From Tubiluchus corallicola (lineage: Eukaryota > Priapulida > Priapulimorpha > Priapulimorphida > Tubiluchidae), in the NCBI GenBank assembly GCA_030141605.1, contig JAQGDQ010000341.1, positions 62,001-126,000 of the forward strand: a DNA stretch of 64,000 bases, in the 5' to 3' direction. Below the pieces are notes generated by a model, which had not been told where the DNA came from, made no database searches, and saw only the letters and a program-made list of their open reading frames with translations. Position 1 is the stretch's first letter, and every line of letters starts with the position of its first letter. A program made the translations under genes and the position numbers. Shown here piece by piece: positions 1 to 64,000 of the stretch.

Positions 1-116
1 CAACGTGTACTAACGTTTTTAATTATTATTATTACATAAACAAGCACAACGGACGGTATCAGTACACTTAACGACTCAATTCGCGACCTGTCTCTAGTGT
101 CCTACTTGGGCAGCCC

Positions 117-132
117 GTAGACCGCGGTCTAC
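117..132. repeat. Perfect 16-bp palindrome
   Basis: GTAGACCGCGGTCTAC reads the same on both strands. It lies in a CpG-bearing stretch about 600 bases upstream of the TATDN1 start codon. It could be a dimeric protein-binding site or a transposon remnant; nothing else in 1-660 is recognisable. Confidence 0.5.
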
Positions 133-666
133 TTGGCGCAGTGGTCCACTCGGCTCCCAACATAATTATAGTGCTTGAATGCTCTTCTTGCAGAAATTTT
201 TCATGTTCTGAATGTTAATACGCTAGAATAAAACTCGGTAATATCTTTTCAAGAGGCGTTTTCAGGTTTCCGTTTGTATTTACCCATCATCATTATCATG
301 TTGTAGTTTTCTGCGCCAGACGGGAATTTGCGGCGATTCAGCTCTGTAAATTGTCATAAAAGTATGTATTTTTGGCTAGTATTCAGGCATTTTTAAAATT
401 AGCTTTAGATACTAGTTCACGATTAATCAAGCCCTAGTGAATGAGCTTGTGTACTCCGGTAGCAGACAAATCTTGTCAGATATAATAAACTGTTTGATGG
501 TAACCGGCAAGTGAAAGGATGAACATGTGTGCCGTCATTGCAATGTGCATATATGCTATATTTGTTCCTCTTTCCCCTCTGGGCCTCTCACTGGTTATTA
601 GTGATGGGGCTTTAAGTAGGGATTAAGTCGTTTTTGGTATTTCACTTGTTTTTCTTTATCTTTCAG

Positions 667-725
667 ACTTGAATTAGACAGCCAGGCTTTTCTGTTAAAA
701 TTGTACGGTATTTTTATGCACAAAG
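667..725 (+). promoter_or_regulatory. TATDN1 5' UTR after a probable splice acceptor
   Basis: A pyrimidine-rich run ending TTTCAG stops at 666, about 60 bases before the TATDN1 ATG. This suggests the coding exon follows an intron in the 5' UTR. The upstream non-coding exon was not identified. Confidence 0.4.
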
Positions 726-1637
726 ATGGCTTCGGGCAAGCTGTTAAAGTTTATTGATATTGGTGTGAATCTGACAGACCCAGTTTTCAGGGGCATTTAT
801 CATGGCAAATCAAAACATATTGACGACTTTTCTGCTGTTTTAAAGCGAGCATTTGATGTGGGCATGCAAAAAATGCTTGTTACTGGAGGTAGTCTAAAGG
901 ATAGCGAAGAAGCACTGCAATTGGCAAGTGATAACGAGTGTCTTTACTGCACTGTGGGGTGTCATCCAACGCGTTGTCAAAATTTTGAAGAATTTGGGGC
1001 AGATGCATACATGAACGACTTACAGACTTTGGCACTAAAAAATCCCGAGAAGGTGGTAGCAGTTGGAGAATGCGGTTTAGATTATGACAGACTGCATTTT
1101 TGTCCCAAAGAAATTCAATTGAAATATTTTGAGAAACAAATAGACATTGCGGAATCAACGAGACTTCCTATGTTTCTTCACAACCGCAACTCAACTAAAG
1201 ATTTGGTTGAGATTCTTCGGCGGAATCGGGACCGTTACATTGGTGGTGTTGTGCATTCATTCACAGGATCCAAGCAAGATGTTGGTGACATTCTTGATTT
1301 GGACTTGTACATTGGAATTAATGGCTGTTCTTTAAAGACACACGAAAACATTGAAGCAATGTGTACCATACCTTCTAATAGACTCATGATAGAAACAGAT
1401 GCCCCCTGGTGTGAAATTAAACCTACTCATGCCGGATACAGCTGCATTAAAACAAAGTTTCCGTCAAGGAAAAAGGAAAAATGGGAAGACGGTTGTTGTG
1501 TGAAAGGACGCAATGAACCTGCACATATTGTTCAGGTCTTAGAGATAGTGGCTGCATCAAGAGAAGAAGATATAGAAGAACTCTGTAGTGCAATTTATCA
1601 CAACTCTGTAAAGCTTTTCTTCAATCATGAAAGTTAA
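726..1637 (+). CDS. TATDN1: TATDN1, TatD-family metal-dependent nuclease
   Basis: A 303-residue protein, complete from ATG to stop in one exon, close to the ~297 residues of vertebrate TATDN1. From memory of the family, similarity runs end to end: the [19 protein letters not shown] start, VGCHPTRC (about residues 78-85), the metal-ligand segment GECGLD, FLH (about 150), VVHSF, and IETDAPW near residue 222, which holds the conserved Asp. Like other TATDN1 proteins, the first strand has DIGVNLTD in place of the HxH of bacterial TatD. The family are TIM-barrel DNases acting in the nucleus and in DNA degradation during apoptosis. The coding part has no intron here although vertebrate TATDN1 has many exons. 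A spliced 5' UTR is suggested, so a simple retrocopy is not the only explanation. The frame is intact and looks functional. Confidence 0.95.
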
Positions 1638-2862
1638 CAAACATCATTGATTAGTGAAATTCATACAAACATCGTGGTAACTCTAATTGTGGTTGTACAT
1701 AAAGTTACAAAAATATTTAGGTATAATTGTGAATTTGAATGGTTTACGGTCATTTTTGTGACTCATTGCGGACAATGTATCATTGACGAACTTGCCTTTC
1801 ATTTTGAAAAAGTTTGTGATGAGAAATTTCTTTAGGTAGGCCTAGATATGTTTGCTTAAATTGTTAAATACAGAATTTTTGAAGTAAAACAAACTCCGGT
1901 GCAAGAAAAATGTGTGGATGCATTGAAAACAAAAGTTAAAACAAAAGTCTAAAGTGAATTTTAAAATGTTACAGTTTATGTATTAAAATGTCTGGTAAAA
2001 CAACATGTTTTCGTAAAATTTAATATTTCATTTCCAAACACGATCATCTAAAACACATTTGATTCAAGTAACTGGATTATGTGCGCTGTACAGATTTGCT
2101 AGAGTTATCATGTTATAAAGCTAACAAAAGTACAAGACATTTTTGTATCCAGATCTATTTAAAATGTCACCTGCTAGGCAATGAAATTTGGATCTGATTT
2201 GTAATTAATCTGCTTTTGCTACGATGTGCGTAGCGACATGATACATGTATTTTGAGAGTCATTAAGATGTTTAATGACCTATTGTGTTTTTTACATTTAA
2301 AAAGAGCAAATCTGGATAATTTCAATTAAAAACAAATATTTTTGTAGAAGAGCAATAAAACTAGTTTTTACCCATAAAAGTGATTGTCACAAGTGTTAAC
2401 ATTATAGTCGCTAAAATTAATCATTCTATGCAACTTCTTTCTAAAATATTCTGCCATCTGTCATAAGAAAATTACATAAAATGCCCTAAAAACTCCTAAA
2501 AGCTTTCAAAACAATCTTGAAAGAGCTGAATATCTTCAGAGTAAAATTGTAATAATTATTCAGTTTGAGAAAGAATTAGTTTCACAGCCTTTTGCCTCTC
2601 AAAAATTCTTCAGTATTTTGAAAGACAATAAAGCAAGATACCCGTGCACATTAAAATGCTACTACTCCAGCACAGGTTCTTCGATGGTGTACCTCTCTTG
2701 TACATTTGCAAACTTTGGCACAATATCTTTTTGGTGTCTATAATAAAGTCTTTGGCTTTCATCTTGATTAATATATAAGATTCCACACAAGTTTGTTTAG
2801 GAAAAGTCGCATCATAATTATGAGTCTAGTGACCTAGTTATTGGGTTTCGTAACAGTTTTGG
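1638..2862. other. Convergent intergenic region, 3' UTRs
   Basis: AT-rich spacer between TATDN1 (+) and the PPxY membrane protein (-). AATAAA-like signals on + at about 2351 and 2736 could end TATDN1 transcripts. No coding sequence is recognised. Confidence 0.4.
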
Positions 2863-3669
2863 CTATGTCTTGTCATTGCGCTTCTTATTGAACAATGTGT
2901 TATACGATGGTGGAAATTCCTGATCTGGAAGCTTGTAATCTTCTAAGAGTTCTCTACAGCACTCACTGTCATTTTCTTCTGTCGTTTCAGTTTCTTTTTC
3001 ATCTACATCATCATTGATACTGTACTGTGCACTAGTGCACGACATCCCTTCGTAACACTGAGTTGTTGTGGCAGTGTACACTGCCTCCGTTGCCCTTGTA
3101 GTCCTTTCAGTCTCATGTTGCATACACCTTGTTGGGTCATTGGGCATTTTGCTAACATACTCGCTTACACTGTGACACCAACTGTTTGTTGACTCACAGT
3201 AAAATAGATCTGAATAACTTGGTGGTTGTTCGATCATTTGTTCTGGTCTCTGATCAACTCTGTGATCCTCTCCAAGGCTGTATGTGTCTAACTGATGCCT
3301 GTCATAAGGTATGTGTAGATCGATGACAACAATATCATTTTCATTGTTTTGTGTTGCATGAACATGCCCCTCATGTTGGTTTATCATTTGCTGAACCAGA
3401 CGATATCGTTTTAGTAACATGATACCAACAATCATCGCACACAGGCCCACGATTAATACGATTGGACCACTTGAAAAGGAAAGGTACCGATGCATGGCCC
3501 ACGTCATGCCGAATCCGGTCAATATGCTAAGTAGGCCCATACCGATAAGGAGGTATGCAAACTGCTTTCGGTAAGCATTGTGGTGCTGGCTGTAGGTGGA
3601 GTGTACGTTGGTGTTGTTTCTCTCATTCATTGATGTCAGTGCCATTATCTCCATGATAATTGCTGCCAT
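2863..3669 (-). CDS. Two-pass membrane protein with two PPxY motifs
   Basis: A 268-residue protein I cannot name. Two hydrophobic segments at about residues 37-59 and 68-86 form a hairpin with a short loop, followed by a long acidic hydrophilic tail. The tail carries PPSY twice, near residues 149-152 and at 253-256, close to the C-terminus. PPxY motifs bind WW domains, for example those of Nedd4-family ubiquitin ligases, so the inferred role is an adaptor or substrate of such ligases on an internal or plasma membrane. A poly-pyrimidine tract plus CAG lies just upstream of the ATG (exon begins near 3677), so the coding exon follows a 5' UTR intron. Composition and the repeated motif argue for a real gene. 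The hairpin resembles those of the genes at 7391 and 14019 on the same strand. Confidence 0.75.
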   Translation of the reverse strand: MAAIIMEIMALTSMNERNNTNVHSTYSQHHNAYRKQFAYLLIGMGLLSILTGFGMTWAMHRYLSFSSGPIVLIVGLCAMIVGIMLLKRYRLVQQMINQHEGHVHATQNNENDIVVIDLHIPYDRHQLDTYSLGEDHRVDQRPEQMIEQPPSYSDLFYCESTNSWCHSVSEYVSKMPNDPTRCMQHETERTTRATEAVYTATTTQCYEGMSCTSAQYSINDDVDEKETETTEENDSECCRELLEDYKLPDQEFPPSYNTLFNKKRNDKT

Positions 3670-4770
3670 ATCTTGTTCTGAAAAACGTAATTGTATTATC
3701 TTATTGGAATGTGTCTTGACATTGGATTGGGATTAGAGAATGCAATACACATGACATAGATACAGACCATACAGTGGTTTCTTGCAAACGTCTAAATTAT
3801 CAGTCAACAAATAGCCCGTTAACTCACTAGATGACGCAGCATGTTTGCTTCTCCCTGCATATACAGTATTGGGGGATAATATTTTGTGTAACTTTTCAAC
3901 TTAGGTTCAAATTGATATTGAATTGTATTTTATTATCATTATTATTATGCCATGAATTTATGTGACACTTGGAGGAAACTTGGTACAGTTCAACAAAGAT
4001 GATCTTGATTGCACATTACTCTTGACACTTTGCATGCCATTTTTATGTTTTGCAGCTTTTTTCAGATATACTGTGACCTGATTCTTTGCGATACTGTGAA
4101 GTTCAACTTATCTTTTTAGTGCACAATTTGGTGATGACCTCAAGGTGGTCATGGATTCATAGTCTTTCACTATCTTGATGTTCATTTTTGTCTCAGAGAA
4201 ACTGAGTTATTGTAGCTTAATCAGGAAATGGTGCAAGAGCATAAAGATGGAACATAGAGAATGACAAAGTTAAGATTCTTTAATGGGGAGAAATATGAGT
4301 CATCAGTCTATTACTAAAAACAAAAATCTATTAGTGACTGTCGACTCACGCATATTAGAAATATAATGGAAATCAAGTTAAATATTAAATTGAAATTTGA
4401 TTTCAAAGGCAATAAGTGGGAAGATTTACTTTGTCCTGAGTGCAAAAACAAAAATATGTACTGCAGAACATGCATGACATTCTGAGGAGTTTGAAGGAAT
4501 AATAAATAAGTATACTGTTGACATGGGAACAATTAAGACCACTGGAATAGGTACTCTTTTACAATTAGTAAGAGCATTTAGTTATCATGGAACCGAGAGA
4601 AAACAGATAGTATTTAGATGAAGCGGGAGAGCGGTACACGTACTTGTATGCAGAAATGGGAGTGACCATATAAACGACGTTTGATGAGAAAAACCCCTTA
4701 ACATGAGATTCATAATTACGTATGCAGTCAAAATTACAGTAACGACTTAATTGAGGATTGCCGGTCAAGT

Positions 4771-4956
4771 TTGGCAACAAACCCTTGTGTCGCAACTGTA
4801 AAGCCAATGATATACGGCCGCCTTATACGTGGCCGCACGGCAAACACGACAGTCGCCGTTCGGCGGATGTCGAAAGTTCTGATACACGGCCGTCTGTATA
4901 AAAGACAGCGCGGCAGTAATGAGGACCGTAGAATCAAACATTTCGCCGGCATTTAG
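4771..4956. promoter_or_regulatory. CpG-rich patch with TATA-like sequence
   Basis: About 150 bases from 4810 are much richer in CpG than the surroundings. They contain TATAAAAG near 4897-4904 with GC-rich sequence after it, and two copies of an ACACGGCCG/ATACGGCCG motif. This could be a promoter or a mobile-element remnant. Short open frames on both strands match nothing I know and were not called. Confidence 0.25.
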
Positions 4957-5581
4957 TTTTAGTACTTATGGATAGTGTTTTAATATTGAAAATTAGATTA
5001 TTTAGGAGATTGTCTTGTTTTTAAGCCCAATTTTTGCGTCACTATTAGGGTTCCCACCACTCCTGATTTAGCCCGGAATTCCCTGAAATTCAGTCATACA
5101 TCCGTAATTCGGTTTGATTTTTGAAAAATTATGAAATCTGATTTCGACCATCACGTTAATATTCAAGTGGAAAAAACGGAAATACATCTTGTATGCTATT
5201 GAACCGTTGCATAAGGCTAAGCTAAAAACTGCAATATTTCTGTTAAATAAAATAGTAAACTTAAGAGATTGGTCTCTAGAGGAAAGGCGGCCGGCTAGTT
5301 CTGTTGTTGTTGGTTGAAATAAAGCCTGTTAAAGTAGCTCGTCGAGTAAACTTCCGAAAGAGTTAGTATTTTCGGAAAACCGCTTATTGTAATAATAATA
5401 ATAATCTTTTAATTACTGCAGGGTTGATTTGAATTTACTAATTAGAAGAGAGCAACATTTTTTATTTTACCAAAGTATGGATTATTGTTAGTACTTGGTT
5501 TGCAAAGTGCCAAATTGCGTTAAAACAGCGTAATTATAATTATGTAGGAAAATAAAGCAATTTCAAACAACATAGGCTTAC

Positions 5582-5870
5582 CTGAAGACGAAGTTGTTCT
5601 CCAGTTTGATCACAAATATCTTGAGTTAACTCATTCGTTTATATTAGTTGATTAAGTAATCAATCAACGTGCTTTTCCAGTATATAGAACACTCCTGTAT
5701 CACAAAAAAGCTTCGCGTTTTTAAGCAAGCTAGCCAGCGCTTTCTTCACAATTAAAATTGCATAAAATGCCATTCGCAATGCGCTACTTGCCCACACAAA
5801 TTTTAACTCACTTCTGATGAATCTGTGAGAGAGTTGACACCTTCGCACGGTTAAGTGTTCCATATGCATT
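5582..5870 (-). other. Candidate non-coding first exon of the PPxY gene
   Basis: On the minus strand, CTTCAG is followed by GTAAGC at 5581-5576, a good splice donor. It could pair with the acceptor near 3678 as the 5' UTR exon of the two-pass PPxY gene. The upstream limit is unknown and the call is by position only. Confidence 0.2.
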
Positions 5871-7390
5871 TGAAACTTTTGTTTCTCGTTTCATTTGAGT
5901 GAGCCTAGATTGTAAGAAGTGCACTGATCATGCATCAATAGGCAAACCAGTTTGAGAGTCTTATTTGGTTCTGTATGCAAGGCACTTTAATCTGACACAT
6001 CTCTGCAGGTAACTAGAGCAGGGCTGATATTACAATGCCTGCCTTTCTACTGCTCGTACTGCATACTACATACTATTGTGAAAAGGTTAAACTTAAGCCA
6101 TTAATAATTTATCTATAGTGTGATGGGCCATTTTTGTGCTGTATTCGGTTCATTTTCCATGAGTTTTATACACACTGGTATAAACTTGAGCAATTACCAT
6201 GCTTTTGGTTTTCTAAAAGAAAATTAATAGCTCGGATCTCTCTCTCTCCTTCCCTTTGTGTGCACACGATTGGTTTGCAAAGTGTATGGGCGTTTGCGCG
6301 CGCGAGGGGGGTACAGTAGCTAGAGCTTGTGGTGTCCGGGGCGGCACTTGAGTTTGCTGCACACCTCCGTCAATGAAAAATACGACGTAGAAACACCCTT
6401 GTGTATGATGATTTAGATTAGATAAATTTTAGATAAAATGTAGCAGTGTTACGTTGCAGTAGCGATAAGATGTGGAAATAAATTGTTAAAATTATAAAGT
6501 ACATGCTGAAAAAAGTACTTCTGAAGAAGAAAATTCCTCTTACATGTTTCAAAAGTTACGATGCTCAGGGCTTCTTCGTGTGCTAACACGGGAACAGCGT
6601 GATTATTAGGCCTGTGGATAAGGTGCATGGCGACCTATAAAGTGTTGGTAAATTTGTTATTAGGCCTTTGTCTAATTATAACAACAGGGTAGAGCGATTA
6701 ACTGATGCTAATTAAGGAATTTGTTAGATGGCTATTCACAGCATTAGTTGGAGTAATGTCAATGACGTGAAATTACACGAATTTAAATAAAGTCAAAACT
6801 TAAGAGCTGTGTACTAGATACAGTTCACAATTGCAATTTTTCAGTGTTGCATTTTTGCTTCTGAAACAAACTGGCGCTGTTATAGCCTTTACTAACTGCT
6901 CGATTTCCTCAAAAATTAGTCATAAATTTTTGGAAAGCCAAAATGAGTTTTATTGAATAATTCTTCCTCTAAACAAATTTATCTGTGATCTAACGCCAGC
7001 ACAATAAATAATGACAAATTGCTATTGTATATAAACTGTTGACAACGTTTGCTGTATGCAGGCTTCAAACCCAAAATGGTTCCGCCTGATTTTATTGATC
7101 TAACAGGTATAAAACAGACCTACATATGCACCCAAATAAAGTCAGTCTTGTCATACAAACACTGTTTGTTAATTAACTACGTGTGGCGAGGCAAAAATTC
7201 TCAATTGACGTCTTGTTCCTAGAAAGTTTTGCCCGTGGAGAAAATCTAAAGCATAGCTAGGTCTGTAATGATTTGGCCTCAGCACATTCCTCCAGTTCAC
7301 AATAACAGACTACACTATAAACGCAAACTTAGAGCACAAAATTTGGGTGACAATTTTGTCTCATTGTACCAATTATAAAATCCATGGCTG
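5871..7390. other. Intergenic, nothing coding recognised
   Basis: AT-rich spacer. A CpG-rich spot near 6290-6310 and a short CT-rich run near 6238-6252 stand out. No gene or repeat family is recognised. Confidence 0.4.
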
Positions 7391-7711
7391 TCAAGTGCAT
7401 GAGTCAACAGTGTCCTCTGATTCAGTTGTATCACATCTGGCTGTCCACACTATTCCTACAAGAGCTAAAGGAAATCCCACTAATATGCACAATCCGGAGG
7501 TGATCGCATACGGCCACAATACATATGACCTCATTCCCAAAGAAATGGGAAGGTTTAGTAGTCCAGCGAACACCAGGAAAGCGCCGGCGATGTACATGCA
7601 GTATCCCGTTTTTGATTTGTTCATTATTCGCTTGTTTTTCTTGATAAGTTCGCAGACCTTCTGACGGTATTTCTGCTTGGTGTTAATGTAGGAATCCAGT
7701 CTTGAAGTCAT
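7391..7711 (-). CDS. Small two-pass membrane protein
   Basis: A 106-residue protein I do not recognise. A basic N-terminal 36 residues (several Lys/Arg, charged helix) is followed by two hydrophobic segments at about 37-57 and 68-90, then a short acidic tail ending SCT. The two segments have glycine-spaced faces, and the second contains GLCILVG, comparable to GLCAMIVG in the PPxY protein 4 kb away. A TAATAACAG acceptor-like sequence lies about 28 bases upstream of the ATG, suggesting a spliced 5' UTR. The arrangement points to a tetraspan-half or scaffold-type membrane protein, but the function is unknown. The overlapping plus-strand frame at 7347-7664 is treated as its shadow. Confidence 0.6.
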   Translation of the reverse strand: MTSRLDSYINTKQKYRQKVCELIKKNKRIMNKSKTGYCMYIAGAFLVFAGLLNLPISLGMRSYVLWPYAITSGLCILVGFPLALVGIVWTARCDTTESEDTVDSCT

Positions 7712-9454
7712 CTGCTGAAGATCGCCTGACGACTGTTATTACAGAACAACATCAAAAATGTTTGAGAGTTATAGTTCTGCAGAACTTTGGAACATGTTCA
7801 TATGTATTGTACTGCTATAATAGCCTCCTGGCAGCCTGTTTTTCAAAGAAGCAAATTTTAGATTCTACCTGGTTAGGCCTACTGGGTGGTTCAGTCGCGT
7901 ATTTTCCATCTACGATTGTTGTAACTAAAGACAAAGTGTTCTCAGGAACAATTGAGCTCTACATCTGCTGATCTTCTAAAACAATAACAATGAATTCGAT
8001 TAATTCTTTTTGGCAGCATTATTTGCGCATTTGAAATCCACAAAGCGTGTTGTATTTAGCAACAAAACATAGAGTCATACATGACACGTTCTAGTCACTC
8101 ATTTTGAAGTTAACTTGCAGAACAACTAGCAGTGTACACTTGTATACTTATAATAAATACTGAAACATTTTTACTAGTTTGCTAATAATATAGTGAAGAA
8201 TGATGTAATGATTCAGCACTCATCTTTCCCTCTATAGTGTTAAGGCCTACACTTGTACATGCGTATAATAATCCGGTAAATTCCAAAAAAGGCAACAGTT
8301 TTGTCAGGGATGTAACATCGATTTCAGATATGGTAGTTTTCAGCACAGTGTATACAAGCTGGTAGCAATTTATGATACAGCAATTTCTACTGCATGCATT
8401 ACACCGGCTTCACTTTACCACTATAACGCGATTGTTTCAAAAATAACCCACACCATCAAATTTCAGTCAGCACGAATCATTTTGAATTATATACATGTTA
8501 ATATTTTACTGTATTCAGACTTCATAAAACATTTATGTTCCAACAGATGTCGGCGAACGAGTTAGTCGTGTATACAATATGTTTCTGTCTGAAACTAAGC
8601 AACCTCACAGCGCTGGATGTACCTGGTGTTCGATGGCTTTTGTAAAAGTAATAAACGCAACGGAAGAAACGAGGCGCTAAGAAAACGTAATTTATAAGTA
8701 AATAGATAAGAAAACAATGGTAATCAATGTAGAAACGGCAAATAACTACTGGCAATAAAGACAATGTAAAGAAGGATAGTGAAAAGGGGCAAAGATAAGA
8801 AAGAAATGGTAAAAAACAATAGTAATCAGACAAAAAATATTAGCCTCAATAAATACCTTAATAATATGGAGATTAAAAAAGGGACGAAACATTTCAGACA
8901 ATTGTCAGATAAGGGATATAGTAGGCCTATTAGTACATATCATACCCTAATTCCAAGGGTAGCCAAAAAAGGAAAAATTCATTTATTACAGAAGTGATGA
9001 TTAACAGTAAAGCCATCGATGGAACTTTAAAAGAATCAGTTTTCAAAACAAAAAATGTCAGTTTTTAGTAAACGGCGAGCGAACATTTGGAAATTAAAAC
9101 ATCGCCATGCCTTCAAATGTGATGAATGCTATTTAGAATGAAAAAAATAGAAAAAAAATTAAGTGTCACATCTTTGTGTTGTTTTGTTTTTGTCTTTTTT
9201 ATCAATACCTTACTTGCCTTTTGATATGTTTTAAAGTTTAATATCAAAACGTTGCACAAGCTTTTCTCTGCATTTTTTTATGTCAATAAAGAATTTATTT
9301 GACGTGAATCCTGTTTAGAACACAGTTTGTTTTATAACTGTTATGCCGTATTAATTTCTATCACACATATGCTGCGAAACGTACACCTGGTGCAAAGGAG
9401 AGAGCCCCAGTCTGGTCCTCCGTTAGTTGAAAACAGATCGAAACGTCCATTCGG
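7712..9454. other. Intergenic, nothing coding recognised
   Basis: AT-rich spacer between two minus-strand genes. Open frames at 8522-8833 (-) and 8779-8997 (+) are low-complexity and match nothing. The sulfotransferase 3' UTR probably occupies the right end. Confidence 0.4.
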
Positions 9455-10438
9455 TTACTCAAACCCAAGTGCAAGTCCTGGCATGTCTTTGATTTTCTCA
9501 CTGTAGATTTTGTCGAACATTTCGCTTTCAGCAACAGTGAAATAGTTTTTCCAGTCACCAATTTTGCCTTTTCTGATGAAGTGCGACACATTCAAATCAA
9601 CTTTAATTTCGTATGGATCTACAGAAGATTTCCCATCAGCTGGTCCAGACCAGTCGTCAACTATTGAGTCTATTTTATTGTCAATGTATTTTCTCATTGC
9701 CTCAAAGCCCGTGGCTTCTGCTACTGTAACTGCTTCCTCGTTGGTTAAATCAACATCCAGGAATTTTGCTATGCGACACACAAACTTCTTTCTGTCCCTC
9801 ACAACATCTTCATATTTGATAAACAGGATATTTTTGTCTTCTCTACGTTTCCACCATTTAGAAAGATGATCAAACCAATTTCCATATCCAACATCATTGC
9901 TTAGAAAGCACGGAAGAAACTGATTAAAGCTCCAGTCTTTCCCAATTTGTCCCATCCATCGCCAAGCACGATGAAAATGGTAATAGGAAACGGCCACGTC
10001 TTTTGGATTCCTCATCACGTAAATTATTTTGCAGTTTTGTTGAAATGCCATTGGTGGTAAATACTGAGGCCAGGCGTGGCTTAAAAATAACCTTCTTTCA
10101 TTCTTTGTTGGAAAGTTGAGTTTCTCGATCTTTTGTTGGGGAGTCAAACCAAGCAGCGTATCAAGAAACTGTGCATCAGCTATGAGCTTGTTGTATTTGA
10201 CATCATCACCATGACTCATAATCCTTCCTACTATATTCATGGTCCATAAAGTTCCTGATTTAGGATACGAACAAACGAACACGTCACTTGGCTGGACCTT
10301 CCACTCCCCTCTTTGCACAGCAGGATACAGCTCATCATAAACACCGATTTCCCTTATGATTCCATCGCCTCCTCTTGTCCACCTGTGTTCCATTGACTGG
10401 TAAAGCTTTGGCAACTCCATTGTCTCATTCACAGACAT
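9455..10438 (-). CDS. Cytosolic sulfotransferase (SULT family)
   Basis: A 327-residue SULT-family enzyme that transfers sulfonate from PAPS to hydroxyl or amine groups of small molecules. The PAPS 5'-phosphosulfate loop YPKSGTLW is at residues 58-65. The catalytic His is in FLSHAWP (His121). The 3'-phosphate site RNPKDVAVSYYHFHR is near 142-156, and the C-terminal RKGKIGDWKNYF closes the PAPS pocket. The dimer motif KxxxTVxxxE is present in KNYFTVAESE. No signal peptide or membrane segment is seen, so the protein is cytosolic. It is some 30 residues longer than typical SULT1 (~295), with the extra length at the N-terminus. All catalytic residues are present and the frame is uninterrupted, whereas vertebrate SULT genes have many exons. 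The substrate cannot be told. The plus-strand frame at 9564-9869 is a shadow. Confidence 0.95.
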   Translation of the reverse strand: MSVNETMELPKLYQSMEHRWTRGGDGIIREIGVYDELYPAVQRGEWKVQPSDVFVCSYPKSGTLWTMNIVGRIMSHGDDVKYNKLIADAQFLDTLLGLTPQQKIEKLNFPTKNERRLFLSHAWPQYLPPMAFQQNCKIIYVMRNPKDVAVSYYHFHRAWRWMGQIGKDWSFNQFLPCFLSNDVGYGNWFDHLSKWWKRREDKNILFIKYEDVVRDRKKFVCRIAKFLDVDLTNEEAVTVAEATGFEAMRKYIDNKIDSIVDDWSGPADGKSSVDPYEIKVDLNVSHFIRKGKIGDWKNYFTVAESEMFDKIYSEKIKDMPGLALGFE

Positions 10439-12640
10439 GGACTGATCTTACTGACAATTCGACTGTATGTAAGTTCGTTTAGTTTCGTGCAGTTGTCCCG
10501 TTATCATTTCTCACTCAGACAATATACTGTTCGCTATCTTGATCACAGCTTGGTAATCAGTAGTCAATTTGACTTCTAGGCTGTATTAGGACAGCTGCAA
10601 TCAATGTTTGTTTGTTTGTTTACCAGGCAAGACAAACAAGGCAAGTTTTTTTGCTCAGAAGTTTGGTCCTCTTCTTCACAAATACATGATCGGGGCCGGA
10701 CTTTGATTTTGTAGGCCCCTGGGATACAGCTACTTTGATACCCCGGCCCCATTGATAATCAGCAAAAGCATGAATGTCGGATTCTTCAAATCAGTTATTC
10801 AACTTTTACAACATGATTCTTACTTCAGCAGAGCGGGCGCATAAGAGAGAGGAACAGAGCTTTTGCAGCTAAAAGCAAATGAAAAAAATGAGGATAAAGA
10901 GAAAATGGGCGAAATTCGTTTATTAAAAACACAGACGTTCTAAAAAAAAAGAGGACAAGCGCGGCGTATTTAACAGACAACATATAATTTTGTATAATAA
11001 TATTCTTTGTTGAGCATCCGTACGTTGTGATACTCACATCACTTAGCTATAGATAAGTAATTTACAAATTGCATTTAAGAATAGCTCATTTGCTTAATTT
11101 CTATAACGGAAGTATTCTTAAATTTAAATTAGGTGTCAAAAACTTTAAAAAGATGAATAAACTTCTGTCTTTGTCACAGTTCCGATTTATTGTTAGTGAT
11201 GATAAAAATGCATTGGCGATTGCTCATTGCCAATAGCAAAACAGTTTCCGGCATTTATATTACAATAAACAACTGCAACAAACCCTATGTAACTAGACTT
11301 ATTTTAATTACAAAAGTTAGTTTATAGACCTTTACGTAGCATTTGAGCTCATCTACCAGAAGTAAGAATAAGACCAGCAAGAGAAGAATTGTTTATAATC
11401 CGAAAAAAAGTTACTGAAAAATTCAGTTGTCTGATCACGGTCACAGATTTTTCATATGCACCATTCTGATGTAGCAAACCAATCTACGTCACTTCAACGT
11501 GGCAGTAATTATAAAATTTAACCACTTCACAATTGTTTCAAGTTATTTCACTGTAAAATTTCTTCAGCACCGATTTCAATTTATGTACCTTTTTCAATTC
11601 AGTAATAAACGCACATTCACTTTATATGATTTGTAATGCACACACTCACACAGCCAGCAACATAAAATATCACCTGTGTTTGAACAGAGCGAAGAAGCCA
11701 AGTGTAAACAATTAGGTCAGGTGTGCAATCATCATACAGGTGCACTAAAGATTACCTGTTCAGCAGTGCCTAACAGAGTGTAAGCATGCGCGTCTGATGC
11801 GCTGCAACTGCTTTTGAGTCTGTAGGTGATGGGAAACTTAATTGTTATAAAAAATTTCATCAAGTTCTCTGAGCTACGTGGGGAAGGCGAATATTGTTAA
11901 TCGTTCTTGGGTGGATTTTGTATTGGAGTTTATAGATCAAACTAAATTCTATTTTATTTTCGCATAAAGTCATGTAAAACATACAAACAAACTATTTACA
12001 CATATATAAACATGGAAAAATAATAAGACTACACTAAAAATTATGGAGATCAAGCCACTGTATGTGATAAGAAGTCAAAGCGCGGTGCAAATGAATTTAA
12101 AGTTTTAAACAATACTGCGCCGCTGTTGCAATAAGAAACAAACAAAAAATGTTTTAGCTAAGATAGCTACGGATGAATGCGAACTAGTGTCTGTTTGATT
12201 CCACGACCGAATGTGAAATTCTATTGTAGTCTTTGGGATAAAAAGTATATATTTGTATTATAGTGTGATGGGCGTTTTTATAATGTAACTTAAAACTCCA
12301 CTTGTCAACAAAAATAGTAACACTATAACTATAACGGCATTATTATTTAACATTATTGTCAAAAATCTATGACAGACGTCATAGGACGCCAGTTTTGCTA
12401 CATTTGTCGTTGAAGAATGGTGACGTTTGTACTTACTTTTGCGCAGAATATTTATATAACAGTGACAATCCTTAAAACTCTATTACAAAATTTAATATTG
12501 TATACCTAATCTCACAATTACATTACATCGTTAATGATTAGTGACAAGCTGTTGCAGCATGTATTTTTGCAAAAGTGATGACTAGTAATAGTGTGATAGC
12601 GACAAAGTTTATTTCTGTATTTTTTTAACAAAAAATCACT
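10439..12640. other. Intergenic, possible transposon scraps near 10690-10760
   Basis: A short (GTTT)n run lies near 10606-10621. At about 10690-10760 sequences such as GGGGCCGG and CCCCGGCCCC occur in inverted arrangement, resembling ends of hAT-like elements, but no target duplication was found. The remainder is AT-rich and unrecognised. Confidence 0.3.
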
Positions 12641-12644
12641 ATTA

Positions 12645-12738
12645 TCATATACACACACACACATATATATATACTACATATATATATACTATATATACTA
12701 CGTATACTACATATATTATATATATATATATAAAACAC
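12645..12738. repeat. (AC)n/(AT)n microsatellite
   Basis: A short ACAC run passes into about 80 bases of alternating AT with interspersed ACTAC units. Simple sequence. From here to 13990 the DNA is AT-rich with no recognised gene. Confidence 0.85.
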
Positions 12739-13992
12739 AATATGCATATATTGTGTTAAGTTAATGAAACTGAATCAGTGAACCGAGATGTGTATACAAT
12801 GTAATCAAATAATGGAACAGTCTGCAAATAGTGTACGTCGGCCATAAAACGTACGGCTTAAACATAATTAGAATTCAGTTGTGCAGACGTATAAAGTTAT
12901 AAAGTATGAAGATTAATAAACATCATACGGGTACAAAGTGAACATAGTGGATCGGGCCTAAAGGGTTTTGAACAAATTATAATTATTATTGTCACGTAAT
13001 TATATACTCACGTTATCATGATTTTGTGTTATTACGTATATCACAAAATAATACGAAAGGTTTCATAATTTCCAAACTTGGTCCACAAATCTAAACATGA
13101 TGTCAGAAATTGTAATTCGTTAAGATACAAAAACAAAGAAAAAACTGTTCAAAAAATAAAAATACGAAAATCGTAAGTAAAACTTGCAAAAAAAACTAAT
13201 TATGAGCACGATTTCGAACTACACATGAAATTTAGCTTATATTCATGTATTTGTCCATGTATTGTTAAATTTCGATTAATAACACTAACATATTATTTTA
13301 AGTTCAGATGACAATGTAAGATTTAAATAAAGAATAAAATGCATTTTGCACAATTAGAAATTTGGTAATTAGTGTTACTATCAAAGTACTATAAAATTTC
13401 AAGAAAGTATAGAATTATATTATGCACATTAGTTCACCTGTTGGTGCTGTAGACCGTTGGTCGCATCAATTCGTGCTGCAGTTGTCAGGCTGTTGGGTGA
13501 ATTGTAATGAATAAATCCCACAATTAAAAAAACATGGAAAAAAGGAAGAAAAACATGACTTCTAAAAAAGTACTACATGTAGTTCATCTCCAGATGAAAA
13601 AAAGAAAGATGAAAATTATGCAATGTGGAATTATTAATACAAACTTATAGGAGTTTTATTTATATAATTAACAGGTAAAGATATTACATTAGAAAGGATG
13701 CAAACACGTAGAAAAAACACAGAAGCACAACAACTAAAAAATACAAATGGAGAAACGCAGAGTACGAAATCACTGAATGTGGGCAGTGACTTCACACTTT
13801 ATTTACTCCCTTTTTGTTTTGTTTTTTGAGCAATCGTAATTTGAAGCGCCGTGTTTTTTTCTTCTCTTTTTTCCCGTGTTTTAACACGTATTCTTGTCAT
13901 TAGGAATTAATTGCTGTTACATTGGTCAATTTTATGTCGCCAAAAAACTTTGTTGTTAGTCACTAGCCTGACATATGTGCCTGTGCAATAAA

Positions 13993-14020
13993 AAAACGTT
14001 GGATAGTATTCCAACGTTTT
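13993..14020. terminator. Perfect 10-bp-stem hairpin overlapping the stop codon
   Basis: AAAACGTTGG and CCAACGTTTT are separated by 8 bases, and the right arm overlaps the TAA stop of the minus-strand gene that starts at 15170. On the transcript the stem forms at the start of the 3' UTR and is followed by a T-run. In an animal this is more likely an RNA structural or binding element than a terminator. Confidence 0.45.
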
Positions 14021-15170
14021 ATAAATTTTCTATTTCTTGAAGTAACATGCTCACAGAATCCATATCTTTCTGTTTATTATACTCGTTTTCTTTTGTTGTG
14101 CCTTTTGGAGATGACGAAACATTGTCCATTGTCGGAGAAATGTTCTGTAATTTGCTGGGGCTTGGCGCAGGTGACACAGGCATAGGTGATGATAGATTGT
14201 CGTTTGGTGTAGTAGCGCCATCTGTTGATGCTAATGATACTGCTGAGGCAAAAACTTTTTTTGATACCTGCGGTGATTCTAACAGTGAAGGAGTTTCCAT
14301 CGACGTCTGAGGCGATCCTGGTAGTGATGTCTTTGTTGATTCTCGTGATGATTTTTTTGGTAACTGACTTTTTATCGGTGTTAGTTGCGGGCTTGATATT
14401 TCTTCTCGAGCACCCTGCCCGGAATATATTTCACCTTCACTTGCGACCGAATTCAAAGAATTTGGTAACAACTCAAGAGGAACCTGCTCTTGTTTTGAAG
14501 CGGTGTCTGGTACTGCTCGTTGCAATCTGGCCGATTCCGCAGTCCCGCTATTTGTCTGTGGTTGTATGCCATTCCACTGATGTAATGGGGCAATTGGTGG
14601 TGGTGCGTGCCCAATGCTGTGTTGCAATTGAAAATTTCCAGTGTTACCACTAGGATGATAAGCGTTAGGGTGGTGACCCGACATTATAACAAATTCGTTA
14701 CTGTTCCACATTGTTGGATGTGAGTATGTAGTTGTTAATGCGTTGACATTGCAGTTCATTGTGGCAGAATTTTGCCCATAAGGTATCGCATAGTTGCCCT
14801 GGATTGGGATCATTTGTTGTCCATCAATAGGGTATGCAACTGGTTGGTTCTGTCGCCATTCTATGTCCCCCTGAAGACGACAAATTACACCAGGAATCAT
14901 TACTCCAACTGCAGCACACACTGCAATTATAGTGATAATCCAGAGAGGCAGGCCCGTCACAGCAGAAATTATCGCCGGTACAAAAGCCACGGAGAACAGC
15001 AAGACGGCGGTTATTATCATTATTTGTCCTTTTTTCTGCTTTTCATTCATTCTGTTCCATGGAACACTGGGTCCTCTTCTGTGACCATGTCGTCGACCAT
15101 GAAAGCCTCCATGTCCGTGATGGATTCCATGTCTGCGGTGTCCATGTCTTCTGCCACTACGTCTTGCCAT
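14019..15170 (-). CDS. Two-pass membrane protein with Ser/Pro-rich tail
   Basis: A 383-residue protein I cannot assign. Residues 1-33 are extremely Arg/His/Gly-rich (repeated RRHGH-type units). Two hydrophobic segments at about 49-71 and 73-97 form a tight hairpin. A Tyr/Pro/Gln/Asn-rich middle (about 105-215) follows. The last ~150 residues are Ser/Thr/Pro-rich and look disordered and phosphorylatable, ending in a short Leu-rich helix (SMLLQEIENL). The ATG sits in a good context (GAACAATGG). The topology, hairpin then long cytosolic tail, matches the PPxY gene at 2863 although the tails are unrelated. His-rich ends can bind metals, but that is speculation. Three frames on the plus strand here are shadows. 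Confidence 0.7.
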   Translation of the reverse strand: MARRSGRRHGHRRHGIHHGHGGFHGRRHGHRRGPSVPWNRMNEKQKKGQIMIITAVLLFSVAFVPAIISAVTGLPLWIITIIAVCAAVGVMIPGVICRLQGDIEWRQNQPVAYPIDGQQMIPIQGNYAIPYGQNSATMNCNVNALTTTYSHPTMWNSNEFVIMSGHHPNAYHPSGNTGNFQLQHSIGHAPPPIAPLHQWNGIQPQTNSGTAESARLQRAVPDTASKQEQVPLELLPNSLNSVASEGEIYSGQGAREEISSPQLTPIKSQLPKKSSRESTKTSLPGSPQTSMETPSLLESPQVSKKVFASAVSLASTDGATTPNDNLSSPMPVSPAPSPSKLQNISPTMDNVSSSPKGTTKENEYNKQKDMDSVSMLLQEIENL

Positions 15171-16190
15171 TGTTCCAGTCTGTTCAAGAGCCTTTAGGAG
15201 ATCGGGTGTCTGATGATGCGTACTAACGTAGTAGGCTGGTAACTGTTTCTACTTTACTAATTTGTTCCTTACATACGTTTTGTTTATAATCTTGGAGGTA
15301 ATACAACGCACCGTTGATCTATATGGGTCCATGTGCAGCGTAACTCAATGACAAACTGTTAATGGCTTTTATTGGTTATCCGTATCCCACAGATCTGCTC
15401 ACCACTTGGGTCTCATTTTATCTCCATCGTTGTTCTGTTTTCACAAATGTCTTGTTTGACTACTCTGAGTTATCAAATGATATTTTCCTTTATGCTTTAC
15501 ACTCATTTTTGCTTCACTAAAATGCATTCACTTAAAGTATTTTTGGCTAAAAGTTTGGACCTATAAAGTAAACCTTCAAGAAGCAGAAACTCATGAACTC
15601 GTGGCAGCTTCTACGCAATGTCGTTTAATTCATCAGTGCTTTGACACTTTATGCTATTCTTCCCTCCAACGTTATAATGTCATTAGTGTGACATTCAATT
15701 ATTCATTACTTGTAGCACAGAGAAGATATTATATGATCAACTTGTCGTGATACGGAACTTGACAACTGCTGCTTGGTTACTTCATAAAATGCAAATAGTT
15801 TTTTTTTCATTTTTGATTGAACTGGGACTCTAAGATAAAAGTTCTTATAGGCAAGTCGGTAGAGATAAACTGGTTTTCGTTGATAAATATCACATAGTAA
15901 AAAGGCCAGCAATTTCATCTGCTTACTGTATTGGACCAAAAGTAATAGAGGCGATAAGCCAGTCGCGTATATGCATATAGTCAGGACACAACGTTGTATT
16001 GAAACGCAACTATTTTATATTTTAACTCTTTATTTAATAAAATTGGAGATATGCGTGACAAATAGTTTGTTGGAAGAAGAAGAACTAACGGTGTAGTTTA
16101 CAAAAAGAAGGTGGCTGTGAAATATTTGCAAAAGAACAGTTAATGAGAAAATGAAATCATGAATGTGGTACTATTTGGCAGTGATATTTT
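15171..16190. other. Intergenic, nothing coding recognised
   Basis: The left end is the probable promoter region of the preceding minus-strand gene. Open frames at 15372-15566 (+) and 15706-15939 (-) look like chance. Confidence 0.35.
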
Positions 16191-16199
16191 TAATGTAGA

Positions 16200-16625
16200 A
16201 TGTGCCATGTGCTCGCCGAAGCCCTCTTGAAAAAGGGCTTCATGGTCGTCAGGGAACGATGGTTCGAGGTCAACAGAACCAGGTTTTATCCCGACATCCT
16301 GGCTACCAAAGATGGCCATACGTATGTTATTTCATCCACATTCATCCGGTTTCATCTAACCTCCTCGGCGGCAGGAAACATCAACTGGCTAAGGGCTAGG
16401 TGCAGGGACAAAGCTCTGAAGTACGAACCAATCCTTGCTCATGTCAAGAGACGTTGCGGCTCTGCCACTCCCTCGTCGCATGGCATCTGTGTGGGTTATC
16501 GCGGGGAGTGGGGCGCCAACGATGACCTCCTGAAGACGCTCGATCTTCTGGGCATCCGAGCCAAGCTGATCCACTCTGTGATTAGAGGCTCGTGCAACAC
16601 CTGGAGAAAGTACCTGAGAGAATGA
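16200..16625 (+). pseudogene. Restriction-like endonuclease domain of an R2-type element (fragment)
   Basis: Encodes 141 residues that read as the C-terminal restriction-like endonuclease of R2/NeSL-type LINEs. A helix LLKKGFMVVRER is followed by RTRFYPDILATKDGHTYVIS, the PD...(D/E)xK-type core, then KALKY, where family members have K..KY, and a terminal Trp. In the family the strand after the PD motif normally ends in Asp (V-D). Here the position reads VISS, so the second acidic residue appears lost and the domain is probably inactive. The reverse-transcriptase part is missing. The frame is open, which suggests fairly recent insertion, but there is no full gene. The ATG given is simply the first in the fragment. 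Confidence 0.6.
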
Positions 16626-16715
16626 TGAAAGTAATGATCAACAGGCAAAAAGGGAATGGACTCCCGTCGCCTCTGGCACAGGATGATACATCCTAGGGCT
16701 ACTCGAGTCCCAAGA

Positions 16716-16812
16716 AGCTGGTGCTTCTGCTGGTGCTTCTGCATTGTTCTGCTGGTGCCTCTGCATTGTTCTGCTGGTGCTTCTGCATTGTTCTGCTGGT
16801 GCCTCTGCAACG
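16716..16812. repeat. 22-bp minisatellite in the retroelement tail
   Basis: About four copies of a 22-bp unit (TGCCTCTGCATTGTTCTGCT plus two bases), alternating TGCCTCTGC and TGCTTCTGC starts. The period is not a multiple of three, so the open frames crossing it are artefacts. Confidence 0.85.
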
Positions 16813-17694
16813 TTGATCAGTTATTAGCAAGAATACTAAATATTCCTCAGACTTAACACCACAGCACGTTTGGCATTTAATTTGATTTCCAAGGGAATCT
16901 CTTGTAGCTTTTCCACTATGTTCATTTAAAAATGCCTTTTTGCCTGCCGCAAATATTACAGTTTTGTTTTCAAAACCACGGCGATAGTTATTAGGTTTGG
17001 AAGTTTAGTCTCTTTGTTCATGTGTTTTTACCTGCTCGTTCATTCACTTATTTACTTATTTCATCGTTTGCTTGCTGATTCAATAAACAAAACAGTAATT
17101 ATTTAATTAAATCATTGTGCCATTTTTCATCTGATTTAAATGGAGTTAAGAATTAACACATGTTTTTTCTTCATATTTCTTTTATTTATTTGCTTATTGG
17201 TTTAATGAGATAAGTGGTGACTGTTTAATCAAACCGTTTATCATCATACGCCATCCATACATCATCATTATCATCACCGTCATCGTCGACCTTACCACAG
17301 ATGTTCAGACAATAAAATTAACTAAAAATTTTTAACACTTCAAAAACTCACACGTGTGCATATAAACACTGAAAATTATCAAAAACTTTTGCTCAGAGGA
17401 GAACGTTGGTTGAATTGATTGGGCTCTATTGCCTTGACTATCTAGTCTGCAAATAAAGACAGCAATTAACTATTATAGTCAGTTATTGTTTTTTACTATT
17501 GGGTGTGTATAGTTTGATAAGGCTTTTGACAGTGCTAGTAACAGTAACACAAGAAAATAATTAGACAATTACTGGTTTATTAGACAGCAGAGCTGTTAGT
17601 ATCACCTTATTGTGCTTAATTGTTGGCAACAGCGTTCCAACATCTGATGCGTGTACGACAGTTTTTATGTACCAATAGATATGGAATAAACTTA

Positions 17695-17920
17695 ACTAGA
17701 CTAAACTCAACTCAACTCAACTCAACTCAACTAAACTAAGCTAAGCTAAAGTTAAAACTAAACTAAGCTAACCTAAGCTTAGCTCAGCTAAGCTAACCTA
17801 GCCAAACCAAACCAAACCAAACCAAACCAAACCAAACCAAACCAAACCAAACCAAACCAAACCAATCCAAACCGAACCAAACCAAACCAAACCAAACTAA
17901 ACCAAACTAAACTAAAATTC
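17695..17920. repeat. Pentanucleotide satellite (CTCAA/CTAAG/CCAAA)n
   Basis: About 225 bases of 5-bp tandem repeats in three blocks: CTCAA, then variable CTAAG/CTAAA, then a homogeneous CCAAA block with few errors. The gradual change of unit indicates local expansion of variants. Confidence 0.95.
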
Positions 17921-18315
17921 GTCTGTTATTTGAAATAGTGTTTTAGTTGCGCCGCCGCCAAGACATTCAACCGTTCAACGAGTTTTTTCCTGTTTTACTT
18001 GTTTTATTTTGCGCAAATTTTCTAAAAATCAGCTTTATATTATAGCTTTATTGTAGTTAATGAATTTGTCACAGCAGCACATTTTAACAACGTTACAGTG
18101 CACATTCCAAACTACAATTTAGCGTAACTTTTTATGTTTTTAAGGGCGTTAATCTATTTCTCTGCTTGAGCTGTTCAACTTTCATCATGACGGCAAGTAT
18201 CAAATTTGATGTTAAATTTTATTGTCGGATTAAAAAAGTACATTTAACAGATAACTAAGTAGTGTAATTTTGTAGTTATAGTGCATTCGATTTTGAACAA
18301 ACAATGTGTTTAAGT

Positions 18316-21300
18316 CTAGTTATACGTATTTCTGAAAGATAAAAGCACTGTTTGCAGTAAAATGTTAAGGAGTATTAAATTGACACCCCGATATAGCGGA
18401 ATCTTCGAAGAGAGTTGACAGCGATAATGTGTCAAACACTTAATCGTAGAATCTCTCCAGTGGAATTCAATTACCCATTGCATACTGCAGTTACACGCAA
18501 GTCTGGTACCTGAAAAACATTCTGCATAAGTTGGGTTACTATAATGCTTCCACAAATTGTCTTAGAACTGAGTAGTCACTATGCACTTCACTGATTTTAA
18601 TTTTTTTTACAAACAAAATAGAATTTAATTTTTGAAAATCAGCACGGATGAACCACTTTTCAGAATTCGTTTATACGAATCGGTCGAAAATTTGAAACAC
18701 TGAAAATCTGATATATGGTGAAATGTCACGTAGAGGAGTTTATAAGTCGAATTTTACAAGTATTCAAGCAACTTAAAATGATACTTAAGATAATACATTC
18801 GGTACCGTATGATAATCCTTCCAATTTTATCTATCAAACATCAAAAACACTAAAAATAAGAGAACTTCATGACAGTCATTACTTGTTATTTATATATAGA
18901 TTTTATAATGGTTTACTTCCTCCTGCATTTAAATCATATTTCCAACCATTCAGTGAAATTCATAGTTATGCAAACAATAACTACTACATGCCGCCTCATA
19001 GAGCTGATCCATTTAGAAGAACAACACCTTTTAACGCTATAAAGCTGAGAGTAAACTCACAAGTTGTGAACGCCTTACGAGGCTCTGTCGGCAAGTTATT
19101 TCAAACTCTCCGAGAGTTGCTGTGAGCTAGCAGGACCGGAGTCAGAGGACCCGCGCCTCCCATTCCGACTGGGGCACTCAGTTTCATATTCTAGTCAGCC
19201 ACATTTTTAGAGTAGATATCAGAGAGCAGTATGCTTATGTAGTGTTTTAGTAAACAGTGGTCTTAGGTTAAAATGACAAAGTCAGGAGTAAGTAGTTTGA
19301 TGAGCTTATTATCTTAAAGCACAAGAAACCCTCCACTTACATAAAACTTGAAAAATTCGTCTAGAAATTTACCATTTACATACTTTTTTCCTGCATACAG
19401 GACTTGCGTCAGCAGCAGTATATAGCATGTGAATTTAAATTCCCGGGATGGCCGTGAGACGCAGCCATTTTGACGATAAGTCATTTGAAACAAGTTTAGA
19501 TAACATTGTGTTAAGTTTGAAAAAATAATCACTGCAGACGTAAATAAATAAGTAAATAAATAAATAAAATAACTAAATAAGTAAAATTTTAAATTATCGT
19601 ATATCGTCAATAAGATTAAAAATATGTTTTTGCTTATTGAGTGGTGCATCCTGGAGGTGAGTCAGCGACATTTTACCAATTGAAAGGATTTTAAATAATT
19701 AACAATTTTCTTTTCTAGTTACGTAAGTCTCTCAAGCAGGTAAACGAAATGCTAAGTAATATAACTTTGCATGGAAAGTTTTTGGGACGTAGTTTAACAT
19801 TCCTTTTTCTTTCCCTGATTTACGTTGCTCGTATATTACGCCATGTAATGGCGCGGTCGGAACAGTATGACGAAAATTTAAAAGGAAAACGAACAAAAAT
19901 CTTTTCAACCCGACTACAATATACGCATAAAATTGGCATAAAGTAATATAAATTTTTAAGCGACTTTTCTGAAACCAACTTCGGGTACCCCTTTTCTTGT
20001 CCTTTAATCCTTTAAATGAACCTAGCCTTATATACAGTTTCCTAGTTGTGTTATAATTAGAGCAATTTATTATAGCGAACCAAGAGAAAAAAACAACAAT
20101 TCAACAACAAAACAACAAAAATATTTCTCCTTATTTGTAACAATCTACTTTACAAAATTAACTTAAATGAGGCCCGATTCATTTTCTATATTGTTTAAAT
20201 TTATGATTCATAGATAATTCTTTAGTAGTAGTACTAGTAGAGCTTCTCGGTCTAAATACAAAGTTACAACTACGATTTAATATTAAGTATAGCAAAACAC
20301 TAGTTTATATTCAGTCTTTAAAAAAAGCACAAATCACTTAACGTGTTTTCGTTTTGTTTTACTGTTATCGCTTAAACTTAGAAAAGTATAACCAAGAAAT
20401 TTGCAAAAACTTTCTGTAAAGCATAAATTTAAAATGTACTACCTCTCAACAGAAATTTTTAAGTGAGGTGGTTGCCGTCAGTTGTCTGAAAATTATGACG
20501 TAACTGGGGTACTTCGTGACTTTTCTTAAAGTTCAGAATAAAGACTGCTCCAAAATATTGAAAACTACAATAGCTTTTTTTTAAATTTTTTAAATCAAAG
20601 CTTAGATTAAATAAGAATTACCTCGGATACTCAAATTTCGTTAAACTTTCAATGGTACGCGCGGCTCAGTGAATCTACTAAGATTGGCAACGGCGCCTTT
20701 TTGTCACATTCGCGTGGCCGACGAATAGAAGGCGGTACCATGATAAACATGATCACGAACTGCGGTGTTAGTTTTTGACGTCATATGATGTTGAGCCCAC
20801 TTTTCGTTACAACATGCGTTTACACAGTATTGTAACACTTATGCAAATATGCTTGATGCGCAAGGGAAGACGCCTGCCATTGCGCAAACTGTGGTTAGTT
20901 TCTGAAGTAAGCAATAGCTGTTTTCGGTTGATGTTAATTAACTTTCAAAGCTAATTATTGAAATATAAGGAACAATTGCTAACTTTTATAGGCAAGAATA
21001 TATATGCATATTTTGGACATTAGATTAAAATGTGATTGAGTCTAAACAATCGTTCGGTCTTTCTTTTAACTGCATCGTAGCTTTCGGTGAGTGCGCGCTG
21101 CTTAAACTAATTCAAACTTCTGCAGCTTACCCTAATATTCACCCAGAAATGTTACAGCGTCAGCTAGCTAATGTTTTTGTAAAAAAAATTAATTTTTAGA
21201 AAGTAGGAGGAGTGTTGATTCGGTGGGTGTTGATGTACACTGCAAATTACTTGATTTTATTAATTTTGCAGCTGTAGAGTCCGAAGAAGATTTTAAGTTA

Positions 21301-22013
21301 TATCACCACTTAATACATCGGTGAGTTCTCATTATTTGGTATTTTTCTATCTGTATTTCTGATTCTATACCTGTGATATTAAGAAGATCTGGTACGTGAG
21401 GCATGTTGACTATTGGCTCGTCCATCAACTCTAAGCCAGCGTTCTTAATGACGATTTTGTTCAGTTTTTTGCTGTTGGAAAAATCCAGTGCACCAAGTGT
21501 TATCAGTTTTGGAGTATTTTCAATTACGATTTCCAACAACTCCGGTAACTCAGAAAACGCTTTATCTGCGATGGAAGCCAAATAATAATTTTCCTTTAGC
21601 CACAAGAGCCTCATGTTTGGAAGGCCAATGAAGGTCTCATTTGTTATATTCGTAATATTTGATTGATGTAGGCGAAACGAAAAGAGAAATTGTCCTCCAT
21701 TGATGAAACCTCTCTGTGGTAATGAACTGTCGGAAAAATAAAATATGTGCAAGTGGTACCATGTGCCTAGGAACTCAGACAGGCTGCCTATGATGTCTTT
21801 AAATTCACGATTATCAATATGGTTATTTCCACGAAGTCCGCAAGTTATGAAACAAAGGCTTGTGTTCAGTGATGTGACAGGCTGTTTACTGTAAGCGCAA
21901 TCTATTATAGGCCTGGTAAATTCACACGATTCGTCTTCGTTTGCGTTGGCATACAAGAGGAACTTGACAAAAATCATCAGACAAGCATGTAGCCAGGTAC
22001 TGCATCTGTTCAT
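18316..22013 (-). CDS. LRR surface/secreted protein A (two exons)
   Basis: I join exon 1 (22013-21371) to exon 2 (18509-18316). The donor is ACAG|GTATAG, the acceptor is TTTTTCAG|GTACC, and the intron is phase 1, giving 278 residues. Exon 1 encodes a signal peptide from MNRCSTW, a Cys-rich N-cap (CEFTRPIIDC...CFITCGLRG), and about five irregular leucine-rich repeats with many N-glycosylation sites (for example NITNITNET). Exon 2 encodes an LRR C-cap (CNCSMQW with two later Cys) and a hydrophobic tail (NLILLNILLQTVLL), suggesting a GPI signal or membrane anchor. Gene B has the same plan and splice phase. I do not recognise the family outside this window. An earlier in-frame Met at 22073 exists, but the signal peptide fits the Met at 22013. 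The 2.9-kb intron holds a LINE fragment and one interspersed repeat. Confidence 0.7.
18715..19135 (+). mobile_element. LINE fragment (CR1/L2-like, post-RT region)
   Basis: A 136-codon frame contains LQVFKQLKMILKIIHS, FIYRFYNGLLPPAF and SEIHSYANNNYY. This order of motifs lies between the reverse-transcriptase core and the C-terminus of many CR1/L2-like LINEs. It is truncated on both sides and ends in degenerate sequence. It lies antisense inside the intron of LRR gene A. Confidence 0.65.
19314..19835 (+). repeat. Unnamed interspersed repeat, copy 1
   Basis: About 520 bases resembling 36957-37438 and 41995-42510 along their whole length. Shared landmarks include CACAAGAAA...CCACTTACAT at the left, AATAAGATTAAAAATA in the middle, GTGAGTCAGCGACATTTTAC, and TTTAACATT...TTTTC near the right end. 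No open frame is conserved among copies, so it is non-autonomous. A run of AAATAAATAA lies inside this copy. Confidence 0.75.
19836..21302. other. Intron of LRR gene A, unrecognised
   Basis: AT-rich DNA between the repeat and exon 1. A CpG-bearing stretch near 20650-20780 stands out. No coding similarity is seen. Confidence 0.35.
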
Positions 22014-22073
22014 TGTTGGTCGCTTACTTAAATAGCACTTATGTATTATTGCACAACATTGCAATGTTAACAA

Positions 22074-24310
22074 TAGTAGGAGACTACTGTAACTGGTGTT
22101 GTAGCTGCTAAGCAGCTAAAACACTGTTAGCTAAAATAGATGATAAGATCATCATCTAAGTTAACTGGGTCTCCTGTCTATGCCCAGAAAACAAATGTGA
22201 ATGATATGACGACAAAGCAAATCACTAAGATACCAGTTACTAAGCAACTTTAGGTTATGCAACTCCGTGGTTGTATCTTTCATCATGCGGCTGGAAATCT
22301 ATTGTACAATCATTATCAAATCATTCATAGGAAATATCAGTCGACTATCAGTTATTAGTCATCAGTTTTTCAGTTTTATAGTAGATGCTTCATATCGATA
22401 TTTGGATTCAGTTATTTTTCTTACCGTTTTGTCTTTATTCTTCAGCCTTGGGCTTGAAACAACTTGCATTGTCTCTGTGTCAGCAACATTACAACTCTAA
22501 TTACTAAACTTTCAATTAAATCTGTTTGACTGATTAAGCACCAACAATAACTCGTGGTTTTCTAGACACTTTTTGCACCACAGAAAAAACGTTCAAGTAC
22601 TTCCTTGCCTTGTTTTGGAATTGTTTGCCTTTGCACTTATACACGACTCATTTCCTTGTACTACTACGCCATTCGCAACGTTATGTAGCAATCAAAAGAA
22701 CCATGATTGTTCGGTCTCTCGGAGCTAAGCACTGGTTTGTTTCTCGATTCGAGGTATCAGAGAGGAACGTGGACGATAAACCTTCAAAAATCAACATTTT
22801 ACGCCCGTGTTTTGCAAAATTTAGCTGGATATGATAGGTGTAATTAGATTTCGCCCGAGTTTCCACTGGGTCCTGGTACAGTTTTGACAGCACGGCATGA
22901 GCTTGATATTAATCCTTGCAAAGCTTCACAAGCCTGTTGTTGATGTTGTTGTTATTGTTATTGATGTTGTTGTTGTTGCTGTTGTTGTCATTGTTGTTAT
23001 TATTGGTGATGTGGTGTGGTGTGGTAAGAAAAGTGTGGACAATGGCCAGGCACGACGCCTTGATGCAGGCTAGTCTGAATTATGTTTACGTTGCACGTTG
23101 CGTTGTGGGATGTAATAAGCTCACTTGAGCTTTAAATTCTCAATTGGCACTGTAATTGACAGCTGTTTCTAGAGATAATATAAATTCATTTCTCAAGAGA
23201 TGACGCCATTCCGTTTAACGTAAACCTAAACATGATTAAAAAGCCAAAAAAGCCAATAATGTCGCTACGCTACAAGTGAGATATTTTCAATAGCGTCTGC
23301 CACATCCAAGTGTAAGGTACCACCGTAAAACCAACGTCTAATTTTTTCAAATAAGTTTAATTATTTCTCTTTTCATCAATCTATTATTTATTACTCACCG
23401 TAGTTTTTGAAGTGAACTGGGCACTTTTAGTTTTTCTTCTTACAGCTAAGAAAAGGGGAAGGTACGTATGCAGACACATCATCAAAGCTACTTAATATTT
23501 GTTGCATAATCATGCTGCCTTGCTTATTCATTGATTTTTCTTCGTATTTGTTTTTTTGGCTACACATTTTCAAGCCATATTGTTCTTCTTTATTTTAATT
23601 ATTTTCATTATTTACTTATATTCATGTTTTCCTGTTGTCTCATAGTCGAATTATTCAGTTTCAATTTTTTTTAACTTTATTGGTTTATATTCGTATTATC
23701 TTTTGGTTGTTGTTGTGATTCGGAAAATTAACATAGTTTTCATTGAAACGTTTTATGTTCTCTTATCTTCTTTTTTGAATTATTACTTACTTGTTATGCT
23801 TTTAATTTTGTCTTTTGATTTTGTTATGCCTATAAATTTTCATTAATCTCATCTGAGAATGGCAGTTGACTTGTTGACCAGTCTTTCGCAACCCTTTCTT
23901 TTACACTCCCTGTGACATTTTCTAATATCTTCATCCTTACACGGCTTCTGAATTGTTTTATAAGTACTTTTTGTTCTTAACTGTAAATTGTGCATTTCAG
24001 GAGATAAATAAATATTGTCTATTTCCACGCCTCTTGTTTTATAGTCTCCCGGTTTTTTTAATTTTTTTTTGGTCACAGCTTTGCATATCTTTTTTATTCT
24101 TTACCTTTTCGTGAAGTGTACTAATATTTTAGGGCCTGCTTACCCTTTGCCAGAATAGGTTTATCAATATCTGCATACCGCCGGCCATGTTCTGGTTTGT
24201 TCAAGCTAAAAGACTACACACATGGCTCACTTTTCAGGGCAAGCCTATATATGAGTTAGACTCAAAACGTCAAAACTGCTTGTTTGGCTTACATCAAGCA
24301 CATCACTGCA
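22074..24310. other. Spacer between LRR genes A and B
   Basis: A (TTG)n-type microsatellite lies near 22930-23015. A stretch near 22735-22760 (TCTCGGAGCTAAGCA) faintly recalls a 5S rRNA internal promoter. The remainder is AT-rich, and open frames on both strands look like chance. Confidence 0.35.
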
Positions 24311-24313
24311 TTA

Positions 24314-24478
24314 TGGCACGTTCAGACGTAGAGACTTGTCTCTCTTAGAGAAGTTGCCAAGCCGTTCACACGCAACTTGTTGCGCAACTTCTCTATCAGA
24401 GTTGCCAAGCCGTTCACAAGTTGCACCTTTACACTCAGAGAGAAGCTGCGAGAGAAGTCTTTACGTTAAAACGCGCCA
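24314..24478. mobile_element. 165-bp MITE, Harbinger-type target site
   Basis: The ends are inverted and similar: TGGCACGTTCAGACGTAGAG at the left and TGGCGCGTTTTAACGTAAAG at the right, read inward. Both are followed by GAC(T)T-rich and TCTC-rich sequence. The element is flanked by TTA on each side (24311-24313 and 24479-24481), the 3-bp TWA duplication typical of PIF/Harbinger. Inside, AGAAGTTGCCAAGCCGTTCA-type sequence occurs as a near-direct repeat. It has no coding capacity. Confidence 0.7.
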
Positions 24479-25215
24479 TTAAGCACTGGGAGGATGACAG
24501 CGAGTTGTGACTAAACTTACAGTATCACATGCAGCCCTTTTGTAAACTCAAGTAAGTAATAGGTTATTTTGTGAATTAACAATTTCACAAATATAGGTAA
24601 GCAGTCAATAATTAGTGGTTATCTACGACATAGGACAAAGTTCCTACTACATATAAGGTTCTACAGCCTTTCAATTTTAGATTTCTTTTGTATGATCTCA
24701 TATGTATAATTATGGGCTTTATGTTACTTGATGCGGAGTCTGTGAGTGTAGGTAAACTATACTATACTCATGTTTGATCTTAAATGTTACTGAAATAAAA
24801 GTAAACAATCACATTGTTTATCAATTGTCAATTACTTTTGTTCATTTACTGTAAAGCTTATTTTCTATCATCTTTCAGTTTATTATCTCTATCTGCATTT
24901 ATAAAACCTATTTGTCATTTTTTAGTTTTTTTGTTTTATAAGATTAGTATGTGCGTTGTGAACTCTTAACTGTGGTTTCATATTTGTACAAAAACATTGT
25001 TTTAGGGCAAGTAGTCGCTGGATAACGTGCATATATTTTTTACTTCCGTCTTTCTGCTGCATAAAGTAGGCATTTACGTTTTTAACTCATGATTAAACTT
25101 GAATGCTGGTATAAAATCTTTATGGTTAAAAAAAGTCTATTGAAAACCGAAGTTATTTTGGTGAACACTGTTACTCGTAGTGTCTTGTTAGTTGAAGAAC
25201 AAAAATGAGTGTTGT

Positions 25216-27753
25216 TTAAGAATCGTTAACAACTGCAATTCCTACTGATATGAATATAGTTTGCAGCACTAAAGCCTCGTTCTGGTGCAATAATGTCCCG
25301 GAATTTACCGAACAATCCTCAAATCCATCTTCTGTCACAGAACAACCAATATCGCTCAGTTTCCAGGGATGGGCCTTTGCCCAGAGCATGCTGCAATTAC
25401 AGTATATAAGATTTCCTGAAAAGCAAGAAATATCTCTGTTAATCTTTGCGGTCACGCAAATTATGAGCGACAGAGTCCAGCAATAGAGAGACAAAAGAGT
25501 GAGTGAGAGTGATGGGGTGAGTGAATAAATGGGTGTGTGTGTGAAATAATAAGCCTTTTCCTTTATTAATAAGGTTTTCCTTTTATTAATAAGGGTTTCC
25601 TTTTAAGCCACCGTGAACATTATGGAGTGATAGGATAAAAAATCTTCCGTTTATAGCTGTAGGCCTATATGTGTGTAGTTGTTATAACTGCAAATTGCAA
25701 AGATCTGTTAAATGTTCATGAAAAAATCTAACAATTTAGAATTTCCGCCATCCTAAATAGATTTTAACAATTTTCTATGAAACTTGTTCATTAGTTTACT
25801 TTTACTACTTTGGGTTTTCTGGTATGGAAGCTAGCACTGGATAACGACTAAAGGTTTTTCATTGATACGTCACAATAAAACTTTATATTATAGTTTTTGT
25901 GTGGCGTTGATGTTTCCTTTAATCAATTCAAAATTGCTGAAGTTTTTTCTGTCATGCATACCGAAAAATTAGTCAGCTTTGGTTTTTTGGAAAAAATTCT
26001 TTTAAAAACAGCTTTTACTTAACTTACTTTTGAATATTTAAAATATTTGAATAATTGTGAACTCACAAGCAATTTCTGGTAGCGCTCGCCTATCTGAACT
26101 CTTATTGTTATGTTCAAACTTCGACGTCCTTTGTAATGTCAAGTCTTACATTAGTGGATCTCCAGTCTTATAAAGTCTGTGAATACTTAAATGTTATTTT
26201 GATTTCAAATAAAATCGCTTTGCATGGAGATAATTCTTAACAACAAAATGTATGTAATTAATAAAAAATCCTTTTTCTTCTTATTGAAATTATGTGACTA
26301 TTTAATTGGTCATTGTCCAGTTTTATAAATAGGGTTATTTAGTTATAGAATTCCTAATATTGCTTCTAAAAGTTTCCAAAAGCTGCTTGTCGAAATTCCA
26401 ATTGAAAATGTTAAGTCATAGTCATTAAGATTTTTCTCAGGAATGCAGCCAAGTTAATGTCTTTGTCCGCGCCAAGGGGGGGTGGGGGTGGGCATACTCA
26501 TTGTCAATTATATTGAATCTCGTGAGATTATATAGTTTTCAGAGAAAGCTACACAGTGAAGAAGTCCGGGAAAAACACGATTTATAACGTACTGTTTTAC
26601 ATCTTGGGATACCTAGCTAAGGTAAAACAGTAGCAGTCGTTAGTTGATACAAAAAAGACTTATTATTAGAGTTTTTATTTTTCTTATGTAGTTATTATGA
26701 CAGGTGAACTGATTATAACTTGTTCACTTGGATGTCTACTATATTAGTAAGTAGGATAGACGATTACCAGCCGAAATTTGAAATTGCCTGAACCGATTTC
26801 TTTCTAAGGAGTCCGTCGGTTTTTGTTCTTTACTGTTGCTATTGTTTCATGTTTAGTTGTGTAATTATTTGCACATAAAGATTGCATGTAAACTGCAGAT
26901 ATCTGCCTGCAGGTTGGTTTATTTAATAATATTTGAAAGTTAATGTCCAACAATGAATTTATAATTACTATGAAAGAAAGATAAACGTGTACTGTAATTT
27001 GCTGGATTAAAATTTGCAAGACAAATGTTTTGCTTAATTAGACAAATTAGTCTTCAATAAAATCAGTTAACAAACCAAGTATTTAAATTCTGTGTTAATT
27101 GGAAGTAATTCTGATTTCTTTATACCTTTTAGTTGGAGAGAAACTGATTCGTAGGGCACGGATAACAATGGTTCGGCCATATAATGCAACGATGTACTTC
27201 GAATCTCAATACCTGTCAGATTTCTGCTTTGTCTAAGGTCTAACGTGCCAATAATTCTCAAACTCCAAGCGCCTATTATGGTAATGTTCACCAAATTCGG
27301 TAGTTTTGAAAATGCTTCATTTGCAATAGAATACAACTCGTGGTTGTCTATTAGCGAGATGCCCTGTACGTTTGAAAGCCCAGTTAATGCGCTTCCGTTG
27401 ATACGCGTCAAACTTGAATTCCGTAAGAATAGAGAAAAGATCATACGTCCATTCTCAATAAAACCATTTGCGGGTAGTGTTTGGAATGTCAAATGAAATA
27501 GTTGTAATACGTATCCGGTTTCTGCATAAGACAAGGAATGTAGAATGTCCTTGAATGTGCGGCGATCAACGAAACCTGTTCCCTGAAGTCCGCAAGTTAT
27601 GAAACAATGATCTTTCCCATCTACAACTTCTGTGCCATAATTGCAGTCTATTATTTTTCTAGTATATTCACACGTAATGTTCTCTTCCTTTCCTTTCGTT
27701 CCAAAAGGTAAAGCTAATAGAAAAATTAGCTGCCAGGTGCTAGTTTTGTCCAT
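25216..27753 (-). CDS. LRR surface/secreted protein B (two exons)
   Basis: Exon 1 (27753-27126) joins exon 2 (25415-25216). The donor is AAAG|GTATAA, the acceptor is CTTTTCAG|GAAAT, and the intron is phase 1, identical in position and phase to gene A. The product has 275 residues: signal peptide (TWQLIFLLALPFGTKG), N-cap with CEYTRKIIDC and CFITCGLQG, about five irregular LRRs, LRR C-cap (CNCSMLW plus two Cys) and a C-terminal hydrophobic stretch (ALVLQTIFISVGIAVV) that could direct GPI anchoring. It is clearly homologous to gene A over its length, with many substitutions in the repeats. The inferred role is extracellular binding or recognition. The overall plan (LRR ectodomain, Cys caps, short anchored tail) resembles that of vertebrate surface LRR receptors, but direct orthology is not shown. 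Confidence 0.72.
25550..25610. repeat. Short 20-bp tandem repeat
   Basis: About three copies of a unit like TTCCTTTTATTAATAAGG in the intron of LRR gene B, next to its second exon. Confidence 0.6.
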
Positions 27754-27754
27754 G

Positions 27755-27985
27755 CCTAGTCTTACTGGTAAATTTAGAAAATGATTGAATAAATGAAAGA
27801 AATAGTTTTAGTGCTGCAGCAGCAAAACAGACACCACACTATTACCTCATGGCGATGGTTTTGTAGCTCTTGAAAAACAAATCTGAATAATATAGTGACC
27901 ACATAACTTAGTTACAGTTACCATGGAGCATTGGAGCTCTGGCCTTATCCACTAACCATTGTTAAACCACATCCATAAAAAAGGC
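27755..27985. promoter_or_regulatory. Presumed promoter region of LRR gene B
   Basis: This is the sequence immediately upstream of the gene B start codon on the minus strand. No TATA box or known site is assigned; the call rests on position only. Confidence 0.25.
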
Positions 27986-27988
27986 AGA

Positions 27989-28811
27989 TCAGACAAGTTC
28001 GCGACTGCTTGCAGTTTTGTTAGGCAACAAGCTTAAGTATGTATTACAAGTGCTTTTATAATAACAATAATAATAACAATAACAAAAATATATAATGATG
28101 ATGTTGATGACGACGATGATGGTGATAAAAAATAATAATAATGTAATGATAATAAAATGGTACTTGTCATGTCCTCCATTCTGTATGAAAGGTCTTTGTT
28201 TAAACGAATGATGCTTTTCGTGTCTTCTATTCAGTATGAAGGGTCCTTGTCGAAACTGTTTCAAAACAAAAGGTGTTGCTGTCAATGCCTTCAGTGAATG
28301 AGTAGATTGCATATAACTACACACAACGTTGTCATCCCTAATTTCGGGGACCTCCAATCCTGTGTAACAGAGTGATGAGGCCTTCTTACTGATGAGGTCC
28401 AAAGCTTCCGTCAGATCAATGAAGCCCAAGAATAGCTGACTTTGCTCATTGTTGTACTTGTTTGCAGCTAACGAAATGAAAACACCACATCAATTGTTGA
28501 CCATACTTTCTAAATCCACATTGTGCTTTCACACGTACTCGCTCAGCTTGTTCTCGAGATTAGGTGAGCAAAGGCTTTTCTAAGGATAGCGAGTAAGGGC
28601 ATTTCACTTTGTCCCGACTATTATTACAATCCCTGTGGGGCCCCTTGTTTTTATAGAATATGAAAATGTTTACATTTCTCATGCCTGACGGACCATCCCT
28701 TTCTCCCATCATTGCTGTAGGAGCTCGTGCAACTATTTCAGTGTCGTTGCTAAGATAAACAGCAATAATGGCAGCAAATTTATATGACAAACAATTCACG
28801 TTATTAGCCAT
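27989..28811 (-). mobile_element. Decayed LINE reverse-transcriptase fragment
   Basis: Pieces of a LINE RT appear in shifted frames. Near 28690-28600 is IFYKNKGPHRDCNNSRDK, comparable to the family's IYKNKGDR.DCNNYRG. Then comes a CGFRK element, and at 28429 FIDLTEALDLISKK, matching the conserved FIDLTKAFD region of RT. Frameshifts and stops separate the pieces. An (AAT)n-rich tract follows at about 28055-28155. The element lies between LRR gene B and the broken third copy. Confidence 0.6.
28055..28155. repeat. Trinucleotide-rich tract (AAT/GAT)
   Basis: An irregular run of AATAAT, GATGAT and related triplets beside the LINE fragment. Confidence 0.8.
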
Positions 28812-29804
28812 ATATGGCAGTCTATGCTAGATCGCATTAGATATTTATAAAGAGACCTGCAATGATATAGCTAACTTGTACGGCACGGTTATACTTAAGC
28901 CAAAATACGTTCGCCATTTCCACATGGACAGATTTCTCAGATTTTGATCTCAGGCAAAGATAATGATGATCATTCATTGCATAAAATGAAACGATTTCAG
29001 CTGGTAAGCCAAAATACTTGTGAATATTTTTAGAAAGAATCTGTTTTACAAAGATGGTAATTTGTAAATGATTCTGAGTAGAGGAGGATTCGAGTTTTAA
29101 TTGTATATTAAATTGCACTCGAAGTTGTTTGAGTTCTGATGTACGGCTTTTCCTTCAAAGATAAAAAGGGACAAAAAAAACGAGGGGCTACGTGTGCGAA
29201 GGAATATTAATGGCATACTAAGTGGCTATATGTGCGAAAGGACACGACACACAGTTTTTCTTTAGTTAGCTGCATATTGTCATTATTACAGTAATTCAAT
29301 GTGAGCACATCGAGGCGTTATACACGGTGCATACAAGTTTTATTGTTGAAAATTTTCAAGAACACTGGAATAAATCCACTTTCCCGGGAACCTTACTTTT
29401 CTTTTAATATTCACCGCAAGCGACGAACCAGTTAGGGGGCTCCATTGTTGTTTGCTCAATTGTTTATTAATTGCTATCACGACTTATGTGCTGACCCTGT
29501 GTGATGACCAAGTGAATTGAATACACACATCACCTGCACGACAAGGTGGTGAAATAAACCATAAATCAGATTTTCAAAAATGCGTTTCAGTTGGCGTAAC
29601 TTAACTACACGTGCAAACTTATATCTGTGTTTCTGGCACTACGAACTTTCAACTTTTTCCTAATATTGGACAGTATTTTTATTATATATTTACCAAACAT
29701 AAGGCCTATCTCAAATGGCAATGAAAAATTGCTAGCTGTTGTCATTAGTGTGGCACCTGTTTACTCACACAGTATAAAGATATTTCTTGAGCCATTTCAC
29801 TAAT

Positions 29805-30054
29805 TCAATAATTAAATAACTTTAAATTAGTTGTAGATTCCTTTATGATTAAAAGAGAAAGAGGTTTATAATCCATTGTCAAGTTTGGCTCTTCCGTCGT
29901 TCGCAGCCCCGTCTCTAGGACAGAAATGTGTCCCATCGTATTTTCTGAGAGGTTAAGATCACAAATCATTGTTAGTTTTGGATAACCCAGTATGAACAAC
30001 GCCTGTAGGTTTGGCAGTCCGGAAAATTCGAACAAGCCATCATTGTCTCGGAGC
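29805..30054 (-). pseudogene. Truncated third LRR gene copy (C)
   Basis: About 80 codons correspond to the second half of exon 1 of genes A and B: LRDNDGLFEFSGLPNL aligns with KENYYLASIADKAFSELPEL, with a small deletion, then PKLTMICDLNLSENTMG and a last LRR. An in-frame TAG lies just before the similarity begins, and unrelated, probably transposon-derived, DNA starts near 30060. The expected donor (AAAG|GTATA in A and B) reads AAAG|GAATC, so the splice site is lost. No signal peptide, N-cap or C-cap exon is found. Confidence 0.6.
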
Positions 30055-30058
30055 TATA

Positions 30059-30430
30059 ATATCCAACGGCGTATTAACCAATAGGATAACTAGGCTATAA
30101 CCTAGGGCGCCAAAGTTTGAGGGGCGTCACATTTTAGAAAACATTCTCCTCGGAAAATGTGTGCACTTTCATATTTATGTAAAGGACGCATTTCATAACA
30201 CACTACAGGCAGTTACAAACAGCAGCTTCTATAAGTGCCACATAACGAACAGCTTCCAGGACGTCAGAACAAGCAGCCTATTTGAATATAAGTGCTATGC
30301 AAATACATGTAATCAACACGTGTAAATACACGTAGAGACTGGGTTAATGTTTCTAATACACCACAAGTAATTACTTGATCTGCTCATTACATAAACAATA
30401 ATAAATTCACAATAAAGATGGGTGGGACAG
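30059..30430. mobile_element. Probable truncated hAT-like insertion
   Basis: Begins exactly where LRR copy C is interrupted, with CAACGGCGTATTAACCAATA, resembling hAT inverted ends (CAGNGGCGTATTAACC), followed by CTAGGGCGCC and GAGGGGCGTC. No matching right end was found, so this is a one-ended fragment and the right limit is uncertain. Confidence 0.35.
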
Positions 30431-30865
30431 AACTATCAGCCTAGAGCGTCGTAAAGTATTGAGACCCTGATAATATCCTCAGATGCAAGAATGGCTTTAG
30501 GGCTTCCTCGCAGATTACCTTGAGCGTTGACCTGTGCAATTCTCAGAGAATGGGTCAAGCGAGCTTCTCTTATAAAAAGTTCTTGTGATAACACATGAAT
30601 ATCGATACTATAGAGATACAACACGTAATTATTATTATTATAAATCTTTTATTTAGAAATTCATTCCAAATCAAGCCTTCTATTTGCAGGGCAAAAGTTA
30701 CATAGCATTACAAATACAGATTATTATACCTAACTAACAGTTAATATTGTAGTTACAACACGAGTGGGTTAGTTTACATTTAAAAGTTAGTTACAGATCA
30801 TTACATTTATCACACACTCATAAGTATATATACATATATGCTTATGCAATGCAGATGATATATGT

Positions 30866-30900
30866 GTGTGTGCGTGTGTGTGTATGTGCGTGTGTGTGTC
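30866..30900. repeat. (TG)n microsatellite
   Basis: A short TG-rich run with CG and CA interruptions. Confidence 0.85.
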
Positions 30901-31397
30901 TATACGCATTATATAAACAGATTTTTTTTTCACAATACTTTTTGTTGTGGCGCTCAAAGTCATGTGGCTTCTCCTTTGTTCAGAATTTAACTCTAAAAGA
31001 TATTTTGTTGGAGGTACCTAACGTGTTCAAGACAGTTCACTCATTTAAATACAACAGAAATACGCGGCAATTCATGTTATATTGTCAATAATTTTACGAT
31101 TTAATGGGCTATCACGCATTTGTCTACATTACGCAAGGCGTCTACATTGTTGTTACTATAATGTACGACATAGCAACAACTCATGTCATACCTATTACTT
31201 ACGTATGCTTGTAACTTAGTTACAGTTTCACTTACATTTCTGGACAGTGATATGACACACGCACAGAATAATTATTCGTTTGCCAGATTTCTTTTTCAAG
31301 GGTTATTTTTCGCTATAATAGTCTTTTCAAGCAGTTATTGAGGCTGTAGATCGTTTTAAAAAGATATAACAAGAACAACAAAGTTGCTCCTTTTAAA

Positions 31398-32035
31398 ATG
31401 CAAGACGAAGTTCCAGTGCGAACAATTCGTAAATATTTACGGCGCTTTTTCAAAAGGGTAAGAGTCAGGATGATTGACATAATCACAACAGGACGTGGGC
31501 AAACTGAAAACGTTAAAGACAACCAACTGCAGGTTATTCGAGCAAACTTCTTAAGGGGGGGGTAAAAGTCAAGACATGTGACCTGACCAAATCTGGGATG
31601 CGATCCTATTACATGTCACGATGGGAAGACGTTGACTGTTTATCCTGTATTTGCAGCATTGATGTCGAAGACGCGGAGGCACCTCATGAAACTACTATAA
31701 AACAAGATGCTGACCTGGAGTGTGTCAATCCGTACATTCCTCATGTCGTTCAAATGAAAGTTCCATGGCACGAAGGTTTCCGATTTGACACCAAATCCCC
31801 TCGCCGTCCTGAGCAGAGAGTAGGTCCTCAGGACAATCCCCCACTTTTTGGTAGCGTGGTTGACGTTGCCAACGGGCTGCAAGAACCTCATTGGTCTATA
31901 TTAGTACGGAATCCATCAGACGCAAAAGGAGTTGATGTCTGCAAGCCCATAGGCCACAATTGGGCATGCGAAAAAGCAGCCATGGCTGGCAACGACCTTC
32001 GAATTTCAATCATTAAATTTTGCTATTGTAAATAG
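31398..32035 (+). other. Unassigned GC-richer open region
   Basis: Sequence here is richer in GC than its surroundings and holds long open frames on both strands (for example + 31598-32035, - 31640-31891). A poly-G run near 31555-31561 separates two plus frames. None of the translations looks familiar. It may be an old mobile-element or gene fragment. An AT microsatellite follows at 32050-32082. Confidence 0.25.
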
Positions 32036-32610
32036 AGACAGACTGAGTTATATATATATATATAAATATATATATATATTTACCTGCAAGAAATGCATTT
32101 TGTGGTTTGCACTAGGACTTTATTTTTTCCATTAATTACCAAAAGTAATAAATATAAATTGTGGCATACAGATACAAATACTTGATAGTCAAACAGATAG
32201 GTTTGCATACCTTTCAAGTCGCACTGTTTGCCTGTTTGACAATAGTATAAAACAACTAATCTTTTGATATACATGAACCACAGCAGGTCTATTTTTTGTC
32301 AAGACAAAGTTTTTCAAAAATCATTGTTTAAAAAAGGTATTAACTTATATTTCTTGTTTTCTCTTTCTTATTGAGACAAAGATGGCCTCATGTTGTGACA
32401 ATGTATTATCGGCACTGTTTGCGGTAATGGTGTTGCCATCTATAGAAATCATTAATAAACCATTAATCCTGGAACATATAAAACTTTATTCTTTTATGTA
32501 TGAATGCACAGCTTGCAATGGTATTTCTTCTAAAGCAGTGATTCCAAGATTGTCGCAATTGGTCTTTGAAGTATAACTCGAAAGGACTGAATAATCACAA
32601 TTAAGATAAG

Positions 32611-33224
32611 TTATTTTCTGGTGATTAAGTATTCAAGACATCGAAAACTATTATACGTGGATAAGAAGTCACCAGTATATAATTGTAATAATAATTTATT
32701 GCATGATTTTCCTAAACCTTGCACAGGTATGAAATTGTGATTATAACTGAACAAAGTGGGCCATTTCACTATGTCTTGTGACATCTGATTACAGTGAATC
32801 AAAATGCAAAGTAGATTTAATTATTATAATAGCCATTTTCTGTACAAAAATATTACCTGTCCAATCCAATGACTAGTCTTTCCTTAATGGAAGTAACACG
32901 ATGGAAACTCGGTCGATTTATTTTCTGGTGATTAAGTATTCAAGACATCGAAAACTATTATACGTGGATAAGAAGTCACCAGTATATAATTGTAATAATA
33001 ATTTATTGCATGATTTTCCTAAACCTTGCACAGGTATGAAATTGTGATTATAACTGAACAAAGTGGGCCATTTCACTATGTCTTGTGACATCTGATTACA
33101 GTGAATCAAAATGCAAAGTAGATTTAATTATTATAATAGCCATTTTCTGTACAAAAATATTACCTGTCCTATCCAATGACTAGTCTTTCCTTAATGGAAG
33201 TAACACGATGGAAACTCGGTCGAT
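32611..33224. repeat. 307-bp tandem duplication, two copies
   Basis: Bases 32611-32917 and 32918-33224 are the same sequence. By eye I find one difference (GTCCAATCC versus GTCCTATCC). The join is direct with no spacer. The 63-codon minus-strand frame present in both copies is a consequence, not evidence of a gene. Confidence 0.95.
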
Positions 33225-33983
33225 AGGTGTAGCTAATTACAGCTTGTATTTTCTAAACCTAATAAAATGATGTGCAGTGATGGTAATGTCACTAGTGTGT
33301 CATTAATTTGAAACTCATTTCATTGGTCATCTTTCGTAAAACTTCATTGCTATCACAGGTCTAGCGAGGCGTTGTTATAAATAAAGTGATTTGAAAGAAC
33401 TAAGAGCAGGAAAAACCAATAAGATTGCGGTTATTGTTTGATGCGAAATTGTCGTGCTTTAACATATTAACTTTCTTAACACAATGATATAATTACACTG
33501 GATTGTCTATGCATTAAGATACTTCACAAGTCTCATCGTCCCATAGTATTACGTAAAGTTCTTGAAACGACAAGAAAGCCGAAAAGGGGTTAGCTAGTAA
33601 CCTATATAGTTATACTACAAAAGGTTTTTTCAAATTTACAATTCTAGATTTGAGGATGATGCTACGTGGGCAATAGAGGGGGATAAGAGTGCCTGACATC
33701 AACAGGCAGGGTTTGCCTTAATCTAGAACGTTTAGGTATGTAAACGGCGACGAACCATAAACCAGACTAATTTATGTGCTTTCAAAATTCCAAATAATCA
33801 TAGGATACTGGTAGTGCATAACAATTATTTACAAAATTTACACAAGAGCATTATAGATAAGAATGTTATTACATTTACAATACCAAAATTGCCTAACATG
33901 ATAGCTTGAGGTTGGTGCCTAGGTGATTGTTTTATATTAATATTAACTGATTACTTTATAAACTTTGAGTTGGGGGATGGCAA

Positions 33984-34694
33984 GGCGCTATTACACTTTC
34001 TCACCGCCTAGCTTTTTATAGGTTATTACTCGTTTTTAGGCTCGTAAGTCATCATTCTATTATTCTTACGTCATCAGTGAATGTTTCCGCTAATCTAATT
34101 GTAATTTAATAACATATTTAGGTATAATTACCAATAATTACGCTGTATTCACAGTTCTACGCCTATACAGGGCGTATCACCATCTTGTTTGTGTATGTAG
34201 TTACGTGACTAGCTTAAAAGGCACGTGACACACTTTCATCTTCACTGCATTTACGAAATAAAGAAAAAACCTTAACTTTTTTTATAATCTAATAGTAATA
34301 ATACTGCAGTAATAAATAAATTTAATGATAAATAACTGTTCCGTTCCAGGCCCACCCGCGATACGATACAAACTCCCGTGGCTGCAACCCTAATAATCAT
34401 AAATTATGCGAAGAAACTAAAAATACAGGTTAAGGGCCACACACGTCACTGCGCGAGAGCGATTGCGCATCAGTGGTGTAAACACGGTTATTCACGTGCA
34501 GCTTTTAATGGCGGCGATAGGTAAGTAATGCATGATTTTAATCTGATTTTAATCTGGACTTATAAAGCGTAAGAAGCAATAATATTATGGGAATATGGTG
34601 TATATTACGCCTGTTGGTCTGCTTTCTGGCCTGCAGGCGTGAAAACAACCAATACGCCAGGAAAAGCTAGGCGGTGCGAAAGTGTAATAGCGCC
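33984..34694. mobile_element. 711-bp DNA transposon with 33-bp TIRs and 9-bp target duplication
   Basis: The left end GGCGCTATTACACTTTC and the following 16 bases are repeated inverted at 34662-34694 with one mismatch in about 33. GGATGGCAA flanks the element on both sides (33975-33983 and 34695-34703). A 9-bp duplication is typical of Mutator-like elements and possible in some others. No transposase frame is visible, so it is non-autonomous. It contains an ATGGCGGCGATAG|GTAAGT stretch (see the separate entry). Confidence 0.85.
34508..34520 (+). other. ATG plus strong splice donor inside the transposon
   Basis: ATG GCG GCG ATA G is followed by GTAAGT at 34521. The phase-1 donor could legally splice to TIMMDC1 exon 2 (36543), giving an alternative five-residue start. 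There is no evidence that it is used. Confidence 0.2.
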
Positions 34695-35109
34695 GGATGG
34701 CAATGTTTGGTAACTGTAGGATATATTTAAGTGGTCTGACAAATATCCATTGATGATTTATATAATGTGATGCCCAGAATAAACAAATTTAAATAAAAAA
34801 CCTTATTGAATTAAGCCTGAGAATGTCTGCGTCATTTCTACTTTCTATATTATAGGCTGAATAAAACTTTATATAAACGGTAAAGCCCTTGAGCCTAGAA
34901 CAGGTTCAGTTGCGGTTGTACTGCAAATTAATTTAGCAAGTATAACTTCTAGACTACCTGTCTAATGGCAGACAAAAGTGCATGGCATCGGCAGGTGCGA
35001 TGAGTGTTTATTACTAAGGGCACTTAGTGAACATCATCTAAAATTCTCAATGATTTCTTTTCTTAAATGTGCATATAAATTTTATTTAGAATTTTGGTAG
35101 ACAATCATT

Positions 35110-38100
35110 ATGAGATTTAACGAGGAATGTTCCGGTAGACCGTGGTGCGTGGTCAGATACGCATACGCTTTCAGACGGTTTCTGTTGCCGTCAGTTCATG
35201 CAGCCGAGCCAAATGCAGAAGTCGACTCTGTGACCCTGGCGGCAGCTAGCACGGAAGGTGATATTTTGGTCTACAATGCTATATGTTAATGAACTCTTTA
35301 TTCTTACCTGGTAGTCACTATTTTAATCTGTAGCTTGCTTTGACTTTTGGTCATTTATGATGCAGATTAGTAATAATAAAAGCGTATTGATTTTTTTTTT
35401 GTAACTTTACTGTCAATCTGTGTTTTTTATAGTCATTCATTGGAGTTCATTACATTTGGAATTTATATAAAATGAATAGTAAAGCAGCTGCATTTTGAAA
35501 ACTGGTTTAGTTATTTTTGATCGTCCCATTGCCAGGCTTTCATGTGCTATAAGATAAAACGGAGATAAATTAAATTTTTCGTATTTCATTAGCACCGACT
35601 ACTAAACAATTTTCATTTGATTAGCAATAAGCAATTAACATTTTTTTGATTAACTATTACTCGGTAAATATTGAGAATACGTGAGGCCTCGCACACAAAT
35701 ATGTGGTTCAGTTACAAGTAAAATTAATGACAAATGGCAGTGATTCTGTTTTCTTTGCTTTAGACTCTTCAAAGTTTTTCACCTATTTCCACCTTGCACA
35801 CTGCTTTACCATATTTGGATGTACTTATAAATTTCAAAAATGCTGGCTGGCTTCTCTGCGGTTGTACAGCATATAGCTACATGCTAGTCATTATGAAATG
35901 AAGAGTGAAAGAGTGAAAAGGCTTCTGGCCATATAAGCGTGTTTTTTGTCACATTATTACATTTGAAAGCCCACTTTTTATATATACCCACTATAAATGG
36001 CTTGGTATTTTGTACCTCGTACGTTATTCTTGCCCATTCATGGAAAAGACGCGAAACATGGTGATCTTTACGGCAATGCACGCGTTCGAAATTCGTTACT
36101 TAATTTATAAGTTTCTTTTTGTGAAAATAATTGTGAATTTTTTGTGTCATCATAATAGTGCATTAAAAAAACTCCAGTGTCTGTTGAGGTTATATAGGCC
36201 TTTAAATGGTGTAGGTAGATTACCTAATCTTTCTGAAATTAATACTGAGTATAATCTCTTTTTATTACAGTCTACATTCTCCTTAATGTGTTTTTTGAGG
36301 CCTAAGGAAATTGCTATCAGGTACAAGAAATAAGCTTGCATATGATAGTTACATGATTGTATGTAAGACTGTTAGTACATTGGAGTTCTTCAGGTTGTAA
36401 TATCTGACTTGAATTCACTGGAAATCTGAATTGAGGAGATTCGACTTTGATCATGTCTAAAGTCGTTGAATATCAAGTAATTGAATAGGTTATCCTCTTT
36501 TTTCGCAAACATACTTCATTATCAGTGTAATTATATTTTCAGAGCCGGATGCTGTTGAACCATCGTCGACATCAGCGTCTCTTTCTTCGATGGCCAAGTC
36601 TGCGTTGCAGATTGTCTCTACAAGATTCATCCCAGAAAAAAAGTTTTATGACTTACCAACCGAGGAAACCGGTTTTGATCGGATTAAAAACATATTTATA
36701 AATGAGTAAGTGTCTGATGTGTGAATCTACCTTCAATGTGACTTTACTTTCAATGTGTGAATTTATGATTCGTGGAGGAAACTTACAAGTTTGATTGCAC
36801 GAATGTTTTGATTGTCGATTAATAAAGTATTATTCATTAATAAAGTATTATTCATTTAGGTAATTTGAAGAGAGATGTAGATTTTCCTAACCTCATGATT
36901 GTGAATATGAGGAAATTTAGGAGAACTGTGTATTTGCAGCAATTATTAGTTACTTTAAATCACAAGAAAATCCTTTACTTACATAAATCTAAAAAAAGCC
37001 GTTTGAAGTTTTATACCACTTGCATGTTGTCTTATTGTATACAGAGCTTGCTTTAGTAGTAATGCTGCGTAAAACTTGTAAACTTAAACTCCAATACTGA
37101 CCGTTAGGTGCAGCAATTTTGATGGTAAGTTGTTTGATACAAGTTTAGATAAGGTTGCGTAAAGTTTGAAAAAATAATCAGAGATCAGCGGCGCCCATTT
37201 TTCTAACTAAGCAAAATTTTAAGTTAGTGTATCTTGTCAATAAGATTAAAAATAGGTTTTTTTGGTACACTAATACTGCGCACTGAGAACGTGAGTCAGC
37301 GATATCTTACCAATTGGCGCGGACATTTTAAATTCTCAAAAATTTTCTTTTCTAGTTGCACGAGCCTTTTAAGCAGGTAGCGCAATGCTAAATAATGTTA
37401 AGTAATGTAACTTTGTATGCAAATTTTTTTGAGATATACAGGGTGTCTATAAAGTCTCTCTACAATTTAAAAATTTATTACAAAGGCAGTTGACAAGATT
37501 CGATAACTAGATTTGTTCTAATGTAATCAGTGGTTGTCAAAGTTTTTTTAACTCATTTAATACACCTCTATATGGGCACCATTACTTGCACGAAGCACAT
37601 CAAGACGGTACTTGATTTCTTGCCATGTTTGCTGTAGCATAGCCTCATCAATGGTGGCAATGGCATCAGAAATCCGCCCTTTGCTTCAAGTCAGTAATGT
37701 CTCGTATCTTTGTTCGATACATGATGTCTTTCACATAGCCCCATGGATTTCTTCCGTACTTAGTTCTGTAGTTTCGCTCTGTCTGCACATACAATTTTAT
37801 TTCAATAAACCATGATACACACTGTGCCTTCTCTTGAGGGGTACCCATTTTGAGGCTTCAGTTAACAATACCCTTCTACCATCAGGAGACCTACATAAAA
37901 TGCAAAATTTCAATGTGATCTCAAACTTAAATAAACACTGAATAAAACAAAACAGATATGTTAAGATATCTTGTCAACTGCCGTGTAATAAATTTTTAAA
38001 ATTGTAAAGGACTTGATAGACTTTATAGTTTAACATTGCCCTTTCTTCCCCTATAACCTATAATAATTAGGGAAACCAAGTAATAATAATCATGTCCAGA

Positions 38101-40471
38101 TTTAAGTCTTGAGTTGTGTTTTAAATCAGCATATGATGAAGAAACTAAACTAAGAAGATGAAGAAAGGAAGCTGCATTCGGGGGCGTTGTGTAATTCAAG
38201 AACATTTGACAACTTCACCAAATAACTTGTAGGCCTGTGATGATACATAATGCATTGAGAAACCTTTTGTGACAATACATGACTTGGTGTTATCGTAATA
38301 AAATAGAAAAAGTATAAATGGAAATCAAACAGTTTGCTGAATTATTTTAACACTTAACAGTCTTAACATTGTTTGAGTAGTCTAATATATATATATATAT
38401 ATACATATAGAATATATCAACAGCTTAATCTACTTTTTTATTAAAGCTTGCGAATGTTAACAGTGTGTATACATATCGTATCGTGTGGTTAGTACCGTGA
38501 CTTAGGTGTATCGTTACAGCCCTAGTAACTTGATATATGGTTTTACCTTATTATGCTTTCAGTGAGTTTGATCAGCATAGTGTGGAACTGGAATGGACGT
38601 GGAATGCACTGACAGCTGGTTTCTCTACGGGTTTCGTACTAGGTGCATTCTTTGAGTTTCGCAGAGCGGGAGAAAGGTTTACCAAGCGCCACGAACTTAC
38701 TCGCTTTGAATCGAAGTTTGAGGCTCACGTATGTAGTTTAAGCATAGCGGTTATTACATTCTCTGATGTGATTAGGCGTTAGAATGATGCTATTTACACA
38801 TCCAATAATTATGTAAGTCAAAATATTCCATGTTTAACATTTACGTTTCACAAGTTTATATACCTTAGTTACCACCAGATGAGTAAGTAAGTAAGCTATT
38901 TATTGTCATTATAGCATAATGCATACAATGAAATTTATGTGGTTTTACATACTGCAATAACTTATAGAAGCAACAAAGAGATTAACACAAATAATTCAGT
39001 CAGTTGTACAGCAACATAAATAATTAATATTGGAGATTTACTGAAATTTACTGTTGATGGTGCGAATTGCAATGGAATAAAAAGAATTTAAAGTTCTTGT
39101 GGTTAATTGAGCGGAATCTACGACCAGAGGGGAGCGTTTCAAAATATTTATTATCTGGATGGAATTCATCTTTCACGATAACAGGCGCTCTCTTTGCAAC
39201 CCTAGTTTCATACAAATAGGCCATAGATTGCTGTTCAATTTCTATAATTTTTGAGACGGATTTAACAACTTGATCAAGAGCATTGCGGTCTCCCTGCGTA
39301 GTAGCGCCATACCAAACAGTGAGGGAAGTTGCTAAGACGCTTTCGATTACTGAGCGATAAAAACTCTCCATCACAGCTGGGGAAATGTTAAATGATTTGA
39401 GTTGTCTTAAAAACTACAAATGCTGGCGCGCCTTTTTTACACAACAGAGCACATTAGCTTCCCATTTGAAATCATCTGAAAGCTTTATTCCCTGAAATCT
39501 TTAACAATCTCTACAGCTGTATTCTTTATAAGCAAAGGTGTTTTTCCATCAGTCTCTTTTATAAAATCTACGATAAGTTTTTTTGTTTTTGAAACATTCA
39601 GTTCCAAATTATTGTGTTCGCACCATTGTGTTAAATTTTGAACTTCCTGAAAATAATTAGTCTCGTTGTTACTGCAAATAAGGCCAGCCAGACAGACAGT
39701 GTGTAAGAAAACGTTACTAACAGTATTGGTTCATAGTACCTGTATCGTCTAAATGGCAGTGTAATTATTGATTTTTGTTTAAATGAAGTCTCATTCTCTC
39801 TGTGAAGTGTACAGTTTTTTAACATGCAAAACTTTGCTGATAAAGGCTTTGAAAACTTCATCCAGAGTGATTGTTTAAACATTGCAAAACTTGAACAAAC
39901 AAAATTAGTTTTCATTGTTTACTAGAAGTGGGATTTGTTTGTAATCGATTACTTCGATTACTTTTCTACTAGTCTTTAGTAATCATATACTAAACAATTA
40001 CTTTTGTCTCAATGAATTTATAATATATGTAAATGAATTTATAAACGATGCAATGTTTATTGTCAAGAAAGGACTGCGTTCTTAAATCAAATTTCAGATA
40101 TTTCTCCAGAATTCTCATCCATGTGTGATATTGATGAGTTTATATTTTTAAACAAAAGAGAGATGTGGAAGCTAAGAAATTGTTAATTAAATATATGCAT
40201 GAAATGTCAACAATACGTGATTATACGTGATTGTTCAAAATATATATATATATGTAGATGTGTTTGTTATAAATTATGGTATTCTTTTTATCAACTACGC
40301 TTCAAAGAGCCCTGTATTTGTAGGGACTTGTTCCTGTTTGCATTGTTTATTTAAGTGATTTGTTAATTGTACTTGTGCATATGTTTGTGAAATAAAGCGT
40401 TTATTATTATTATTTATCATTATTATTATTACTATTATTATTATTGTTATTATTATTATTATTATTATTAT

Positions 40472-40503
<32 letters not shown>

Positions 40504-43500
40504 CTACTACTACTACTACTATTATTATTATTATTATTATTATTACTATTATTATAGTTTGAAATCTGAAAAATGCAAATTGTGTTTGAAATAATGTGTG
40601 ACACAGGAAAATCGCATATGTAAACACTAAGCACTGTCGAACAGTAAGCTCGCATAGCTCCACCTTCAGTGTCTTCAGTTAAGCTTTAGCATGCATGTAA
40701 GCGACCCGGCCACAACGCGTAAAATTGTTTTCTTTATTTTCAGAAACGACTTCAGGATAATCTTACATTTAGTATATTGAGAAAGGGCTGGAGTTCCGGT
40801 TGGAGGTTGGGTGCTTTTACAGGGCTTTTCATGTAAGTTTTGCATTATCTTTCACACTCTGAAAGTGTATAAACATGTTAAGGACGGGGGAGGGGGCGTT
40901 CACATGGATGTGCGCAAAGAATAGGGCATTTCAGACAGATCTAATGTTATATGTGTAACTTGGCTTTCAGATGAATTAATTTACAGGACGTAACATGTAG
41001 TCACTGTGTCTTACTCAATATTTGCTGGGACGAATAGCCAAATGATGATGCATGTGTGCTTTATGACCAAAGTTAAGCAGTACTGTGACTGGCCAGCAAA
41101 TGGATCTGCTGGTGTTTTCATTTGTCATATTAAACGCTTTTAAGAAATTTTTATAGCTCTCTGGAAACACCAGAGAAGTTGGGATACAAGTCACTAACTA
41201 TTTTTAAAAGAACACCTTCAGAATGAGAATGGTTTAGTATCTGTTACCAATTTGGGGGCTTTTTCACTACTGGAATTATAACATTTATATGATTGTGATC
41301 AACAAGGAATTTGATTCTGAGCTGACTCACTACATTAAATGATGGACCTGTGAGCTTGTATACAAGCCGTGTAAGCTTCATTATGCGGGTAAATAAGACA
41401 GTATTATACTATTCGTGCGTTGCTAATCATGATGGTTTCAATTTAATTCTGAAGTTGTGCCTTCAAATGAAGACTAAGCTTTAAAAGTCATTGTGCGTTA
41501 ATGTTGCTGTTTTTGTGGTCATTCTTGTTGACTTTGACAAAAACTTGAATATGCTGATAGTGACGATGATGGCAGCGGTAATCATGATGTGTGATATGAT
41601 GCTGAGCGGTAGAACATATTATGTCAGTTTTTCTGTGGAAAAATAAACCCAAGTTGGATTTATTTATGTTTATTTTCAGCTTAACTAGTAGTATGTGTTC
41701 TGTGTATCGAAATAAATCTAGCGTTACGGACTTCATTTTTGGAGGAATTGTTACTGGCGCTCTCTATAAGACAAATTTTGGACTTCGCGGAATGTTTGCC
41801 GGCGGTCTTTTGGGTGGAACTTTGGGGTATGTTGTGCTTTCTCAGCTTTTTAAAAATGATGTCTAGTTAATTGTTTAATCAGTAAATAAGTTCATAAAAG
41901 ATTTTAAATGAATGTCCGTCTTCGAGTACTACACTATTGGAAAAACAAGTACAGCTTAGCTGCTAAACCAGTGATAATTGAGAGCTGTAGCTTTATTAAA
42001 GCACAAGAAAACCCTCCACTTACATTAAGCTTAAAAAATTGTCTCGAAATTTTATACCACTTACATACTACCTTTTCGTATACATGAGTTGCATTGGCCA
42101 TAACGCTGTATAAAACGTGTAAATTTAAACTCCCGCGATGACCGTTAGGCGCTGCCATTTTAATCGTAGATCGTTTGAAACAAGTTTTGATAACATTGAG
42201 TAAAGTTTGAAAAAATTATCAGAGCATTCATAGCATACATGTTGCTAATTAAGTAAAACATTAAATTACTGTATCTTGTCAATAAGATTAAAAATACCTT
42301 TTTGGCTAGTGAGTGGCGCATCCTGGAGGATGAGTCAGTGACATTTTACCAATTGGCACGAACATTTTAAATCATTAGTCTAGTTACACAAGTCTTTCCA
42401 GCAGGTAAATGAAATGCTAAGTAATATAGATTTGCACAGTAAGTTTTTTGGGTCATAATTTAACATTGCTTTTTCTTCCCCTGATATACGTGTTTTAGTG
42501 ATGTCATTTTAAATTTTCATTTTATTTCTTAGGCTTGTAGGCGGATCTGTGATATACAGTATGTTGTGGCTGTCTGGTACCCGATTTGAAGAGTTGAAGT
42601 TCTGGCAGAGGAAAGTGTTGATGCAGAAACATGCGTATGTATTCGTAGCTAAAAATATGAAACAATGAAGCATCATTATGAGACTATGAAAAGTGCTGTG
42701 CTTTTACTCCGTGTTTGGATTTAAAAGTGAACTTTTGCTATGTAATTGCTGTGGATTTATGGCACCAAGATTTGGGAAATTGCTTTACCGGTGAAAAATA
42801 ATGAGAGAACAAAAATGGCTTTTTATTTTATTTTTTATGGTATATAAATCCGTCACACTGACCTAAGACCTCACTATCTTAGAAATAGGCCACATTGCTC
42901 ACAGCATTACATCTTGGTTTAAACATAATTTATTGAAGATGTAGCATATGCTAGGTTTGAAACAGACAGTATATTAGTTGTGTTCTGTCCTGGTGGGAGT
43001 GAATGCTAGACAGTTGTAGAACAATGGTGACCACACACAATGTACAAAAAATGTTGCAATAAATATGAACATTACTATGTAACAAGAGTAAACAAAGTTA
43101 ATATCATTTAAAGCCTTAAGTGTTTGAAATAAAAGACTGCACTAAAACAAAAATTTGAGTGTTCACAGAATTATCTAGGGTATGGTTCCCATGCAGGAAC
43201 AAACGTACAAGTTCATTTGTTGCAAGACTGTAAACATTGATGTTAAAAGCTGACGAAAGAGTGCAGAGATTTGTAAATGAGTCATGTTTGGCCTGATGGT
43301 AAAGGGGGCAGCTAATTAAGTAATGACCGACTGTTTTATAAGTAGAACCACATTGACAATTAGGTGATACTAACGATCCATTGTAATTTTTACATTTTCT
43401 GAAGTATAAATCATAATTAAGTTGGCAAAAACCAACTCTCATTCTGGTATCGTGTACAGATAAATTTCGAATACCACTTGAAAAGTAAGTAGGCCACTTA

Positions 43501-45496
43501 TTAAAACACGTGTGATTCTTTAGTCGAGATTTAAAGTTGTTTAGAGTTAGAATTATGGATACTAGGAGGTAAATTATTCCAGCATTTAACTGGGGCAAGA
43601 AAAAAGAATTAGCAAAAGCAGTTGAGTGGCAGGAGTAATTAGAAAAGTTTTAATTATTATGAAACGGATACATTGTAATATCCCTTAACGAGGAGGCAAA
43701 ATATTAAAAAGGTAGTGGGAAACAAAGTGATTCACAATTTTGTACATAAACGGAAATATTGGAAGCACTTAGAAAAGGGGTCTAGTAAAACAGTGCTACA
43801 TCTTAATAGCAGCACAGTTGAAAGGGCAAGTGATGTATTATAGTTTTGGTTGCAGAAAAATTTTGAGCATGTTCAAAGTGATTGCTGCTAGATGGTTGAA
43901 TTAATAGATAGCCGTAGAAATACAGTGTGGTTTTGATGTGTTACGAGCTTTTGCTCTGTCGTGCTAAGATCCTTACAGATGTAATATCAGTGCATTTCAG
44001 GCTATAATTTCGCGTTTGTTCCTGCCTGCTTTGCACTTATAATATGATTCGACTATGTTTATTGGATTTTAGTACAGCAGAAAAGTAGCCAGTGATAGCG
44101 CAGAAGCAGCACATCTTTTCTTTTGCCGTGATTTTTAAAAACTGAGCCACCATCATTGAGAAATACTTTATTTCGCATGGATGTAGGCAGGTCCTTATAG
44201 TTGTCATGCGGTGTGACGGTATCTTGACTGATAAGCTGTAAGAGCTTTTTGAGCGATACCTACAAATTGCTTACTTAATTTTTGTGGTGCAAGACAGCAA
44301 TTCACTGCAGACTAATGAATATGTACCAAGCTGTTGGCAGTTTCTTTAGTGCTGATTAGGCAGTCCAAGTAATTTAGATTTGCACAAGTTCAACTGTACC
44401 GTGTTTATTGCATGAGGTTAATTGTGAGCACGTCCAGCTTTATTATAGGCACTTTGCTGAGCATGTTAGGATTGGAGAATGGCGTTGACAAGTTAAAAGT
44501 TATTATTAGTATTAATTAAGAAAATGATTATTATAACTTTTAGTAGAACAAAAGCGTAAATCTTACTTCAACATCTGTAGTAATTTCCCAGGTGTGCTAG
44601 CAAACTTGCTGATACAGATACACTGTTGTTATTATGGAAAGGAATTCTCTGTTTGTTGTCTTGTTTTTTATCTTTTTGAGGATACAAAAAATTAAATCTT
44701 AATTCAAAAACAACAATTACTTTTTAATCAGTGAATTGACTAGTTTTATCTGCTAGCTTTTATACATGATCTGGTATGAGTCTTGGCCTATTCAAGCCGT
44801 TGAACCATAAGGAATCACTGTGCAAATGAAGTACAGCAAGGTGCATTAGCTCCAACTTACAAAGACAATCATGCTAAGCTGATTACAGCTACATTTTGTT
44901 ACACCATGGTGCACCTTTGTTGCACCTAACTTTTCAACTCTAAAGAAAAACAAGTTACTATGCAGTAAAATGAGTCAGCTGCCCATTCTTGTGCATGTCT
45001 TCTCAAGAAACATTTTTCTTTTTTCCTGAAAAGTTGCAGGAAAAATGAGTTGCATTTGGTCAGTTTAATAAATTACTTGTGCCCATTGTTATCGTCCTCA
45101 GTTGAATTTTGCTAACAGAAAGACGGAAATAGCGCTACTAACGCTATGGATATCTTTTATAGCTAATTTATAAGATGAGAAAAGTAAATTTACAACCCAG
45201 AGAGACATTGTTTAGGTGCAGGATCTGTAATTTTAGGTGCTGGATCTGCTTCCATCACAGACTTGGCATACTTTAACCACTGGAGCAAGGGATATGTATC
45301 TGCCTATCTGTGTCTAATTTAGTTAAGCTTTCAAGTCAAGTTTTGTTAAACGACTATTAGAATGTTACTGTATACTTTCAGAGAAATTCTTGATTCAAGA
45401 AGAAAGCATGACGAAAGCAAGAAAGAGTTTTTTGGATCGGTACAAAAATCGTTCAGTGTTGTACAAGCTGATGAATCATCTGATGCCAACAAATAG
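35110..45496 (+). CDS. TIMMDC1: TIMMDC1, complex I assembly factor (7 coding exons)
   Basis: Exons 35110-35257, 36543-36705, 38563-38728, 40744-40832, 41680-41826, 42533-42634 and 45382-45496 join in frame through GT-AG introns (phases 1, 2, 0, 2, 2, 2) to give 309 residues (human about 285). TIMMDC1 is an inner-mitochondrial-membrane protein that assembles the membrane arm of complex I. Recognised parts are FIPEKKFYD near residue 78, the first membrane segment (about 119-136), GWSSGWRLGAFTG (about 174-186), and the signature SVYRNKSSVTDFIFGGIVTGALYK-type region (about 196-219) with GLRGMFAGG after it, then a hydrophilic Lys-rich tail. This is the Tim17/22/23-like four-helix fold. The N-terminus is Arg-rich, fitting mitochondrial import. 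The ATG at 35110 is the first in frame with this exon. Introns carry most of the mobile DNA in this region. Confidence 0.93.
36957..37438 (+). repeat. Interspersed repeat, copy 2 (left part)
   Basis: Resembles copies 1 and 3 up to 37438, where a mariner-type element begins. The repeat resumes at about 38028 (TTTAACATTG, then CTTTCTTCCCC). It lies in TIMMDC1 intron 2. Confidence 0.7.
37439..38027 (-). mobile_element. Internally deleted mariner/IS630-type element (DUF4817-like transposase)
   Basis: The left end CAGGGTGTCTATAAAGTC... and the right end are inverted copies over about 50 bases (both include TTTAAAAATTTATTACA-like sequence and CAGTTGACAAGAT). The right end has lost its outer 8-9 bases. 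A TA dinucleotide sits at the left junction. On the minus strand, 37848 starts MGTPQEKAQCVSWFIE and continues through RNYRTKYGRNP, the N-terminal DUF4817-type helix-turn-helix of insect and other animal transposases. The sequence then jumps to the C-terminal DAIATIDEAMLQQTWQEI and GAHIEVY ending at 37558. The catalytic middle is deleted and one frameshift is present, so it is not functional. Confidence 0.75.
38380..38408. repeat. (AT)n microsatellite
   Basis: A short AT run in TIMMDC1 intron 2. Confidence 0.85.
38880..39661 (-). mobile_element. 5'-truncated LINE (Rex1/L2-like)
   Basis: Read on the minus strand from 39661, the order is the end of an RT domain (NNLELNVSKTKKLIVDF), then after a stop FYRSVIESVLATSLTVWYG (39374 onward), VKSVSKIIE, VKDEFHPDNKYFETLPSGRRFRS. 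This matches the post-RT region of Rex1/Babar-type LINEs as I know it. The 3' end near 38880 runs into a (TAAG)n simple tail. Stops and frameshifts make it dead. It lies in TIMMDC1 intron 3. Confidence 0.7.
40230..40250. repeat. (AT)n microsatellite
   Basis: Short AT run in TIMMDC1 intron 3. Confidence 0.7.
40400..40557. repeat. (TTA)n microsatellite with ACT block
   Basis: About 155 bases of TTA triplets with occasional TTG and a clean (CTA)n block near 40501-40520. Poly-Asn and poly-Ile frames across it are artefacts. Confidence 0.95.
41995..42510 (+). repeat. Interspersed repeat, copy 3
   Basis: The most complete copy, in TIMMDC1 intron 5, colinear with 19314-19835. It ends shortly before the intron's acceptor at 42532. 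All three copies lie in the same orientation. Confidence 0.75.
43116..43710 (-). mobile_element. LINE 3' fragment (Cys-rich C-terminal domain)
   Basis: A 160-codon frame contains NNFKSRLKNHTCFNKW, TRMRVGFCQLNYDLYFRK and SPNCQCGSTYKTVGHYLISCPLY. This is the C-terminal zinc-knuckle-like region (CxCG...H...C) seen after RT in jockey/CR1-type LINEs. Just upstream a shifted frame gives WNNLPPSIHNSNS, the expected preceding motif, so a frameshift is present near 43590. It lies antisense in TIMMDC1 intron 6. Confidence 0.65.
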
Positions 45497-45944
45497 TCGG
45501 CTGTTAAAGAAGTTGTGTATCACTACAGAGTAAGTGCTTTCATATCATTTTGTTCTTTTTTGCAGCTTTATCAATTCCCCATGCAGTTTAAAAATCCTCA
45601 CCAATCTTAACTCTAACCCAAACCCTTATCCCTAATCTGCTTCTTGAACTAATTTCTTGTGTGTGGGGAATTGTAAACTTTAGCTGCTTTATCTTCTGAC
45701 ACGATAGTTTAGCTGAGTACGTGTTCGTGAAAGATAACAAAAAAAATATTTTCATTATGCAAAACTACGTATGACTAACTTAGGTCTTTGTTCTTTATTT
45801 TTGGATGCTCTTATGTTTCTTACTGTGTGGGCAACATCCACATAGTAAGAAAAAACAGCAGTAGTTTTAGAATAAAAATTATTTGTAAAATGATTTCATA
45901 TAAAGTAAATTATTTAACACTCATACTAATTACAGTTAAACCTC

Positions 45945-46090
45945 ATTATAACGCCCCCATATTAATGGCAACTTCGCTTAAAGCCCAGACTTTTGGCAAA
46001 AAAAATTTTCTATATTTGCACAGACATGTATGTGTGTATTAACGCACCTTGTTATAATGCCGAACTCGCTGATCGCAAACTTTTTTGCAG
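45945..46090. mobile_element. Possible pogo/Tigger-like end
   Basis: TACAGTTAAACCTCATTATA followed by ACGCCC resembles Tigger/pogo termini (TA, CAGT..AACCTC.TTATAACG). A related stretch (ACCTTGTTATAATGCCGAAC) lies about 90 bases further. The opposite end was not found. Confidence 0.3.
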
Positions 46091-46349
46091 TTCCATAGTA
46101 TCTAGCATAAACAAGCATGCAAAATGAAATTTGTCAGTGGTGGATTTCAGTTCACCTGCTTTATTATGAAGTGTTGTTTAGATTATTTAACGGTTCGTGT
46201 GTTTCGATTTTCAGTACTGTGTACAAAAAAATTAAAAAAAGTGAGCAGTATAATTTGCTAACAGCAATTATTTCTTTGACAGCTTGACTAAACTAAAATT
46301 ATTTGTCCTGTATGTTACATGTATAAACATCAGCTGGGCAATGAATGCT

Positions 46350-46428
46350 ACAACACAACAACACTGTTACAACATAACAACACTGTAACAACATAACAAC
46401 ACTGTTACAACACAACAACACTGCAACA
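46350..46428. repeat. 19-bp minisatellite
   Basis: About four copies of a unit like ACAACACAACAACACTGTT, with C/T and CAC/CAT variants. The remaining intergenic sequence from 45497 to 47914 shows no coding similarity. Confidence 0.8.
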
Positions 46429-47784
46429 AAAATCAAGAAAACGGACAGAAGCCTTGTTATTTTCCTCACATTTATAACATTTTATTGCATTTTAAAAATG
46501 TCAGAGTTGTGGCTAAGATACAAATGCATACAAGAACCATTTTTCAGGATTAAGTTGTTAATGCAAATGCATTTATAACAATTATACAGTGCAGACAGAA
46601 CAATACAATTTACTAAAAACAACAAAATCACCATTACACGATATCCGAATTGACTATAAAAAAGTAACAAATGGATAGAAATTATCACAGTAATTTGCAA
46701 ATAATGATATACACTGGAAAGTAGACACTGTACATAAGATACATATTTACAAAAACACTTTTAAGCTAATTAAATTATCGTAACTTAGTCAAGTGCATGG
46801 ACGTTTTTTGGTTAAACATGTTTTCTGGATAACTTTTTCAGTTTGTAGGCTAAATTATGCTGAAAAATGACATTCTAATAACTTCTGGCTTCTTAAATTC
46901 TTCATGCCTTATTACTAAGATTCTTGTATTCACCACGAAGCTAACTGTTGATAAATTGTATTTGCAATATGTATTTCTGGTAGAAGTATTTCTGCCTTTA
47001 CACATAAAGTGTGTATCAGAGCAATATAAGCGTGTATTTTGCATTTTCACTTTGCATAGCAACAGTTGCGAACGATTGTCGTGAAAATTTAGCTAAGAAA
47101 ACAAGGATGACCACAATGCATTCGCAACAACTTTTGCCGAGTATCAAAAGCTTTGACAGAAGTTGATAGTGTGCTAGCCATTTATTTGGCATACTAAGTA
47201 TCTATATGGCCGTTTGAATGAAAGTACTTAAAAACTGTTTAAATAATTTAGATTGTGAACATAAATCTTGGTAATTGTTCAATATGACTGTCCATTGTGA
47301 TTTTCAGATGCTTCAACCAAAAGCTGTCAGCATCGTGCAGATTTGTGCAACTTTAGCTGTGTTGCAGAATTGTCAAGTTAAACCAGAATGGAGGACAAAT
47401 GGAGAATCAACAACAATAAACTTCATTTGGAAAAGGCAAAACTTGCTAAAATTAAAATTGCTATTGAGTTTGCAAGATGTTCGCAGCGAAATCCGCTAAA
47501 CTTTTCAATCTTTTCCACTCAGATCAGTTTGAATTATCATATAAGAAAAGTGCTGTGACAAGAAACTGTTGTTGGTCGCACCCAAGTAGTGTCATTTGAA
47601 GTGGTCACTTTGAGGTTGTTCTTTTAAGTGATTTCCTATTTTAAAAATTAGTATATAAAAAATTTACTAATAAATTAAATGAGCTGCATGCAGCAGATCT
47701 TCATTCCTATATCTGTTCTATAGTTGACTCCATTGTTTGATTTAACACTGTACTTGAACCTGAAACATTTTATGATGTCAGTTA

Positions 47785-47820
47785 GAAGTGCAGAAGACCT
47801 GAGTTCAATTTCCAGCTGAG
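47785..47820 (+). repeat. Weak tRNA-like B-box element
   Basis: GAGTTCAATTTCC follows a GTCAGTTAGAAGTGC stretch, similar to other SINE heads nearby. The evidence is weak alone. Confidence 0.2.
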
Positions 47821-47914
47821 CTCAAACTTTTCAGACTGATACTTCTTATGAAGTTATGAATAGTTATGAGTAGTTATGAATTAGTAAAAGTTACCACAAT
47901 CAATACCTCAAAAA

Positions 47915-50816
47915 CTACAGTGCATTTAAAATAAATGGTATGTAATTACCATTTCCTGTTAATGGTGTGTATTCCATTGCAACATTTGTTTGCTTTGCTG
48001 TATCAATTGGCTTCACTGATTTTACCTGTACTGTTGTTGTTGTGTTGTCTGGTTTCTCAGAACTGTAGGCTGAAAATGTAAAGATGTTATTGGCATTAGT
48101 GCTATCAGACGTACAAATAACTGGGCAGTTAAGACAAGAAAGGCTTTTATAATAAATTACCGTTACCCGAAGTTATCGAATTTTGATAAGTGCTGTTTAA
48201 TTTGCATCTGCTACTAATGCTGATAAACAGTTATTTGCGAAAGCCGATAACATTGTTAAGTACTGGACCATATGAACACAGTTATACTGAGAAAATAATC
48301 AATGATTTTATCTTTGGTTTGACTGAGACTCTAGCCATGGGACAGCAAAAGTAGCACAGAGGATCCTGCAACAAATTTAACTGATGCTAAGTTAAAGCAT
48401 CGCGGTGCTTTTGTGAAGCAAGAACAAGAATCCTTTGAGGAATAATACAGCTATAGCAGTAAGCCTGGATTTAAAGTTTTAACATTCTTAAGGTTCTAGC
48501 TCAAAGGTCCATGGTTCAAACCCAGTTTCAGTTATGACTCTTTCACACTTTTATCATTGACTAATATAATATATACTATAATAATATAATTATAATCATA
48601 TAATATTATAATTATAACATATAATATTATAATATGTATTTTATATATATATAAAATCCTGCATTTTAAAAATATGTTTCATTAATTGCCAACCAACTAT
48701 TCTGGTAGTTATTATGATAAATATTCTTTAAGGATAGCATGAATAAATTAACACTTGGAGATGCTGAAAGTATTAGTGAACAGTTAGAATAGTATCAGAA
48801 CTGAGTGGTTTAGTGGTAATGCAAAGGTCCCTAGTTCAAATCCAGACTTGGTTGTAATCTTTTCTCATTTTTTCTGCTGAATTTGAATTCAACATCTAAT
48901 GAGCTGTGTGCTGTAGCACAGCACACACTATACTTGTAATTTTCCTGTTAAACTTACTTATTTCTCCATTTGTTCCTTGATATCTAATTCGACAAAACTT
49001 GTATAACGGACAACGGCTCCACATCACACATGTCACTCCGGCAACAACAAACAATAGAACGGCTAATACACACGTGACAGCTATAATAATAGCTTCCCTG
49101 AGAAAAAAACAACAATGTCAGTTATACAATTTGTACTCTTTGTTGGATTGTGTGCCGTATGGAGGAAATCTCAGACCTTCTACAATATGTTGGACTGGTA
49201 GCTTAGCTAACAGAGCAAGGGAGATCTAATCCGAGAGAGGGCTAATACACATGTGACAGCTATAATAATGGCTTCCCTGAGAAAAAACAACGTTAGTTAT
49301 ACAATTCGTACTGTTTGTTGGATTGTGTGCCATAAGCAGGAAATCTGAGGCCTTCTACGATATGTTGGACTGGTAGCTTAGCTGACAGAGCAAATGAGTT
49401 CTAATCTCAGGTTCAAATCCAAACTGTTTCAGAATTTCTCCGCATCTCTTTTCCTCAAATCATTACCCGCAATGGGTAATAATTATTGTAAAATAAAGTG
49501 CAATGGTTTATCAATATTCTGCCATTCATAGTCATAATCAAATTAGCGATTCTTATCCTTTTTTAGTAGGCTTTCGCACACTGCAAGAGAGAATTAAATA
49601 TTTAAAGGCTGGGTTTACTTAACACAATGGTTTTAGTGAGATCACAGAGCCTGGCTCATTATCTAGGAAAACTCCGTGACGAGCAACTGAAGTGAGAAGC
49701 TTGTCTTAGAATCTTTTCAATGCAAATACATTATGCTGTAAGGTAAACTGCTGCAAACAGTGTAGCAAATGTAACTTCCGTGAGCAAATATCGAACTCAA
49801 GTGAGCACGAGCCCACTGGGCTATAAAATTATTATATCATAAATTATGCAGACTTTGCCGTAATATTCAAAAGTGTTACTGCCAAGTGGCTTCAAACAAG
49901 CTGATTACTGGGCAAGAACACGAACAGATTTTAGTATCATAGTAGCATATGGTTAAGCAGTACGCAATGCTAAGTACTACTATGGGTCTGTATAAAACTT
50001 GTAGTTGCATTGTAATATTGGTTCAAGTTTTTGTATAAACCCGGCCACCGAAGTATCAAGAAAAGACAATTTTCATGTTATTTGAATGGTCCAGGGAGGT
50101 ATCCGTATGGACTTTTCAGATATGGCAAAGCCTCACAAGAAGGTCTGGATTGACACCTCAAGAGACCCTAAGCACTGAAAAGATCATAACCCCATATGCA
50201 TATGCGTAATTCAGAATAAAATCAATACTAAACTGTAAAATCAAATTTTATCTTTCGAAATGAAAAAAACTTAGACTAAGAATTATTTACAGTAAATGCT
50301 ACTAAGGCATCCATTACATTACATAAAAAAGCGATAGATAGATTTAAAATACAGAGACAACACTATCCTATTTTCCATATCACCACATTTTTGTAAGCAT
50401 TTCCACACTTGAAATATATTATGTCACATTATATAATCATCACACATATTTTGGTATATATTACTTATGGGTAATTATTCAATTTGAAAAAACTGCGTGG
50501 GGCCTCTCTTGCACTGAGGCCTTAAGCATTTACATATTTTGCTTAATGATTAATCCGGAGCTGCTCACAAGTCATAGAATGGCAGACATTTGTGCTCACT
50601 TTTTATTTCTGACGAAGAATCCTTCATTCTTCTGATTAGCTGCCAGGCAACAGAAAGAGTCTATGGTTTCCTCACAACATTCGGTCCACGATGGAGGATC
50701 CTGCGGACGAGGACAGCTGTAGGCGGGGCGCATCAGCAGTTGAATTGTACCGTTTGAATATTCCCAGTCAAATGCTTTCTCTTCACATTCTTGTTCTTTT
50801 GAAAACACTGCTCCAC
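47915..50816 (-). CDS. Shisa-like single-pass membrane protein (three exons, 5' end missing)
   Basis: Exons 50816-50600, 49097-48958 and 48069-47915 join with matching phases (2, then 1) and GT-AG ends (donors AA|GTGAGC and ATAA|GTAAGT). The first exon opens in phase 1 (GT GGA GCA), so an upstream signal-peptide exon is missing. The ectodomain carries C, then YSCP, ECC and FCC, the spacing seen in Shisa-type proteins (CP...D...CC......CC). The second exon is a clear membrane span (AIIIAVTCVLAVLLFVVAGV), then WSRCPLYKFCR. The third exon is a Thr/Lys-rich cytosolic tail ending NYIPFILNAL and a TAG stop. Shisa proteins modulate trafficking or signalling of surface receptors; the specific role here is unknown. 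An alternative donor in the last exon (G|GTAATT) could extend the tail. Confidence 0.6.
48490..48530 (+). repeat. tRNA-like SINE head
   Basis: TCAAAGGTCCATGGTTCAAACCC contains a good Pol III B box (GGTTCAAACCC) and resembles the element at 48800. It lies inside an intron of the Shisa-like gene. Confidence 0.35.
48560..48655. repeat. AT-only satellite tract
   Basis: About 95 bases of TATAATAT-type sequence with internal inverted symmetry. Confidence 0.8.
48800..48850 (+). repeat. tRNA-derived SINE head
   Basis: The A-box-like TGGTTTAGTGGT (48806) and B box AGTTCAAATCC (48833) are in the right order but closer together than in a tRNA. A T-rich tract follows. Confidence 0.4.
49061..49400. repeat. 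About 179-bp tandem duplication covering part of an exon
   Basis: 49061-49239 and 49240-49400 are diverged tandem copies (shared ATACAC.TGTGACAGCTATA, GTTGGATTGTGTGCC and TGTTGGACTGGTAGCTTAGC). The left copy includes the first 12 codons of the Shisa-like membrane exon, and the right copy repeats its acceptor and those codons (49276-49240). It then reads into unrelated sequence. Confidence 0.8.
49240..49276 (-). pseudogene. Duplicated partial membrane exon
   Basis: Contains an acceptor and G plus codons for EAIIIAVTCVLA, identical at protein level to the start of exon 49097-48958, then loses the rest. A splicing machine could choose it, giving a broken product. Confidence 0.6.
49377..49445 (+). 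repeat. tRNA-derived SINE head (A and B boxes)
   Basis: TAGCTTAGCTGA fits the Pol III A box and GGTTCAAATCC is a consensus B box, about 36 bases apart as in a tRNA. The acceptor stem does not pair, so it is not a functional tRNA. Confidence 0.45.
49785..49830 (-). repeat. tRNA-derived SINE head
   Basis: On the minus strand TAGCCCAGTGGGCTCG (A box) precedes GAGTTCGATAT (B box). Confidence 0.4.
49831..50595. other. Intron of the Shisa-like gene, unrecognised
   Basis: AT-rich intron sequence. A region near 50040-50180 is slightly richer in GC and may be a mobile-element scrap. Confidence 0.3.
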
Positions 50817-51119
50817 CTGAAAATCAATAACCAATCCGACGGAGGTCAATGATGCATGCAGTTTCTACATAGTGTAAAAACCCTATACATATTTATGGCC
50901 TCATCACTATAATATTTTTAGGCTTTATAAATTTGCAGTTAAATTTTTGATGTTTAAAAACACGAAACAGTTTTACAACAAAGTTTTTGTTGTTACTATA
51001 ATATTTATCTGTGATCCAATGCAAAATAAAAAGCAGAGCTGCTTTCACACATCCGCATGTGGTGACCTGTAGTGGTCATTAACTCATTGCCCAGGTCCAG
51101 TTTTAGTCAACATTCTGCA

Positions 51120-51515
51120 AAGGTTTTCTGATAAAGACTACTTTTATAAGCTTATTGATAATATCAGTTTTGTAACCCCCTTGCATGGATATGCCTTTTC
51201 TATCGACGAATTCACTGGGGGCACAACTTTTATTAAGATTTTGCATGGATATGCCTTTTCTATCGATGAATCGACTTAGGAATACAAATTTTATAAACAC
51301 CTCGGATAGATGTGTTTTTTCTATCCACAAAGGCAATTGAAAAAATGTCAGTTTTATAAACCCATCTTCCATACACATGTCTTTTCTATCCGTTCAAACG
51401 CATATGAGAACCTGTTTTATAAACCCCCTTGCTGGGATATGTCTTTTCTATCAGTCAAACGTTTGTCAGTACCAGTTTTATAGCCCCCTTTGATTGGATA
51501 TGCCATCTCTGAAGC
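51120..51515. repeat. 60-bp degenerate minisatellite
   Basis: About six diverged units of 60-62 bases share GGATATGCCTTTTCTATC and a TTTTATAAACCCC segment (clear starts at 51181 and 51241, 60 apart). On the minus strand the 60-bp period keeps a frame open (repeated DRKGISMQ), but older units break it, so I do not call a gene. Confidence 0.8.
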
Positions 51516-52616
51516 CATTTGTCAATTCTCTACACGTCTAGGCTTCAGTTGTTCTTGCTTCTTTTCACCTTATTGAGTTTCCTATATTTTCGACGAAAGA
51601 TGAGTCATATAGAGTGTGGCCATGGTAGCTGCATTCCCGGGGATTGATTTCTCTTCTGGTTTTGCCAGGAATCTACTCAGATTGTTTTAACTAAAGGGGA
51701 TGGGGATGCTTCATTTGCCAATAAGCAAGACAATCTCCGGAAACAGTTTTCCATTTCCACGGTACATAAAAAGTAATAATGCAATGGTTAATACTTTTTT
51801 ATCATTGGCCTATAGTAGCATAAGCGGTTTGGAACATTTGACCGGCAGCTTGGAAGGCTTAGAACAACGTTTGGAAGGGCTAGCAGTGCGAAGTCAAGCC
51901 ACACTGGGCCTGGTCTATAAATAGGTGGGTAAAATGCTAGCTCCGTTATTCACATTATTTAGAGGAAGCATGGTTTATGCGTTGGGCTACATATCCAAGT
52001 GTGGCTAAAGACACCTGATGGTCCAGTGGTTTTCTTAGAGATATCCTTGATAATTAGGATTATTAGGTAAAGTGTGGTGCCGCCACACCTATCTAGAATA
52101 AGTGCTGGATTCCGTCTTGCACAGTATGAGAAAGCTGGTAGCCAAGACTTATTATGGTGATGGTAGATATTGAGGCAGGCAGAGATGTTATTATCAAGGA
52201 TGTGTAACTGTTTTATACTATTATTCGTCGTTTTTGTATCCACCTAGAAAAAGTTCATGTGCCCCACTCTGTATGATACTCCGTCGGCGAAAGTTTGGCG
52301 TAGTCTACCCACAAGCAAATTTCTGGCAGCCGCCATCCATTTGCTAACCAATTCCAATGTTGCTTAAGTTTGGACGTTACATGGGCGGAGAGAGCACACA
52401 CTTTTATCATCAAATAGCAATATATAATGTTCCATTGTGACGTGTCTACTGTAGCTATATGCATGCAGTCGAACAAAAATCTATATTTTTTCCATTAATT
52501 TTTGCATCAGGGTGTGACACATCAGTCAACTGTTTACATTCTGAATTATTTACATTGACAGGTGAATGTTTGTGCATCCATCGTACAGAATATTGTTGGA
52601 GAGACCACGTGGAGGG

Positions 52617-52748
52617 GATGGATTTAGCGGGTGAAGCTTATGACGATGAGTTAAAAACGGAATTAAATGAAGAAACAACTGGTCGCTATCACAGCGCCCC
52701 TATCTTCGCGATGATAGTGATGATGATGACTCGTTGCGTAGGCGAGTA
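52617..52748 (+). CDS. Possible first coding exon (uncertain)
   Basis: ATG at 52617 opens MDLAGEAYDDELKTELNEET, a plausible soluble N-terminus. Near the end a second frame reads LRDDSDDDDSLRRRVS up to a GTAAGT at 52746. It could be a first exon with a short frameshift, or chance. No following exon was recognised in the next 4 kb. Confidence 0.15.
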
Positions 52749-52859
52749 AGTAGAACCTGCAGTTAGTGGAGTTTAGAAGAGGACTTCCAGTGGTTTAGCT
52801 TAGCTGTACAATGTGTACTTGAGGAGTAGCTAGTACATGGTATGATACTGTACAGTGTA

Positions 52860-54820
52860 AGTGAGTTAACCCTATTTAACTGCAGAATTTTTTTATTATT
52901 ATTGTAACCTCACATCGTATTAATCCTAATTTTCTGCATGAGACAAACTTAATTAGTGTAACGTATCCGGAAACTCTTGCTGTGGTATGATAGCCACTAA
53001 AGCAATCAATAATATGTTGCCTCTCATAATATTGACGATAATGGCTTTCACCGGACAAAGATTCCTCTTGTAATCACTAATGAGTAATGTTTTTAGTGTT
53101 TGCACTTCTCACGACTTCTTTTGACTTATAACCATCTGTTATGAGCATGAGCGTGCGACCACGAGCATAGCTTGTGACAATGTGATTGCAATTCAGAGAG
53201 TATAGCGCGCGAAACATACTACAACGTAGTGAAATATTTTGTCCTTTGTCGTTTTATATCTGTACATGAACATGACTAACACAACTCTAACGGTTGGCTG
53301 TTTCTAAATTTGAAAGATTGCGGTACTTTAAAAGCAAGCCCTCCCAAACTGTAGAAATTCCACTTGGCAGTATGCCCTAATAATAATTTATTTCAATCGT
53401 TCTTGAAATGCAATAGAAATTTTCGTGATCGGAAAACGAAATGCTTGGAATTAGATGTGCAACTTATGAAGGGCTCATCTTCCGTTCTTAACCATTAAAG
53501 AGACCCAAGAAAAATCGAATGTTGTAAAAATAAGATTGTTCACCAGTGACAGACGTATTGCTAAATTGTACTAAGAGATATATCATCAAAATTTGCACTC
53601 TTAAGTTTATGATCTAAAAATTATTACCTATAGTAATTACTGCATCTCGAGAACAACTATGTTTCAAACAAAAAGAATCTACAGCTTTTTAAAAAAAATA
53701 TTTTGGTATTTATCAGGTTCTTCTATAATTACCCTTAGGCCCATAGGCATATGATACATTCAGCGGATAACGTACAAGCATATCTGTCACGCCATCTGTT
53801 CCCCGAGTCTACAAATTAAATTTATTAATCAATAATTAATCAAATGTGCTATCATAGGCTGTTGTTGCTTTTTTGGGAACATATAACATATGATATATGA
53901 AACAAAGAGACCAGTTTACTATGGATGGGTTTATAAGAGCTAAACGACGTGCTTAGACTGGACATCGGTGGTTCCTTTTTTATTTCTGCTTTTCTTTTAC
54001 AATTTCGTTTGGCCCAACACAAACAAAAGACTAGCAATCATTCATACTGCTCAGCTAACTGAAGTGACTTTGTACTAAACCTCTACCTTTCTTACCAAAA
54101 CATTTTTGCCACAGTACTTCAAAAATCGTCCAATTACAACTGCGAGCTTGGTTGGCAGAGTGGCAATCCCCGAAGTACGATAAAAATATATATGCCGCTT
54201 TACCCACTGTGCTGTAAAACTTACCCAATTTGAAACGGCCTGGCGTTGTAACAAAATATAAAACTACATTTTTGTTCAATTGGACAATATTAATTATTCA
54301 TGTACATGTTTGAGATATACTTAGAAGAGTTTAGACGCAGTTGAAAAATTTAGACGTACTTTTACCTGGTTTACTAGGCGGCGATAGTCACCATCCACCT
54401 ACAAACCGGAACTAATTATGCCTAAATTACAAAAAGGAAATCGCTCCTGAGCTAAACCGTAAGACTATGCATTGATGTAAGGGCACGTTGTGCTATAATC
54501 TAGTGATTTCACAAAAGAAGCCAAGCCGCTGGAAGTTAAATTATCTTAGCGCAGATTGCAATCAATACTTTTCAGCTTCGTCGCGTTTTAGTATAACCCC
54601 TGAGTGAATCACGCTATTATGACTAATGCAGAACTAGAGGAATTTGAAGACTTACTAATTATTAATCAATCTCCGAGATTTCAGATTGGACCTATATCTA
54701 CATGCTATATCTAAGATTCGTTTAAAACAACATCCCAAATTAAACTGTAACAAATTTAACAAATGTAGTCTATTAAAGAGACGAAAGCAATATTGATCAA
54801 AGGAGAGTGTGAAAAATTTT
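52860..54820. other. Intergenic, nothing coding recognised
   Basis: AT-rich sequence with scattered short frames only. Confidence 0.35.
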
Positions 54821-54825
54821 TATAC

Positions 54826-54895
54826 TGAGATTCGAACCCAAGATCTTCTGCCTTCCTGGCAGCGAAAACTATGACTAAGAGACTAACTAAGTTTG
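54826..54895 (-). repeat. tRNA-derived SINE head
   Basis: On the minus strand a TTAGTTAGTCTCTTAGTC stretch precedes GGGTTCGAATCT, a near-perfect B box at 54839-54828, with a GCCAGGAAGGC hairpin where an anticodon arm would be. Confidence 0.45.
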
Positions 54896-55139
54896 CAAGC
54901 AACGACAATTCAATTAGATCGGCCATGTTGTTTACTAATCTACTGTCGACTTTTTTTATTAATATCAACAGCTTTAATTTTGTATTTGATTAGAATCGAA
55001 TTAGACTTCTGGGGCTACTGGTTTTAACCGTGGTTACGATGTCATATTAAGATGTGTTTTTCCAATGTACTAAAGAAATGTTGATATCATCGTGATTTTA
55101 CTGTAACTGGCGCGGAAGATAACTGATAAAACGCGCTTC

Positions 55140-55205
55140 AGTCAAGATTTGAACCTCAGACCTTCTCGTAAGGCAGACACTTTACCAAGTTAACCGCCAA
55201 GAAAG
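55140..55205 (-). repeat. tRNA-derived SINE head
   Basis: On the minus strand TGGCGGTTAACTTGG (A box, 55199-55185) and GAGGTTCAAATCT (B box, from about 55157) have tRNA-like spacing, with a CCTTACGAGAAGG anticodon-arm-like hairpin. The outer stem does not close. Confidence 0.5.
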
Positions 55206-56907
55206 ACCAGTATTGCATTTAGATAAGCTATAGAATGCCCGCTTGATAAACAGGAACTTCCGGGTGAAGTTCAGGGTTGAGAAACGTTTTCATTGTTTTC
55301 TTTCGATAAAACCACTAAAGTTTAAGAAATTACTATCCTTTAACTTAGTAACCACCCTAAAATCGAGCGATATTAATGGATTAACTTCGTATGTACTTTA
55401 CTGCGTGCCAACTTCAATGGAATTTTCTTACTTGGCTTTGTTTACTCCAAGGGTTTTTCGCCACACCATTGTGTACTCTGCCAGGGTATTTAATGCTTAA
55501 CAGTTTTCTGTAGAGTCTACTGAAAGTATCCTTTTCCTCCGCTGTTTACCCTTTATTGTCTATAACGCAGCCTTGTATACATATATAGGTTCAACTAAAA
55601 TTAGAGGAATCCGAATTTTTGCTTTCAAGAGAATTGGATTTGGCGTGCACTACCATTGCCTCAAGAATCTCCTCTTCATATTTCATTCATATTGTGGCAC
55701 GACCAGAATCTAGCTCATTTTGTTAAGATGAGACATAGGCCCGCATGTTCGGCTGAGTGCACATTTATCTAAACAGTGAAGCACACAAAAATGCTTAGAA
55801 CCAGTCACCCATTCATTACATAGCCAGGTTCAGTGCTGCTTAATTTTCGTAGGTAATCCCACACTGCGACATGTGGTGTTTATTATGCATACAGATATTA
55901 ATGCTATAGTATTCTACTGATAGTGACTAAGAGTACTCTGCCATTAGTGTCATTCATTTAATACTGTCTTCTGAGAAGAGTAGCAGCTGACTCGTTAACC
56001 TTTGTTTTTTTCGACACCCTTTCCGTTATTATACACTTGTATTTTGCGTTGTTACGTAACGTGAGTTGATTTTGAAATATAACTTAATAATCTAATCTAA
56101 TCTATAACCTTGGTAAACATTTATCAAAGAATTGTCACTTACTCTTTTTTGCAGCTATTATAGCAAATAATAGAAAAAACTGACTTACTTGCTATGGATA
56201 ATAAATGATTTGTAAATAACGTCAGATATAAACACAGACAGAGCATGATAGTAAACGTCTGCTAAGAACGCAGGCCCTTGTAACTGTGTAGTGTGTGTCT
56301 ACGAAGCCGAGATTCAGTTTATTGACTTTATTCCGTTCTACTAGTTGCATTAACTCGCCGATAGATGTCGCAAGCACGCTGGACTGAGTCCGAGAACAGA
56401 TTAGCAGTCTATAAGGTTGGGATAGAAAGCACTTAGATTCTGGACTACTTGTACAGATTAAATGTATCTATAATAATATGTATTAAAAGCTGTAAATGCA
56501 ATTATGAGAAAAAGTGCTGCAAATAGGCCTATATGAGATTATTAGTAAAGTCACTTTATTTTCATCTTTTGCTCTAGTCTTTTTTTTGGTAATGCACCAT
56601 AAGCAATTTCATTGTTACCATGAAGTTATACCAACAGTTACTAATAATTTGCCCTTCAGGGTTTTACAGGGTTTAATATTGTTATGATAACCCGTTGTCT
56701 ACTTGCTAAACAATTGTAAATTTCTGTGCTCTTTGGAAGAAGTGTTTTATGTATTCAATTATTGTTTTGCACTTAAGTAAAGTATGTTTTAGTTCATTTT
56801 CACATATTTCTGCTAATGACAATGTTATACGAGTGGTGTTTCTGTAGAACATCGTGCACAGTTTTTTCAGTGAAGTTTTTTTTACCAGTTTTTCTTGATT
56901 AAGTATG
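55206..56907. other. Intergenic, nothing coding recognised
   Basis: AT-rich DNA with no recognised gene, ending at the hAT-type element. Confidence 0.35.
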
Positions 56908-56915
56908 CATGCATA

Positions 56916-57388
56916 CTGTAGCGGATAGCCCTATAGGCTGAAGCCTAAGGCCCGGGATCAAAAGGGGCCCGGCAAAATAAAACGAAAAGAAATTTTTTTT
57001 TGTAAAAAAAAAATAAATTGACAAAAGAGCATGGGGCCCGCCAAAATAAAAATATAAGAATAAGTACTAATAAGAATACTTACTAATAAGTATAAGAAAT
57101 TAGTAAGAAACTAAAGTTACTTTCAGAGTTTCTGATTGGCTTATTTTAGTTGACATCTAACACAGAAACTCACCAAGCTGTAATCGTGTTTATATAGTCC
57201 TAGTCCACAACTCAAGGATCAAGAAGATATAATTTTTATCACAATCGGTGGGCAAAAACTCACAAAATTAAACAAACTTATAAACGACGAGAGCTCCACA
57301 AAAACACGTCAGCTCAGCAGTGTAGCAACATTTAAAAGGCCCGTTCCAAGCTCAAGCCTAAGGCCCATAAAATCATAATCCGCCGCTG
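56916..57388. mobile_element. 473-bp hAT-type MITE with 8-bp target duplication
   Basis: CATGCATA flanks the element exactly on both sides (56908-56915 and 57389-57396), the 8-bp duplication typical of hAT. The ends are imperfect inverted repeats: left CTGTAGCGGATAG then GCCTAAGGCCC, right (inward) CAGCGGCGGATTATG then GGGCCTTAGGC. It contains A-rich and GGGGCCCGGC tracts and no transposase. Confidence 0.8.
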
Positions 57389-57604
57389 CATGCATAAGTA
57401 GTTAAATTGGTACCTTCTGGACTTTGTGGAATCTGGAAGACATTTCAGCAGTAAACATTCTAAATAATAGCATCTTTCTACACCAGTAGAAAGTTGGAAA
57501 TGGTGAAGAAATGCCTGAATGGGCTTAAGTGCACTTATTGGCTCAAGCCAAGCCACACTCATTCTGACCAGTAAGTGGATGGATGGATAATCCGAGTACA
57601 ACAG

Positions 57605-57612
<8 letters not shown>

Positions 57613-57635
<23 letters not shown>

Positions 57636-57640
57636 TGTAC
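57613..57640. repeat. (TG)n microsatellite
   Basis: About 14 TG units. From 57660 to 59650 the DNA is AT-rich with no recognised coding sequence. Confidence 0.9.
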
Positions 57641-59658
57641 ACACAAATGTATGCTAACACAGAAGGATTTACAAGTAGGCAATTTCAATTAGATACAAAT
57701 ATTTTATTGTTCATAGAGAGCAAAATTACGTCGTGAATTAAACTGTTTAAAAGCCCAGCAATTATGATTATTATAGAAAAAAGTACAATAATTCACTACA
57801 CCGAAAACTTATTATTATTATTAGTTGCCGACAGCCTAATGTCAAACAATCGGTAACAACAATTATTATTCTAATAAAGTATACAACGAAATAGTAGAAG
57901 ACTCTTATTAAATATCACTTTACTTGGTACGCCAGCAGTGCACCAGTGAGTTACACAGCATAAAACGAATAGGCCTTGTAAGACTTTACATAAAGTAAAT
58001 AATTGATATACATATAATGTTATATATTACATAAAAATGTTACTACATTTGACAATGACACTCGACTCTGACTTATCGAATTCGAAAATATGACAATCCT
58101 TTATATATACAGTGTAAACTGGTTAGAGCTAAGCTATGTTGTAGTAATTTTAAATAGGTGCCTACGCCTACAAACCTAATAAAATGATTATTCCATTTAG
58201 TTTTCTGATAGAGCAACACAGCAAGAGAATCAGGAGTACACAAGAATGGCATGTTAAAGAAAAAGTACAGTTACCTACTGCATTTATAATACCTGCCTTT
58301 GCAAGGCAGTGTGTGTATAACTAGAAGTAGGGTGAAATTTTAAATAGTAAAAATGCATTTTGAAATCTAAATTCAATTTTCGTAGTATATTTTACAGATT
58401 GAAACTAAAATGCTTCAGTTTCATACTGAGAACCCAATTTACAAAGTAACTTTTTTCCTAAATCATCTATGATGAATGTAATACTAATCAACACACGAGA
58501 AAATACCCAATAAAAATAAAAAACTTTCATTACTTGAATGCGTAATAATAAAATTCATAACTTCCTGTCACATTTCCTTATACAAAATCCCAGTTGTTTT
58601 TCTTCAAATGGTTATGGCTTCAAGAGAAATCGTATTTTGTAAAAAAAACTGTAACTTGAGGGTGGGTACATAACTCACATATGTATTATCGTTTGCAATG
58701 ACAATTCATTCACGAACAAAACAAAGTAAACAACACTAGTATGCATAACAAACAATAGCAGGATATCTAAGTACAGCATCAGTCACTTTAGCATAATCAA
58801 TAATTATAATTATCACCAATAAGTTTTGATTTTATGTGCAATGATGAACAGGAAGTCGGGGAAACAAAATGACTGTCAGTTATTCATGAAGATTTCAAAT
58901 GATAGGAATTTGTTCCTGGATAAGCAAAACTAAAACGCTAAATGTATGAAAATGGTTTTTAATAAAAAAATGAAAGACGGGCTTTGTTCAAAATTCACTG
59001 GTCAGATGTCTCATAAGTTTCATCATTAAACAGATGTGTTGGTGTAAAGTATCCAAAGAAAATATTTTACACTGAAGAAGCACACATGCCTGACACGCTG
59101 TGGTAAAAGTGCTAACTGTTTTCCCTACCCAACACAGTAATTTTGTTTGTTATGGATTTCATTGAAATATATCACGTGATTTTATATCTATCACATATCT
59201 TATAGGGAATCAGATAGTGTTATAGTGTATTGAATAATTTTTATTACATTTGAAATAATTCAAATATGTAATAAGAATTTCTTTTTACTTCTAACAACCA
59301 ATTTTCGTGGACCTTGACAAATAAACACCAAGCCTAGAATTAATTTGGGTCTACAATAATCACGATCATTGAGCGGTGAAAATTACATATGGATGAATAA
59401 TAATTAAAGTTAGTTAATTAAACTAATTAATTAACTGATAAATATAATTCATTGTCTTTCTCACGTTGTGTTTTGATATTCTACCTGGTTTCTATATGAA
59501 GTGGGTTAATATCTTGAAGATAATATAATTTATAATTTAAGATTTTTCTGTCAACAAACCAGATGTATAGGTAACGAATCATTCCGTTTAAAATCAACTT
59601 CACGAAACTGATATGACTGTTTTGCAAATTTGTGGTATGATGAATTTTGAAGTACGAT

Positions 59659-59960
59659 CAGTGGCGATGCTGATAGGAGAGCATGGAGAGCTACCCCTCT
59701 CGCGAGCAGGTTTTTCAAATCAGTGGCGATGCTGATAGGAGAGCATGGAGAGCTACCCCTCTCCCAAGCAAGTTTTTCAAATCAGTGGCGATGCTGATAG
59801 GAGAACAAGGGGAGCAACCACTCTCCCGAGCAGGTTTTTCAAATCAGTGATGATGCTGATAGGAGAGCATGGAGAGCTACCCCTCTCCCAAGAAAGTTTT
59901 TCAAATCAGTGGCGATGCTGATAGGAGAACAAGGGGAGCAACCACTCTCCCGAGCAGGTG
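59659..59960. repeat. 62-bp minisatellite with 124-bp higher-order unit
   Basis: Five units start at 59659, 59721, 59783, 59845 and 59907 (CAGTGGCGATGCTGATAGGA). Units 1, 2 and 4 share GCATGGAGAGCTACCCCTC; units 3 and 5 share ACAAGGGGAGCAACCACTC. Pairs 2+3 and 4+5 form repeats of 124 bp. Confidence 0.95.
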
Positions 59961-61860
59961 TCAAAATTGGCGCCTTTTCAAAAGTGCCAAAATTCATTCA
60001 TTTTGTTTTTGTTTTACGTTCAAAATTAAAAGAACTAAATATCATGTTTTGATTATATTTTGAGACTTATGAACTTACTGTAAAATTTTTTACTGTTTTA
60101 ATTTGAAATACGAAATAACCATTATAAGATTATGTACTTCCTTTAAAGTTGTATCTTCTTCATTTGAATTTAAACATAAAATTAAAAGGTACAATCAATG
60201 CATTAAAATTTGTTTTGGCAAGTGTCCCAGCTCCTTTTTTATGTGCTCGCTCCCCCTAGCTATAGAACCTGGCTACACCCCTATATACGATGCAGCTATA
60301 CCAGAGAGTGGCAAGTCGAACAATGTCGATCTTATCATTACTATTTAACGTTACGAAACTACAGGATTTGTAACATACTAATTAATATATTCATATTGCC
60401 TAATGAGAAAAACATCCAAAATAATATACTTTATATTATATACATGAAGGAAAAACACCTTGGTTAACGTAGTCCATAATACTGAATGAACTAACATAAT
60501 ATGGCAAGGAACAAAACTGCTATAAAATAATTTTTGATTTTTTTGCACTATGTTTTAATTTACTGTCCTTATGATTTCAAAAAAAATTTATGAAACTGCT
60601 AAAACTTTGGAAAAAAATGCAAAACCTTTTCAGTAAGCATTAAATCTGTACTGTAGGCTTTTTTCATGAATGACAAAAAATATTAGTAAAGCTGCAGTAA
60701 TACTGCACCACAAAGCAATCACGCAGAAAAATATTAAAAATCCGAATGTGTCTTTCTCATGAGTTATTAAGCAAGTATTTAAACAGATACCAGTTTTTTA
60801 CATACATGGTGACATCGCAGTGTATTGAATGCACAAACAATACGTGCTAAGTGAAGTTTCAGGCACAAAGTATTAAACAAGAAAATGAGATTGTTATTAT
60901 TCTGCCAAAAATGCAAAGATCTGTACACTAATTATGAATTACAATTGCCATTTAACTGTTTAAAAATGATTCAAAAGTGCAGAAGCAGAAAAACAAACAG
61001 GAACAAACATAGTCTTGATAAAGAAAAAATTCTTCTAATGCAAAATTGAGCAGTTTGCTCATTTTATTTATAGAGAATAAAATGCAATCTTGTTTGTTTA
61101 CAGGTACAGTTTAGAAAATGTGTATTTGAGTATCATCGTGAAACTTGTATCGAGTAATCAATGACCAGTTATCTCAGTTATTTGTGTATTAGAATAAAAA
61201 CTGACTGATTGTTTATTATTTTTCCAATGCAACTAAAAGAAAGCCATTAATGAAAGTTAAAAATTTCATGCGTCTCTTTCCCTTTCTGACTGAATATTAA
61301 AAATCTTATTTTTTATTTGTGATAATACTCTGCAGGCTAAAATGAACATGGTAGCATTTGTTGAGGTCGCGTTTATTGTCAATCATTATAGAATTTTAAT
61401 GTTCTAACAAAAAATATGTCACAATAACCTGTCTGCTTTATTCATAGTTATATGATAATGACAGTCGCAAACTTAGGATCATCCAGAAAAAACATTCCCT
61501 GAAACTAGGTTGTAGCTCTTCACTCTGGTAGCGGCATTGGTAAAAGAGACATTGCTCATTGCGAGCACAGTGTGTAGGAAAAGTGTTCTAAATATCCTCA
61601 CCTAGCTTGGTGAAGTTCCTTGAAGTAAATTTACATTTTTTTGAAAAGAAGAATAACCAGGCTACACACTGATATGATTTTCTTTTAGAAATGATACCTC
61701 TACCAAGATCCAGACTAGGAGTTAGTTTAGGGGAATGTTTTTTCTGGACAATCCTACACTGTGTCCTACTAGTGCTGTCTGACGTCAATAAATCACGCAA
61801 AGAGGAAATGACATCACGATGAACGGAAAAAGTCTTGCTCAGAAGACGACGGCACGACTA
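59961..61860. other. ARL8 3' side, nothing coding recognised
   Basis: AT-rich. A GGCTACACCCCTA stretch near 60270-60285 resembles a transposon end and may belong to the same element as the 62-bp array. The right end should hold the ARL8 3' UTR. Confidence 0.3.
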
Positions 61861-61865
61861 GCAAA

Positions 61866-64000
61866 TCAACGTCCGGTTTTTGAGTGCTGAATAAGCCACT
61901 GTAATGTTATATCTAAAAATAGAGAGCAGATTTGCATAAATTCTGACAGGTTGAGCTGCATGAGTGAAACATGGTTTCAATATTGAACTATCTTTTTTTA
62001 TGACTACTTTATGACTTTTTATCTTAGATAACTACTTCTTTTTTATCTAAACACATATTTATCATCATAACCTTTGATATTTATCATTATAACCTTTGAT
62101 ATTTATCATCATAACCTTTGGTATTTATCATCACAATCTTTGATATTTATCATCATAACCTTTGGTATTTATCATCATAACCTTTGATATTTATCATCAT
62201 AACCTTAGATATTTATCATCGTAACCTTTGATATTTATCATCATAACCTTTGATATTTATCATCATAACCTTTGATATTTATCATCATAACCTTAGATAT
62301 TTATCATCATAACCTTTGATATTTATCATCATAACCTTTGATATTTATCATAACCTTTGGTATACAATTGTACATAACTGATTATTAACACCTTATCCTA
62401 TAATGCAAAAAAATGCATGTTACAAAACATGATGCGTGTTAGTAATGAACTAAATGATGATGTCAAATTAGTAGTACTACATACTATCCATGAAAAGTAA
62501 CATGTAGATTTTATATAGTCTTGGATAGTTTGAAACAACATTACATTATGGTCGTGTTTTAGTTGAGAAGATCCGAAAGTAAATGACGAAATTTTCAGTT
62601 GACGACGATTTCAGATTTTATTTCGAACACGTAGTTCATACAGTTATCTCACAAACTTTTCTTTTTCTTGTCCAAAGCTACAAAACTGATAAAGTATCAC
62701 CGGCTGTATATTTTCCACCAAAGAAACAGATTATTGGCCCTGGCAAAGCTTTTTCAGCTATAGAATTAAAGATGGTAGTATGCATTACTGTTTTCACCTT
62801 GGCAAACATACAAATATAAAACAATACCAGCAAACATAATTGGCACTTCATTAACGGGTACTAAAAAGTGCCTAGGCAGTTACTAGTGCAACAAAATTAA
62901 AAATTGAAGGATTTCACAGAAATTTGGAAAAAATGGGTGATTTAAAGTAAAAAAAACAAAAAAATTCCACTAATCATAGTCGTAATTAATTAATGGTTTC
63001 AAGTAATTTCATTTATACTCACCTATATTTTCTTTTTCCTTACAGGATATTGAATAACAGCAGATCTCTCTATCCTGTATGGCTGCAAGATTCCTGGAAA
63101 AATGTAAAATAAATTAATACAACGTTTAGTTAACCTCACCTCTTTGCGTAGGACTCACAGAAATTATTAAAGAAGACACCTGTTGTAGTACGGTCATGCT
63201 TCCGTTGTCAAATATCTCCATACTCGTACAAATCGGTTTTCGACCAGAAAATTCGAGCTGAAATTGTCTCCGCTCTCGACCAACCGCCAAACACGTGATG
63301 AACGCATCCGCGGCAAGCCGAGTAGAGCCAAGCGTAACCAACCACGCATGAGAGGAGTCACCTAACATCGCTAAGTGCTTTCTATGCTTATTTTTCTCCG
63401 CTTTTTTATGCAGGAATAATTGTTTTTCTTTCTAAGTAATTCTTTTATGTTTTTCTTATCAATTATATCATATCTACTGTTTGAATAAACATTTTTGCAT
63501 TATTATATTTCGTTTTAGTAATACTTTACAATTCATTTGGTGCTTGAGAACGGATTATTTCTTATGGGAATAAATTATTTGCTACTCAACCAAATCGGTT
63601 TTCAAACATTTTTTAGGAACGAATTATAGTCAAAAACAGTGGTACTAATGTATAACAATTATTGCTTACTTTTCTTGGTTTTCAAAGATAAATGATACTT
63701 AAAATCATTTCTTGTGCTAATGTGCAGAATTGTATATCTAAGAAACGATGCAGTTTTGTCTACTGAGTAGTACTCTGTCTACACAAAGTTTATCCCATAT
63801 CTAGATTTACCTACAAATGATTATCATATTATGATAAAGCTATAACTCTGGAGAAGCAGTAACGGTAAATTTCAACCACAAACGTCATACGTACATTCGT
63901 TCTATTAATTCCTTCTCATCAAGAGCATTTGGCAGATCTCGTTTGTTACCTAATACTAATATAGGAATGGCTTGCAGTTGGGGTTTATCAAGCAGATTAT
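61866..64000 (-). CDS. ARL8: ARL8 small GTPase, last three exons (partial, 5' end outside window)
   Basis: Exons 64000-63895 (open at the window edge), 63093-63023 and 61912-61866 (TGA stop) join with phases 2 and 1. The translation follows the ARL8A/B C-terminus: [20 protein letters not shown], then [35 protein letters not shown], and [18 protein letters not shown] is the guanine-specificity motif (G4), and the SCK segment is the G5 motif. ARL8 is an Arf-like GTPase on lysosomes. It recruits SKIP/kinesin-1 and HOPS to move lysosomes outward and promote fusion. The P-loop, switches and the acetylated N-terminus lie beyond 64000. A versus B cannot be decided; invertebrates usually have one gene. 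Confidence 0.93.
62051..62362. repeat. 22-bp minisatellite, 14 copies
   Basis: Fourteen units of ATATTTATCATCATAACCTT plus TG, with few substitutions and a last unit shortened by two bases. It lies in an intron of ARL8. Confidence 0.95.
63126..63368 (-). other. CpG-rich open frame in an ARL8 intron
   Basis: An 80-codon frame on the minus strand with higher GC and a CACGTG E-box (near 63292-63297), ending AGAG|GTGAGG, a donor in phase 1. Phase and strand would allow splicing to the Shisa-like exon at 50816, which lacks its start. It could also be a promoter region or chance. Confidence 0.2.

Follow-up and report, generated by a model that had tools for sequence, protein, structure and literature searches.

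What kind of proteins are encoded by two neighbouring leucine-rich repeat (LRR) genes in the window, the whole 64,000-nucleotide stretch of Tubiluchus corallicola DNA analysed here, and do these genes stand by themselves or belong to a larger set? The original prediction had described two intact two-exon genes and a broken copy on one strand, and this arrangement was found: genes A and B are intact, C is a relic, and all three lie on the minus strand (Table 1).

Elsewhere in the window, a TatD-type DNase (699-1634) and a sulfotransferase (9458-10447) each have almost their whole match in one open frame, and a possible membrane protein is located at 2866-3732, where the match to TMEM171 is under the cut-off. 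Tandem repeats occur at 32611-33224 (307-bp unit, two copies, 99% matches), 59657-59959 (62-bp unit) and 62055-62351 (22-bp unit). A repeat in the intron of gene A (19314-19825) has copies at 36955-37429 and 41996-42491, with identities of 68% and 76%, respectively.

Gene models of A and B and the relic copy

Table 1 Positions of the predicted gene features in the window.
Feature	Position	Strand	Description
Gene A exon 1	21371..22013	-	signal-peptide-like start, N-cap, ~5 LRRs; phase 1 at its end
Gene A N-cap	21840..21926	-	cysteines 30, 39, 54, 58
Gene A intron	18510..21370	-	2861 nt, GT..AG, phase 1
Gene A exon 2	18316..18509	-	C-cap CxC-x16-C-x5-C, hydrophobic tail, stop
Gene B exon 1	27126..27753	-	signal-peptide-like start, N-cap, five LRR strands; phase 1 at its end
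Gene B N-cap	27592..27672	-	cysteines 28, 37, 50, 54; beta-hairpin in model
Gene B intron	25416..27125	-	1710 nt, GT..AG, phase 1
Gene B exon 2	25216..25415	-	C-cap CxC-x16-C-x9-C, hydrophobic GPI-like tail, stop
Relic C	29805..30053	-	C-terminal part of LRR domain, donor lost

The spliced products of the predicted gene models are 278 aa (A) and 275 aa (B) long. Cysteines occur at positions 4, 11, 30, 39, 54, 58, 220, 222, 239 and 245 of A and at positions 28, 37, 50, 54, 215, 217, 234 and 244 of B, so that each protein has four N-cap and four C-cap cysteines beyond the presumed signal peptide. The signal peptides are presumed from hydropathy and position, the best 10-residue mean hydropathy at the start being 2.62 in A and 2.51 in B. 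In Pfam searches LRR_8 passed its cut-off of 27 bits with both proteins (27.2 bits for A and 30.8 bits for B), and LRR_5 fell below its own.

Exon 1 of A and of B share 38.5% identity over 218 columns (E ~3e-42), and the C-cap exons share 33% (E 4e-6). Across 209 aligned codons, differences number 99, 75 and 116 at codon positions 1, 2 and 3, respectively. The alignment of relic C with B contains gaps of 5 and 2 residues, and relic C carries GA at the position of the donor GT of B; its N-terminal part was not found upstream.

The predicted structure of the B domain (pLDDT 93, with the C-cap outside the model) is a capped LRR solenoid in which a beta-hairpin and a helix are followed by five LRR strands. 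Strand positions in this model, together with modules of the family that keep two cysteines, suggest that the N-cap disulfides would pair 1-3/2-4. The nearest structures (Foldseek, pdb_via) were the Nogo receptor, LGR4, LRRTM2 and the variable lymphocyte receptors (VLRs), all tied, and were mostly neural, matrix or hormone receptors. The caps, LRR_8 and the B model thus support the earlier view of A and B as capped LRR proteins, and secretion or anchoring would follow from the putative signal peptide and tail. The hydrophobic tails are modest and are the weakest point of the description: an equally hydrophobic stretch was found in 9.5% (A) and 12.5% (B) of shuffles of the last 45 residues.

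Size, architecture and splice rule of the family

The genome itself (343.5 Mb, 2344 contigs) was searched with the best 150 candidates scored for each query. The B domain gave 58 matches at E <=1e-3 (best 150 of 176 candidates), a module from C786 matched all 150 (E <=3.3e-13, best 150 of 426), and a module from C920 matched 121 of 150 (best 150 of 308); gene A gave 15 matches at E 1e-8 (best 150 of 285). The union of the B, C786 and C920 queries comprises at least 209 places on 73 contigs. With scoring limited in this way, the number is not a census. It counts places, so a broken module may count twice, and it includes the queries themselves; the A-query matches are additional to it, as are 12 more stretches, partly incomplete, that a profile detected in the fetched loci. 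Some of the places are near-identical copies, and other LRR genes could account for those with weak matches. C786 is a near-perfect palindrome of 81 kb, in which 13 match pairs have coordinate sums of 81349-81407 at a length of 81352, so that 13 of its places are mirror copies; the palindrome is probably an assembly artefact, and the union without the mirror half is 196 places.

The genes of the window were therefore not the local array of three that had been proposed and belong instead to a small clade of a large modular family. The ~200 related places in the genome speak against the other outcome considered at that time, in which the genes would be plain orthologs of a single-copy gene already known. 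The proposal of tandem duplication with divergence in the repeats is supported. A and B are ~40% identical, and 163 of the 209 places have a neighbouring one within 10 kb.

All 38 stretches fetched around matches (20 + 10 + 8; chosen and non-random) contain at least one module; L004 was left out of the tree and the counts because it repeats L011. Single-module genes are represented by A, B, two at C2047 and one at C2087. Modules distributed over several exons with a terminal C-cap exon, as judged from order and strand, were found at C794, C1724, C42 and C786. Each of two open frames at C628 holds six modules, and frames at C1652, C786, C2336, C2217, C2087, C1511 and C272 hold 2-4, some of these frames being cut by the ends of the stretches. 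Thr/Ser-rich linkers reach ~600 residues or more per frame in two neighbouring frames at C2227 and are shorter at C810, C2217 and C1511. Two neighbouring family frames in L017 (3439-6924 and 6932-9991) carry long Thr/Ser-rich, mucin-like repeats.

Damaged members were also seen. Two family modules in L021 (C786, 1293-2927) are each divided over two reading frames, so that this C786 gene looks broken or mis-assembled, and L022 (C1724, 2145-2800) contains a broken copy with its module divided over two overlapping frames. Apart from the family, C1972 and C2110 contain partial 18S/5.8S rRNA copies, and 18S pieces are present in L029, which also has 5.8S, and in L030, where a spacer-like repeat in many copies comes after the rRNA. 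A COX1 pattern had no match, and the arthropod cuticle family PF00379 yielded no candidates, its controls being equally silent.

The N-cap motif CxxxCG occurs in 59 of the 88 modules that have an N end, and the N-cap is changed in the other 29, several of which keep two cysteines. LRR_8 matched 29 of the 38 members at E 0.1, and LRRNT matched none of them at the same threshold; at E 1, LRRCT was not detected in the L012 frame, which has six modules. For A and B, none of the Pfam cap models matched at E 10 within the filters of HMMER. The statement that the N-cap has no named family accordingly stands as regards Pfam, of which no model for it fits A, B or the 38 members; cap cysteine patterns are present in the family and are spaced unlike those of Pfam LRRNT and LRRCT. 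No signalling domain was found by Pfam in six proteins, these being A, B and single frames from L012, L018, L014 and L017, of which three are single exons.

Short hydrophobic tails of GPI-like type are found at the end of many other members, although the majority are not distinct from shuffles. A 12-residue stretch with a mean hydropathy >=1.5 lies near the end of 15 of the 18 end frames with a C-cap, and the tails beat 99% of shuffles in three of the 18 (two places, L004 being the same as L011), A and B not being among them.

A common splice rule was found. A phase-1 GT donor is located near the same point in 61 of 63 single-module ORFs with a complete module end, a set that includes A, B, C and near-identical copies and in which a donor was accepted within a 24-nt span; in most of these ORFs it is at the same place. 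The two ORFs lacking it are the frameshifted module at C1724 and relic C. In all 26 module exons that start with a C-cap, L024_7794 being counted as conforming, an AG is located exactly 14 nt before CxC. The lengths of these exons are all divisible by three (26/26), which follows from the two phase rules and is not separate evidence. In the terminal exons of the closest relatives, C2047 and C2087, the distance from the acceptor to CxC is 26 nt and not 14.

A and B conform to the family rule, with the phase-1 donor at the LRR end and the AG in exon 2 of each likewise 14 nt before CxC. The joins predicted earlier, 21371|18509 and 27126|25415, are GT..AG and phase 1 to the exact base, and the intron phase and position noted as the same in both genes prove to be common to the family. 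As the same joint recurs through the genome, the models of A and B are probably right.

Descent, selection and possible role

A tree of 71 modules places A and B as sisters (0.845) in a small clade with the two C2047 genes and C2087 (support 0.934), and this clade sits in a group made up mostly of first-exon modules (0.797). This position indicates that the pair is old and that the window holds a side branch; among the matches listed, A and B have no copies elsewhere closer than each other.

Recent copies were compared in 48 listed pairs, which overlap and are not independent and some of which may be alleles. Of the 46 finite selection ratios, 38 were <0.45, three were 0.5-0.8 and five were >=0.9, the last all within C628 or C920, and recent duplicates thus appear to be mostly under purifying selection. 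Family-wide variability was 3.19 bits at concave positions, 1.56 bits in the core and 2.30 bits at others. Among 19 independent recent pairs, concave positions had changed in 88/475 (18.5%) versus 285/1870 (15.2%; p 0.09), suggesting that the concave face is weakly enriched for recent change, and core positions in 61/380 (16.1%), no more conserved than the rest. The selection data suit binding proteins under constraint no less well than they suit an arms race.

It is proposed, with about even confidence, that A and B are members of a large germline family of surface recognition proteins for which immune use is the most likely. Given membership in so large a family, A and B may plausibly serve to recognise microbes or other cells; by analogy, large tandem families of secreted proteins that bind through a concave face are often recognition proteins. 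Binding to bacteria is reported in PMC4731796 for an amphioxus protein built on the same plan. The signal peptide would route the protein to the secretory pathway. A short LRR solenoid of five strands would be capped by a disulfide-closed beta-hairpin at the N end and by the CxC...C...C motif at the C end. The ligand would be bound by the variable concave face, and a GPI anchor would replace the hydrophobic C-terminal tail, which in some members would instead hold the protein in the membrane. The family has grown through tandem duplication both of entire genes and of modules, the module unit in many genes being one phase-1 exon that comprises C-cap, linker, N-cap and LRR set. Recognition would be germline-encoded and directed at microbes or foreign cells, the ligands being bound at the surface of the body or of cells.

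Several results weaken the immune reading: recent copies are mostly under purifying selection, the concave-face excess is weak and the core is not spared, the nearest structures are mostly neural, matrix or hormone receptors, and some of the counted places are mirror or near-identical copies. Its anchored form is weakened further because so few tails, and not those of A and B, beat 99% of shuffles. A variable concave face is, besides, common among LRR proteins whatever their function.

Many of the best structural matches are to cell adhesion or wiring proteins, which display capped LRRs at the surface and, like NgR, LRRTM and Slitrk, bind partners on other cells; the prevalence of purifying selection would also agree with such a role. 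It is judged fairly unlikely, given the very uneven number of modules between copies and ~200 places of one family, compared with the extracellular LRR genes of mammals, of which a passage in PMC2235866 gives more than 135 with all classes taken together. The conservation of most recent copies makes it unlikely that the family serves self/non-self, gamete or colony recognition with diversification within the species, for which a large tandem family with variable faces and the near-neutral ratios of the C628 and C920 copies would speak. LRR modules acting as glue in mucus, cuticle or extracellular matrix would agree with the Thr/Ser-rich linkers, long at C2227 and shorter at the three other loci; A and B have no such linker, and a structural role of this type seems quite improbable.

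A very improbable variant is that ~200 modules, many on interchangeable phase-1-to-phase-1 exons, are combined by alternative splicing or recombination into many anchored ectodomains, which would constitute combinatorial LRR recognition independent of VLRs with A and B as its minimal one-module form; its basis is that all 26 tested module exons are phase-1-to-phase-1. That the copies are decaying and functionless, as relic C, one divided module at C1724 and two at C786 would suggest, is likewise very improbable, as an inner stop is absent in 147 of the 150 places scored with the C786 module, the junctions are common to the family and the ratios are mostly <1.

Comparison with known LRR systems

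A and B share the tandem LxxLxLxxN solenoid of extracellular LRR proteins, as recognised by LRR_8 and in the B model, and lack their Pfam-recognised LRRNT and LRRCT caps. With VLRs they have in common the caps and the LRR ectodomain, and their tail composition may point to a C-terminal anchor. The germline VLR gene is incomplete and is completed from flanking LRR cassettes, whereas A and B read as complete two-exon germline genes with the intron inside the coding part. Cysteines are at positions 21, 25, 27 and 39 in the amphioxus VLR-like protein Bf66946, and the B N-cap is C-x8-C-x12-C-x3-C; the C-cap is CxC-x22-C in VLRs and Bf66946 and shorter, CxC-x16-C, in A and B.

The Nogo receptor (RTN4R) has more repeats than A and B, standard caps and a small family. 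Slit and LRRC17 are secreted, few per genome and equipped with standard caps. They resemble the multi-module members in having separately capped LRR domains in a row (LRRNT-4LRR-LRRCT-LRRNT-3LRR-LRRCT in LRRC17, according to a passage in PMC2235866) and differ from A and B, which hold one module each. Toll and TLR proteins have a transmembrane helix and a TIR domain, whereas A and B stop 33 and 31 residues, respectively, past the last C-cap cysteine, and the Pfam scan detected no TIR domain in either. Invertebrate LRR-only recognition proteins, likened here by their description in excerpts of the literature, have an LRR ectodomain without a signalling part and are expanded in some lineages.

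Titles and abstract openings, mostly of papers outside subscription journals, held no recognised description of the family or its kind, which argues weakly for novelty. Neither the LRR fold nor the one-module plan is new; as far as the tools used can tell, the family is distinguished by its cap spacing and by how many module copies there are. Built from one repeated capped LRR module and often with anchor-like tails, a family of this size would give a single animal a large germline-encoded set of binding proteins. With RNA data, the exon rule makes it straightforward to annotate the family in full and to test whether modules are shuffled.
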